DNA of 57,359 nt, taken from Hoyosella rhizosphaerae (GTDB lineage: Bacteria > Actinomycetota > Actinomycetes > Mycobacteriales > Mycobacteriaceae). The stretch covers positions 1-57,359 of the forward strand of contig NZ_BMJH01000005.1 in assembly GCF_014643175.1 (NCBI RefSeq), in the 5' to 3' direction. Every line of letters starts with the position of its first letter. The first letter of the stretch is position 1. Shown here in pieces: positions 1 through 57,359 of the stretch. A program made the position numbers and the translations under genes. The notes under the pieces are model-generated. The model was not told where the DNA came from, searched no databases, and saw only the letters and a list, made by a program, of their open reading frames with translations.

Positions 1-89
1 TGGATGAGTTGCCTGAGCCTGCGCGTCGTGCGATTGAGCAGGAGTTGGCTGAGTATGAGGCTGAGCAAGCTGAAGCCAGGAGCTCGTGA
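1..89 (+). CDS. C-terminal end of a probable MceG/Mkl-type ATPase (partial)
   Basis: The open frame entering the window ends at the TGA at 87-89 and reads DELPEPARRAIEQELAEYEA and on to the stop, about 28 residues. Its LP-x-x-A-x-x-AI-x-x-x-L pattern resembles, from memory, the extreme C-terminus of mycobacterial MceG (Mkl), the ABC ATPase that energises Mce transporters. The stop codon overlaps the ATG of the first YrbE permease by one base, so the two are translationally coupled. That fits an ATPase-permease operon. No ATPase motif lies inside the window, so the name rests on a short tail plus context. It could also be another acidic-tailed operon member. Confidence 0.5.
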   Translation, partial: DELPEPARRAIEQELAEYEAEQAEARSS

Positions 90-898
90 TGGCGGTATCT
101 ACAAAGGCCCTGCGAGAGAACAGGGTCACCAAAGCTGCTGAAGGAATGCTCCGGCAAGCCGGGCTGATCTTTCAGCTATTCGTTGACGTAATCCGGAATA
201 CCTTTCGGAAGCCTTTTCAGACACGCGAATTCATTGAACAGTCGTGGTTCATTGCGAACGTGACCATTCTGCCAACAGCGCTGGTTGCGATTCCGCTCGG
301 CGCGGTGGTCTCGATGCAAACTGCATCGATCATCAGGCAGTTGGGTGCGGAAGGGTTCACGGGGTCCGCGAGTTCGCTCGCAGTTGTGCAGCAGATCAGT
401 CCGATGGTTACTGCGCTCCTGGTCGCTGGTGCGGCCGGCGCGGCAGTTACCGCCGACCTTGGTTCTCGCACAATTCGTGAAGAGATCGACGCGATGGAAG
501 TACTGGGCATCAACCCAATCCAACGGTTGGTGGTGCCTCGCGTTATCGCCATGATCCTCATCGCCGCACTGCTCAACGGCCTTGTATCGGTCGTTGGTGT
601 TGCCGGAGGTTACGTATTCAACGTCATGATCCAGGATGGAACGCCAGGTACCTACATTGCGGCCTTCTCGGCGCTCGCGCAGATACCTGACCTTTGGATC
701 GGCACGATTAAGGGAATGATCTTCGGTGTGATCGCAGGTGTGATCGCGGCCTACAAGGGACTTAACCCTAAGGGCGGACCAAAGGGCGTTGGCGACGCAG
801 TGAACGAGGGTGTTGTTGTCACCTTCCTCCTGCTCTTCTTCGCCAACTTCATCCTTACGGCCGTATACATCCAAATCATTCCACCGAAGGGGGCTTAA
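89..898 (+). CDS. yrbEA: YrbE-A: MlaE-family permease of the Mce lipid importer
   Basis: Integral membrane permease that, with YrbEB, forms the transmembrane core of an Mce ABC-type importer for lipids or sterols. About 269 residues, the usual YrbE length. Visible features are an N-terminal amphipathic stretch, hydrophobic segments near residues 50-75, 105-125, 150-185 and 235-262, and the family-typical EEIDAMEVLGINP motif (coupling region) followed by VVPR. AGGAG at 78-82 sits 6 nt before the ATG at 89, so I prefer that start to the GTG at 86. It overlaps the upstream stop and lies 3 nt from yrbEB. Confidence 0.93.
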   Translation: MAVSTKALRENRVTKAAEGMLRQAGLIFQLFVDVIRNTFRKPFQTREFIEQSWFIANVTILPTALVAIPLGAVVSMQTASIIRQLGAEGFTGSASSLAVVQQISPMVTALLVAGAAGAAVTADLGSRTIREEIDAMEVLGINPIQRLVVPRVIAMILIAALLNGLVSVVGVAGGYVFNVMIQDGTPGTYIAAFSALAQIPDLWIGTIKGMIFGVIAGVIAAYKGLNPKGGPKGVGDAVNEGVVVTFLLLFFANFILTAVYIQIIPPKGA

Positions 899-901
899 GG
901 C

Positions 902-1762
902 ATGACTGCAACCAAAGGCCGCCTTGACGTAATGGGGCGAAAAGCTAAACGCGTAGCTGGCAAGCCCCTCAACTCTCTCGAAACCCTTGGTGGACAGCTT
1001 TCGTTTTACGGGCGCGCAATCGCCTGGATCCCGGCATCCATTAAGAAGTACCCGAAGGAAATCACCAGGCTCCTAGCCGAAGTAACATTCGGCACCGGCG
1101 GTCTTGCTGTCATCCTCGGAACATTCGGCGTGATCATCGCGATGTCGATGTTCACAGGTGCTGTGGTCGGGATGCAGGGGTATGCATCGCTGAACCAGAT
1201 CGGTGCCGCGGTGTTGACCGGCTTTATTTCGGCCTACATCAACACACGTGAAATTGCTCCCGTCATCGCGGCGCTAGCACTGTCATCAACCGTTGGTTGT
1301 GGATTCACCGCTCAGCTTGGCGCGATGCGCATCTCCGAGGAAATTGACGCAGTTGAGGTAATGGCGGTTCCTAGCCTTCCGTTCCTCGTCACTACTCGCA
1401 TGATCGCAGGCTTCGTAGCAGTCATCCCGCTCTACATCGTCGGTTTGCTTTCTGCGTATTGGGCGTCTCGAGGGATCAATATCTATCTCAACGGACAGTC
1501 GACTGGATCCTACGATCACTACTTCAACTTATTCTTGCCCCCTGAAGATGTGCTCTGGTCATTCGGCAAGGTCTTAGTCTTCGCCTTCGTGCTCATCATG
1601 ATTCACTGTTATTACGGCTATAACGCCAGTGGTGGACCTGCTGGTGTGGGTGTTGCTGTAGGAACTTCCGTTCGCACAGTGATCGTGACGATTGCACTCC
1701 TCGACTTCTTCCTGAGTCTCGCTATCTGGGGTACAACAACGACTGTGAGGTTGGCGGGATGA
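902..1762 (+). CDS. yrbEB: YrbE-B: second MlaE-family permease
   Basis: Partner permease to YrbEA; actinobacterial Mce systems carry two different YrbE subunits. 286 residues. It shares the SEEIDAVEVMAVPSLPFLV motif with its partner (EEID-A-EVM) and has hydrophobic segments around residues 75-100, 110-135, 170-195 and 225-280. Start ATG at 902, two bases after the yrbEA stop region. Its stop overlaps the mceA ATG (ATGA), so mceA translation is coupled. The N-terminal 40 residues are basic and probably cytoplasmic. Confidence 0.93.
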   Translation: MTATKGRLDVMGRKAKRVAGKPLNSLETLGGQLSFYGRAIAWIPASIKKYPKEITRLLAEVTFGTGGLAVILGTFGVIIAMSMFTGAVVGMQGYASLNQIGAAVLTGFISAYINTREIAPVIAALALSSTVGCGFTAQLGAMRISEEIDAVEVMAVPSLPFLVTTRMIAGFVAVIPLYIVGLLSAYWASRGINIYLNGQSTGSYDHYFNLFLPPEDVLWSFGKVLVFAFVLIMIHCYYGYNASGGPAGVGVAVGTSVRTVIVTIALLDFFLSLAIWGTTTTVRLAG

Positions 1763-3105
1763 ACCCATCAAAGAACCGGATGAGGCTGATCGGCCTGGCT
1801 TTCCTTGTGCTGATCATTGTCTTCGTGCTGTTTTGCACGCTGACATTCACGAAGGCCTTCAAGCCAGTTGTGCGTGCGACAGTAAATGTCGAGACCCTTG
1901 GTAATGCGCTAGCCAAAGAGGCTGACGTAAAAATCAGCGGAGTCGATGTTGGCGAGGTTCGTGGTACGAGTCTTGCTCCTGATGGCCGCGGCGAGATCGA
2001 TATCGCAATCGACCGAAATAAGGCGCACTTGGTGCCTGAGAACGTGACGGCGCAGATCCTTCCCAAGACACTTTTCGGTGAGCGGTATGTAGCACTCGTC
2101 ATGCCCGACAACCCAGTTGGTGAAATCCAGGCCAATGCCGTCATCGTCGAGGACGCAGAAGGTAGTGCCATCGATGCATCACGTATGTACGACGTCTTCC
2201 ACGACCTTCTCACCGCTGTTCCGCCGTCAGATCTTGCGGTAACGCTGGGCGCTCTCAACCAGACCTTCAGCGGCCGTGGCGACAAACTCGGTGCGATGAT
2301 CGATCGCTTCCAGGAAATGGCAGCCGGCATCAATACAGAACTGCCGAACCTTGAAGCGACCGTAGTCGACTTGGCGACATTCGCGGACACATACGCAGAC
2401 GCGCTTCCCGACCTCATTTCAGCCCTAGATGATTTCCGGACAACGAACCGGATCCTCGTTGAGGAGCGTTCATCGGTTGATGCGATGCTGGAATCCTTGA
2501 CCATGTCATCAGGTCAACTAGCAAACTTCCTCAACGTCAACGGCGAACGAATCGTTAATATCTCCGCTGACTCACGGGAAACACTGGAACTCCTCGCTCG
2601 GTACTCGCCAAGCTACGGATGCGCAATTGAATCGTTTGCGAACCTCGTGCCAACAATTGACAGGGTGTTCGGTGTTGGCGTCGAAGATCGAGGACCTGGC
2701 CTGAACGTCACGGTGCAGCTCGCGAACCCTCGTGGCCGCTACCTGCCAAACCAGGATGAGCCGCGCATGTTCGATACTCGAGGCCCGATTTGCTACCAAT
2801 CGGTGCCGAGGAGTCAAGGAAAGTTCGGCCAGTACCCAGGTGGAGCTATCAACGATGGCACTTATCCAGTTCCTTCCCGCAACCCGGGACCGCAAAACTT
2901 GCAGGAACTTCCCGACCCACTAGCATCTGTTGGGCCGACTGCGAATCAAGGCGGGCAAACAGACCTGGCCGGATCCCCAGCGGAACGCGATGCGCTAGCT
3001 GTTGTGTACGGCCAATCGAACGGGATGTCGCCACAAGACGTCCCAGGATGGACGACGATGATCGGTGCACCCGTATTGAGGGGAGCTGAGGTGAGTTTCG
3101 AATGA
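1759..3105 (+). CDS. mceA: MceA: first MCE/MlaD-domain protein
   Basis: Cell-envelope lipid-transport subunit. An N-terminal transmembrane helix (about residues 10-32) anchors it in the inner membrane. The MCE/MlaD beta-barrel domain follows (about 36-115, with ADVKISGVDVGEV and LFGERYVAL) and then a long helical region (about 140-300) that in this family assembles with MceB-F into a hexameric tunnel. The C-terminal 130 residues are Gly/Pro/Asn-rich. 448 residues, normal for MceA. It overlaps yrbEB and mceB by 4 bp on both sides. Confidence 0.92.
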   Translation: MNPSKNRMRLIGLAFLVLIIVFVLFCTLTFTKAFKPVVRATVNVETLGNALAKEADVKISGVDVGEVRGTSLAPDGRGEIDIAIDRNKAHLVPENVTAQILPKTLFGERYVALVMPDNPVGEIQANAVIVEDAEGSAIDASRMYDVFHDLLTAVPPSDLAVTLGALNQTFSGRGDKLGAMIDRFQEMAAGINTELPNLEATVVDLATFADTYADALPDLISALDDFRTTNRILVEERSSVDAMLESLTMSSGQLANFLNVNGERIVNISADSRETLELLARYSPSYGCAIESFANLVPTIDRVFGVGVEDRGPGLNVTVQLANPRGRYLPNQDEPRMFDTRGPICYQSVPRSQGKFGQYPGGAINDGTYPVPSRNPGPQNLQELPDPLASVGPTANQGGQTDLAGSPAERDALAVVYGQSNGMSPQDVPGWTTMIGAPVLRGAEVSFE

Positions 3106-4166
3106 GAGGGCTCGCAGCTCCACTAATCAAGCTTGCGCTGTTCGCGATAATTACTATCTCGGCAGTGGCAGTGCTAGCAGTCGCTATTGCGAACTACATC
3201 CCTACTTCGGGCCACACCTACAAGGCGCGATTCACAGACGTGACGTCTCTTGAAAAAGGCGACGAAATACGTATCGCTGGTGTGCGAATCGGAAAAGTTA
3301 CCGACATCAAACTCGCTGACCGAGACCAAGCTGAAGTCGAATTCCAGATTCGAGACGGTCTCGAACTACCGAGTGACGTCAACGCCGCGATACGGTATCG
3401 CCACCTAGCAGGTCAGCGCTACGTTCTGCTGAGCAGGGGATCGGGCACCGAAGCTGGCAATCTAGAGCCAGGTTCAACAATTCCGCTCGACCGCACTACC
3501 CCCGCAGTGAACTTGACAGTGATGTTCAACGGTTTCCGTCCGCTGTTCCAAACTCTGCAGCCTGAAGATGTGAACCGGCTAGCCGACCAGATTATTCAAA
3601 TCTTCCAGGGCGAATCGGCGACGATCACGCAACTGGTGGCGAACGTCGGAACACTCACCAACGCCATCGCAGACAAGGATGAGGTAATCGGTGAGGTCGT
3701 CAACAACCTGAACTCAGTGCTTGAGAGGGTAAATGAGCACGACGACGATATTCGGGAAATGGTTTCGTCACTCGACATTCTCGTTAGTGGCCTAGCCGAT
3801 GACCGCGACACCGTCGGAAGTGCTGTTCAGTCACTCTCCGTTCTGACGCAAGAATTGACTGAACTGCTCGAACCAACAAGGCCGTCGATTCAAGGAACCA
3901 TCAGCGGTGTGGAACAGCTGGCTGGCAACCTCAATGCGAACAGTGCCACAGTCGAACGAACGATTCAGAACCTTCCAGTCAAGCTTGAACGAATCGGTAA
4001 GACAGCGTCACTCGGTTCTTGGTTCTCGATGTACCTATGCGGACTGGACATCATTGTCGGACCGGGAACACCAACCGGAGTTAACCTCCCGGGCGGAATC
4101 CCAACAGTGAACCAGCCCCTGTACACCAACGCTGCGGATCGCTGCCAACCAGGGGGTATCCAGTGA
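3102..4166 (+). CDS. mceB: MceB: MCE/MlaD-domain protein
   Basis: Second Mce subunit, 354 residues. One N-terminal membrane helix (about 7-30), an MCE domain (about 38-118, with KGDEIRIAGVRIGKV and AGQRYVLLSRG), a helical needle segment to about residue 290, and a short C-terminal domain containing two Cys (MYLCGLDII and AADRCQPGG) that may form a disulfide. The ATG overlaps the mceA stop (ATGA) and its own TGA overlaps the GTG of mceC. In the family it is one of six paralogues forming a lipid conduit across the periplasm-equivalent space. Confidence 0.92.
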   Translation: MRGLAAPLIKLALFAIITISAVAVLAVAIANYIPTSGHTYKARFTDVTSLEKGDEIRIAGVRIGKVTDIKLADRDQAEVEFQIRDGLELPSDVNAAIRYRHLAGQRYVLLSRGSGTEAGNLEPGSTIPLDRTTPAVNLTVMFNGFRPLFQTLQPEDVNRLADQIIQIFQGESATITQLVANVGTLTNAIADKDEVIGEVVNNLNSVLERVNEHDDDIREMVSSLDILVSGLADDRDTVGSAVQSLSVLTQELTELLEPTRPSIQGTISGVEQLAGNLNANSATVERTIQNLPVKLERIGKTASLGSWFSMYLCGLDIIVGPGTPTGVNLPGGIPTVNQPLYTNAADRCQPGGIQ

Positions 4167-5158
4167 CGAACCACCGCAATCCAGCAGTAACTGGTTTCAT
4201 TGGTGTAATCATGATTCTCTTCGCAACGGGTGCAGCGTTCTTCCTGAACGATGTCCCGATGTATGGAGCAGCACCTCGCTACACTGCAGAATTCAGTGAA
4301 GCAGCTGGCCTTGAAAAGGGGTCTGAAGTACGTGTCGCCGGCGTCCGCGTGGGTGAAGTAACTGACGTTCGCCTCGAAGGTGACCGAATTGCTGTTGATC
4401 TTCGCGTCCAAGACACCTGGATCGGTGACCGGACAGAAGCCTCCATCCAGATCAAGACGCTGCTGGGACAGAAGTACGTTGCACTTGATCCACGCGGCAC
4501 CGAAGCGTTGAACCCACGCGACCGTATTCCGCTGGAACGCACGGCATCTCCGTACGACGTAATCCCGGCTTTCTCAGACGCAGCTGAGACACTCGGCGAG
4601 ATCGATATGAATCTTGCCGCGGATGCCTTCGATACATTGGCGGAAGCCTTCGAAGACACACCGGAGCATATGCGGAACGCGATCGAGGGAGTTACACGTT
4701 TGTCTCAAACGATTTCCTCCCGCGATCAAGAAATCCTGCAATTACTAGATGAGACCCGGCAGACGACAGCAATCTTCGCTGACCGTAACGAGGAATTCGC
4801 ACGCCTCGTCTCGAACGCAGGGTTGCTACTCGAGGAACTCAATATTCGGCGTCAAGCCATCTCAATCCTTCTGCAATCGTCACAAGAACTTTCGGCTGAG
4901 CTTCAAGGCTTGGTCGCCGATAACGAGCAGCAGCTCGGACCGGCACTTGCACAACTACAAGGCGTGACAGACATGTTGGTGCGAAACCAAGAAGCTCTCC
5001 AGCGAGGTACGAATCTACTCGCACCGTTCTATCGAGTATTCGCGGACACACTAGGAACCGGCCGCTGGTTTGACATCGCGATCGTCAACATCACGCCGCC
5101 CGGACTGCCTGACGTTCCAGGTATCCGTGCTCCTATCAACACCGGAGGAGGCAACTGA
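4163..5158 (+). CDS. mceC: MceC: MCE/MlaD-domain protein
   Basis: Third Mce subunit, 331 residues. GTG start overlapping the mceB stop. Membrane helix about residues 10-30, MCE domain about 38-115 (KGSEVRVAGVRVGEV, LLGQKYVAL), then an extended helical region. This member lacks the long Pro-rich tail seen in MceD and MceE and ends shortly after the helical part with PGIRAPINTGGGN. One-base overlap with mceD (TGATG). Same operon and function as its neighbours. Confidence 0.92.
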   Translation: MTNHRNPAVTGFIGVIMILFATGAAFFLNDVPMYGAAPRYTAEFSEAAGLEKGSEVRVAGVRVGEVTDVRLEGDRIAVDLRVQDTWIGDRTEASIQIKTLLGQKYVALDPRGTEALNPRDRIPLERTASPYDVIPAFSDAAETLGEIDMNLAADAFDTLAEAFEDTPEHMRNAIEGVTRLSQTISSRDQEILQLLDETRQTTAIFADRNEEFARLVSNAGLLLEELNIRRQAISILLQSSQELSAELQGLVADNEQQLGPALAQLQGVTDMLVRNQEALQRGTNLLAPFYRVFADTLGTGRWFDIAIVNITPPGLPDVPGIRAPINTGGGN

Positions 5159-6444
5159 TGACGCAGCGAAAAGGTTTAGGTGTAATCGCGGCGGCTCTCG
5201 TGTTGGTCCTTCTCGCCGGGACAGTGATCTGGTTTGTGTTCTTCCGGCCAGGGCTGAAAATCACCACCTACTATCCGACCTCTGTGGGTATTTACAGCGG
5301 ATCGACTGTGCGAGTTCTCGGAATGCCCGTCGGCAAGGTCACAAGCGTCACCCCGGAGGGCGGCGAGGTTCGCGTGGAAATGCGAATCAATCGGGGCATC
5401 GACCTGCCTGAAGAAGTGTTTGCACTGCAGATGACCCCGTCGTTGGTCTCCGATCGGTACATCCAGCTCGCGCCCGCCTACACCGATGGGCCGAAGCTCG
5501 AAGGCCCAAGAGCCGAAATTCCACGGGAGCGCACAGCCACCCCCGTAGAAGTCGATGAGATCTATCAATCATTGGCAGATTTCACTGAGGCAATGGGTCC
5601 TGACGGAGCCAACGCCGACGGCGCCCTCACACGGTTTATCGACACGGCACACGCCAACTTGTGTGGTCCAGAGGCGATCGAGGACGATTGCGACGGAATC
5701 GGTCAAGCGCTGGGTGAGTCCATCACTGAATTGGCAGAGGCCTCTCGGTATTTCGCTGATGGCTCTGATGATTTCTTTGGGACCATCCGTAACCTGCAAG
5801 TATTCACGACAGCGCTAGCTGAGAACGATGCCCAGGTGCGGAACTTCAATGCGCAAATGGCCACGTTCACGAGCTTCCTCGCAGACGAACGTCAGAACCT
5901 AGGCGATGCCATTAACGCATTGTCGTTTGCGCTAGATGATGTGGCACGGTTCGTCAATGACCACCGCGAAGCGCTCTCCACAAATGTTGAGGGTCTCGCA
6001 CAGATTACTTCCCGGATGGCGCAAGAAACTGACGCAATTGGGGAGATTCTAGTTAACGCCCCGCTGGCGATCAGTAACCTTGCGAATGCCTATGACGCAG
6101 AAGCTGGCGCGCTAGCCGCACGATTGAATCTGCTTGAACTACAGGACATTGGCGGTTCAATCTGTGGGTTGGTTGACCTCCAACGTCTATACCCCGGCGA
6201 CCAGCGCTTCGCCGATCTCGGACGGCAAATGGCGCCAATTTTGGAACAGTGCCAGGGTCTGGCCGAACAGGTCAATGCGGGTGTACGAAGCCCTGGTGTC
6301 ACATTGCCGCTGGGCATTATGAGCAACCAGATCTCGGAACGGTCTGGTCCCGTCCCGGGGACAGTACCGGGATCACCGGCGCCAATTACGTTGTCCGACG
6401 TTGAGCGTTCATTGGTAGGGCCAATTGCTGGAGGTGGACAGTGA
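5158..6444 (+). CDS. mceD: MceD: MCE/MlaD-domain protein
   Basis: Fourth Mce subunit, 428 residues. N-terminal helix about 8-28, MCE domain about 35-115 (YSGSTVRVLGMPVGKV, LVSDRYIQLAP), helical region about 140-330, and a Pro/Gly/Ser-rich C-terminus. It contains conserved-looking Cys pairs (NLCGPEAIEDDCDG; GSICGLVDL with EQCQGL), which could form disulfides outside the membrane. It starts at the ATG overlapping the mceC TGA and ends overlapping the GTG of mceE. Confidence 0.92.
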   Translation: MTQRKGLGVIAAALVLVLLAGTVIWFVFFRPGLKITTYYPTSVGIYSGSTVRVLGMPVGKVTSVTPEGGEVRVEMRINRGIDLPEEVFALQMTPSLVSDRYIQLAPAYTDGPKLEGPRAEIPRERTATPVEVDEIYQSLADFTEAMGPDGANADGALTRFIDTAHANLCGPEAIEDDCDGIGQALGESITELAEASRYFADGSDDFFGTIRNLQVFTTALAENDAQVRNFNAQMATFTSFLADERQNLGDAINALSFALDDVARFVNDHREALSTNVEGLAQITSRMAQETDAIGEILVNAPLAISNLANAYDAEAGALAARLNLLELQDIGGSICGLVDLQRLYPGDQRFADLGRQMAPILEQCQGLAEQVNAGVRSPGVTLPLGIMSNQISERSGPVPGTVPGSPAPITLSDVERSLVGPIAGGGQ

Positions 6445-7706
6445 TACGGCGTCGTAAAATGCGCTCGCACTCGCGAAAGATTCGCTTGCGAGCTGCTGGA
6501 ATGACGGCAGTGGTGTCTGCACTCGCACTCACTACGTCGGGTTGTGTAATGGAGGACGGGATCTACACGCTTCCGCTTCCCGGTGGGCCGAGCTTGGGCG
6601 CCGACCCGATCCAGATAACTGTCGCGTTCGACCAAGTTCCTGAGGTGTTCCCCGCGACGCTAGTCAAGGTCAACGGTGTAAACGTCGGAATGATCGACGA
6701 TGTAGAACTCAGCGACGATGGCTGGAATGCGATCGTCACAGTTCGCCTGCAAGATGGTTTGAACCTGCCAACCAACTCGCTGGTATCGATCCAACAGACC
6801 AGCTTGCTCGGTGAGAAGTTCCTAGCCATTGAGCCACCTACCGTCGATCGTGCGCCTACCGTCATCGACGATGGCCACGTAATTCCGCTCGATAACACCC
6901 GCGTGCAGATTGAGATTGAAGAGATCTTCGGCGCATTGTCGCTGCTCCTAAACGGTGGCGGTGTAGCGCAGATCCAGCCAATTCTTGATGAGCTAGAAAA
7001 GGCATTTGGTGGGCGGGAGCCGCAGATCAAGTCGCTATTGACTGAAACCAACGCACTCGTCAACAGCCTCAACAATCAGCGGTCCGAAATCCAGCGCGCA
7101 CTCGACAACCTGGAAAGGATGTCGGCGCGGCTTGATACACAGCGCGATGAGATCAGTCGAGTAGTGGAGGAGATTCCACGCGGAACTCAAATCCTTGCAG
7201 AGCAGACTCCGCAATTGATCGAAATGTTGCGTCAGGTTGATGCACTCGGCACTGTTGGCGCGGATGTGGTGAGCCGAGCTCGAGAAGATCTGATTGCCGA
7301 CTTGCGGGCGTTGAGGCCTGTGGTGCAGGCGTTGGCAAACACCGGCGATAATTTGCCGAACTCGCTGTCGATTCTGCCCACTTACCCGTTCTCGGATGCG
7401 TCGATCGATACGGCGTTTGGCGGGGCAATCAACACCTGGTTGGCGGTAGATTTGCAGATCGCCGACACGTTGGAAAACCTTGGTGTAGGGCAGGGCATTC
7501 CGCAGTACATCCCACCATATGGCCAACCGCAGCCCGTTCTGGATCCACGGAATCCGTACGTCGGTGGTCGGGGTCCTGTACCAGGACCAGGAACTGGTCC
7601 ATTGATTCCGTTGGGCAATTTGCTGCCGGTACAAATGCCTGCAGCAGGCCCAATGCCCGGGCCGATTCAGGATCTTCTTGATTCTTTGGGAGTTGGACAA
7701 CCATGA
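6441..7706 (+). CDS. mceE: MceE: MCE-domain lipoprotein (LprK-like)
   Basis: Fifth Mce subunit, 421 residues, and the lipoprotein of the set. A basic N-terminus (MIRRRKMRSHSRK) precedes a short hydrophobic stretch ending in the lipobox-like LTTSGC, with the Cys near residue 35. This matches the usual position of MceE/LprK in mce operons. MCE domain about 50-130 (VKVNGVNVGMI, LLGEKFLAIEPP), helical region to about 300, then a long Pro/Gly-rich tail. GTG start overlapping the mceD stop and an ATGA overlap with mceF. The lipobox is slightly off consensus, with Thr-Ser-Gly before Cys. Confidence 0.9.
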   Translation: MIRRRKMRSHSRKIRLRAAGMTAVVSALALTTSGCVMEDGIYTLPLPGGPSLGADPIQITVAFDQVPEVFPATLVKVNGVNVGMIDDVELSDDGWNAIVTVRLQDGLNLPTNSLVSIQQTSLLGEKFLAIEPPTVDRAPTVIDDGHVIPLDNTRVQIEIEEIFGALSLLLNGGGVAQIQPILDELEKAFGGREPQIKSLLTETNALVNSLNNQRSEIQRALDNLERMSARLDTQRDEISRVVEEIPRGTQILAEQTPQLIEMLRQVDALGTVGADVVSRAREDLIADLRALRPVVQALANTGDNLPNSLSILPTYPFSDASIDTAFGGAINTWLAVDLQIADTLENLGVGQGIPQYIPPYGQPQPVLDPRNPYVGGRGPVPGPGTGPLIPLGNLLPVQMPAAGPMPGPIQDLLDSLGVGQP

Positions 7707-8953
7707 TCTCACGATTTGTCAAAATCCAGCTCATCATGTTCGTGGTGATTGCCGTCGTGGGCGTCATTTTCGTGAGCGCGAAATATGCCCGATTGCATAC
7801 GTTGCTCGGCTTTGGTGAGTTTCCGGTCTATGTCGAGATGGAGAATACCGGTGGTATTTTCCCGCTAGCTGAGGTCACCTACCGGGGAGTCCCTGTCGGA
7901 ACGGTGGGGGATCTTGAGCCCATCGTTGGGGGTACCCGCGTCGAACTTCTGATTCGTACGGGATCACCAGACATTCCAGCCTCGTCGACTGCACTGGTTT
8001 CAAACCGGTCAGCCGCCGGTGAGCAATACGTCGATCTGCGTGCGGAAACTAGCGAGGGCCCTTACCTCGAACGTGGATCAATAATTGGCTTCGAAGACAG
8101 TGCAGCGCCCGTACGAGTTGAAGCTCTGCTCAACGGGTTGCACGACCTGTCGCAATCGATTCCATTGGCGAAGTTCCGCGAAGTGGTGCAGGAAACCGCT
8201 TCGGTTTTCCATGGCAGGGGTGAGGATCTCGGCACAATAATCGACTCCTTCGATGTCTTCTCAGAAGAAGCGAACGAATCGATGCCGGAGATTCTCCAGT
8301 TCCTACGCGATGGCAGTGTTGTACTGCGGACGCAAGCTGAGCAGTCCAATGAAATCAGGTCGTTCTCCCGAGACCTCGGCCTCATCACGTCACAGCTGCA
8401 ACAGAGCGATGAGGACATTCGGCGAATTATCCAGACATCAACCAACGCGGGTGATGCAGTAAGCGCGCTGCTAGATCGTGGTGGACCTGCGCTCACCGAG
8501 TTCCTGGCGACTACCGAGCCAGTTACTGCTGTGCTGGGGGAGCGTGGACGGTTCCTACGTCCAGTCCTGCAGGCATTGCCAGCGCTTGGGGCTGCAGCAG
8601 ACACGGTTGCGCCGGGTGATGGTACTGCGTACTTCGGGTTGGTTTTTGAGCTGAACAACCCGCCTGCGTGCACCCTTGGTTACGAAGGCACATACGCGAG
8701 AATGCCAGCGGGGCCAACTGTTGATGCGGTGTATAACGGCACTCATGCTGACTGGGAGTGGGACACGACAGTCGGTTGTCGTACTCCGCAAGGTAATCCC
8801 ACCGGTGTTCGTACAGCGAACAAGATGATTTACGCAGATCCGCGTGTACCGCAGCCATGGGACAACAATCCTAAGCGTGCGCCAGACACAGTGGACCTGA
8901 ACCCCTTCGCTCAACAGACAGTTGAGCTGCTCAACCTGGTTGGTTGGAACTGA
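7703..8953 (+). CDS. mceF: MceF: last MCE/MlaD-domain protein of the operon
   Basis: Sixth Mce subunit, 416 residues, completing the A-F set expected for a full hexameric Mce channel. N-terminal helix about 4-26, MCE domain about 36-115 (FPLAEVTYRGVPVGTV, AAGEQYVDLRAE), helical needle region about 130-300, and a C-terminal domain with PPACTLGYEGTYARM and TTVGCRTPQGNPTG, two Cys typical of MceF tails. The stop is followed 12 nt later by a strong hairpin, so the polycistronic transcript probably ends here. Confidence 0.92.
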   Translation: MISRFVKIQLIMFVVIAVVGVIFVSAKYARLHTLLGFGEFPVYVEMENTGGIFPLAEVTYRGVPVGTVGDLEPIVGGTRVELLIRTGSPDIPASSTALVSNRSAAGEQYVDLRAETSEGPYLERGSIIGFEDSAAPVRVEALLNGLHDLSQSIPLAKFREVVQETASVFHGRGEDLGTIIDSFDVFSEEANESMPEILQFLRDGSVVLRTQAEQSNEIRSFSRDLGLITSQLQQSDEDIRRIIQTSTNAGDAVSALLDRGGPALTEFLATTEPVTAVLGERGRFLRPVLQALPALGAAADTVAPGDGTAYFGLVFELNNPPACTLGYEGTYARMPAGPTVDAVYNGTHADWEWDTTVGCRTPQGNPTGVRTANKMIYADPRVPQPWDNNPKRAPDTVDLNPFAQQTVELLNLVGWN

Positions 8954-8965
8954 GAAAGTAAGTTG

Positions 8966-8999
8966 GCTGCGGGGTCTGGCTTCGGCTAGACCCCGCAGC
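8966..8999 (+). terminator. Terminator of the mce operon
   Basis: A 15-bp stem (8966-8980 pairing with 8985-8999, one G-U pair) is closed by a C(UUCG)G tetraloop, one of the most stable RNA loops. It begins 12 nt after the mceF stop. The downstream T-run is weak (TATTTCC), so termination efficiency is uncertain, but position and symmetry are convincing. Confidence 0.85.
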
Positions 9000-9091
9000 T
9001 ATTTCCGTGCCGAATTCCAGCACCCCTTTTCTTTCGCTGAGAGAAAGTGTGGGTATTCGGTTCCGTAGATTTTTAAAGGTACGGTGATGGC

Positions 9092-9778
9092 GTGAGTGAG
9101 AACCAGAACACGGTGCAGGGTAGAACGACAGCAGGATCACGGCGGGCGAAGACGTCGAAGATCGTCTTGACTGTTGTGTTGGTTGTTGTCGTTGCCGCAC
9201 TTCTGTGGGTGGGCGCGATGTGGTGGAAAGCCTTCAGCGATGGGCGAGCCGCGAATGAGCGTGACCAAGCGCTGACCGATGCGCATCAAGCTGCCATCTA
9301 CATCAGTACGTTCGATACTCTCGATCTTGAGACGACCTTCTCTAACATCGAGTCAGTTATTACAGGCGATGAATTCGCGGCCGAGATGGCTGAAGCTCGA
9401 AGGACGCTGGAGACTGAGGCGCCCACTGGTGGTGCCATAACTGCGGATGTAACTGACATTGCGCTCGTTTCGTTCGACCCAGGTGCTGATACAGCAGTTG
9501 CTGTTGCGGTGCTTAACCGCACTACAACCGGACCAGAGGGTGCGTTTGTGACGCAACGCGTCATGATGGAAATGCAGTTGACGAAGGTTGAGGATCGCTG
9601 GCGGGTGTCGAACTCAACTCAGGTGGGTCCACCGGCGTTGGTCAGAATGTCCGAAGGCGCAGAGGCTGAACTGCCCAACGTGGATATTCCTGAGGCGGAT
9701 ATTCCTGAAGAGGAAGATCCTGCTGTCGACTCGCCAGATGAGTCGGGCACTGACGAACCTGACAATGCTGGTGAGTAG
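9092..9778 (+). CDS. Mce-associated membrane protein 1
   Basis: 228 residues. A basic cytoplasmic N-terminus (RRAKTSK), one transmembrane helix (about residues 30-52, ending GAMWW), then an extracytoplasmic alpha/beta domain and a very acidic Asp/Glu/Pro-rich tail. This layout, and a place straight after mceF, is typical of the Mas (Mce-associated) proteins that support Mce complexes. The GTG start is the only in-frame choice here; nearby ATG and GTG triplets run into a stop at once. An AAAGG lies upstream. It is separated from mceF by a terminator and may have its own promoter in the 138-bp gap. Confidence 0.75.
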   Translation: MSENQNTVQGRTTAGSRRAKTSKIVLTVVLVVVVAALLWVGAMWWKAFSDGRAANERDQALTDAHQAAIYISTFDTLDLETTFSNIESVITGDEFAAEMAEARRTLETEAPTGGAITADVTDIALVSFDPGADTAVAVAVLNRTTTGPEGAFVTQRVMMEMQLTKVEDRWRVSNSTQVGPPALVRMSEGAEAELPNVDIPEADIPEEEDPAVDSPDESGTDEPDNAGE

Positions 9779-9846
9779 GAAATCTTCTCGATTTGCCGCT
9801 GTGGCACCTTTACCTGCCTGAGAGAGAACTTTAAGGGAGATCTGTT

Positions 9847-10569
9847 ATGTCGCGTCCGCAACGTCCACAAAGAGGACCAGCTGACCGTTCGCGCCGACCA
9901 AAGGTTGCTGGGCGAATGAGCCCGCGAGACTCCGCTGTACCCAACGAGGCTGCTGTGCCGAGTGAATCTGCCGGGGCAGAGAACACGACGGATCCATTGG
10001 AAACAGGTGACACCGTCGAGAACCCGCCCTCGGGTAGTGGCGTGGAAACTGACAGCGATGGCGCGCCGAAAAGCATTGTTTTGGCGGCGGGAGGCATCGG
10101 TCTAGTCGCGCTCATCGCAGCGGGGGTGCTAGTTGGAGTTCACGGCCCTGGTGCTTTGATCGGGAAGGCTTCTCAGGACAACAATGCCTTCATTGATAGC
10201 GCCGGGACGCTTGCAGTTCAGGATCGCGCAGAAGCAGCTTTGGCGGGGATTTTTAGTTACAGCTACCAGACGTTGGACGAAGACTTTGACACGGCGAGGG
10301 CATTTCTGACTGAGTCGATGCGTGAAGACTACGAGTCCACCATAGAGACGACTCGGCAGGCCGCTGAGCAACGTGAGGCGTCTGTGCAGATGGCGGTGCG
10401 AAGGTCTGGAGTGGTGTCGCTGACTCGGGATGCGGCTGAGGTGCTTGCCCTGGCTGTTGTCTCTACCGAGACTGGTGGAATTCCGGATCAACAGTTCTCC
10501 GGTCCAATTTTGGTGGACTTGGCTTTGGTGGACGGGGAATGGCTGGTGGACGCGATCCGCGAGCGCTGA
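9847..10569 (+). CDS. Mce-associated membrane protein 2
   Basis: 240 residues with the same plan as its upstream neighbour: a long disordered Pro/Glu/Ser-rich N-terminus (about 1-75), one membrane helix (about 78-100), then a soluble domain with ALAGIFSYSYQTLDEDF and TESMREDYESTI. These resemble the SnoaL-like fold seen in Mas proteins. AAGGGAG lies just upstream of the ATG. The 68-bp gap to the first Mas gene suggests co-transcription. It is the last gene before the rpoB leader. Confidence 0.75.
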   Translation: MSRPQRPQRGPADRSRRPKVAGRMSPRDSAVPNEAAVPSESAGAENTTDPLETGDTVENPPSGSGVETDSDGAPKSIVLAAGGIGLVALIAAGVLVGVHGPGALIGKASQDNNAFIDSAGTLAVQDRAEAALAGIFSYSYQTLDEDFDTARAFLTESMREDYESTIETTRQAAEQREASVQMAVRRSGVVSLTRDAAEVLALAVVSTETGGIPDQQFSGPILVDLALVDGEWLVDAIRER

Positions 10570-10616
10570 GCGCGGCGAGGATGAGCGTGGATCGCTCAAC
10601 CCGCGGGTGGGGCGAA

Positions 10617-10645
10617 GTTTGGACTAGTCGACGTTTGGGCTAGTC
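10617..10645. repeat. 13-bp direct repeat, two copies 16 bp apart
   Basis: GTTTGGACTAGTC at 10617-10629 is repeated as GTTTGGGCTAGTC at 10633-10645 (one mismatch). It lies shortly after the second Mce-associated gene, in the long gap before rpoB. The first copy contains the 8-bp palindrome GACTAGTC. A pair of binding sites on successive helical turns and a half is possible; no function is proven. Confidence 0.6.
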
Positions 10646-10726
10646 ACGGTGGCGGTCATGAGGTTAAACTCTACGCACGCTCTCGCGTTGTCTGTTTTTC
10701 GTTCAGTGAGTGGCGGGCTGGTTTGC

Positions 10727-10794
10727 AAGGCCCGTGTATTTAAGGCCCGCAGTTTTCAGGGCCGGTGGCTCTATGGCCCTGGGTTTTCATGGCC
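10727..10794. repeat. 31-bp degenerate tandem repeat with evenly spaced GGCC
   Basis: Copy 1 (10727-10757) and copy 2 (10758-10788) agree at 22 of 31 positions. Each ends GTTTTC. GGCC cores lie at 10729, 10744, 10760, 10775 and 10791, spacings of 15, 16, 15 and 16 bp. CAGGGCC (10757-10763) and GGCCCTG (10775-10781) can also pair as a hairpin followed by GGTTTTC, so the region may double as the terminator of the upstream gene. The rest of the 10570-11054 gap shows no gene I would support. Confidence 0.6.
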
Positions 10795-10840
10795 TGTGCG
10801 TCGGCATTTTTTGACAAGTGTCGATGAAATCGGTGTGGGA

Positions 10841-10870
10841 TTCGACAAGTCTGGCTGAATGGTCTATCGT
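10841..10870 (+). promoter_or_regulatory. Candidate rpoB promoter
   Basis: TTCGAC (10841-10846) and TATCGT (10865-10870) are separated by 18 bp and fit an actinobacterial -35 and TANNNT -10 pair. They lie about 185 bp upstream of rpoB. A consensus TTGACA at 10811-10816 has no good -10 at 16-18 bp, so I favour the first pair. This is pattern matching only. Confidence 0.35.
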
Positions 10871-11054
10871 TGGACGTTGCGCTGGCTGCCCCCTGTTCAT
10901 TCCTTGTCTTTCAAATTGGCGCGTTACGCGCTTCTTTGACTGGTGAGGGTTCGTTCCGGTTGCGTCCAGCGGACTCAAACACTCAGTAAAGCAGACGAAA
11001 GCGTTTGCCGTCCGCGGGCCGGGCGGCGCGCGTGAGGTGCTGGAAGGACGCATC

Positions 11055-14000
11055 TTGGCAGTCTCCCGCCAGATCAGTTCAGTGGCCGGCATTCCCGGAG
11101 CTCCTACAAGGGTATCTTTTGCGAAAATTCGCGAACCCCTTGAAGTGCCCGGATTGCTCGACCTTCAGTTGGATTCTTTCGAATGGTTGATCGGTGCCGA
11201 CAGTTGGCGTGAACGCGCAGCTGCTCGTGGCGAAGAAGTTTCCGCCAGCGGTCTCGAATATGTACTTTCTGAAATCTCGCCGATTGAGGACTTCGCACAG
11301 TCGATGTCGTTGTCCTTCTCGGATCCGCGATTCGATGAGGTGAAGGCCTCGGTCGCGGAGTGCAAAGAGAAAGACATGACGTACGCGGCGCCTCTGTTCG
11401 TCACCGCCGAGTTTATCAACAACGAGACCGGTGAAATCAAGAGCCAAACAGTCTTTATGGGCGATTTCCCCATGATGACCAACAAGGGCACCTTTGTCAT
11501 CAATGGCACCGAGCGTGTTGTGGTTTCACAGCTTGTTCGCTCGCCGGGTGTTTACTTCGACAAGACGCGCGACAAGTCGACGGAGAAGGACCTTTACAGC
11601 GTAAAGGTAATTCCAAGCCGTGGTGCTTGGCTCGAGTTTGACATCGACAAGCGCGACACCGTTGGTGTGCGTATTGATCGCAAGCGTCGCCAGCCCGTCA
11701 CGGTGCTGCTGAAGGCGCGTGGTTGGACGAATGAGCAAATCACGGAGCGTTTCGGCTTCTCCGAGATCATGATGTCCACGCTTGAGAAAGACAACACTGC
11801 AGGCACTGACGATGCACTGTTGGACATCTATCGCAAACTGCGTCCAGGCGAGCCGCCGACTAAAGAAGGCGCCGAAAGCCTGATCGAGAACTTGTTCTTC
11901 AAGGAGAAGCGCTACGATCTCGCTCGCGTCGGCCGCTACAAGATCAACAAGAAGCTTGGTCTAGATACAGAATCTGACAAGACTGTCCTCACTGATGAAG
12001 ACATCGTCTCAACGATTGAGTACCTAGTTCGCTTGCAAGCAGGCGAACGTCGAATGACCAGCGTTACCGGTGTCGATTTGCGCGTCGGTGTCGACGATAT
12101 TGATCATTTTGGTAATCGTCGTCTCCGCACTGTGGGCGAACTGATCCAGAACCAGATTCGGGTCGGTTTGTCTCGCATGGAGCGTGTTGTGCGTGAACGC
12201 ATGACAACTCAGGATGTCGAAGCGATCACACCGCAGACGTTGATCAACATTCGACCTGTTGTTGCAGCGATCAAGGAGTTCTTCGGAACATCGCAGCTCA
12301 GTCAGTTCATGGACCAGAACAACCCACTTTCGGGCTTGACTCACAAGAGACGCCTGTCTGCATTGGGACCTGGTGGTCTATCGCGTGAACGCGCCGGGCT
12401 TGAAGTTCGTGACGTTCACCAGTCGCACTACGGCCGTATGTGTCCTATCGAAACCCCTGAAGGCCCGAACATTGGTCTTATTGGGTCACTTTCGGTGTTC
12501 GCTCGGGTGAACCCATTTGGGTTCATTGAGACGCCGTACCGCAAGGTCATCGACGGTCAGGTCACGGATGAAATCCACTACCTCACCGCAGATGAAGAAG
12601 ACCGTTTCGTCATCGCTCAGGCCAACTCTCCGCTTGACGCGGACAACCGGTTCATCGAGGATCACATCCTGGTCCGCGTGCGACACGAAGGTGACTCCGA
12701 AGTGGAGTACGTCGGCGCGACTGACGTTAACTACATGGACGTTTCGCCTCGCCAGATGGTGTCAGCCGCTACAGCGATGATTCCGTTCCTTGAGCACGAC
12801 GACGCTAACCGTGCACTCATGGGTGCGAACATGCAGCGTCAGGCTGTGCCGCTCCTGCGTAGCGAAGCGCCGCTCGTTGGTACGGGCATGGAACTGCGTG
12901 CAGCGTATGACTCCGGAGACGTAATCGTCAGTGAAAAAGCTGGCGTTGTCGAGGAAGTGTCAGCCGACTTCGTCACAGTGATGGCGGACGATGGCACACG
13001 TCAGACGTACCAGTTGCGCAAGTTCAGCCGCTCGAACCAGGGCACCTGCATCAACCAGCGTCCGATCGTTGATGAAGGGCAGCGCGTTGAAGCTGGCCAA
13101 ATCGTCGGCGACGGCCCCTGCACCGACATGGGTGAAATGGCGCTCGGGAAGAACTTGCTCGTAGCGATCATGCCGTGGGAAGGCCACAACTACGAAGACG
13201 CGATCATCATTTCGCAGCGTCTGGTTGAGGAAGACACCTTCACATCGATTCAGATCGAGGAGCACGAGATTGATGCCCGCGACACCAAGCTAGGTGCCGA
13301 GGAAATCACTCGCGATATCCCCAATGTTGCAGATGATGTGCTCGCTGATCTTGATGAGCGCGGCATCGTACGCATCGGCGCTGAAGTGCGTGACGGCGAC
13401 ATCCTAGTCGGAAAGGTCACACCGAAGGGTGAGACTGAACTGACGCCAGAAGAGCGCCTTCTTCGTGCAATCTTCGGTGAAAAGGCTCGCGAAGTTCGTG
13501 ACACCTCGCTGCGGGTTCCTCACGGTGAAACAGGCAAGGTTATTGGCGTTCGTGTGTTCTCGCGAGACGAGAATGACGATCTGCCTCCTGGCGTGAACGA
13601 ACTTGTGCGTGTGTACGTTGCACAGAAACGTAAGATTCAGGATGGCGACAAGCTCGCAGGTCGACACGGTAACAAGGGTGTGATTGGAAAGATCCTTGCT
13701 ACTGAGGACATGCCATTCATGGCCGATGGCACACCGATTGACATCATCTTGAACACGCACGGTGTTCCACGTCGTATGAACATCGGTCAGGTCTTGGAAT
13801 CGCACCTCGGTTGGATTGCAAAGACTGGTTGGAAGGTTGATACCTCGCAGGGGCTTCCCGAATGGGCATCGAAGATGCCAGAGGAAGTTCTGGAGGCTCC
13901 GCCGAACATCCGCACAGCCACACCGGTATTCGATGGCGCCAAGGAAGACGAACTCACTGGGCTTCTAGGGTCGACACTCCCGAACCGCGATGGTGACCAC

Positions 14001-14510
14001 ATGGTTGCGCCAAACGGCAAGGCAGACTTGTTCGACGGACGATCTGGCGAGCCTTTCCCTTACCCGGTCGCTGTTGGCTACATGTACATCTTGAAACTGC
14101 ACCACATGGTGGATGACAAGATTCACGCACGGTCAACTGGTCCGTACTCGATGATCACCCAGCAACCGCTTGGTGGTAAAGCGCAGTTCGGTGGTCAGCG
14201 TTTCGGTGAGATGGAATGTTGGGCAATGCAGGCCTACGGTGCGGCCTACACCTTGCAAGAGCTGCTGACGATCAAGTCGGACGACGTCGTTGGCCGTGTC
14301 AAGGTCTACGAAGCGATTGTCAAGGGTGAGAACATCCCTGAACCGGGTATTCCGGAGTCCTTCAAGGTTCTTCTCAAGGAGCTCCAGTCACTGTGTCTGA
14401 ACGTGGAAGTGCTGTCATCAGACGGTGTTCCCATTCCTATGCACGACACAGATGACGAAGACATTGAGCGCACTGCTGCTAGCTTCGGGATGAACAGCCG
14501 AGCGATCTGA
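11055..14510 (+). CDS. rpoB: RpoB: RNA polymerase beta subunit
   Basis: Catalytic core subunit of RNA polymerase and the rifampicin target. I choose the TTG at 11055 (protein begins MAVSRQ, 1151 residues) because GGAAGGA at 11042-11048 lies 6 nt upstream and related actinobacterial RpoB proteins begin alike. A GTG at 11037 would add six residues. The rifampicin region is wild type: D420, H430 and S435 (equivalent to E. coli D516, H526, S531) within [20 protein letters not shown]. The hybrid-binding [14 protein letters not shown] and the C-terminal [18 protein letters not shown] motifs are present. The strain is predicted rifampicin-sensitive at this site. Confidence 0.98.
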
Positions 14511-14514
14511 TATG

Positions 14515-14552
14515 AGTGCCGTAACGGTTGGATTACCAACGGTTGCGGCACT
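14515..14552 (+). other. Hairpin just after rpoB
   Basis: AGTGCCG (14515-14521) pairs with CGGCACT (14546-14552). The inner AAC/GTT and GTTGG/CCAAC also pair, giving about 15 base pairs with two mismatches and an ATTA loop. It starts 4 nt after the rpoB stop. There is no T-run, so it may be a processing or attenuation element rather than a full terminator. Confidence 0.6.
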
Positions 14553-14611
14553 TAAGTGCCCGTCGCGTAAGCGCGTTCCGGGTGCTTTAGGTGTAGAAGG
14601 TAATGCAGTCC

Positions 14612-14651
14612 GGCCTCGCAAGTCGGAACCCACGAAACCACTTGCGAGGCC
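14612..14651 (+). other. 12-bp inverted repeat before rpoC
   Basis: GGCCTCGCAAGT (14612-14623) pairs perfectly with ACTTGCGAGGCC (14640-14651) around a 16-nt loop. It ends 27 nt before the rpoC start. With the preceding hairpin it fills most of the 168-bp rpoB-rpoC gap. A role in RNA processing, or in balancing beta and beta-prime output, is possible but unproven. Confidence 0.6.
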
Positions 14652-14678
14652 TTAACCCTTACGGGGAAAGGAAGTTAC

Positions 14679-17600
14679 GTGCTAGACGTCAACTTCTTCG
14701 ACGAACTCCAGATCAGCCTGGCCACTGCGGATGACATCAGGAACTGGTCCCACGGCGAGGTCAAGAAGCCGGAGACGATCAACTACCGCACATTGAAGCC
14801 AGAGAAGGACGGACTCTTCTGCGAGAAGATCTTCGGCCCAACTCGGGACTGGGAATGCTACTGCGGTAAGTACAAGCGTGTTCGGTTCAAGGGAATTATT
14901 TGTGAGCGTTGCGGCGTCGAAGTGACGCGTGCGAAGGTTCGCCGTGAGCGCATGGGCCACATCGCTCTTGCTGCTCCTGTAACGCACATTTGGTACTTCA
15001 AGGGTGTTCCAAGTCGTCTTGGCTACCTTCTCGACCTTGCGCCGAAAGATCTCGAAAAGATCATCTATTTCGCCGCTTACGTTATTACTCAGGTTGACGA
15101 CGAACTGCGCCACAACGAGCTTTCTACGCTCGAAGCGCAGATGAATGTCGACAAGAAGGCTGTCGCAGATCAGCGCGACGCCGACCTAGAGGAGCGTGCG
15201 CAGAAGGCTGAATCGGACTTGGCTGAACTCGAAGCCGAGGGCGCTAAGGCCGACGTGCGCAAGAAGGTCAAGGACGGTGCCGATCGCGAGATGCGGCAAA
15301 TCCGAGACCGCGCACAGCGTGAGATCGATCGCCTTGAGGAAATTTGGAACGTCTTTGCGAAGATGGCTCCGAAGCAACTCATCCTCGATGAACTTCTGTA
15401 CCGCGAACTCGTTGACCGCTATGGCGAATACTTCGAAGGCGGAATGGGCGCTGAAGCAATTCAGAAGCTTCTCCAAACCTTTGACGTCGACGCTGAGGCT
15501 GAGATCCTGCGGGAAACTATCCGCAGCGGTAAGGGTCAGAAGAAGATTCGTGCGCTCAAGCGACTGAAGGTAGTGGCGGCTTTCCAGAGCACTGGAAACT
15601 CCCCACTGGGTATGGTTCTCGACGCTGTTCCGGTGATTCCACCGGAGCTACGTCCGATGGTTCAGCTTGATGGTGGCCGGTTTGCTACATCCGACCTCAA
15701 TGACCTGTACCGCCGTGTCATCAACCGCAACAACCGCTTGAAGAGACTAATTGATCTCGGTGCACCCGAAATCATCGTCGCAAACGAAAAGCGCATGTTG
15801 CAGGAGTCCGTCGACGCACTGTTTGACAACGGTCGCCGTGGACGCCCTGTGACTGGTCCTGGTAACAGGCCGCTGAAGTCGCTGTCTGACCTTCTTAAGG
15901 GCAAGCAGGGTCGTTTCCGCCAGAACCTTCTTGGTAAGCGCGTTGACTACTCAGGTCGTTCGGTCATCGTTGTTGGTCCGCAGCTCAAGCTGCACCAGTG
16001 TGGTTTGCCGAAGCTGATGGCACTTGAGCTCTTCAAGCCGTTTGTTATGAAGCGTCTTGTCGATCTCAACCACGCGCAGAACATCAAGTCCGCAAAGCGG
16101 ATGGTTGAGCGTCAGCGCACGCAAGTGTGGGAAGTTCTGGAAGAGGTCATCACGGAACACCCAGTGATGCTGAACCGTGCTCCTACACTGCACCGTCTTG
16201 GCATTCAGGCGTTTGAGCCAATCCTCATCGAAGGTAAAGCGATTCAGCTTCACCCGCTCGTGTGTGAGGCTTTCAACGCCGACTTCGACGGTGACCAGAT
16301 GGCAGTGCACTTGCCGTTGTCGGCCGAAGCGCAGGCTGAGGCCCGCGTGCTGATGCTTTCGTCGAACAACATTCTGTCGCCAGCTTCCGGGCGTCCGTTG
16401 GCTATGCCACGTCTTGACATGGTCACGGGTCTGTACCACCTCACTCGTCTCGTTGAAGACGGCAAGGGTGCTCGGACAGCCGCAACTGCTGAAGGCCCAG
16501 AGCGCGGTGTGTACTCATCGCAAGCTGAAGCGATCATGGCGTTTGACCGTGGTGAACTTGCCCTGCAGGCACCAATCAAGATCCGTTTGTCGCACCGTCG
16601 CCCCACCCGTGAGGACGAGAAGGTTCTCTTCCCTGAGGGGTGGAAGTACGGCGATGACTGGATCGCGGACAGCACGCTAGGGCGTGTGATCTTCAACGAT
16701 CTGCTTCCGGGTGACTACTACTTCGTCAATGACGTTATGCCGAAGAAGCGTCAAGCAGTGATCATTAACGATCTTGCTGAGCGTTACCCGATGATCGTTG
16801 TCGCGCAAACTGTGGACAAGCTGAAGGATGCCGGGTTCTACTGGGCAACCCGATCAGGTGTAACCGTCGCGATGTCGGATGTGCTTATTCCGCCGGAGAA
16901 ACAAGACATCCTCGCAGGGTACGAATTGAAGGCTGAGAAGCTTGAGAAGAAGTACCAGCGTGGTGCGTTGTCATCGGCTGAGCGTCACGACGGGTTGGTT
17001 GAGATCTGGAAGCAAGCCACCGAAGAGGTGGGGCGCGCGATGGAGGCTCACTACCCAGATGACAACCCGATTCCGATGATCGTGAAGTCGGGCGCTGCGG
17101 GTAACATGACGCAGATTCGTTCGCTTGCGGGCATGAAGGGTTTGGTGACGAACCCCAAGGGTGAGTTCATTCCGCGGCCTATTAAGTCGTCGTTCCGTGA
17201 GGGCCTAACGGTTCTTGAGTACTTCATTAACACTCACGGTGCACGTAAGGGTCTTGCTGATACAGCGCTTCGTACCGCTGACTCGGGTTACTTGACGCGA
17301 CGTCTCGTGGATGTTTCTCAGGACGTCATTGTCCGCGAGGTCGACTGTGGCACTAGCCGTGGTCTAGAAATTCCGATCGCGGAGAAGGGCCCAGACGGCA
17401 CGCTCATTCCAGTTGAGCATGTTGAGACCAGCGTTTATGCACGAACACTGGCCGCAGATGCGAAGGACGCCGACGGAAACGTCGTTGTTGAGCGCGGACA
17501 CGACCTTGGTGACCCTGCGATTGAGAAGCTTCTCGAAGCTGGCATCACTGGTGTCAAGGTTCGTTCGGTGCTGACATGCACTACAGCCACTGGCGTGTGT

Positions 17601-18632
17601 GCGATGTGCTACGGCCGTTCGATGGCTACTGGGCAACTCGTTGATATCGGTGAAGCCGTCGGTATCGTTGCGGCCCAGTCGATCGGTGAGCCTGGTACCC
17701 AGTTGACAATGCGTACCTTCCACCAGGGTGGTGTCGGTGAGGACATCACTGGCGGTCTGCCACGTGTGCAGGAACTCTTCGAAGCTCGTGTACCGAAAAA
17801 CAAAGCACCTATTGCTGAAGTTTCCGGTCGTGTTCGCGTCGAAGACGACGATCGCTTCTTCAAGGTCGTCATCATTCCTGATGACGGTAGCGACGAGGTC
17901 GTGGTAGACAAGTTGCCTAAGCGTCAGGGTCTTGCGCGGTTCAAGCATGACGACGGCGTTGAGCGCATCCTCACCGAAGGCGACCATGTAAAGGTTGGAC
18001 AGGAGCTTCTCGAAGGTTCCGCTGATCCGCACGAGGTTCTGCGTGTACGCGGTCCTCGTGAGGTGCAGATCCACCTTGTCAACGAAGTTCAGCAGGTCTA
18101 CCGGTCACAGGGTGTGTCGATCCACGACAAGCACATCGAAGTGATCATCCGGCAGATGCTTCGTCGCGTTACCATCATCGACTCGGGAGCGACTGAGTTC
18201 CTCCCAGGTTCGCTTGTTGAGCGCGCTGAGTTCGAAGCTGAGAACCGTCGGGTCGTCTCTGAAGGCGGCGAACCGGCAGCAGGTCGTGCAGTGCTTATGG
18301 GTATCACCAAGGCATCGCTCGCAACCGATTCATGGTTGTCTGCGGCTTCGTTCCAGGAAACCACCAGGGTGCTCACAGATGCGGCGATCAACCGCCGTAG
18401 TGACAAGCTGATCGGTCTGAAGGAAAACGTCATCATCGGTAAGCTGATCCCAGCTGGTACAGGCATTGGCCAGTACCGCGACATTCAGGTTCAGCCGACT
18501 GAGGAAGCGCGCGAAGCTGCCTACTCGGTCACATCGTACGAGGACCAGTACTACAGCCCTGATGCTTTTGGTGCGAGTTCCGGTGTTGCGGTTCCACTCG
18601 ATGACTTCGGTGGATTCCAAGACATTCGCTGA
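14679..18632 (+). CDS. rpoC: RpoC: RNA polymerase beta-prime subunit
   Basis: Largest RNA polymerase subunit, 1317 residues, normal for actinobacteria. GTG start ([15 protein letters not shown]) with AAAGGAAG upstream. The N-terminal zinc site is C60, C62, C75, C78. The catalytic Mg site NADFDGD has D535, D537, D539, and the bridge-helix/trigger-loop region and [16 protein letters not shown] are present. The second zinc site is near [16 protein letters not shown] with an upstream DCGTS. It is co-oriented with rpoB and ends in a perfect 18-bp terminator stem. Confidence 0.98.
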
Positions 18633-18653
18633 CAAGCAGAATGCAGTAACTAA

Positions 18654-18692
18654 GTAAGTGGCCCCCAGGATCAAATCCTGGGGGCCACTTAC
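18654..18692. terminator. Bidirectional terminator between rpoC and the thioesterase
   Basis: Perfect 18-bp inverted repeat (18654-18671 with 18675-18692) around a CAA loop, containing CCCCCAGGAT. It lies between convergent genes, rpoC on plus and the thioesterase on minus, so it can stop transcription from both sides. Confidence 0.9.
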
Positions 18693-18710
18693 GTTTGCAT
18701 CTGCGACGTA

Positions 18711-19460
18711 CTAGTCGAGGGGGGCGACCCTTGCTTGTGCGTGTGTCTTTCCGTCGATTGCGAACCACGCGGTAAAGCTTTTGTCCTCGTGTCGGACTGC
18801 GAGTTGAAGGTCGCTGTCTGGGGCGGTTGGGGCGAGGTATTCGATCGCTGTGCGGGTCGGAATAGCGGTCAATTCTGGGCGGTGAGTGAGCACGTCCTCC
18901 ACCGCTTGAAGGTAAACAGCATTGTTGACATGGCCTAGCAGGTCGATGTCGACTGAGCGCAGCGGAAACGGCACATTGTGGTCGTTTTCACCGGGTGTCT
19001 CAGTGATCATTGGCTTCCATCGCAGCTTCTTGTTTTCTGCGGTGCTACCTAACATTTGCTCGAAGCTTTCGGTGATGCGCGCCGGCATCCCGCTCTGGGC
19101 GTTGAGGTTAATCCAGAAGCCTTCGGTTTCGATCAGTCCGCCTTGCTCGGTGCTCAGTTGCACTCGCATCGAGCACCAGCGGCTGGAGATGCCGGAACAC
19201 CATCGGGAAACTGAGACTCTGCCGGGGAAAGTGATGGGTTCGATGACGTCGATGATGGTGCGCCGCACGACCCAGACGGGATGTTCGGCGCGGGCGCTGA
19301 CGTGGTCGAGGTGGTCAAACCCTGCGTCTTGAAGGTAGCGGGCTACGGAGTCCCGGCGAAGTATGCGGTTGCGATCGACATCTCCGGCTCGTACAGGCCA
19401 ACTTGTGGTGAATACGGCAGGATGCTCGTCGGGTTTGGGGGCGAGACGTGTGTCGAACAT
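18711..19460 (-). CDS. Acyl-ACP thioesterase (double hotdog)
   Basis: 249 residues on the minus strand, starting at the ATG at 19460 (MFDTRLAPKPDE) with AAGGA 4 nt upstream. The open frame continues upstream as low-complexity Arg/Pro/His, which is the antisense of the next gene, so that extension is rejected. The N-terminal hotdog (about 15-130, with RAGDVDRNRILRRDSVARYL) and second hotdog (about 160-245, with VDIDLLGHVNNAVYL) match acyl-ACP thioesterases, where the HVNN segment carries catalytic residues. It would release fatty acids from acyl-carrier protein. It lies 44 bp downstream of the phosphatase gene and is probably co-transcribed with it. Confidence 0.85.
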   Translation of the reverse strand: MFDTRLAPKPDEHPAVFTTSWPVRAGDVDRNRILRRDSVARYLQDAGFDHLDHVSARAEHPVWVVRRTIIDVIEPITFPGRVSVSRWCSGISSRWCSMRVQLSTEQGGLIETEGFWINLNAQSGMPARITESFEQMLGSTAENKKLRWKPMITETPGENDHNVPFPLRSVDIDLLGHVNNAVYLQAVEDVLTHRPELTAIPTRTAIEYLAPTAPDSDLQLAVRHEDKSFTAWFAIDGKTHAQARVAPLD

Positions 19461-19504
19461 GAGGTCCTTGTTCTTGCGGCGGGGGAGTATTTGCGACTGC
19501 GGGG

Positions 19505-20002
19505 CTAGCGGGGGACATGAAAGGTGTCGAGGTGACAACTGCCATTGTTTAGTCTGTCCCATGGTTGGTCGGTGGACAATACCGCTAGAGCTGATGTTGG
19601 ATATTTCGTTCGAATGTGTTGTGCAGCTTCGCCTGTGTCGTTTTCGGCTAACCAGAGAGTCGTATCGGGTATGCCTGGCCAGTGGGCTATTACGAGTAGG
19701 GAAGTGACGTCGTTTTCGACGAGTCGTAATTCTTCGATGATGGTGTCGATGTCTGCGCCGTAGAACTCCGGGATGAATGACACTGGGCCGTCGAGTTTTG
19801 TGGCGGCGAGGGTGTCTCGGGTTCGCGTAGCTGTGGAACAGAGCGTGAGGTCGATGGAGCCCACGTTGGTCCGAAGCCAGTCTCCTGCTAGGCCAGCTTC
19901 GCGTTGTCCTCGGTCGGCGAGGGGGCGGTCGTGGTCGGCGACTCCGAGGGGGTACGCCGACTTTCCGTGGCGCATGAAGATGAGCTTTCGGCCGTTGTCC
20001 AT
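19505..20002 (-). CDS. SixA-type histidine phosphatase
   Basis: 165 residues. The phosphohistidine phosphatase signature RHGKSAYP near the N-terminus supplies the nucleophilic His. The second catalytic His is in LLVIAHWPG, and the STATRTRDT arginine motif is present. The short length and the RPLADRGQREA segment fit the SixA branch of the histidine phosphatase superfamily rather than phosphoglycerate mutase. Substrate unknown. It is the first gene of a minus-strand pair with the thioesterase and is divergent from the DinB-fold gene. Confidence 0.85.
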   Translation of the reverse strand: MDNGRKLIFMRHGKSAYPLGVADHDRPLADRGQREAGLAGDWLRTNVGSIDLTLCSTATRTRDTLAATKLDGPVSFIPEFYGADIDTIIEELRLVENDVTSLLVIAHWPGIPDTTLWLAENDTGEAAQHIRTKYPTSALAVLSTDQPWDRLNNGSCHLDTFHVPR

Positions 20003-20115
20003 GGGTTCTCAGGCTACTAATGCCCTCATGAGCGGGCGGTTGATGTATCGGATTCGTGCCCAAAATGTTGGACATCTGCTAGCTGCTGGCAAATTCTTAG
20101 CAAACACGTAGCAAA

Positions 20116-20143
20116 AAAAGAAGCAATCGTGCTTGCTTCTTTT
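20116..20143. other. A-tract/T-tract palindrome between divergent genes
   Basis: AAAAGAAGCAA (20116-20126) and TTGCTTCTTTT (20133-20143) form a perfect 11-bp stem with a 6-nt loop. The sequence is shaped like a bidirectional intrinsic terminator, with the A-run on one side continuing to seven A. Yet it sits between two divergent gene starts, where no terminator is expected. It could be an operator, a leader terminator or the end of a small RNA. Confidence 0.6.
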
Positions 20144-20197
20144 GAGGGAAGCTGTCAGGCTTGTCTCACATAAATTAACCCTATCGGGAGTGAGTGC

Positions 20198-21016
20198 ATG
20201 TCCAATCCTTCTCCGCTCGACGCTCAAAGTCGGGTAGCCAAAGTTGTGGACGATCTCGACGCGGAAGGAGCGGCGCTCGACGCGCTAATAGCTGATCTTC
20301 CCGCTGACAGTTGGGCGCTTCCCACACCCGCCGCGGGATGGACAATCGCGCACCAAATCGGCCATCTCGCATGGACAGATAATGCCTCTATCGCTGCAGC
20401 GACAAACCCCGACGCGTTCCAAGCGTTGGTTCAGCAGGCATGGACAAACCCGACGGGGTTTGTTGACGAGGCGGCAGAAGAGTGGTCCTCAATTGCCCCC
20501 GTGGAGCTACTGGAACGCTGGCGCACTTTGCGAGCAGACCTGTCTCAAGCACTTCGCAACATTGAGCCTGGAACCAAGGTGCAGTGGTTTGGTCCCCCGA
20601 TGAGTCCAGCCTCGATGGCGAGTGCCCGAATTATGGAAACGTGGGCACATGGACTCGACGTCGCTGACACGTTGGGCGTCACTGTCGAACCAACTTCACG
20701 GATTAAGCATGTAGCCCACATCGGCGTGCGTGCTCGTGACTTCGCTTACGCACTCAACCAGCTCACTCCGCCGGCCGAGCAATTTCGCGTAGAGCTCGCT
20801 GCGCCGGACGGTGAAACCTGGACTTGGGGCCCTGAGGATGCCAAGCAACGTGTGAGCGGGCCGGCCTTGGATTTCTGCTACCTCGTTACGCAACGTCGCA
20901 ACCTTGCGGATCTCGACCTCAGCGCGGAAGGCGCAGACGCCGAAAAGTGGCTCACGATTGCGCAGGCATTCGCGGGCCCTCCCGGTAACGGTCGCGCCCC
21001 CCTGGGGAAAAAGTAA
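20198..21016 (+). CDS. Mycothiol-type DinB-fold metal protein (TIGR03084-like)
   Basis: 272 residues. The N-terminal maleylpyruvate-isomerase/DinB-like helical bundle contains H52 and H56 (HQIGH) and E147/H151 (METWAHG), the usual His-Glu-His metal site of mycothiol-dependent enzymes. A C-terminal domain (about 180-265) with [18 protein letters not shown] resembles the wHTH/SCP-like tail of TIGR03084 proteins. GGGAG lies ahead of the ATG. It is the first gene of a same-strand run with the AtuA-like protein and acyl-CoA enzymes, 35 bp before the next gene, so a role in that pathway is inferred. The reaction is unknown. Confidence 0.8.
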
Positions 21017-21051
21017 CTTTCAAAGCTTGATTCTGACACTAGGAGCCACGC

Positions 21052-22758
21052 ATGGCACAACAGAAGATGATTCGGGTCGGAAACTGCTCCGGCTTCTACG
21101 GCGATCGCATCTCAGCGATGCGGGAAATGCTTGAAGGCGGTGACGTCGACTACATCACGGGGGACTACCTTGCGGAACTAACGATGCTCATCCTTGGGCG
21201 TGATCGTATGAAGGACCCCAGCTTGGGGTATGCGAAGACCTTCGTGCGACAGGTCGAGGAATGCTTATCACTCGCGCTCGAGCAGGGTGTAAAGATCGTC
21301 ACCAACGCAGGTGGCCTCAACCCCGCGGGCTTGGCTGAAAAGATCCGAGAGATCGCTGACAACCAGGGGCTTAAGGTCAATGTCGCCCACGTCGAGGGTG
21401 ATGACCTTCGCGAACGGGCAGAAGAACTCGGCCTCGGCGCACCGCTCACCGCGAATGCCTACCTCGGCGCTTTTGGGATTGCCGAGTGCCTTAAAGATGG
21501 CGCTGACGTCGTCGTCACCGGGCGAGTAACCGATGCTTCTGTCATTGTCGCTCCGGCGATCGCGGCATTCGGTTGGGAACGCACGGACTTCGACGAGCTA
21601 GCAGGTGCCGTAGTCGCAGGCCACGTAATTGAGTGCGGCACGCAGGCAACGGGCGGAAACTACTCCTTCTTCACTGAGATCTCCAACCTTGGGCGTCCAG
21701 GCTTCCCGATCGCCGAGATCCACTCCGATGGTTCCAGCGTCATCACCAAGCACGAGGGCACTGGGGGAGAAGTCAGCGTCGGTACTGTCACCGCACAGTT
21801 GCTGTACGAGATCTCGGGAGCGCGGTATGCGGGACCTGACGTGACCACCCGGATGGACACGATCGAGCTAAGTGAAGATGGCCCGGACCGCGTGCGCATC
21901 AGTGGCGTCACCGGGGAAGCTCCGCCGCCGGACCTCAAAGTGTCTCTCAACACGCTTGGTGGTTTCCGCAACCAGGCTGACTTTATTGTCACCGGCCTCG
22001 ATATCGATAAGAAGGTTGCTCTTGCGAAGGAGCAGCTCGAAGCATGGCTGACGAAACCACCAGCTGAGCTTCGTTGGGAAGTGTCGGGCACGGCTCGTGA
22101 CGATGCGCCTACCGAGGAACAAGCAAGTTCGATCCTGCGGTGCATCGTCAAGGACATGGACCCGAAGATCGTTGGTCGAAACTTCACTAGCGTTGCCGTT
22201 GAACTCGCGCTGGCCAGCTACCCAGGTTTTGCGCTTACCGCTCCTCCCGCAAACGCGCAGCCTTACGGACTTTTCACACCTGGCTATGTGCCTCAGGCGC
22301 AGGTCCCGCACGTAGCAGTACTGGCCGACGGAACTCGCAAGGACATTGCGCCTGCACCGGAGACCTTGCCGCTAGTAGATGCTGACAACCCTGTGGTTGA
22401 GGCACCCGCAGACCTCGGTGCAACGAAGCGCGTGCCGCTCGGAACGATTGCCGGTGCGCGCAGTGGTGACAAGGGCGGCAACGCCAACATCGGAGTGTGG
22501 GTGCGAAGCGATGCCGAGTGGCTTTGGCTAGCTCACACTTTGACCTCGGACAACCTGAAGGAACTGTTGCCCGAAGCGCAGGACCTCACTGTCCACCGGT
22601 ACGTATTCCCGAAACTTCGCGCTCTGAACTTCGTAATCGAAGGAATTCTTGGCCAGGGGGTTGCCTCCCAGGCTCGCTTTGATCCACAAGCAAAGGGCCT
22701 CGGCGAGTGGTTGCGCTCTCGCCACCTTGAAATTCCCGTCGCGTTCCTCGATGCGTAA
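21052..22758 (+). CDS. AtuA-like protein (DUF1446 with C-terminal AtuA ferredoxin-like domain)
   Basis: 568 residues. The N-terminal domain (about 1-440) begins VRVG-type IRVGNCSGFYGDR and contains ALEQGVKIVTNAGGLNP, DVVVTGRVTDASV and HVIECGTQATGGNYSFF, all characteristic of the AtuA/DUF1446 family. The C-terminal domain (about 460-565), with LGTIAGARSGDKGGNANIG, is the small AtuA-associated domain. AtuA is required for acyclic terpene (citronellol/geraniol) use in Pseudomonas, but its reaction is not defined. Gene order matches M. tuberculosis Rv0976c upstream of fadE13. Confidence 0.85.
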   Translation: MAQQKMIRVGNCSGFYGDRISAMREMLEGGDVDYITGDYLAELTMLILGRDRMKDPSLGYAKTFVRQVEECLSLALEQGVKIVTNAGGLNPAGLAEKIREIADNQGLKVNVAHVEGDDLRERAEELGLGAPLTANAYLGAFGIAECLKDGADVVVTGRVTDASVIVAPAIAAFGWERTDFDELAGAVVAGHVIECGTQATGGNYSFFTEISNLGRPGFPIAEIHSDGSSVITKHEGTGGEVSVGTVTAQLLYEISGARYAGPDVTTRMDTIELSEDGPDRVRISGVTGEAPPPDLKVSLNTLGGFRNQADFIVTGLDIDKKVALAKEQLEAWLTKPPAELRWEVSGTARDDAPTEEQASSILRCIVKDMDPKIVGRNFTSVAVELALASYPGFALTAPPANAQPYGLFTPGYVPQAQVPHVAVLADGTRKDIAPAPETLPLVDADNPVVEAPADLGATKRVPLGTIAGARSGDKGGNANIGVWVRSDAEWLWLAHTLTSDNLKELLPEAQDLTVHRYVFPKLRALNFVIEGILGQGVASQARFDPQAKGLGEWLRSRHLEIPVAFLDA

Positions 22759-22779
22759 TTAACGAAAGGCTTTAACTCT

Positions 22780-23949
22780 ATGACCACCACAAGTACGTGG
22801 CCGTCCCGCTCCCTGTGGGAAAGCCCAGAGCGCCAAGAACTGCGGAAAACTGTACGCAGGTTCGCCGAACAGCACATTCTTCCTTTCCAAGAAGAGTGGG
22901 AGAAGGCCGGTGAACTGCCCCGTTCGCTCCACAAGAAAGCCGGCGACCTCGGGCTTCTCGGCGCTGGATTCCCAGAGTTCGCGGGTGGCGGTGACGGCGA
23001 CATCATCGACGCGATGATCGTCGCGGAAGAACTGTGCTACGCAGGCGCCGCTGGCGGACTCCTGGCATCGTTGTTCACCCATGGCATTTCCTTGCCGCAC
23101 ATGATTGAAGCTGGCGACCCCGATCACATCGAGAAATGGGCTAAGCCCACACTTGCTGGAGACAAGATCGGATCCCTCGCGATCACTGAGCCCGGTGGCG
23201 GTTCCGATGTGGCGAACATGCGTACCGTAGCCCGTCGTGAGGGTGACGAGTTTGTCATCAACGGTTCCAAGACCTTCATCACCTCGGCTGTTCGCGCTGA
23301 CTTCGTAGTCACCGTGTGCCGCACCGGTGAGAAGGGGCAGCTCTCACTCATCGTGGTGGAAAAGGGCACCCCCGGCTTCACCGTCGCGCGCAAGCTCGAC
23401 AAGATGGGGTGGCTGTGCTCGGATACGGCAGAGCTTCACTACGACGACGTGCGGGTTCCCGTCGCAAACCTCATCGGTGAAGAGCACAGCGGGTTCGCGC
23501 AACTTGCCCGTGGCTTTGTTACCGAGCGGGCTGCGCTCGCTGTGCAGGGGTACGCCAGTGCTCAACGGTGCCTCGACCTCACAGTGCAGTGGTGTAGGGA
23601 CCGCGACACCTTCGGGCGGCCGCTCATCAGCCGACAAACTGTCCAAGCGACGTTGTCCGAAATGGCCCGCAAGATCGACATTTCGCGCACCTACACCCGC
23701 GTTCTCTGCGAACGGGCGCTCTACGGCGACAGTGACCTCATCGCTGAGGTGTGTTTCGCAAAAAACACCGCAGTCGAGGCAGGCGAGTGGGTTGCCAACC
23801 AGGCAGTACAACTCTTCGGCGGAATGGGGTACATGCGGGAGAGCGAAGTGGAGAGACAGTACCGAGACATGCGCCTCCTCGGCATCGGAGGCGGGACGAA
23901 CGAAATTCTGACCGGACTAGCAGCCAAGGTGTTGGGGTTCAAACCATGA
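22780..23949 (+). CDS. Acyl-CoA dehydrogenase 1 (FadE13-like)
   Basis: FAD-dependent acyl-CoA alpha,beta-dehydrogenase, 389 residues with the full ACAD fold: ITEPGGGSDVANM, KTFITSAVRADF and an FGGMGYMRE C-terminal domain. The usual catalytic Glu of the YEGT motif is replaced by Gly371 (IGGGTNEI). Glu249 in FVTERAAL sits where isovaleryl-CoA dehydrogenase keeps its base. This favours a branched-chain, isovaleryl- or citronellyl-type substrate. Its TGA overlaps the ATG of the carboxyltransferase. The position corresponds to fadE13 in M. tuberculosis. Confidence 0.88.
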   Translation: MTTTSTWPSRSLWESPERQELRKTVRRFAEQHILPFQEEWEKAGELPRSLHKKAGDLGLLGAGFPEFAGGGDGDIIDAMIVAEELCYAGAAGGLLASLFTHGISLPHMIEAGDPDHIEKWAKPTLAGDKIGSLAITEPGGGSDVANMRTVARREGDEFVINGSKTFITSAVRADFVVTVCRTGEKGQLSLIVVEKGTPGFTVARKLDKMGWLCSDTAELHYDDVRVPVANLIGEEHSGFAQLARGFVTERAALAVQGYASAQRCLDLTVQWCRDRDTFGRPLISRQTVQATLSEMARKIDISRTYTRVLCERALYGDSDLIAEVCFAKNTAVEAGEWVANQAVQLFGGMGYMRESEVERQYRDMRLLGIGGGTNEILTGLAAKVLGFKP

Positions 23950-25544
23950 CAATATTGCAATCAACTCTCGACACTTCGTCGGAAGACTTCGAAGCAGCGC
24001 GCCAAGCCATGCTGACAAAACTTACCGAGGTTGAAGCCGAGCACGCTAAGGCGCTGTCCGGCGGCGGCGTCGACAAAATGGAGCGCCACCGCAAACGCGG
24101 CAAGCTCACAGCACGCGAGCGCATCGAGTTGCTCATTGATCCAGATTCCGCGTTCCTGGAACTGTGCCCGCTTGCAGCATGGGGGAGTGACTTCCACGTA
24201 GGCGCCAGCGTCGTTATCGGCATCGGTGTCGTCAACAATGTCGAATGCCTCATCGTGGCTAATGATCCGACCGTCAAGGGCGGAACTAGCAACCCGTGGA
24301 CGCTACGTAAGTCTTTCCGGGCAAACGAGATCGCTTTCCAAAACCGCCTACCAGTGGTCTCCCTGGTCGAATCTGGTGGCGCTGACCTTCCGACCCAGAA
24401 GGAAGTTTTCATTCCGGGCGGCAAGATGTTCCGCGACTTGACCCGCGCTTCCGCGGCGGGGATCCCCACAGTGTCGCTGGTGTTCGGAAACTCCACGGCT
24501 GGTGGTGCTTACATCCCAGGCATGTCGGACCACGTGGTGATGATCAAAGAGCAGTCGAAGGTGTTCCTTGGTGGACCTCCTCTGGTCAAGATGGCCACAG
24601 GGGAAGAGTCGGACGACGAGTCGCTCGGTGGTGCGGAAATGCACGCCCGCAAATCTGGTCTCGCCGACTACTTCGCAGTGGATGAGCGCGACGCAATCCG
24701 AATTGGCCGCGACATTGTTGCGCGTCTGAACTGGAAGAAAAAGGGCCCCGAACCGAAAACGGACTACGCTGATCCGCTGTTTGATTCGGAAGACCTCCTT
24801 GGTGTTGTACCGGGCGATCTGAAAATCCCATTCGATCCTCGCGAGGTTATTGCCCGCGTGGTTGACGGTTCCGAATTTGACGAATTCAAACCTCTCTACG
24901 GTTCGTCACTCGTCACCGGATGGGCACAGTTGCACGGGTACCCAGTGGGCATCCTGGCCAACGCCCGAGGCATCTTGTTTAGCGAAGAATCCCAAAAGGC
25001 CACCCAGTTCATCCAGCTGGCGAACCGGGCCAATACGCCACTGTTGTTCCTGCACAACACAACCGGCTACATGGTCGGTAAGGAATACGAGCAGAACGGC
25101 ATCATCAAGCACGGTTCGATGATGATCAACGCGGTGTCAAACTCAAAGGTTCCGCACATTTCGTTGCTGATGGGTGCTTCATACGGCGCTGGCCACTATG
25201 GCATGTGCGGGCGAGCATACGATCCCCGCTTCCTTTTTGCATGGCCAAGCGCTAAATCGGCCGTGATGGGTGCCCAGCAGCTAGCGGGTGTTATCTCGCT
25301 GGTGATGCGCGCAAGCGCGGAAGCAAAGGGCAAGCCATTCGACGAAGAGTTCGACAAGAACATGCGGGCCATGGTCGAGGCACAGATCGAAGCGGAATCG
25401 CTGCCGCTGTTCCTCTCCGGCCGTCTGTTCGATGACGGTGTAATTGATCCGCGCGACACGCGCACCATCCTGGGCCTGTGCCTATCAGCTATCCACACCA
25501 ACGAGGTCGAAGGCACTGACAACTTCGGCGTATTCCGGATGTGA
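23946..25544 (+). CDS. accD2: Acyl-CoA carboxylase beta subunit (AccD2/MCC-beta-like)
   Basis: Carboxyltransferase subunit, 532 residues from the ATG at 23946, which overlaps the dehydrogenase stop (ATGA). A longer upstream open frame is just the antisense-like reading of that gene. Motifs are GKLTARERIELLIDPDS, LVESGGADLPTQKEVF, GNSTAGGAYIPGMSDHVVM and MGASYGAGHYGMCGRAYDP, typical of methylcrotonyl/geranyl-CoA carboxylase beta chains. It transfers carboxyl from carboxybiotin to an acyl-CoA. It pairs with the biotin-carrying alpha subunit that follows. The accD2 name is by synteny; the substrate is not known. Confidence 0.88.
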   Translation: MTILQSTLDTSSEDFEAARQAMLTKLTEVEAEHAKALSGGGVDKMERHRKRGKLTARERIELLIDPDSAFLELCPLAAWGSDFHVGASVVIGIGVVNNVECLIVANDPTVKGGTSNPWTLRKSFRANEIAFQNRLPVVSLVESGGADLPTQKEVFIPGGKMFRDLTRASAAGIPTVSLVFGNSTAGGAYIPGMSDHVVMIKEQSKVFLGGPPLVKMATGEESDDESLGGAEMHARKSGLADYFAVDERDAIRIGRDIVARLNWKKKGPEPKTDYADPLFDSEDLLGVVPGDLKIPFDPREVIARVVDGSEFDEFKPLYGSSLVTGWAQLHGYPVGILANARGILFSEESQKATQFIQLANRANTPLLFLHNTTGYMVGKEYEQNGIIKHGSMMINAVSNSKVPHISLLMGASYGAGHYGMCGRAYDPRFLFAWPSAKSAVMGAQQLAGVISLVMRASAEAKGKPFDEEFDKNMRAMVEAQIEAESLPLFLSGRLFDDGVIDPRDTRTILGLCLSAIHTNEVEGTDNFGVFRM

Positions 25545-25567
25545 GTGCAATGACGGGAGAAATAACC

Positions 25568-27565
25568 ATGCACAACATCACCAGCGTGCTCGTCGCCAAC
25601 CGCGGCGAGATTGCACGTCGAGTGTTCGCAACATGTCGCCGGGCGGGAATTAACACTGTCGCTGTCTTTTCAGATGCCGACGCAAATGCCCCGCACGTCG
25701 CCGAAGCTGATGCGGCTGTCCGCCTACCTGGTAACACCCCCGGTGAAACATACCTGCGTAGCGACGCGATCATCGCGGCAGCAAAAGCTGCTGGCGCCGA
25801 CGCTATCCACCCGGGTTACGGCTTCCTTTCGGAGAACGCTGATTTCGCTCGGGCCGTGATTGATGCGGGTCTGCGCTGGATAGGCCCACCGGTTAAAGCC
25901 ATCGAATTGATGGGTTCGAAGGTTGAATCCAAGAAGATGATGGATGCGGCCGGGGTTCCGGTGCTCAAGAAGCTCGACCCTAGTTCTGTTACCGAAGCTG
26001 ACCTGCCTGTACTGATCAAGGCATCCGCAGGTGGTGGCGGTCGCGGCATGCGCGTGGTGCGTAATGTCGCTGAACTGCAAGACCAAATCGAAGGCGCGCA
26101 GCGCGAGGCCGCATCCGCATTCGGTGATCCGACAGTCTTCTGTGAGCGCTACCTCGAAACTGGACGGCACATTGAGGTCCAGGTCATGGCCGACGAGCAC
26201 GGAACTGTGTGGTCGGTGGGTGAGCGCGAATGTTCTATTCAGCGCCGACACCAGAAAGTAGTAGAGGAAGCTCCTTCGCCGCTGGTGGAAAAGCTTGTAG
26301 ACACAGGCATGCGTGATCGCCTGTTCGAGGCGGCACAGCTTGCCGCAAAAGCTATCGACTACGTCGGAGCGGGCACCGTCGAGTTTTTGGCAGACGAATC
26401 GGGACATTTCTACTTCCTCGAAATGAACACCCGGCTGCAGGTGGAGCACCCTGTCACAGAGTGCACCACCGGACTTGACCTTGTGCAGCTCCAGATTGAC
26501 GTCGCTGAGGGTGCAGCGCTTCCGGCCGAACAACCGGCCATGCGCGGCCACTCCATTGAGGTCCGCCTATATGCCGAGGACCCGGCGCAAGACTGGCAAC
26601 CGCAAAGTGGAACAGTGCATCACCTGTCCGTGCCAGGGACTCGCAACGAGTTTGAGGTCCTCACTGAAATCGGTGTCCGGCTTGATTCGGGTGTGACTGA
26701 CGGCTCCGTTGTTAGTGTGTTCTACGATCCGATGCTCGCAAAGGTCATTTCGTTTGCACCGACCCGCCGCCAAGCCGCCCAGGTCCTCGCGAACGCCCTC
26801 ACAGGGATGAAACTTCACGGGCTTGTGACAAACCGCGACCTGCTCGTGAATATCCTTCGCCACTCTGCGTTCCTTGCGGGGGACACCGATACAGCGTTCT
26901 TCAACACCCACGGTCTCGACACCCTTTCGCAGCCGGTTACTTCCCCGGAAGCGCACGCTTGGAGCGCTATCGCTGCAGCCCTGGCTGACGCAGAAGAAGA
27001 GCGTGGTAATGCGAAGGTGCAGAAGAGGATTCCCGCGGGGTACCGGAACATGCCATCGCAAACGCAGCAACGCGACTATGCGTCGGCGACAGACACCATT
27101 GAGGTGAAGTACCAGCAGACGCGGTCCGGAATTACCGTGTCTGACCACAGCGACTTCGTTGTAGTCAATGCACAGCCCGACAGTGTGATCGCCGATGTTA
27201 ATGGTGTACGTCGTCACTTCAGCGTGGCACGGTACGGCGATATGCGGTGTGTTGATTCACCCCTAGGCCATGCGACCTTCACAGCACTTCCGCGCTTTAT
27301 TGACCCCTCCACGGCGGTCGCTGCTGGCTCACTCCTAGCGCCAATGCCCGGATCTGTCATCCGGGTAGCGGTCGAGGTCGGAGACACAGTGACTCTTGGG
27401 CAACCCATTTTGTGGCTCGAAGCAATGAAGATGGAGCACACCATCGCTGCGCCTGCCGACGGCGTCGTTACTGAACTAAACGTGCAAGCAGGGCAACAAG
27501 TGGACGTTGGCGCAATCTTGGCAGTCGTCGGCGACGCTGACGCCGCCACCTCAGAAGGAGAATAA
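25568..27565 (+). CDS. accA2: Acyl-CoA carboxylase alpha subunit: biotin carboxylase plus BCCP (AccA2-like)
   Basis: ATP-dependent biotin carboxylase with its own biotin carrier, 665 residues from the ATG at 25568. GGGAG at 25555-25559, 8 nt upstream, decides this over the GTG at 25541 and ATG at 25550. The biotin-carboxylase part (about 1-450) has VLVANRGEIARRV, KASAGGGGRGMRVV, RHIEVQVMADEHG, ECSIQRRHQKVVEEAPSP and EMNTRLQVEHPVTE. The C-terminal biotinyl domain has EAMKMEH with biotinylated K621. It forms the holoenzyme with the preceding beta subunit and supplies carboxybiotin. Ends 2 nt before the next dehydrogenase. Confidence 0.92.
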   Translation: MHNITSVLVANRGEIARRVFATCRRAGINTVAVFSDADANAPHVAEADAAVRLPGNTPGETYLRSDAIIAAAKAAGADAIHPGYGFLSENADFARAVIDAGLRWIGPPVKAIELMGSKVESKKMMDAAGVPVLKKLDPSSVTEADLPVLIKASAGGGGRGMRVVRNVAELQDQIEGAQREAASAFGDPTVFCERYLETGRHIEVQVMADEHGTVWSVGERECSIQRRHQKVVEEAPSPLVEKLVDTGMRDRLFEAAQLAAKAIDYVGAGTVEFLADESGHFYFLEMNTRLQVEHPVTECTTGLDLVQLQIDVAEGAALPAEQPAMRGHSIEVRLYAEDPAQDWQPQSGTVHHLSVPGTRNEFEVLTEIGVRLDSGVTDGSVVSVFYDPMLAKVISFAPTRRQAAQVLANALTGMKLHGLVTNRDLLVNILRHSAFLAGDTDTAFFNTHGLDTLSQPVTSPEAHAWSAIAAALADAEEERGNAKVQKRIPAGYRNMPSQTQQRDYASATDTIEVKYQQTRSGITVSDHSDFVVVNAQPDSVIADVNGVRRHFSVARYGDMRCVDSPLGHATFTALPRFIDPSTAVAAGSLLAPMPGSVIRVAVEVGDTVTLGQPILWLEAMKMEHTIAAPADGVVTELNVQAGQQVDVGAILAVVGDADAATSEGE

Positions 27566-27567
27566 AC

Positions 27568-28725
27568 ATGTCTTTCATCGAGACTGAAGAGCAGCGAGAA
27601 CTCCGGAAAGCTGTCTCGGAACTGGGCGCTAAGTATGGCTGGCGCTACATGCTGGAAAAGTCACAGAAGGGTGAGAAGACCACCGAACTGTGGGAAGAAG
27701 CAGGCAAGCTGGGCTTCCTCGGTGTGAACCTCCCCGAGGAGTATGGCGGCGGTGGCGCTGGCATGTATGAGCTCTCTCTTGTCCTCGAGGAGCTCGCCGC
27801 TGCCGGAACAGGGCTCTTGATGATGGTTGTGTCACCCGCAATCTGCGGCACAATCATCAACCGGTACGGCACCGAAGACCAGAAGAAGAAGTGGCTTCCA
27901 GGCATCGCGGACGGTTCGATCACGATGGCGTTCGGGATCACGGAACCTGATGCTGGTTCCAACTCGCACCAGATCATTACCACCGCCCGTCGCGATGGCG
28001 ACGAGTGGCTGCTCAGCGGTCGCAAAACCTACATTTCTGGTGTGGACCAGGCGCAGGCTGTACTCATCGTTTCGCGTACCGAGGATGCAAAAACAGGCAA
28101 GCTGAAGCCGGCGCTGTTCATTGTTCCAACTGACGCGCCGAACTTCGAATACCAGCAGATCGAAATGGGGATCGCAAGCCCCGAGAAGCAGTTCATGCTG
28201 TTCCTCGACGACGTGCGCCTACCCGCCGATTCCCTCGTCGGGTCCGAAGATGCCGCACTTATGCAGTTGTTCGCCGGACTTAACCCTGAGCGCATCATGG
28301 CATCAGCAATGGCATTGGGTATGGCCCGCTACGCGCTGGACAAAGCCACTGCATACGCCAAGGAACGTACCGTGTGGAAAACTCCAATCGGTGCACACCA
28401 AGCGATCGCGCATCCGCTTGCCCAGTGCCATATCGAGATCGAATTGGCCAAGCTCATGATGCAAAAGGCAGCGTTCCTGTACGACTCGGGTGACGACTGG
28501 GCCGCAGCATCTGCCGCCAACATGGCCAAGTACGCGGCTGGTGAGGCTGGCGTGAAGACAGTGGATCAAGCTGTTCACACCCACGGCGGCAATGGCCTTG
28601 CCACCGAATACGGGTTGGTCGATCTGATTGCTGCATCACGGCTGACTCGAATTGCACCGGTGAGCCGCGAAATGATCTTGAACTTTGTTGCGCAAGCCAA
28701 CCTAGGACTTCCTAAGTCCTACTGA
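27568..28725 (+). CDS. Acyl-CoA dehydrogenase 2 (FadE12-like)
   Basis: Second ACAD, 385 residues, with AGAAGGAG upstream of the ATG. FAD/substrate motifs are GITEPDAGSNSHQI, GRKTYISGV and THGGNGLATEYGL. As in the first dehydrogenase, the YEGT catalytic motif is lost (IAPVSREMI). Glu241 in NPERIMAS lies at the isovaleryl-CoA-dehydrogenase position. Two dehydrogenases around one carboxylase would fit a pathway that dehydrogenates, carboxylates and processes a branched acyl-CoA, or a heteromeric dehydrogenase. Followed by a terminator. Syntenic with fadE12. Confidence 0.88.
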   Translation: MSFIETEEQRELRKAVSELGAKYGWRYMLEKSQKGEKTTELWEEAGKLGFLGVNLPEEYGGGGAGMYELSLVLEELAAAGTGLLMMVVSPAICGTIINRYGTEDQKKKWLPGIADGSITMAFGITEPDAGSNSHQIITTARRDGDEWLLSGRKTYISGVDQAQAVLIVSRTEDAKTGKLKPALFIVPTDAPNFEYQQIEMGIASPEKQFMLFLDDVRLPADSLVGSEDAALMQLFAGLNPERIMASAMALGMARYALDKATAYAKERTVWKTPIGAHQAIAHPLAQCHIEIELAKLMMQKAAFLYDSGDDWAAASAANMAKYAAGEAGVKTVDQAVHTHGGNGLATEYGLVDLIAASRLTRIAPVSREMILNFVAQANLGLPKSY

Positions 28726-28739
28726 GTTGAACCCGTCGC

Positions 28740-28785
28740 ACCGCGTGGCCTCGTAAAGATCAAACTCTTTCCGGTGCCACGCGGT
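28740..28785 (+). terminator. Terminator after the second acyl-CoA dehydrogenase
   Basis: ACCGCGTGGC (28740-28749) pairs with GCCACGCGGT (28776-28785). An inner AAAGA/TCTTT pair extends it, and GTTTCT follows. It starts 15 nt after the stop codon. It suggests the crotonase-TetR pair is at least partly transcribed separately. Confidence 0.75.
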
Positions 28786-28804
28786 GTTTCTATCCGCCTT
28801 CCAT

Positions 28805-28858
28805 GCAGAACCACACAGTCGCGCAGAGCCACACAATCGCGCAGAACCACACAATGAG
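28805..28858 (+). repeat. Three 18-bp tandem repeats at the crotonase start
   Basis: Three near-identical 18-bp units (28805-28822, 28823-28840, 28841-28858), each starting GCAGA(A/G)CCACACA. They end 8 nt before the ATG I prefer for the crotonase. If an upstream ATG at 28803 were used, they would encode a six-residue repeat (QNHTVA/QSHTIA/QNHTMR). They may instead be regulatory sites between the terminator and the gene. Confidence 0.8.
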
Positions 28859-28865
28859 GTCCTCA

Positions 28866-29675
28866 ATGAGTGAATCAGAGTTTGTAAAGTACGCAGTTGA
28901 AGCAGGCGTGGCCACAATCACGTTGGATTCGCCGCACAACAGAAACGCGTTGTCGACAAAGCTCGTCAAGGGTGTACATGACAGCCTGAATGCGGCAGCT
29001 GAAGACGACGATGCGCGTGTGATTGTGCTAACCCACACCGGGGGAACATTCTGCGCAGGCGCAGATCTCTCTGAGGCATCCGAAGTCGATGGACAGCCAC
29101 TTGACCCGCAGAAGGTTGCGCAACTGCGTACCAGCCAAATGCGTGACTTGCTGAAGGCGATCGTCGCTCACCCCAAACCTGTCATCGCGCAAATTGACGG
29201 TCACGTTCGTGCAGGGGGCATGGGTTTGGTCGGTGCGTGCGACCTCGCAGTAGCCGGTCCAAGCTGCACTTTTGCGCTGACCGAAGCGAAATTGGGGCTC
29301 GCGCCATCCATCATCTCGCTGACGTTGTTGCCTAAGCTTTCAGCTAGGGCAGCCGGGCGCTATTTCCTCACGGGGGAGAAGTTTGATGCGCAGGAAGCGC
29401 AGCGCATCGGACTCGTCACAACTGCTGACGACGATGCCGCAGCATCCGTTAAAGCGCTGTGCTCAGAACTTGTGAAGGCATCTCCTCAGGGCTTGGCTGC
29501 GTCCAAATCGCTTACCACCGCTGCGGTTCTAGCGGGGTTCGACGAGCGGGGCGAAGAGCTCGCAGCGATGTCTGCGCGTCTGTTCGCCTCAGAGGAAGCG
29601 CGAGAAGGAATGATTGCATTCCTGCAAAGGCGCACACCACGGTGGGCTGAAGTCGCGGTACGGTCTACCGAGTGA
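28866..29675 (+). CDS. Enoyl-CoA hydratase/isomerase family protein (EchA7-like)
   Basis: Crotonase-fold enzyme, 269 residues from the ATG at 28866 (MSESEFVKYAVEAG), with GAGG 6 nt upstream. An in-frame ATG at 28803 would add 21 residues made of the tandem repeat and seems less likely. Oxyanion-hole segments are GTFCAGADLSEAS and HVRAGGMGLVGACDLA. Of the two catalytic Glu of classical hydratases, the first is replaced (Leu) and the second kept (E140 in LTEAKLG). The usual Gly-rich PGAGG is APSII. A hydratase or related step on the carboxylated acyl-CoA is inferred. Overlaps the TetR gene. Confidence 0.85.
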   Translation: MSESEFVKYAVEAGVATITLDSPHNRNALSTKLVKGVHDSLNAAAEDDDARVIVLTHTGGTFCAGADLSEASEVDGQPLDPQKVAQLRTSQMRDLLKAIVAHPKPVIAQIDGHVRAGGMGLVGACDLAVAGPSCTFALTEAKLGLAPSIISLTLLPKLSARAAGRYFLTGEKFDAQEAQRIGLVTTADDDAAASVKALCSELVKASPQGLAASKSLTTAAVLAGFDERGEELAAMSARLFASEEAREGMIAFLQRRTPRWAEVAVRSTE

Positions 29676-30298
29676 CGATCCGCGAACCGCAGCAGGAGCG
29701 CAGCCGCGCTACACACCAGAGACTGCTTGAAGCAACCATTGAATGCCTCGCCGACCGTGGGTGGTCTGGAACCACGGTCGGAGTGGTGGCACAGCGTGCA
29801 GGTGTGTCGCGCGGCGCGATCCAACATCACTTTCCAACCCGTGAGGACCTCATCACGTCCGCGTTGGAGTTCATGTTCGATCATCGGATGAATGAGGTCC
29901 GCATCGCTGCCGAAGGTCTTCCGTTTGGGCCGCGGCGCGTGGAGTCGGTTGTGGTCCGTCTGGTGGACTACTTCACAGGAGTGTTCTTTAAGGCTGCGCT
30001 CCAGGTGTGGACGGCCGCAGCGGCAGACGCCGCGTTGCGTGAGCGAGTATTGCCGCTTGAGTTGAAGTTCGGACGAAAGATCCACCAGGTTGCGATCGAA
30101 CTTCTTGACGCCGACGACGAAGATCCCACGACGCACCGCCTTGTGCAGGCGACACTTGATCTCGCACGTGGACTTGGGCTCGCCGATGTCCTCACTGACG
30201 ATTCGCGGCGCAGGTCCGAAATCGTGAAAACGTGGGCGGCGCACTTGTCGACAGCTTTGTCCACAGTGGATGAGCCGGAGGTGGCCAACAACTTCTGA
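29672..30298 (+). CDS. TetR-family transcriptional regulator
   Basis: 208 residues with a GTG start overlapping the crotonase stop. The N-terminal TetR helix-turn-helix (about 8-58) shows ERSRATHQRLLEATIECL, TTVGVVAQRAGVSRGAIQHHF and REDLITSALEFM. The C-terminal ligand domain is not specific enough to name. As the last gene of the acyl-CoA cluster, it probably represses that cluster and is released by a pathway acyl-CoA, as AtuR does in the terpene pathway of Pseudomonas. This is inference from position. Confidence 0.9.
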   Translation: MTIREPQQERSRATHQRLLEATIECLADRGWSGTTVGVVAQRAGVSRGAIQHHFPTREDLITSALEFMFDHRMNEVRIAAEGLPFGPRRVESVVVRLVDYFTGVFFKAALQVWTAAAADAALRERVLPLELKFGRKIHQVAIELLDADDEDPTTHRLVQATLDLARGLGLADVLTDDSRRRSEIVKTWAAHLSTALSTVDEPEVANNF

Positions 30299-30333
30299 GC
30301 AGCCGATACCGATCTCCGGTAGCATTTCACCTT

Positions 30334-30897
30334 GTGGACGCGCAACCAGCTAATCCCGGCAGCCACGGGCGATCATGCTTAATTGGGCTTGCAGTGGGGT
30401 TGTTTGCCGCCGTGCTGTTAGTGGGCTGTTCGACGGACGGTGACCAGCCTGAAGCGACCGAGCAGCCGGACGCTACTGAGGTCCGTGTTCCTGGGTTATT
30501 TTTTGGTGAATGCGGCGGTGTCGGAACCGATGAGGTTACTGCGGCAGTGGGCACCGGGGGGCTTAGTCTCGCGGAGCGGAACTCTGTCGGCTGTCGTTGG
30601 GAATCGTCTTTCTTTGGTCCGCGCGCGTCCTTCTCTTGGTACCGTGGCAGCCCGATTGAGCGCGAACGGGCCGTCGTGGAGCTATCCGGACGTGACGTTT
30701 TCGACGTCACAGTCAATAGCCCTGCAGGGGAACTGCACGGTTTCGCTGGCCGCGGTTCGTCAATTTGTGAAGTTTCTATTCAGTCGGAATCAGATTTCTT
30801 TGTTTGGTCTATTGTTTTCACGCAACCATTTTCTGATAGAGAAATGTGCGACCGTGTGCTCAGTTTGGCTGAAATGACGGTGAATCGTGCGCAGTAG
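30334..30897 (+). CDS. DUF3558-like lipoprotein 1
   Basis: 187 residues with a GTG start. A signal peptide (about 10-32) ends in the lipobox LLVGC. The mature part has FFGECGGVGTDEV, NSVGCRWESS, SSICEVSIQ and REMCDRVL, a set of spaced Cys around a single small domain as in DUF3558 lipoproteins of actinobacteria. These are surface lipoproteins of unknown role. It overlaps the next gene by 11 bp; the two are likely a tandem duplication. Confidence 0.75.
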   Translation: MDAQPANPGSHGRSCLIGLAVGLFAAVLLVGCSTDGDQPEATEQPDATEVRVPGLFFGECGGVGTDEVTAAVGTGGLSLAERNSVGCRWESSFFGPRASFSWYRGSPIERERAVVELSGRDVFDVTVNSPAGELHGFAGRGSSICEVSIQSESDFFVWSIVFTQPFSDREMCDRVLSLAEMTVNRAQ

Positions 30898-31465
30898 CAG
30901 GAGGTTGCGTGCAGTTAGCGTCGCGCTGAAGCGGCCAGTCTCAGTGCTATTTTTGTGCTCTTTGCTGGTCTTTCTGGTTTCGTGTGGGGCGGGCGGCCAG
31001 AACGATTCCGGTCCAGTTGGGGTTGACCGAGAAACAGCTACTGATGACGCGGAATTGCGTAACCTGCTTGACGAATGCGAACTTGTTCCGGCCGAGCAGG
31101 TGGTTGAAGTATTTGATGCTCAAGCCCTTACTAATACGTTCTATGGGGCGATCTGTCGATTCGAAATATATGGCGGGCCAATTCCAGTCAGTGTGACAAT
31201 GGCCTGGTTCGAAAAAAGTTCATTGTTCCATGAACGGCGTGAAACAGAGCGGCTTGGATACCCCGTCGAGAACGTAACTGTCGCGGGGCAGGGCGGGTTT
31301 GAGATGCGAGTTCCCGGAGACCCCCTGTCCTGCGGTGTTGCCACTCGAGCCGGGGAAGGCGGGGCCCTGATTTGGTGGGTTCACCCGCACGCTGCAGGCG
31401 GAGGTGTCGACGCCTGCGACGCCGCGATGGCCCTCGGTGAACTCGCCGTTCGCATTCATTTCTGA
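30887..31465 (+). CDS. DUF3558-like lipoprotein 2
   Basis: 192 residues. The GTG start at 30887 overlaps the end of the first lipoprotein gene. A strong AGGAGG at 30899-30904 has no usable in-frame start at normal distance, so the exact start is uncertain. Signal peptide with lipobox FLVSC near residue 33. The mature domain has LLDECELVPAEQVVEVF, GAICRFEIYG, DPLSCGVATR and DACDAAMALGELA, the same Cys pattern as the preceding protein. Function unknown. Confidence 0.72.
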   Translation: MRSSRRLRAVSVALKRPVSVLFLCSLLVFLVSCGAGGQNDSGPVGVDRETATDDAELRNLLDECELVPAEQVVEVFDAQALTNTFYGAICRFEIYGGPIPVSVTMAWFEKSSLFHERRETERLGYPVENVTVAGQGGFEMRVPGDPLSCGVATRAGEGGALIWWVHPHAAGGGVDACDAAMALGELAVRIHF

Positions 31466-31597
31466 CAACCGCTCGCGGGATTCGCCGGGGCGAAACTTCA
31501 TTCGATAAGTGCGCACGGCCTCCGATGAGGACTATCGCTAGTTTTCTAGTAGGGTGTCGGTGAGGGAGTCGCTTACGCGGGATTACTTCCAGCGGCT

Positions 31598-31627
31598 TTG
31601 ACCTGAACGGTCAACTAGATGTATTGT
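31598..31627 (+). promoter_or_regulatory. Candidate str-operon promoter with overlapping palindrome
   Basis: TTGACC (31598-31603) and TATTGT (31622-31627) with an 18-bp spacer form a good -35/-10 pair about 250 bp before rpsL. The -35 is also the left arm of TTGACC-TGAAC-GGTCAA (31598-31614), an inverted repeat that could be an operator. No other supported gene lies in 31466-31792. Confidence 0.45.
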
Positions 31628-31792
31628 TGCCGGTCGTGCCCGATGCATTCGGGGCGAATCGCATGCTTGATATCAGTTTTCTACTTCTTTAGGTCTATTG
31701 AAGTAGCTCAAGTGCGAGCGTAAAACGAGGCGCTTGCACATCTGGTTAAGAATGCGACACTCCCGACCTCGGGGTAAGAGGAACTGGACACC

Positions 31793-31852
31793 ATGTCCGG
31801 TTTCACCCGGAAAAATTTTGAACACGTTCCCGCTCTTGACCAAGAGAGTTAG
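31793..31852 (+). CDS. Possible 19-residue leader peptide upstream of rpsL
   Basis: A short frame, [19 protein letters not shown], ends 23 nt before the rpsL start. AAGAGGAA lies about 10 nt upstream of its ATG. The end of the frame overlaps a CTCTTG-AC-CAAGAG palindrome (31833-31846). It could couple translation to rpsL or act in attenuation. It may equally be chance; composition alone cannot decide in so short a frame. Confidence 0.3.
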
Positions 31853-31875
31853 AAGCACCAGAGGAAAGCCGGTCT

Positions 31876-32250
31876 ATGCCAACCATTCAGCAGCTGGTCC
31901 GCAAGGGGCGCCGCGACAAGGTCGCTAAGACCAAGACCGCAGCCCTAAAGGGGAGCCCCCAGCGACGCGGTGTGTGCACACGTGTGTACACCACCACCCC
32001 GAAGAAGCCGAACTCAGCGCTACGTAAGGTGGCCCGTGTTCGCCTGACTAGCCAGGTTGAGGTTACGGCTTACATTCCTGGCGAGGGTCACAACCTTCAA
32101 GAGCACTCAATGGTGCTCGTCCGTGGCGGTCGTGTGAAGGACCTTCCGGGTGTCCGTTACAAGATCATCCGCGGTTCCCTAGACACCCAGGGTGTCAAGA
32201 GCCGCAAGCAGGCGCGTAGCCGCTACGGCACCAAGAAGGAGAAGAGCTAA
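31876..32250 (+). CDS. rpsL: Ribosomal protein S12
   Basis: Small-subunit protein at the decoding centre, 124 residues. [14 protein letters not shown] at the N-terminus and [19 protein letters not shown] are diagnostic. K43 and K88, the classical streptomycin-resistance positions, are both Lys, so no resistance mutation is seen. GAGGAAAG precedes the ATG. First gene of the str operon; its TAA overlaps the rpsG ATG. Confidence 0.98.
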
Positions 32251-32720
32251 TGCCACGCAAGGGCCCAGCCCCTAAGCGTCCGCTGGTCGCTGACCCCGTC
32301 TACGGTTCACCCCTGGTAACTCAGCTGGTGAACAAGATCCTCCTCGATGGGAAGAAGTCCATCGCTGAAGGAATCGTGTATGACGCACTAGAGCTCGCTC
32401 GTGAGAAGACTGGAACTGATCCTGTCATCACACTGAAGCGTGCCCTCGACAATGTTCGTCCCGCCCTTGAGGTGCGCAGCCGCCGAGTTGGTGGCGCCAC
32501 TTACCAGGTTCCCGTGGACGTACGTCCCGCCAGGGCGACAACTCTGGCAATGCGTTGGCTCGTGACGTACTCACGTGCTCGCCGCGAAAAGACAATGATC
32601 GAGCGTCTTGCGAACGAATTGCTCGACGCAAGTAACGGTCTTGGCGCTGCGGTGAAGCGTCGCGAAGATACCCACAAAATGGCAGACGCCAACAAGGCAT
32701 TCGCGCACTACCGCTGGTGA
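32250..32720 (+). CDS. rpsG: Ribosomal protein S7
   Basis: 156 residues, the normal S7 length. It organises the head of the 30S subunit and also autoregulates the str operon in E. coli. Motifs are [19 protein letters not shown] and [19 protein letters not shown]. One-base overlap with rpsL (TAATG) implies coupled translation. A hairpin follows 6 nt after the stop. Confidence 0.98.
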
Positions 32721-32725
32721 TTCGT

Positions 32726-32758
32726 ACGGGTATCTCGCCGAAATGGTGAGGTACCCGT
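32726..32758 (+). other. Hairpin between rpsG and fusA
   Basis: A 14-bp stem (32726-32739 with 32745-32758, two G-U pairs) with a GAAAT loop begins right after the rpsG stop. There is no T-run. It may be a partial terminator or RNA-processing site that sets different rpsG and fusA levels. The remaining 126 bp before fusA show no gene. Confidence 0.6.
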
Positions 32759-32884
32759 CTACGCGTAGCGCACGACTCGTTACAGTAACCATATGCAGGG
32801 TGCACTACCTGGTGAGAAAACGAGTTTTGCGCACACCACAAGGTATCCGCACATAACGACAAGACACGAGCGGGGAAGATTCCA

Positions 32885-35002
32885 GTGGCACTTGAAGTGC
32901 TGACAGACCTGAACCGGGTCCGCAACATCGGCATCATGGCACACATTGATGCTGGTAAGACCACCACCACCGAGCGGATTCTGTTCTACACCGGTATTAA
33001 CTACAAGATCGGTGAGACGCACGATGGTGCGTCAACCATGGACTGGATGGCACAGGAGCAGGAGCGGGGTATCACGATTACCTCTGCGGCCACCACCTGC
33101 TACTGGGGCGAAAACCAGATCAACATCATCGATACCCCAGGCCACGTCGACTTCACAGTCGAGGTGGAACGATCACTTCGCGTCCTCGACGGCGCAGTGG
33201 CCGTGTTCGACGGTAAAGAAGGCGTTGAGCCGCAGTCCGAGCAAGTGTGGCGTCAGGCTGATAAGTACGACGTCCCGCGCATTTGTTTCGTCAACAAGAT
33301 GGACAAGCTTGGTGCGGACTTCTACTTCACCGTTCAGACGATCAAAGACCGTCTCGGCGCCAAGCCACTAGTCATCCAGCTTCCTATCGGTGCTGAGAAT
33401 GACTTCACCGGCGTTGTTGACCTCATCGAAAACCGCGCCATCATTTGGCACGACAAAGATGCTGACGGCAATGACACTAAGGGTCAGGTATTCGACGTCG
33501 TCGATATTCCTGCCGACCTCGCTGAGAAGGCCGAACAGTACCGGCAAGAACTCATCGAGACCATCGCGGAAACCGATGAGGCGCTTCTTGAGAAGTTCTT
33601 CGGTGGAGAAGAACTCTCCATTGAGGAGATCAAGGGTGCAATCCGGAAGCTGACCATCGCCGGTGAAATCTACCCCGTCATCTGTGGTTCAGCGTTCAAG
33701 AACAAGGGCGTCCAGCCCATGCTTGACGCGGTTATTGACTTCCTTCCATCACCGCTCGATGTTCCTTCCATTGAAGGGCACGTGCCGGACAAGGAAGAAG
33801 AAGTAATCAGCCGGAAGCCAAGCTCGGACGAGCCGTTTGCGGGACTTGCGTTCAAGGTTGCGTCACACCCGTTCTTCGGCAAGCTGACCTACGTTCGCGT
33901 TTACTCCGGCAAACTCGACGCGGGTGCGCCTGTTCTGAACTCGACCAAGGGTCGCAAGGAGCGCGTCGGGAAGCTATTCCAGATGCACTCGAACAAGGAA
34001 AACCCTGTACCGAGCGCATCCGCTGGTCACATCTACGCCTTCATCGGTCTGAAAGACACCACCACAGGGGACACCCTGTGTGACGGTGCTTCTCCGATCA
34101 TCCTTGAGTCGATGTCATTCCCTGATCCTGTGATCGAGGTTGCCATCGAGCCAAAAACGAAGTCTGACCAGGAGAAGCTGGGAACAGCAATCCAGAAGCT
34201 CGCCGAAGAAGACCCCACATTCAAGGTTCACCTTGATGATGAAACGGGTCAGACCGTTATCGGTGGTATGGGCGAGCTTCACCTCGACATCCTTGTAGAC
34301 CGCATGAAGCGTGAATTCAAGGTTGAAGCAAATGTGGGTAAGCCTCAGGTGGCCTACCGTGAAACTATTCGCGGGACAGTCGAGAAGCACGAATACACCC
34401 ACAAAAAGCAAACCGGTGGTTCTGGTCAGTTCGCAAAGATCATCATCAAGCTCGAGCCTTACAAGGGCGAAGATGGTGAGCACTATGCGTTCGCGAATGC
34501 TGTCACCGGTGGGCGTGTTCCGAGGGAGTACATTCCTTCGGTTGACGCCGGCGCACAGGACGCCATGCAGTACGGCGTGCTGGCAGGTTATCCGTTGACT
34601 GACATCAAGGTCACGCTCCTCGACGGTGCGTACCATGAGGTTGACTCTTCGGAAATGGCCTTCAAAATTGCCGGTACCCAGGCCCTCAAGGAAGCTGCGC
34701 GTAAAGCGCATCCAGTGATTCTCGAACCGCTAATGGCGGTCGAAGTCATCACTCCTGAGGACTACATGGGTGATGTTATCGGTGACCTGAACTCCCGCCG
34801 TGGTCAGATTCAGGCCATGGAGGAGCGCAGTGGTGCTCGTGTTGTAAAGGCACTTGTTCCGCTGTCGGAGATGTTCGGCTACGTTGGAGACCTTCGGTCG
34901 AAGACTCAGGGCCGGGCGAATTACTCAATGGTGTTCGATTCCTACGCCGAAGTTCCAGCGAACGTGGCGAAGGAAATCATCGCGAAGGCCACCGGCGAGT
35001 AA
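32885..35002 (+). CDS. fusA: Elongation factor G
   Basis: Translocation GTPase, 705 residues. GTG start with GGGGAAG upstream. G1 [10 protein letters not shown]2 [12 protein letters not shown]3 DTPGHVDF and G4 NKMD are intact; domains II-V follow, ending in a standard C-terminus ([15 protein letters not shown]). It moves tRNA-mRNA on the ribosome. Third gene of the str operon, 164 bp after rpsG. Confidence 0.98.
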
Positions 35003-35138
35003 TTCACCAACTGCCGACCACAGGTAGTATCTCCGGGAAGCTTCCTAGGGGCCGCTTCTCTAAGGCTCGGCAAGACCAAAACATGAACACCCGTACTGCT
35101 GCAAACTGCAAGCACTAATTAGTCCAGGAGGACATAAA

Positions 35139-36332
35139 GTGGCGAAGGCGAAGTTCGAGCGGAACAAGCCGCACGTCAACATCGGCACCATCGGACACGT
35201 TGACCACGGCAAGACCACGCTCACCGCAGCAATCACCAAGGTTCTGCACGATACCTACCCAGCTCTCAACAAGAGCTTTGCGTTCGACGAGATCGACAAA
35301 GCTCCTGAAGAGAAGCAGCGCGGTATCACCATCAACATCTCGCACGTCGAGTACCAGACGGAAAAGCGTCACTACGCTCACGTCGACGCACCCGGCCACG
35401 CCGACTACATCAAGAACATGATTACCGGCGCAGCGCAGATGGATGGTGCAATCCTCGTGGTTGCCGCAACCGACGGCCCGATGCCTCAGACGCGTGAGCA
35501 CGTCCTGCTCGCACGTCAGGTTGGCGTCCCTTACATCCTTGTTGCCCTGAACAAGAGCGACATGGTTGACGACGAGGAAATCCTCGAACTCGTCGAGATG
35601 GAGGTGCGTGAGCTCCTCTCCTCGCAGGAATTCGACGGTGACAACGCTCCAGTCGTTCAGGTGTCGGCACTTAAGGCACTCGAAGGCGACCCAGAGTGGG
35701 CGAAGAAGATCGTCGAACTCATGGATGCTGTCGACGAGTCCATCCCTGAGCCAGAGCGTGAGACCGAAAAGCCGTTCCTCATGCCAGTTGAGGACGTTTT
35801 CACCATCACCGGTCGTGGCACCGTTGTTACCGGTCGTATCGAGCGTGGCAAGGTCAACGTGAACGAGGAAGTCGAGATCGTCGGCATCCGCGAAAAGTCC
35901 ACCAAGACCACCGTTACCGGTATCGAAATGTTCCGCAAGCTTCTTGACTACGGCGAGGCTGGCGACAACGTCGGTCTGCTTCTCCGCGGTATCAAGCGCG
36001 AAGATGTTGAGCGTGGACAGGTTGTTGTCAAGCCAGGTTCGACAACACCACACACCGAGTTCGAAGGCCAGGCGTACATCCTGTCCAAGGACGAAGGCGG
36101 ACGTCACACCCCGTTCTTCAACAACTACCGTCCTCAGTTCTACTTCCGCACCACCGACGTTACCGGTGTGGTTACTCTTCCTGAGGGCACCGAGATGGTC
36201 ATGCCAGGTGACAACACCGACATGCTCGTCAAGCTAATCCAGCCTGTCGCCATGGATGAGGGCCTCCGCTTCGCGATCCGCGAAGGTGGCCGCACCGTGG
36301 GTGCAGGTCGCGTTACCAAGATCATCAAGTGA
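35139..36332 (+). CDS. tuf: Elongation factor Tu
   Basis: GTPase that delivers aminoacyl-tRNA, 397 residues. GTG start with AGGAGG upstream. [17 protein letters not shown] and NKSD GTPase motifs; C-terminal domains complete to GRVTKIIK. Last gene of the str operon. The 136-bp gap after fusA could hold a separate promoter, as is common for tuf. A long antisense frame over it is a codon-bias shadow. Confidence 0.98.
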
Positions 36333-36358
36333 TCTAGTTTCGCATACAGCACTGTAAG

Positions 36359-36393
36359 AGGCGTCTTCCCAGTCATCTGGGGGGGCGCCTTTT
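36359..36393 (+). terminator. Terminator of the str operon
   Basis: A 14-bp stem (36359-36372 with 36377-36390, three G-U pairs), TCAT loop and TTTT directly after. It lies 26 nt past the tuf stop. It insulates the ribosomal operon from the NRPS gene downstream. Confidence 0.9.
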
Positions 36394-36894
36394 GCGTGCG
36401 AGTGCTGTGATGAACTTCTGAGGTGGCATTGTTTGCATAGTCACAATGAGACAAACACCTCATAGCTATCCGTGACGAAGTCGCCCTCGCATAACGGTCA
36501 ATGGAGGGCGACCTCGAACGTGATTGGAAAACTCGTGGTGATAGCTGGTAAGGCTGTGTCCCACACGATCGTTTAGTGGCGGCTTTGCGGCTCGCAGCCG
36601 CAGGCTTAATGTGCTGTATTCAGCAAATTGCACCTAATACCTGCTGTTGCAAGCCAGGTAGCTACCTAAAGCCACTAAACTGACACACTAGGTCTAGGAA
36701 GTGGAGGACGGTCTCGTGTCGTGAACAAGTGTGGTGCCCTAAGACAGAAGTCTGGGGTCTGAACACCTTTGTGCTGCCAACGTGAGTACGGTGAACGTGG
36801 CAGTGCGCTGTCCGTTGAGCTGTTGCCTCGACAACGAAGTTGTGAGCGGCAGGAAGATGCGTCCCGCTGTTGCGGGTAGAGATGGAGAAACCGC
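36394..36894 (+). promoter_or_regulatory. Palindrome-rich NRPS upstream region
   Basis: About 500 bp with no convincing gene. It holds several inverted repeats: TGAGGT/ACCTCA arms around 36419-36462 with an inner GTTTG/CAAAC; GTCGCCCTC at 36480-36488 with GAGGGCGAC at 36504-36512; TGCGGCT-CGC-AGCCGCA at 36586-36602; and the perfect 12-bp palindrome AGGTAGCTACCT at 36656-36667. The last is a good operator candidate. I could not find a -35/-10 pair I would defend. GGAGA lies just upstream of the NRPS GTG start. Confidence 0.55.
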
Positions 36895-39800
36895 GTGAGC
36901 CACACTGATGTACCTGAGTTTGATTACCACGATTCTCAGGGAGACGGTCGTCGCTCTTTTCCACTCTCCGCCGCTCAATACAGCATGTGGATGTCTCATC
37001 AACTTTCGCCCGAAACCCCCATTGCGATTGCGCAGTTTGTTGAGGTTTTCGGCGACGTCCAGCGTGACCAGCTATCTGCAGCGATATTGCAAGCTGGGCG
37101 AGAATTGGGCTCAGGGTATCTGCGCATCATCGATACTGAATCCGGTGAACCGCGGCAATTAGTCGACCCCACGCTCGAACAGAGACTTGAATTCCTCGAC
37201 GTCTCGTCAGAGGCGGACCCAGAAGCGGCAGCGCGCGAGTGGATGCGGTCTGAATATTCGACGCCAATTGATATCACCGCCGGGGCGTTGGGTCGCTCGG
37301 TGCTGCTGAAGCTCGCTGATCAGCACTATTTCTGGTACATGCGTCTGCACCATATTGCGATTGACGGATTCGGCGGGATGAATCTCATCAGCCGTATCGC
37401 GGAAGTCTATTCAGCGCTTGTCGTCGGGCGGGAACCGTCGCCTATGCCGACGGAATCGCTTCGCGCTATCTATGATTCCGAGGTCAAGTACCGGAATTCC
37501 AGTCGGTTTGAGCGTGACCGTGAGTTCTGGGTTGACTACGCGCACGATATGCCTAACAAGGTGACGTTGGCGTTGCGCTCAGCGCCAGCAGCTCCACGGA
37601 GTCTTGTCCTGTCGGAGGACGTCGACCCCAGTACTGATGCAGGGTTGGAGGAGTCTGCGGCGCAGTACAACGGGTCGTGGGCGCCGGTAACGATCGCCGC
37701 GCTTGGCGCGTATCTCGCGAGGGTGAGCGGATCTGACGAGGTTGTTCTGAGCCTGCCTGTGTCGTCTCGTGTCACAAAAACTATGCGTTCATCGGGCGGA
37801 ATGGTATCCAATGTGGTTCCGCTGCGAGTTGTGGTGCGGCCCGACCAAACTCCGCAGGAATTGTCGGAATACGTACAGAAGCAGTTGTTTTCGGCGTTGC
37901 GGCATCAGCGTTATCGGTATGAAGACTTGCGTCGCGACTTAGGTACGTTGTCGGCTGATCGTGAGTTCTTTGGACCCACTGTGAACATCATGATGTTCCA
38001 GCCGGAGGTTCGCCTGGGAGACGTTGTTGGCAAGCTCAGTGTTTTGAGCACGGGTCCCGTCGAGGACCTTTCAGTGAACCTGTACCCGGCTACGGGGCAG
38101 GAGCGCATCCATATCGATTTTGAGGCAAACCCTAATAGGTACACCGAGAGTGAACTGGCACGGCATCACAAACGCTTCTTGCGTTACCTGAAGAACTTTG
38201 TCGCAGCTGCCGATGGCGTCGTGGTTCAAGACCTCACGTTGATGGATGATGAAGAATCAGCGGCGGTACTGGCCTGGTCTAGGGGACCTCGCGAGGATTC
38301 TTCGGAAGATTCTCCGACCATCGCTGTGAGGGCGGTTCTGAAGGCCTCACAGGCGGATATGTCGTCAGCGCTCGCGGTGGTTGCGGGTGATCGGCATGTG
38401 ACATATGGCGACTTCAGTCGGGCCGTGGACGCGCTTGCGGCGCAGTTGCATCGCCGCGGTGTGGGCCCAGATGATGTTGTCGCGCTTGCGTTGCCCCGGT
38501 CGGTGGAGTGGGTGGTGGCGATGGCCGCGGCCTGGCAGGTGGGTGCGGGCTATGCCCCGGTGGACCCGACATTCCCCACCGACAGGCTGAATGCCGTACT
38601 GACTGATACTGAGGCAGCCGCAGTGGTGTGCCTAGCAGGGTGGGAGCACGAGTCGTTTGTTGCGGACGGTCAGCGGGTTGTGTGCGACGTGGACGTTCTT
38701 GCTGCATCAGGTGACTGCTACCGTCCGGCGACCGATCCCTGGTCTGCACCGGGTGCGGGTTTGCGAACTGCGTACATCATTTCCACCTCCGGTTCGACCG
38801 GGCGGCCTAAGCCGACGGTAGTTCCGATGGCTGGTGTAGCGAACACCGTGAACTGGTATCGAGGCGAATTGGCGATCGGCGAGGGCCGAGGTGTTCTGAT
38901 CGCGTCATCGCCTGGTTTCGACCTCACACAGAAGAACGTCTGGGCGGCGCTGGCAAGTGGCGCGACGATTGTGCTCGCGCAGGATGGGTTTGACCCCGCC
39001 GACATTTTGCCAGCTGTCGAAACGTACGACGTCGCGGTCGCCAATATGTCGCCGTCTGCTTTCGAAGCGCTCGTCGATGCTGACACTGGCCACGTGCTGG
39101 AAAGACTGGAAACGGTTTTTCTGGGTGGCGAAGCTATCCGCCCACGCCCGCTGAGCGGTCTGCTTGGCGCTGGTGTTTCGTTGGTCAACAGTTATGGCCC
39201 TACCGAAGCGTCGGACGTGGTGTCTTACGCGCGGATGACAGACGCGGACACGGTGTCTGTGCCTATTGGGCATCCGGTGCCGAACATTGATTTGTTAGTT
39301 CTCGATCGCAGACTGCAGCCTGTTCCCGTTGGTGTTGCCGGGGAACTGTATGTAGCCGGTGTGGGCGTTGGCCGCGGTTATGGCGGACAGATGGCGCTTA
39401 CGGCCGGTCGGTTTGTGGCCAACCCGCAGGGAACTTCTGGCGAGCGGATGTACCGCACTGGTGACCTTGTGCGGTGGCGGGCAGATGGAGAACTGGAGTA
39501 CATCGGCCGTACCGACTTCCAAGTCAAGCTTCGTGGCTTCCGCATCGAGTTGGGCGAGATTGAACTAGCACTGCTCAGTCACGACAGCGTCGCCCAGGCG
39601 ACGGCTGTGGTTTTGCGGGGTGAAGGCACCCCAGACAGGCTTGTCGGCTATGTCGTCGCGGCTGAAGGCACAGTTGTCGATGACGGCGATGTGCTCCGTC
39701 ACGTGGCAGAGTTTCTGCCCGGCTACATGGTTCCGTCTGTGCTGGTTGTCTTAGATAGCCTCCCGCTAACCGCGAGCGGAAAAATTGACCGGAAAGCCCT

Positions 39801-42800
39801 TCCGGAACCAAATTTCGGGGCGATGGTGTCGTCCTCGCGTGACCCGAAGAACGAAACTGAACGCATCCTTGCGGAGATTTTCGCGAGCGCATTGGGGCTC
39901 CCGGAAATCGGACTTGATGACTCATTCTTCGCACTTGGTGGCGACAGCATCATGTCCATCCACGTTGTGTCTCGCGCTAAAGCCGCGGGCATCCTCATCA
40001 CGCCTCGGGATGTGTTTGAGCGGCGAACCGTTGCTGCACTTGCACAGGTAGCGAAGTCGATTGACGCAACCACGGATGTGGTTGTTCTTAACGAACTTGA
40101 GGGCGGCGGCGTAGGTTCGGTGCCGCTCACTCCAGTGATGTCGTGGATGGTGGAGCGCGGCGGGGACTTCGGTCAGTATTCGCAAGCCGCGCTGCTGACG
40201 TTGCCCGTTGGCATCACCGCAGACGGTCTCGCTGCAACCTTGCAAGCTGTTGTCGACCACCATGATCTGCTGCGCGCATGCGTCAGTAGGAGTGGCTTGG
40301 AAGTACTGCCCGCGGGGAGTATCGCGGCAAACGAAGTCGTCACCAGGGTTCGCCCAAACGCAGCCCCTGGTACCGCTGAGTTTGCTTCGGCTGTGTCGGA
40401 GTCACTCACTGCATCGGCTGAACGACTCGACCCATCAACGGGTCGCATGTTGCAAGCGGTGTGGTTCGACCTAGGCCCCGATACCGCCGGTCGCGTCTTG
40501 CTTGTGATTCACCATGTCGCTGTTGATGGTGTGTCGTGGCGCGTATTGGTACCGGACCTCATTGCAGCGTGGGCACAAATTCGCGACGGCGGGCTACCAG
40601 AATTGCCGCCGGTGGGGACATCTTTCCGACGCTGGGCCCACGGTCTGAAGGAAATGGCGGAGTCGCGAGCCGACGAGTTTACGCTGTGGGAAGACATGAT
40701 CCAGGGCGATGAACCTATCCTCGGATCGCGGGCACTAGACCCCGTGGTTGATGTCAACCGCACCTTGAAGCGCGCCACGTTCGAGATCACGCCGAATGCT
40801 ACTGAAACACTGTTGACCACTGTTCCTGAGGTCTTGCGCGGCGGAGTGGACGACGGTTTGATTGCGTCGCTCGTCCTCGCCCTTGCACGGTGGAAGGGCG
40901 CAACGACTCCTCTTATCGGCTTGGAAGGGCACGGCCGAGAAGAAGCTGCTGTACCGGGCGCCGATGTGAGCCGCACGTTGGGTTGGTTCACCACGATCGC
41001 ACCTGTGCGGTTCGATGCAAGCTATGTCGATATTGCTGATGCTTTTTCCGGTGGCGAGGATGCGGGTGTCGTCCTTAAGTCGGTGAAGGAGCAGCTGCGA
41101 TCGGTTCCAGATCGCGGTGTTGGTTTCGGCATGCTGCGGTATTTGCATTCCGACGGTGCCGCACGCCTGGGGGCAGCCAACCCGCAGGTGATGTTCAACT
41201 ATCTGGGCAGGTTTGTCACGGGTGAAGTTCCTGAGGGTCTACGTGAGCTTGGTTGGATGCCAGCCGACGACTCCGATGAAATGATGTTCACCTTCGCCCC
41301 AGACATGGCCGCACCCGGGGCTTTGGACATTACGGCGATGATTTCTCCTTCCGATGCCGGTCAGGTTCTGCAGGTCGTTGTCCTGTATCCGTCGGGTCTC
41401 TTCGCCGATGCTGAGATTTCCGAGTTCACCGAGCACTGGAAGGCTGCTCTGGGCGCGGTCTGCGATTACGCGCAGTCGCCGGTTGCCGGGGGCCTTACAC
41501 CATCCGATGTGGGCCTGGTCGACATAGACCAAGACACGATCGCGGCTTTGGAGCAGCAGTTCCCGTCGCTGGCTGATATTTGGCCTCTATCACCGTTGCA
41601 GGCGGGGATGCTGTTTCACGCAGTGCTAGCTGAGGACAGCGTGGACGCTTATATGGTCCAACTTGTCCTGCATGTTCGCGGTGCCGTGGATGTGGAGCGT
41701 CTTTCGCGCGCCGTCCGGGGCGTCGTTGCGCGGCACCCGAACCTGCGCGCAGCGTTCACGGCAACGGCGGATGGCGACCCGCTTCAGGTTGTTGCTGGTG
41801 CCGTAGATGTTGGCGTCGAATACCTCGACCTCACGAACACAAATGATCCAGATTCGGGGCTGGCCGAGTTCTTGGAGGCAGACCGGTCGCAGCGGTTTGA
41901 CATGACTGCGGCACCTTTGGTGCGCGTAACTGTGTTGGAACTGCGAGAGGGCGACTATCGGGTTGTTCTCACGAACCATCACATTTTGATGGATGGGTGG
42001 TCCACACCGCTCTACCTGCGCGACCTCATTGCGTTGTATGTTTCCGATGGAGATACGGCTTCGCTTCCGTCTGCACGGTCGTACAAGGATTACCTTGAGT
42101 GGGTTCAGCAGCAAGACGTGGATGTGTCTTTGCGAACGTGGCGGGATGCTCTTTCTGGCCTCGACGAGCCGACCACGCTTATTCCGCTGGAACGGGCGCG
42201 CAAGCACGACTCACCTTCGCGTGAAGTAGTGCACGAGTTCAGCGCTGAACTGAGTTCGCGCATCACTCATGTTGCACGAGATCTAGGTGTCACGGTGAAC
42301 ACCGTTGTTCAGGTTGCGTGGGGAATCGTCCTATCCACGGAAACGGCACGCACTGACTTAGTGTTTGGTGCCACGGTATCGGGGCGCCCGCCGCAACTTG
42401 ACGGCGTCGAAGAGATGATCGGCCTGTTCATCAATACTCTGCCGGTGCGGTTGCGGCTTGATCCGCGAGAAACTTTCACGGAGTTGCTGACGCGCGTCCA
42501 AGGCGAACAAGCTGACCTTCTCGAACACCACTATGTGCAACTTGCTGAGATCCAGGACGTGGCTGGCAACGGGGCCCTGTTCGACACATTGACGGTGTTT
42601 GAGTCGTACCCGGTGGATCGTGCTGGACTCGGTGAGGACGTCGACCTTGCTGGTATGCGAGTCGTTGACATCGAGGGGTTGGACGCGGCGCACTACCCGG
42701 TCACCGTCATCACGCACGCTGAACCTGCGTTGAAGATCATTTTGAAGTACTTCCCGGACTTGCTTGCAGCGGAGCGTATGACGTCGTTGCTGCAGCGCAT

Positions 42801-45800
42801 GGTGCGCACCTTGGTCAGCATCGCAGACAAGCCGGATACAACATTCGGTGAGTTCGACGTCTTGACTGAGGGGGAGCGCAGCCAACTTGCTCCGGTTAAC
42901 GGTCCTGCTGGACAAACGCCGCGTCCGCTACCGGATATTTTCGCTGAGACGGCTGCGAACGCCGCTGACAACATCGCGATTATTGATCGCGACCGAACGC
43001 TGACTTACGCCGAACTTGATGCGCGTTCGTCGCAAGTTGCCCGCTACCTCATTGCCAGAGGTGTGCGTACCGAACAGTTCGTGGCACTTGGCCTGCCACG
43101 CTCGCAAGAATCCTTGCTCAGCGTGTGGGCGGTTGTGAAGTCCGGTGGAGCTTTTGTTCCGGTGGACCCAAGCTACCCAGCAGACCGTATTGAACACATG
43201 CTCGACGATTCGGGTGCCGCTGTCGGATTGACCCTTATGGCTCAGCGTGACGGGTTGCCTGACACCACTGAATGGATCGTTCTTGACGACCCCGATGTGC
43301 AATCAGCAATCAGTGAATTTTCTTCTGCGCCAGTAACCGATCACGATCGTCGTGCACAGATTCGCGTCGCCAACACTGCGTACATGATCTACACATCGGG
43401 CTCCACAGGTGTGCCCAAGGGTGTGGTGGTGACGCACCGCGGCATGGCCAACTTCGCTGCCGAACAACGTGAGCGGTACTCCGTCACGCAAGACTCACGC
43501 GTGTTGCACTTTTCGTCCCCGAGCTTTGACGCATCGGTCCTCGAATATCTTCTGGCATTCGGGACCGGAGCGACGATGGTGGTGGTTCCACCAGGCACCT
43601 TTGGTGGCGAGGAACTCGCAGATATCATCCGCGAAAATGCTGCGACTCACGCGTTTATTACGCCGTCAGCGCTCGCGTCGGTAGACCCTGCCGGGCTCGA
43701 TGTTTTTCAGCATGTCGTGGCTGGCGGTGAGGCCGTTCCCGCGGACCTCGTTGCACGTTGGGCGCCGGGTCGTCGCATGTACAACGGGTATGGCCCGACC
43801 GAAACCACCATCATGGTGATGATTTCGGACCCCATGGCGCCGGACCAGCCGGTAGTCACCATTGGTCCACCCATTCGTGGGACACGCGGTGTGGTTTTGG
43901 ATTCCATGCTGCGCCCTGTCCCTGTTGGGGTGCCAGGCGAACTGTTTGTAGCAGGCTTTGGTGAGGCCCGCGGATATCACGACCGCCCGGGTCTGACGGC
44001 GGAGCGATTCGTCGCTGACCCATTTGGGGCGCCGGGCGATCGGATGTACCGCACTGGTGACCTGGTGCGGTGGACCCTTGCCGGACCGTCCGGAGAACTC
44101 GAGATTGAGTACCTTGGTCGTACCGACTTCCAGGTCAAGGTGCGCGGTTTCCGTATCGAACTTGGTGAGATCGATGCGGTGCTTGGCGCACACCCAGATG
44201 TGGACTTCGCAGTTACCTTGGGACATACCGGGGAAACTGACATCACTCGTCTTGTTGCCTACGTAAAGCCGGTGGCAGGGGCGACGCCCGAGCAGGCTGA
44301 GCTGACGGAGTTTGTTGGGCAGTCACTGCCTTCACACATGGTTCCCTCAGCCATCGTTGTGCTTGATGAGATTCCATTGACGGTCAACGGCAAGCTTGAT
44401 CGTGCACGGCTACCGGAACCTGTTTTCACGTCCCAAGACGACATCTACGTCGCGCCTGCGACTCCTGCAGAGGTTGCCGTCGCCGATGTATTTGCTAGCG
44501 TTCTGGGGCTTGAACGTGTGGGAGTGCGTGATAGCTTCTTTGACCTCGGTGGAAACTCGCTGTCGGCAACGAAGGTGATCACGCGGGTCAACAAGGCTCT
44601 CGGATGTCAGCTTGGGGTTCGGGAACTATTCGAAGCTCCCACTGTTGCTGAACTTGCTGTGCGGGCAATGGCGAGCAGCGCTGACCACACTGGTCGCGTC
44701 GCGCTGGTGGCGAAAGAGCGCCCGGCGCGTATTCCGTTGTCCCTAGCCCAGCAGGGCATGTGGTTCATCAACCAATACGACCCCACATCGCCGGTGTACA
44801 ACATCGCATTTGGGGTAGCGCTCAGTGGCGAACTCGATGTTGATGCGATGCGGGCAGCGATGGGCGACATTCTGGAACGCCACGAGGCATTGCGCACACT
44901 GTTCCCCGCCGATATGGAGGGGACACACCAGTTGATCCTCCCCATGCGCGAAGTCGACATTGCGTTGGATGTCGAGGATGTCCCAATCTTGGAACAGGAT
45001 CAGGACGCCGACAACCACCCCGCCGAGAAATCAGCGGTGGAGTTCGTGTCCCGCGGGTTCGATGTGCAACATGACCTGCCGATTCGCGCGCGGTTGTTCC
45101 GCACCGCTCAGGACCGGCACTTCCTCGCTATTGTGGTGCATCACATCGTCGCCGATGGTGCATCTATGGCGCCGCTTGCGGCAGATCTGATGTATGCGTA
45201 TTCGCGTCGCATGGTTGGTGCGGCACCTGAATGGGAGCCGCTACCGATTCAGTACGCCGACTTTGCTTTGTGGCAACGAGAAGTGCTGGGTGACGATACT
45301 GACCCCACTAGTGCGGTATCGCAGCAATTGGCATTCTGGACGCACACGTTGCGTGGCGCACCGCCGTTGTTGCCCCTGCCGACGGACCATCCTCGTCCGG
45401 CGACACAGTCACTTAACGGCGAAACTGTTGTTTTTCACATCAACGCCGAGATCCACAAAAAACTTGACCAGCTTGCGCGCCAACACAATGCAACGGTGTT
45501 TATGGTGACGCACGCCGCGCTGGCGACTTTGCTTGCCAGGTTGTCTGGAACGAGCGACATTGCGATCGGTACACCGGTTGCTGGACGTGGCGATGAAGCC
45601 GTGGACAGGCTCGCTGGGATGTTCGTCAATACCCTAGTTTTGCGGGCCCAGGTTGAGTCCGATGCCACATTCTCGGACCTGCTTCGACAGGTGTGGTCTC
45701 AAGATATTGCGGCATTTAACAATGCTGATGTTCCGTTCGAACGTGTGGTGCGGGAACTTGGGATTGAGCGGACGAGTGACCATTCACCGCTGTTCCAGGT

Positions 45801-48800
45801 GATGTTGGCGTTCCAAAACACGGACCCGGTGCGGTTCGCGTTAAGTGGGCTTGAGGTCGTTGCGGACGGCCTTGACGTTAATACGGCCAAGTTTGATCTC
45901 ATGCTCACCTTGGAGGAAACCCACACCGACAGCGGTGAGCACACCGGGATCAAAGCACAGTTCACCTACGCAACTGACTTGTTCGAGCGGCGCACCATCG
46001 CACAATATGCCGAGCGGTACACGAGAGTGCTGGAGTCAGTCGTTGCTGACCACAATGTCGTTGTTGGCGATATCAGCCTGCTTAGCGATCGAGAGCAGAA
46101 CCTATTTACCTCAAAGCCAGGGCCAGCAGGTCGATTGCAGCAACGCGTCGAATCCGCGATTCTGGACGACCCCAACGGGTCCGCTTTTGTCGTAGATGGT
46201 GCCGAGATCAGTTACCAGGAGGTCCAGGACAGAGCACGTGTCGTTGCTGAGCGCATTGGTGCCGCACGCATCCACGATGACGGCCATTACGCGTTGGCGC
46301 TGTTGACGTATGCCACAGGAGCCCTGGATGACGAAACTGCTGTCGGCCTCATAGACAGGCTTGTTCCTGTCCTGGATGCGGTTGCTGGTGACACCTCGCT
46401 TGCTCTGGGTGCGCTGGGGCAAAACTTTGCGTTGGGCGACACCGGAAAAGCTGGTTGGAATGACACAGCACATTCATGCCCCGACACGACGTTGGTGGAG
46501 TTGTTTGCGCAGCAGGTGGCAAGGACGCCAGATGCGATTGCTCTGAAGTACCGAAACCGGTCACTTACCTACGCTGAACTTGACGAATGGTCGAACCGGC
46601 TTGCCCGGCACCTCATTGGTCTGGGTGTAGGCCCGGAGTCGCGCGTGGCGTTGGTCATGCGGCGGTCACTTGAGATGGTCGTCGGAATGTACGCCATCGT
46701 TAAGGCCGGTGGCGCTTACGTGCCAGTCGACCCCGATCACCCTGCGGACCGCATCGAATGGGTACTGACGTCGTCAGACCCTGTGTGCGTGGTAACGACT
46801 ACACGGGACCGGGTGCCGTCAGCAGCCGGGATCACCGCTCTTGAGCTCGATAAACTAGACGTCAGTGGGCACGACGCTGGCGAGTTGATGGATACGGAAC
46901 TTGTCGGCCCAATTTTGCCGGACAACATCGCTTACATCATCTACACCTCAGGCTCAACCGGCCGACCCAAGGGTGTTGCAGTGTCGCACCGGGCCATCGT
47001 CAACCGGTTGCTGTGGATGCAGGACGAGTACCAACTGACCCCTGCGGACGTTGTCCTGCAGAAGACTCCGTTCACCTTCGATGTGTCGGTGTGGGAGTTT
47101 TTCTGGCCTCTACAAATCGGTTCGAAGCTTGTCATCGCACTTCCTGACGGGCACCGAGATCCGGCGTATTTGGCGGAACTTATTGCTCGGGAACGTGTGT
47201 CGGTGCTCCACTTTGTGCCATCGATGCTTGCAGTGTTTGTGGCAGCTGCTGCCGAAAGTGGTTGGCGAGATTCCATCTCCACACTGCGGCTTGTGTTCGC
47301 TAGTGGTGAGGCGCTTGCGCCCAATACCGCGGCGAGCCTCGCGGCTTTGTCCGACACAGAACTGCACAACTTGTACGGTCCGACGGAGGCCGCGGTCGAC
47401 GTCACCTACCACCAGTACACCGCTGATGACACTGTCACCGTGCCGATTGGTGCGCCCGTGTGGAATACACAGGTGTACGTTCTCGACAACCGACTTTCAC
47501 CAGTTCCTATCGGCGTGCACGGCGAGCTTTACCTCGCTGGTATTCAACTTGCCCGTGGGTACGTCGGACGCCCAGATCTCAGCGCTGACCGGTTTGTGGC
47601 TAACCCCTACGGTGAGCCAGGGGAACGCATGTACCGCACCGGTGACCTTGTCCGCTGGCGCAAGAACGGCGAGATCGAATACATCGGCCGTACCGACTTC
47701 CAGGTGAAGCTGCGCGGTCTGCGTATCGAGCTCGGCGAGATCGAAGCCGTGCTTCAAACGGCGGACAATGTTGACCAGTCCGTAGTCGTACTGCACCACG
47801 ACGCGGCTGCCGGAGATCAACTCGTCGGCTATGTCACCGCGCAGGCAGGTACCAGCGTCTCAGTAGAGGGCATCAAGAAGTACGCCGCCGGGAAATTACC
47901 TGAGTATATGGTGCCGCGCGTGATCATGGCTCTCGACGAATTCCCCTTGAACATCAACGGCAAGTTGGACAGAAAAGCACTGCCGACGCCAGAACTCGGT
48001 ACAGCAGTGGGAGCGTACATCGCCCCATCCGGCCCAGTTGAAGAAATCATTGCGGGAATCTTCGCGGAAGTAACGTCCCGCGAACACGTTGGCGCTACTA
48101 CCTCGTTCTTTGATCTCGGTGGTAACTCGTTGAGCGCAACCCTTGTCACTACGCGTATCAACGATGCGTTCGGTGCCGAACTGACGCTGCGGGATCTATT
48201 TGAATCGCCCACCGTTGCGGGGCTTGCTGCAATGGTCGAGCATGAGAGTGCCCGTACGGTAAACCGCCCCAAACTGGTTCGACAAAGCCGGGACGGCGAC
48301 ATCCCGTTGTCACTTGCGCAGCAACGTATGTGGTTCCTCAACCGCTACGATTCCGCATCTGCGGTGTACAACATGCCACTCGTTCTCAAGCTCACGGGCA
48401 AGCTGTACGTGGCAGCGTTGCAAGAAGCACTCCACGATGTTGTGGGCCGCCACGAATCGTTGCGCACGGTGTTCCCGACACGCAACGGCGAACCTGTGCA
48501 GGTGGTCTTGCCTGCTAACAAGGTGGATCTCGATGTTTCACCCGTCGACGTGGCGGGGGAGGAAGCACTTCACCGGGAGCTGTTCGCGCTTGCATCGGTG
48601 GGCTTTGATGTCACAGCCGAGCCACCGATCCGTGCTGCCTTGCTTCGCACGGCCCCAGACGAGCACACGCTGCTCGTGGTGGTTCATCACATCGCGGCGG
48701 ACGGTGCGTCACTGAATCCGCTGGCCAGCGACCTTGTGGCTGCGTATATGTCGAGGGCCGCCGGTGATACCCCGCAGTGGGAACCGTTGTCTGTGCAGTA

Positions 48801-51800
48801 CGCGGACTTTGCTATCTGGCAGCGCCAATTGCTCGGCGACGACACTGACCCTGAGTCGCTCGCAGGGCGCCAAATCGCTTTCTGGCGGGACACTCTCGCT
48901 GGGGTTCCTGACTTGTTGGAACTTCCGACGGATCGCCCGCGACCAGCTTCCCAATCGCAACGCGGCGCGACGTTTGGTTTCGCAATACCGGCTGACCTTC
49001 AGTCCGGTTTGCAACAGCTTGCGCGCGACAACCGAACGACCATCTTCATGGTGGTGCATGCAGCTTTCGCCACATTCCTGGCCAGGATTGCGCGCGCGGA
49101 CGATGTCACCATAGGCACGCCGGTAGCCGGTCGTGGTGAGCGTGCACTCGACCCGCTCGTCGGAATGTTCGTCAACACCCTTGTGTTGCGGACCCCCATC
49201 GATCCAGAGCAGTCTTTCGAAACCTTGCTCGCCGATGTGCGGGACAGGGACCTCGCGGCATTCACACACGCCGATGTGCCCTTTGAGCAACTCGTTGATG
49301 CACTGAAGCCCACACGGTCGAGCGCGCACGCCCCGCTCTTCCAAGTGGTGCTTGCGTTCCAAAACACTGACCCCATCGCGTTCGACCTGGACGGTGTCGC
49401 AGCCGAATTCCACACAGTAGACGTGCACACAACCAAATTTGACCTGATGCTCGATCTTGCTGAGCAATGGGACGACGACGGTGCGCCAAGCGGTATGCGT
49501 GGACACTTTGTCTATGCCACCGATCTTTTTGACGAGGCGACGATTTCGGGCTTCGCCGACAGGTTTGTTCATCTCCTTGGACAAGTACTTGCCGCTCCGC
49601 AAAGCCCCGTCGGCGATATCGACCTCGTCAGTGGTGCCGAACACGCCGCTATCGTCCCGGTTCGTGGCGGTGACGCACCTCCAACGCTGACGCTGCCCGA
49701 GATTTTCGCCCGTGCGGCAGCAAAGAACCCGACGGCAACCGCGATCGTCGTCGGCGATACCGAACTGACCTACGGAGAACTCGATGCACGCTCCAACGCG
49801 TTCGCCCGAGTTCTGCTCGGCCACGGGGTTACCGCGGGCTCAGTCGTCGCGTTGGCCATGCCGCGTTCCGCCGAACTTGTCACCGCGATATGGGCAGTAG
49901 CGAAAGCCGGTGCAGCGTATGTTCCGGTCGATCCCTCCTACCCAGAAGACCGCATCATCCACATGGTCACTGACTCGGACGCCATCATCGGTGTGGCACT
50001 TGAGTCAGCACAGGAGGCTCTGCCCGACTCCATCGACTGGATTGCTATCGACGGCGCTCCGATTGCGGGAGAACTAGCCGCAGCATCAACGGCGCCCATA
50101 ACTGAAATTCAACCCGTCGCGCCAACATCTGCGGCATACATGATCTACACCTCGGGCTCCACCGGACTTCCGAAGGGTGTCGTCGTCACGCACTCTGGGC
50201 TGTCATCAGTTGTCGCCGAACAAATCGACGCATTCGGGCTCACCACACAATCCCGAGTTCTACAGGTTGCGTCACCAAGTTTCGACGCATCAGTGTTCGA
50301 ACTGCTCATGGCATTCGGCGTCGGAGCCACCCTGGTCGTCGTACCAGGTGGAGGGCGCGACGCAGCAGGCGCCGTAGGACAAGTACTGCGCGAACAGCAT
50401 GTCACCCACACCGTCATCACACCCTCCGTGCTCGCCTCCATCGAACCCGAAGCGATGAACAGCATCGAAACGCTCCTCGTGGCCGGTGAAGCGTGCCCGC
50501 CTGAGCTCGTAGCGCAGTGGGCACCGGGGCGCCGCATGCTCAACCTTTATGGGCCCACCGAAGCCACAATCTGGTCCACCGTCAGCGCGCCGATGGAGCC
50601 TGGCAACCCCGTGGACATTGGTCGCCCCATCGTCGGCACCAACATCCTCGTGCTCGATGACCGGCTACGCCCAGTACCCGTCGGCGTTGCTGGCGAAATG
50701 TACATCGCTGGTGTCGGCCTCGCCCGTGGCTACCACAACCGCCACGGCATGACCGCGTCCCGTTTCGTGGCCAACCCATACACCGACGGCGAGCTCATGT
50801 ACCGCTCCGGCGACCTCGTACGGTGGAAACACGACCACACCCTCGAATACCTCGGACGTACCGACTTCCAGGTAAAGCTCCGGGGCCTCCGAATCGAACT
50901 CGGCGAAATCGAAGCTGCCCTCACCCAGCACAGCACCGTTGCACAGGCCGTGGTCGACGTATTCCATGACGCACATGTAGGAGATGTCCTAGTCGCCTAC
51001 GCAGTTGCGTCCACGCCAGAAACGCAACTCGATATCGATGCGCTCCGCGACCACGTTGGCCAAGCGCTACCGCCCTACATGGTTCCGCAAACCATCATCC
51101 AACTCGATGCGATACCGGTCACCGTCAACGGCAAGACAGACCGCAAGGCATTACCCGCGCCGGACCTCGCGCTGCTACAAAAAGAGTTCCGCGCCCCGGC
51201 CACACCGATGGAAGAAATCATCGCCGGAATCTTCGGTGAAATCACCGGACGGGAACGCGTCGGCGCGGACGACAACTTCTTCGACATCGGCGGAAACTCA
51301 CTATCCGCCACCCGTGTTGTAGCACGCACCAGCGAAGCAACAGGCCGCGAAATTGGTGTCCGAGAACTATTCGACGCACCCACCGTCACTGACTTCGCTG
51401 CCGCCGTCGAATCAGCCACAACCGGCACCAACCGGCCCGAACTAGTACCGGCCCCAGAGGGTTCCACGCCACCGCTGTCGATGGCGCAGAACCGCATGCT
51501 CATCATCAACCAACTCGACCCAGCATCACCCGCCTACAACATCCCGCTCATGCTGCGGCTAACCGGCACACTCGACGTCGATGCCATGTCCGAAGCGATT
51601 CGTGACGTCATCACCCGACACGAAGTGCTGCGGACGGTCTACTCCATTGTTGATGAGACCCCGACACCTCATGTGCTGCCAGTACGCGATGTTGCTACCA
51701 TCCTTGCGCTAGCTGAGGTCAACTCGGAAGACGAATTGATCGCACGGGCTTCCGCGTTGGCAACAACAGGTTTTGATGTCACCCGTCAGGCGCCGGTCCG

Positions 51801-54800
51801 CGCTGGGCTATTCCGCATGGATGACGACGAGTATGTGCTGGTAATGGTCGTCCACCACATTGCAGCTGATGGTGAGTCGCTAGCCCCACTGGCCCGCGAC
51901 GTCATGGTTGCTTACACGGCACGAGCTAACGGGCATGAACCAGGCTGGGAGCCGCTGTCGGTACAGTACTCGGACTTCGCCGCATGGCAGCATGAAGTTC
52001 TGGGCTCTGAAGAAGACCCTGAAGCATTGATCAGTCAGCAAATTCGGTACTGGTCCGATGCGTTGGAAGAATTGCCTGAACTCATCGAACTTCCGACTGA
52101 CCGGCCCCGCCCAGCGGTGATGTCTCAGCGCGGAGCGCAATACGATTTCGAGTTCGATTCGGCACTGCAGACTCAGCTAAGTGAGTTTGCGCGGCAGCAC
52201 AATGCAACACCATTCATGGTGGTCCACGCGACACTGGCAATATTGCTGGCCAAGTTGTCGGGAACTTCCGACGTCCCCATCGGAACCCCGGTGGCAGGGC
52301 GAGGTCATCGCACACTCGATGACCTCGTGGGGATGTTCGTCAACACCCTTGTGTTGCGTACGCAGGTGGATCCACATCTCACACTGACGGAGTTCCTCAA
52401 CGACGTCCGGAAGAGGGACATCGCAGCCTTTACGCACACCGATGTGCCGTTCGAACGTCTCGTCGACATGATCGACCCTGTTCGATCGCGCGCGCATGCA
52501 CCGCTATTCCAGGTTCTACTGACGTTCCAGAATGCGAGTGCGCCACACTTCGAACTTCCCGGCCTCACCGTTAAACCGGTGGAAATTGACACTCACACCG
52601 TCAAGTTCGACCTCGATGTTGCCGTGATACAGCAGTGGCAAGATGGCACCGAACCCGCCGGGATACGGGTCGTATTCACCTATGCGACAGACCTATTCGA
52701 TGAGTCAACGATTGCGACCTTCGGGCAACGTTTCTCGCAGCTCCTGACGGGAATATTAAGCAACCCCGACATCCCTGTGCGTGAGCTCGCATGGCTGAGC
52801 GACGATGAGCAACGGTGGCTTACAAGTATTGGGACTGGTGCACGACGGCCATCCGGCGAGTTGTCGCCACTCCAACAATTTGAGGCCGCGAAGTCGTCGA
52901 ACCTCAGTGCGGTGGCTATTCACGACTCTGCCGGTTCCATGACGTACCGCGACCTTGACGAAGCGTCCACAGCAGTGGCTTCGCAACTGGTGGAACTCGG
53001 TGTGAAGCCTGACGATGTTGTGGCATTGATGCTGCCCCGAAGCGTGCACTGGGTAGTCGGCATGCTCGCCGTGTGGAAGTCGGGCGCGGCATACGCCCCG
53101 GTAGACCCTAAGTTCCCAGCAGACCGGATCGAAGCTGTTCTGGAAGACACCCAGGCGGTTGCGGTAATCGCAGATACGCCGGGGCACTGGGAGACGCTGT
53201 TGCCACCGCGCAGCGTGCTGCGGATTGACCACATGATCGAAAACGTGGCAGAACCGTCTACGGCGCTGCCGGACCGTTGGCAAGAACGTGGCGCCGGCGC
53301 ACGTATCGGCTACGTCATTTCAACCTCAGGATCAACCGGTCGCCCCAAGCCAACACTTGTGCCGATGGCCGGAATCTCCAACACTCTTGAGTGGTACCGC
53401 GACGCCACCAACCTAAATCCAGGTGACGGCGTGCTTGTCGCTTCCTCGCCGGGATTTGACCTAACGCAAAAGAATGTTTGGACGGCGCTGTTCTCCGGTG
53501 CGACGCTAGTTCTCGCCGACGATCCTTTCGATCCGATGAGCATCATTGAATCGGTGCGTCAACACTCAGTGGTGTTAAGCAATATGTCGCCAAGCGCGTT
53601 CGAAGCGCTGGTGGAGACCGATACCGAAGGCGTATTGACCGCTACCAAGATGGTGTTCCTAGGTGGGGAAGCGATTAGGCGTAAACCCATCGCGAATCTA
53701 CTCACCGCCGGTGTGCGGATCTTCAACAGTTACGGCCCCACCGAAGCATCTGACGTGGTGTCATGGGCCGAAGTCACCCCAGATGGTGACGGCTCGGTGC
53801 CCATTGGTGCTGCGATTCCGAACATCACACTGTATGTCCTCGATGCTGACCTCAAACCAGTTCCCACAGGCGTGAGTGGCGAACTGTATGTATCCGGCAT
53901 AGGTGTAGGACGAGGCTATGGCAATCTCACTGGACTCACCGCGAGTAGATTCGTAGCAAATCCCTACGGGGAATCCGGCGAACGAATGTACCGCACTGGT
54001 GACCTCGCACGATGGCGCGAAGACGGCCAACTCGACTACCTCGGACGCACTGATTTCCAGGTTAAACTTCGCGGCTTCCGCATCGAGCTCGGCGAAATCG
54101 AATCGGTGCTCACCGCGCTCCCGGACGTGAGCAAAGCCCATGTGCAAGTCCACCACGACAAGCGCGCAGGTGACCAACTTGTTGCGTATCTTGTGGCGGT
54201 TCAGGATCAGCAACCAGACGTGGAGCAGATCCGTGCACACATGTCTGCGGTTCTGCCTCCGTACATGCTTCCCTCAGCGTATGAGGTCCTCACAGAGTTC
54301 CCACTCACCCCGAGTGGGAAGCTCGACCGGCGCAAACTCCCTACGCCACAGTTCGGGGCGCCAACCGACGAGTACGTTGCCCCAACAAACCCAGTGGAAG
54401 AAACAATCGCAGAGATCTATGCGACGGTTCTTGGCTACCCCCAGGTGTCCATCGAAGCACCATTCTTTGATCTCGGTGGTAACTCGCTCGGAGCGATGAA
54501 AGCAGTGGCGCGAATAAGTACCGCGCTCGGCGTTAAAGTGCGACTGCAGGATCTCTTCGAAGCACCCACCGTCGCCGAACTCGCGCACCGGGTGGAACAT
54601 GCACAGACACTCGGGGCGGGGCGGCCTCCGCTAGCTCCGGCGGACCCACGCCCAGAGCACATCCCACTGTCCTTAGCGCAGCAGCGCATGTGGCTCATCA
54701 ACCGATTCGAACCGGACTCGGCGGCATACAACATGCCGCTCATTGTCCGCCTGTCGGGGAAGTTGAACGCGCAAGCGCTCGCCATGGCTGTGCATGATGT

Positions 54801-57111
54801 TCTCGATAGGCACGAGTCACTGCGCACTAAGTTCCCGGATTCTGCCAACGGGCCTCGGCAACAGATCGTGCCTACACGTGACATCAATGTCGACATGCAG
54901 GTGCAAACGGTTACTGAAGCTAACATCGTGGAACGCATCACTTCGCTGGTGACAGCAGGGTTTGATGTCACAGCGCAGGTGCCGCTACGTAGCGCGCTCT
55001 ATCAGCTCACCCCCGATGAGCACGTCCTGGCCATTGTGGTGCACCACATCATCGGCGACGGAGAATCGATGACGCCGATGGCCAGGGACGTCATGCTGGC
55101 CTACGCAGCACGATCAGCTGGTGAAGCACCGGCGTGGGACCCACTAGAAATTCAGTACGCCGACTTCGCTATTTGGCAGCGCGAGGCACTCGGCGACATT
55201 AACGACCCCAACTCGGTTGCTAGTGAGCAGCTCGACTATTGGAAGAAGACACTGGCTGGATTGCCAGACCTACTCGACCTGCCGACAGATCGACCGAGGC
55301 CCGCGTATGCAGGGATGGAAGCCGGTGTGGCGTCATTCGCGATCAGCGAAGAATCGCACAGCGCGCTAATGAAGCTTGGCAGCGAACAAGGCTCATCACT
55401 TTTCATGGTGCTGCACGCCATATTCGCCGCCACGCTGTCCCGCATCACCGGAACCACAGATATCCCCATAGGTTCCCCGGTGGCAGGTCGCGGCGAGGAA
55501 CAGGTTGATGACCTGATCGGCATGTTCGTCAATACCCTCGTACTGCGCACTGACGTCCAACCGGATGACACTTTCAGCGCGTTCCTCAACCAGGTACGCC
55601 GGGTCGACCTCGAAGCGTTCGAACACGCCGACATTCCGTTTGAGCAACTCGTCGAAGCACTGTCACCACGACGCACCACGGCGCACGCCCCACTGACACA
55701 AGTGGTGATCAGTCTGCAAAACCCACAGCAAGGAAAGCTGGAACTGCCAGGACTGACCATTGCGCCGTTCGAAGGCGCAGTGGAATCCGCCAAATTCGAT
55801 GTGCTACTCACGCTGGAACAGAAGTTCTCCGACGAGCAGGTCCCGGCAGGAATTACCGCATCCCTGGTATACCGCACAGACATTTTCGACGAATCCACAA
55901 TGCTGCGCCTGGGGCGCCGTTTCAGTCGAGTCATCGACGCCGTCACGGACAACCCGGACATCATCATCGGTGACATCGACATCGTTGATGAGCAGGAAGC
56001 TAGCTCCATCGTGCAAGGCGGGTCAAAGCCGACTAGCGCAGCCTCGGGTGACACCGCAATTATGGATGGACTACCCGCGGTGACGCCGGAAACTTTGGCG
56101 CAAATCTTGGCTCGCGGCGCCGAATCCAACCCCACCGGTACCGCCATCGTGGGAGCGGAAAAGAACGTCAACTTCATGAACCTCGACAAGAGGTCCTCCA
56201 GGTTGGCGCGTCTCCTCATCGCTCACGGTGCAGCGCCGGAAACAAGTGTCGCGATTGCGTTGCCGGTATCAACAGAGATGGTTGTGGCGATCTGGGCCGT
56301 CGCCAAGACAGGTGCGGCAATTGAACTGCTCAGCGTCGATTCACCAACGCCCACCAGCGCACCGGTAGCTGTAGTCACGCAGGGTGCCATCGCTGTAAAT
56401 GCGGAGGACGGCACAGTAATTGCGCTAGACGACGAAAGCACCAAGGCGCAACTGAAAACAAAGCCGCCCACCCCCATCTCGTTCTATGACCGACTCGGAA
56501 CGCTCCGCACGACCAACACTGCCTACTTCACAACCAGCAGTCAGGGCGCAAGCGGGATCGCACACACAGGTATCGCCAGTGTGGTGGCAGACCTGCAATC
56601 GAGGCTGGGCGTTAACGCCGACGCGCGGGTGGCGCTTCCGGAGGATCAGCACCCAAGTATGACAATCCTCGCTGTGACACTGGCCGCTCATAGTGGTGCC
56701 CCAGTGGTCGTCAGCGAACACCAAGGTGACAGCGACATCCACCTCCGGCGGGTGGCGCTCGACGCTGGCGTAAACGGAAGTGGCGACAGGAAGACGGGAC
56801 TCTTCGCCCCTGATGGAGCACTTCCCGCCGCTTACTTCACCGCCAGCGATAAGGGACTCCAACTAGAGCCACTGCGCGGGATGCAACTAGCGGTACTCAA
56901 CACCCACCTTGCCCCCGTCGGCGACGGAGAAACAGGAGAGATCTACCTCGGTGGAACTGGGCACGCCCGCGAATACTTGAACGATCCTCGTCGCACGGCA
57001 ACCCACATTATTCCGGCGCCGGATGGTGAAGACGTTCGACGAATTGTCCGAACCGGAGTGCTGGCGAAATGGAACAGCGACGGGACTATGGAGTTCGCCG
57101 TTGGGACGTAA
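36895..57111 (+). CDS. Giant non-ribosomal peptide synthetase, five full modules plus C and a dead A domain
   Basis: 6738 residues in one frame from a GTG start. Domain order: C1-A1-T1-E1, C2-A2-T2, C3-A3-T3, C4-A4-T4, C5-A5-T5, C6-A*(dead). Each live A domain has the A3 loop, YGPTE, TGDL and the A10 Lys. Each T has LGG(D/N)S with Ser at 1018, 2555, 3745, 4802 and 5864. Each C and the E have HHxxxDG. The only epimerase follows T1, whose LGGDSI is the form typical before E domains. No thioesterase is present, so the chain must pass to a downstream protein. The peptide is inferred as acyl-D-X1-X2-Ser-X4-X1-X6. Product unknown; siderophore or lipopeptide are both open. Confidence 0.97.
36950..41500 (+). 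other. NRPS module 1: EntF-like C, A (DLKNFGSDVK), T, E
   Basis: C1 (about residues 19-455) has HHIAIDG at 152-158 and [12 protein letters not shown] with YFWYMRLHH. These look more like EntF-type C domains than the internal C domains here, so the donor is probably an aryl or fatty acyl group. A1 (about 479-972) yields the ten-residue code DLKNFGSDVK by alignment to GrsA; its A3 loop reads [11 protein letters not shown], with Pro for the usual Gly. T1 Ser1018. E1 (about 1062-1535) has HHVAVDG at 1206-1212 and the E-type FNYLGRF. Substrate not assigned; D-configured. Confidence 0.8.
41575..44665 (+). other. NRPS module 2: C, A (DALFVGGIMK), T
   Basis: C2 (about 1560-1995), right after the E domain, has [10 protein letters not shown] and HHILMDG at 1695-1701; as the acceptor of an epimerised residue it should be a D-L type C domain. 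A2 (about 2005-2505) has FDASVLEYL and [10 protein letters not shown], giving the code DALFVGGIMK. The pocket is hydrophobic and nearest, among codes I remember, to valine-type DA-x-x-x-GG. T2 Ser2555. Substrate only tentatively a small aliphatic residue. Confidence 0.75.
44710..48240 (+). other. NRPS module 3: C, vestigial A fragment, A (Ser), T
   Basis: C3 (about 2605-3065) has HHIVADG at 2749-2755. Between it and A3 lies an extra stretch of about 120 residues (46111-46480) whose start resembles an A-domain N-terminus ([18 protein letters not shown]) but has no later A motifs. A3 (about 3197-3695) gives DVWHFSLVDK, the canonical serine code, exactly. T3 Ser3745. Serine is the one assignment I trust. 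Confidence 0.88.
48280..51400 (+). other. NRPS module 4: C, A (DAFVLALIWK), T
   Basis: C4 (about 3795-4250) has HHIAADG at 3931-3937. A4 (about 4262-4760) has FDASVFELL and [11 protein letters not shown], giving DAFVLALIWK, not a code I recognise. A2 and A4 share long identical stretches (FDASV, ITPS-LAS, APGRRM), so they are close paralogues with different pockets. T4 Ser4802 in IGGNSLSA. Confidence 0.75.
51450..54610 (+). other. NRPS module 5: C, A (DLKNFGSDVK), T
   Basis: C5 (about 4852-5305) has HHIAADG at 4987-4993. A5 (about 5315-5815) repeats the module 1 code DLKNFGSDVK residue for residue, along with the [11 protein letters not shown] loop and the FDLTQKNVW and [11 protein letters not shown] segments. 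The same amino acid should therefore be loaded twice, here without an epimerase. T5 Ser5864. Confidence 0.8.
54630..55990 (+). other. NRPS terminal condensation domain (C6)
   Basis: Complete C domain (about residues 5912-6365) with [16 protein letters not shown] and HHIIGDG at 6050-6056. It can accept the pentapeptide from T5, but there is no acceptor carrier in this protein. The acceptor must come from another protein, most simply the A-first NRPS that starts at 57223. Confidence 0.85.
56071..57111 (+). other. Inactive adenylation-domain remnant at the NRPS C-terminus
   Basis: About 346 residues recognisably descended from an A domain: [40 protein letters not shown] and VRTGVLAKW. The P-loop-like A3 has become TTSSQGASG, the FDxSV pocket segment and YGPTE are gone, the A7 Asp is lost (RTGVL for RTGDL), and the protein stops where A8 would begin, so A10 Lys is missing. 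It cannot adenylate. A structural or docking role is possible. Confidence 0.85.
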
Positions 57112-57222
57112 CAGCTCAGGAGTCAGACCTGGAGACTAGCGATCTAAATTAGTTGTATGCGTATAGGATTACTGCGACATTAGCGCGCGTTAACCCTCAG
57201 CGTATACGGATGGTTTGGATTG

Positions 57223-57359
57223 ATGAACAGCGGCAATCAGGCACGAACACAACTTCTTCCGCAGTTGATGGCTTCCGCGTTTGAGGTGGATCCCACTGCT
57301 GTTGCGTTGGTTGAGGGTGACCGGAGTGTCTCGTATGTGAATCTGGATAAGCGCTCGTC
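57223..57359 (+). CDS. Second NRPS, N-terminus of an adenylation domain (partial)
   Basis: Opens at the ATG at 57223 and runs off the window. The first 45 residues contain LLPQLMASAFEVDPTAV and SVSYVNLDKRSS, the A1-region of an adenylation domain with no C domain before it. NLDKRSS is shared with the dead A remnant that ends the preceding protein, so the two are homologous. It most likely provides the A-T part of module 6. The 111-bp gap to the upstream gene has no clear terminator; a near-palindrome TTAGCGCGCGTTAA lies at about 57180. The RBS is weak. Confidence 0.75.
   Translation, partial: MNSGNQARTQLLPQLMASAFEVDPTAVALVEGDRSVSYVNLDKRS

Follow-up and report, generated by a model that had tools for sequence, protein, structure and literature searches.

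A conserved degenerate adenylation domain at modules split between two NRPS proteins, a putative adaptor derived from a catalytic domain

In the non-ribosomal peptide synthetase (NRPS) locus described here, a module is divided between its condensation (C) and adenylation (A) domains, with the first protein keeping a dead A domain at its end and the second opening with another A domain. The window, as we call the whole stretch of DNA analysed, is a complete contig of 57359 bases. Its NRPS protein 1 (36895..57111, forward strand) is an open reading frame of 6738 aa with the layout C-A-T-(C/E-like)-C-A-T-C-A-T-C-A-T-C-A-T-C-A*, where A* denotes a degenerate A-core domain. Protein 2 starts on the same strand at 57223..57359 with a 10-residue tail, followed at once by an A domain, and its gene is cut by the contig end; the start translates as MNSGNQARTQLLPQLMASAFEVDPTAVALVEGDRSVSYVNLDKRS. 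Here, we describe A* and its relatives, and weigh what such a domain may do at the end of a protein.

The condensation domain of the split module, C6 (54622..55974, forward strand; aa 5910-6360), is complete, matching its own-domain profile with 649 bits over profile positions 1-448, and was also placed in C-domain trees. It is followed by a linker set by alignments (55975..56076, forward strand) and then by about 344 in-frame residues of A* (56077..57108, forward strand), characterized by profiles, alignments and selection, with the stop codon at 57109-57111. An A profile built from the five intact A domains of protein 1 scores these at 775-805 bits and matches A* as two fragments, one of 78 bits (profile 3-232) and one of 45 bits (326-402 of 500). 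With Pfam AMP-binding, the best stretch is profile 3-83 of 384; PF00501 gives 68.2, above its more general cut-off of 29.9, and matches 14 of the 14 members of the A* alignment, a homology to the N-terminal part of the A core, while NCBIfam AA-adenyl-dom (TIGR01733) gives 98.6 bits, below its cut-off of 317.4. A domains are described by core motifs, here A3, A4, A5, A6, A7, A8 and A10, with A3, A4, A5 and A7 serving ATP and substrate binding. Aligned against intact A domains, the A* of the window has its A3 loop deleted, A4/A5 deleted or lost and TGV replacing TGD at A7, and protein 1 stops just before A8, leaving nothing from A8 onward; a weak A6-like stretch, GEIYLGG, survives, and alignments also show a 10-residue block (56464..56493, forward strand) kept 5' of the lost A3 loop. 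With its core motifs absent and its score below the curated family cut-off, A* is, by its sequence, not a catalytic NRPS A domain.

The same arrangement recurs in close relatives. A first contig scan with a single protein as query gave no match, a search of the genus (4 genomes) placed A* in G000, G001 and G002, and a family search with an alignment of those three A* as query (401 genomes, E <= 1e-45) added three genomes and a second genus. The window and five relatives, from Lolliginicoccus and Hoyosella, carry an in-frame A* at an equivalent position close to tuf and before an A-first gene; A* is unbroken in all six and ends at the same A8 boundary in each. The next ORF reads A-T-C-A-T... 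in the four of these genomes whose contig continues, and breaks off inside its first A domain in G001 and the window. An assembly artefact as the cause of the split is ruled out, the contigs of four relatives spanning the same split. A seven-residue block, NLDKRSS (56179..56199, forward strand), is invariant in the six orthologous A* and recurs in two partner A domains, those of the window (where the sequence is cut after S) and of L. levis, and in A6 of the fused genome G003 described below; the Hoyosella partner A domains have ALDKRSS instead. An earlier note on this DNA had described nearly all of this correctly: a protein 1 ending in C6 and an A-like remnant without A3, A5, the Asp of A7, A8 and A10, on which profiles and alignment agree; a reading frame held over about 340 residues; a next gene opening directly with an A domain, as it does in the window and in the four relatives with a continuing contig; NLDKRSS common to remnant and downstream A, as seen in the window and L. 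levis; and a module 6 with C on protein 1 and A-T on protein 2, T6 lying on protein 2 in the orthologues. The same note had named a downstream gene with a C domain of its own as counting against it, and that gene starts with A.

The exception among close relatives is G003, of the same genus, in which a single protein of 11,190 aa has a normal C6-A6-T6 and no A*. In all seven genomes compared, those of the window and G003 among them, the NRPS has the EF-Tu gene tuf (35139..36332, forward strand, in the window) as its upstream neighbour, which puts the NRPS of G003 at the same locus. As its C6 falls inside the C6 clade, closer to Lolliginicoccus than to Hoyosella (support 85-87 in two trees), the fused form is more likely, with moderate support, to be derived, by a later fusion with loss of A*, than ancestral. 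The earlier note had also counted an A* absent from or frameshifted in close relatives against its proposal; frameshifts are found in none of the six, and the absence from G003 fits the proposal rather than refuting it, because there the two proteins are fused. G003 and its relatives thus allow the fused and the split state of a single assembly line to be compared in nature.

The same kind of junction also exists in a second, shorter type, first seen in Nocardia, where at 11 loci in a set of 78 an NRPS stops in a shorter dead A behind its C domain and the neighbouring ORF is A-first. Nine of these 11 A* (L107 and L119 left out) were aligned as a query for the family, and at E <= 1e-35 matches came from 211 of the 401 genomes, a threshold that intact A domains also pass, so matches were inspected individually. 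The 40 stretches inspected surround hand-chosen matches, and their counts are no measure of frequency. They hold 39 same-strand junctions in 35 loci, 33 genomes and 8 genera, which with 13 from the 78-locus set make 52 records and 51 distinct A*; 50 records (49 distinct A*) are of the short type, spread over eight coded genera and the named Nocardia records, and two, from Lolliginicoccus and Hoyosella, are of the window type. Of the 40, five stay outside this set: L183 and L190, whose A-first ORF is on the other strand, L203, where A* stands at the stretch end and a C/A split lacks A*, L213, which shows an A-first ORF by itself, and L216, where A* is absent. So does L070, whose summed A* score exceeds 200 bits and kept it from the automatic set, its A* and partner appearing in the trees as G067. 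An order-wide search at E <= 1e-50, strict enough to miss diverged A*, matched 10 of 397 genomes in 2 of 85 genera, none of them outside this family.

Across the 52 records the construction is uniform. From the C end to the stop there are 286-343 aa in 50 records and 378 and 388 aa in the other two; A3, A4, A5, A7 and A8 are absent from all 52 A*, whereas each is present in 45-50 of the 52 partner A domains, and the only A10 motif among the A* is one GKLD. The C-A* linkers (48 junctions) run to 10-62 residues with a median of 22.5, compared with 6-25 and a median of 16 in normal C-A linkers (n=95). Four clusters (L196, L199, L201 and L202) have two such junctions in series, and in G078 and G028 an A* protein and an A-first protein are encoded tail to tail, each on its own strand, with a basic N-terminal tail all the same. 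Among neighbouring NRPS ORFs of the 78-locus set, 28 second ORFs open with an A-domain start: 14 follow A* (13 plus L070), ten follow a T with a tail of 267-357 aa, and the remaining four, two each in L096 and L121, are frames that overlap or are broken. Those of the ten tails that were inspected are TE-like by a GWSLG motif. G298 was rejected as an A* case, its upstream NRPS ending in A-T plus a TE-like tail without A*. The A-first ORFs in the 40 chosen stretches comprise 39 after A*, one after T with a long tail and one (L203) after C without A*.

That last junction, in G075, shows a different construction. In L203 the upstream protein has some 110 aa behind C, a piece that is A-like at first and then diverges, and the downstream protein carries a 43% identical piece (97 aa aligned) before its A domain. 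As the G075 split thus has a small A-derived piece on both proteins, A* is neither universal at C/A splits in the family nor their sole solution. As a side observation, an insert between C3 and A3 of the window is weakly like the G075 pieces (16-20 bits), the best link to them running through the insert of G003 (39 bits).

If A* no longer catalyses, its retention can be judged from selection. Between L. levis and L. lacisalsi, omega is 0.30 for A*, while C6 has 0.16 and the intact A domains in the comparison 0.10-0.14, so that selection on the window-type A* is weaker than on C6, with an omega about twice as high. Values of pN are low in the first part of A* in this pair and in the Hoyosella pair too; at the 10-residue block 56464..56493 they are 0.043 in the former and 0.217 in the latter. 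When the L. levis A* was mutated neutrally (2000 runs), copies without a stop amounted to 8.9%, 1.9% and 0.3% at 0.3, 0.6 and 1.2 hits per site. Five closer Nocardia pairs gave, in the same order, omega of 0.159, 0.065, 0.125, 0.152 and 0.151 for A*, of 0.087, 0.036, 0.026, 0.189 and 0.161 for C and of 0.086, 0.051, 0.061, 0.150 and 0.192 for partner A, A* being 1.3 to 4.8 times C or partner A in three of the five; a more distant sixth pair gave 0.364 for A*, 0.275 for C and 0.223 for partner A. The short-type A* is clearly under purifying selection, somewhat weaker than on its neighbours in four of six pairs. A domain without catalytic motifs, conserved and under selection, exists at C/A splits beside A-first partners. 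Purifying selection had been set beforehand by the earlier note as a check, and omega is below 1 both in L. levis/L. lacisalsi and in the Nocardia pairs; the conservation beside A-first partners that it also looked for extends over two genera for the window type and eight further coded genera for the second type.

In the short type, the partner protein has a signature of its own. Over the 25 residues preceding the partner A, the charge is +5 to +11 (mean 7.5) in 50 of 50 short-type junctions, these tails being mostly Arg/Pro-rich, whereas internal pre-A stretches (n=290) have a mean of -2.4 and a maximum of +3, and the tails of C-first proteins (n=29) a mean of +1.0 and a range of -6 to +7. 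The A* opposite is acidic, at -8.6 per 100 aa (range -11.8 to -5.6) against -4.6 per 100 aa in intact A N-lobes (n=144). In the window type, the tails carry 0 to +3 (3 measured) and the A* -1.9 to -4.5 per 100 aa (6 measured), and the charge argument does not extend to it. A-first ORFs outside the junction set (n=25) have tails of -4 to +11; nine from Nocardia, most of them behind a TE-ended protein, bear much the same MTRP-type tail, and basic tails are also present on A-first proteins that start a line. Either basic tails are not confined to proteins next to an A*, or such A-first proteins are alternative acceptors.

The two types may have arisen separately. In a tree with 40 A*, from which 13 loci were omitted as near-copies or odd, the 35 sampled short-type A* form one clade (support 97) and the five window-type A* another (100), all A* being set apart together by a branch whose support is 0. 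A second tree groups the window-type A* with the Lolliginicoccus/Hoyosella A-first domains and A6 of G003 (97), and the short type on its own (94), and in an AU test, holding all A* together was not rejected (p 0.679). Of 15 sampled C domains before short-type A*, 14 fall in one clade (97) that excludes internal C domains, for which reason C and A* of the short type seem to have been passed on together. A common origin of the window's C6 with these C domains, which had a support of 98 in a 27-row tree, was gone with 60 rows and is not claimed; as C6 leaves the short-type C group with this wider sampling, standing outside it in the 60-row tree, separate origins of the two types are possible.

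What, then, could A* do? It might simply be a relic, A6 having been duplicated and the first copy rotting after a stop arose. The grouping of window-type A* with A6 allows it to be a local duplicate, its second half is poorly conserved and its omega relative to C6 points the same way; against this stand a frame open in six of six orthologues, when 1.9% of simulated neutral copies lack a stop at 0.6 hits per site, the A8 boundary that ends the protein in all six, short-type omega values well below 1 (0.065-0.364 in six pairs) and the uniform length of A* over 52 junctions, which together make decay most improbable. An A-derived domain kept at an inter-protein step might also be a regulatory or gating domain, binding for instance an MbtH protein, some other protein or a small ligand instead of serving in docking; with A3, A4, A5 and A7 missing in 52 of 52 A*, and a tail signature that points to the partner protein, we consider this very unlikely. 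A structural cap, by which A* covers the face of C6 normally packed on A and keeps protein 1 folded and soluble while protein 2 docks otherwise, deserves more weight and is a serious rival for the window type, although overall we think it doubtful. It would suit the N-terminal part of the A core, which follows the C-A linker, being the best-kept portion of A*, the short and neutral partner tail of the window type, and the lack of A* where A6 is covalently present (G003), which an adaptor would explain as well; it gives no reason to expect basic tails on the partners or added acidity in A*, both seen at 50 short-type junctions, and C-A* linkers longer and more variable than C-A linkers suit a tethered domain and not a rigidly packed one.

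We give somewhat better than even credence to A* being an A-derived adaptor between NRPS subunits, recruiting the A6-T6 start of protein 2. The module would be divided between C and A onto two proteins, with protein 1 keeping the dead A-core domain behind C6, where A6 would otherwise follow, as a structural adaptor that helps to recruit A6-T6 of protein 2, so that the amino acid bound to T6 may reach the acceptor site of C6. At most junctions examined, pairing is probably electrostatic, between an acidic A* and the Arg/Pro-rich N-terminal tail of the partner; in the window type, where the partner tail is short and nearly neutral, contact would for that reason run through A* and the body of A6, or through C6 itself. 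Binding between the subunits, the surface used and help with acyl transfer are what we infer here. The adaptor reading has good, if indirect, support for the acidic short type, and for the window type would draw on conservation, position and the absence of A* from the fused form. A* is terminal in 52 of 52 records, and the matching basic tail is present in 50 of 52, absent in the window type. Accordingly, the suggestion of the earlier note that the remnant was kept as an inter-subunit element instead of decaying gains from its retention and selection, and lacks in the window type the pairing of acidic A* and basic tail. More broadly, and a little short of an even chance in our judgement, C/A splits in the family could be joined by a set of A-derived parts: an acidic short A* plus a tail with line-specific selectivity, the longer, neutral A* of the window and the paired piece of G075, the short type allowing serial use and perhaps one A* to serve two alternative downstream proteins.

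If true, this would be a class of NRPS docking in which a whole dead catalytic domain has been turned into a connector, at a site between C and A of one module that is unlisted in the NRPS docking section of PMC9113145, as far as the excerpted text goes. It would also change how product prediction in this family handles A-first proteins and 'truncated A domains'. Nocardia cluster number 4 (e.g. O3I_004080 + O3I_004085) probably bears a short-type junction, being matched by its six-residue prediction and gene order; the products of this cluster are predicted in PMC4035055, whose excerpted text makes no mention of a dead A or a tail. PDB searches brought up condensation and adenylation domains from ordinary NRPSs and enzymes related to them, and searches of open-licence papers listed none recognised as describing an A-like NRPS docking domain or a C-A*/A-first junction.

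Several known systems resemble this one in part. The NRPS docking domains treated in the excerpts of PMC9113145 include COM at E/C and PAX at PCP/C junctions, with a helix-hand motif and a three-helix bundle, and a beta-hairpin that is only named there. A* is like them a terminal element at a subunit junction that would join successive proteins; unlike the short helical elements of COM and PAX, it measures 286-388 aa from C end to stop, is A-derived and sits at a C/A split inside a module. Docking inside a split module is described for trans-AT polyketide synthases in the same excerpts, for example at KS/KR, through pieces of about 25 residues forming a four-helix bundle, which are not a dead catalytic domain as A* is. 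Inactive A domains complemented in trans are known from albicidin, ramoplanin and enduracidin, where a dead A inside the line is served by another A or A-T (PMC8949500, in part), and the truncated fungal dA of SidD lacks its N-terminal ~290 aa (PMC10192304, in part). A non-catalysing A remains in these as here, and the amino acid is supplied from elsewhere; in contrast to these systems, A* is without its C-terminal part and ends its protein, and the replacement A starts the next one. The dead A complemented in trans has the T of its module on the same protein, whereas T6 is on protein 2. In type S NRPSs, engineered cuts at the C-A linker are bridged by synthetic zippers, which bring the severed lines together again in trans (PMC8362031, as excerpted). 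If the adaptor reading holds, A* and its partners would be natural parts for cutting assembly lines at that very linker: type S NRPSs use artificial coiled coils, and the natural case has a dead A, mostly with a basic partner tail.

The dead A domain that ends the first NRPS protein of the window behind C6 faces a next protein that starts with an A domain. In one locus (L191, contig C257 of genome G034), the second protein runs from a basic tail through a degenerate A domain, which stops at the A8 boundary, to an intact A domain; here a dead A domain lies on the partner's side too. Elsewhere (L107, L109, L119, L133 and L146), a second A-first reading frame encodes a third protein after a TE-ended protein 2 and carries much the same Arg/Pro-rich tail; one dead A domain might have two alternative acceptors.

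Upstream, fusA and tuf (32885-36332) precede the NRPS, and tuf adjoins it on this side in all seven genomes compared. Downstream, contig C5 stops inside A6, which may reflect a repeat such as that represented by contigs C8 and C9 of the window's genome (L217 and L218, 9.6 kb each); these share their domain order and identical 83-base ends, and are probably alternative middles of protein-2-like genes. In Prescottella defluvii (L096), the NRPS lies in several overlapping frames, as if by assembly frameshifts or gene decay.

A split between C and A occurs in genome G075 (L203, near 2400-3300 of C9:20001-40000), where the first protein ends in approximately 110 residues resembling an A-domain start and the next begins with a 43% identical piece, possibly a different kind of docking pair, a symmetrical one. 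Within the window's first protein, a 135-residue insert (46072-46473) separates C3 from A3; it reads like the beginning of an A domain that runs on into the end of a C domain. The insert recurs in two Lolliginicoccus relatives (G001 and G002), a Hoyosella relative (G067) and the fused form with a normal C6-A6 (G003), whose copy has diverged (39%). The window's insert and the small paired pieces at the L203 split may be related, but they match only weakly.
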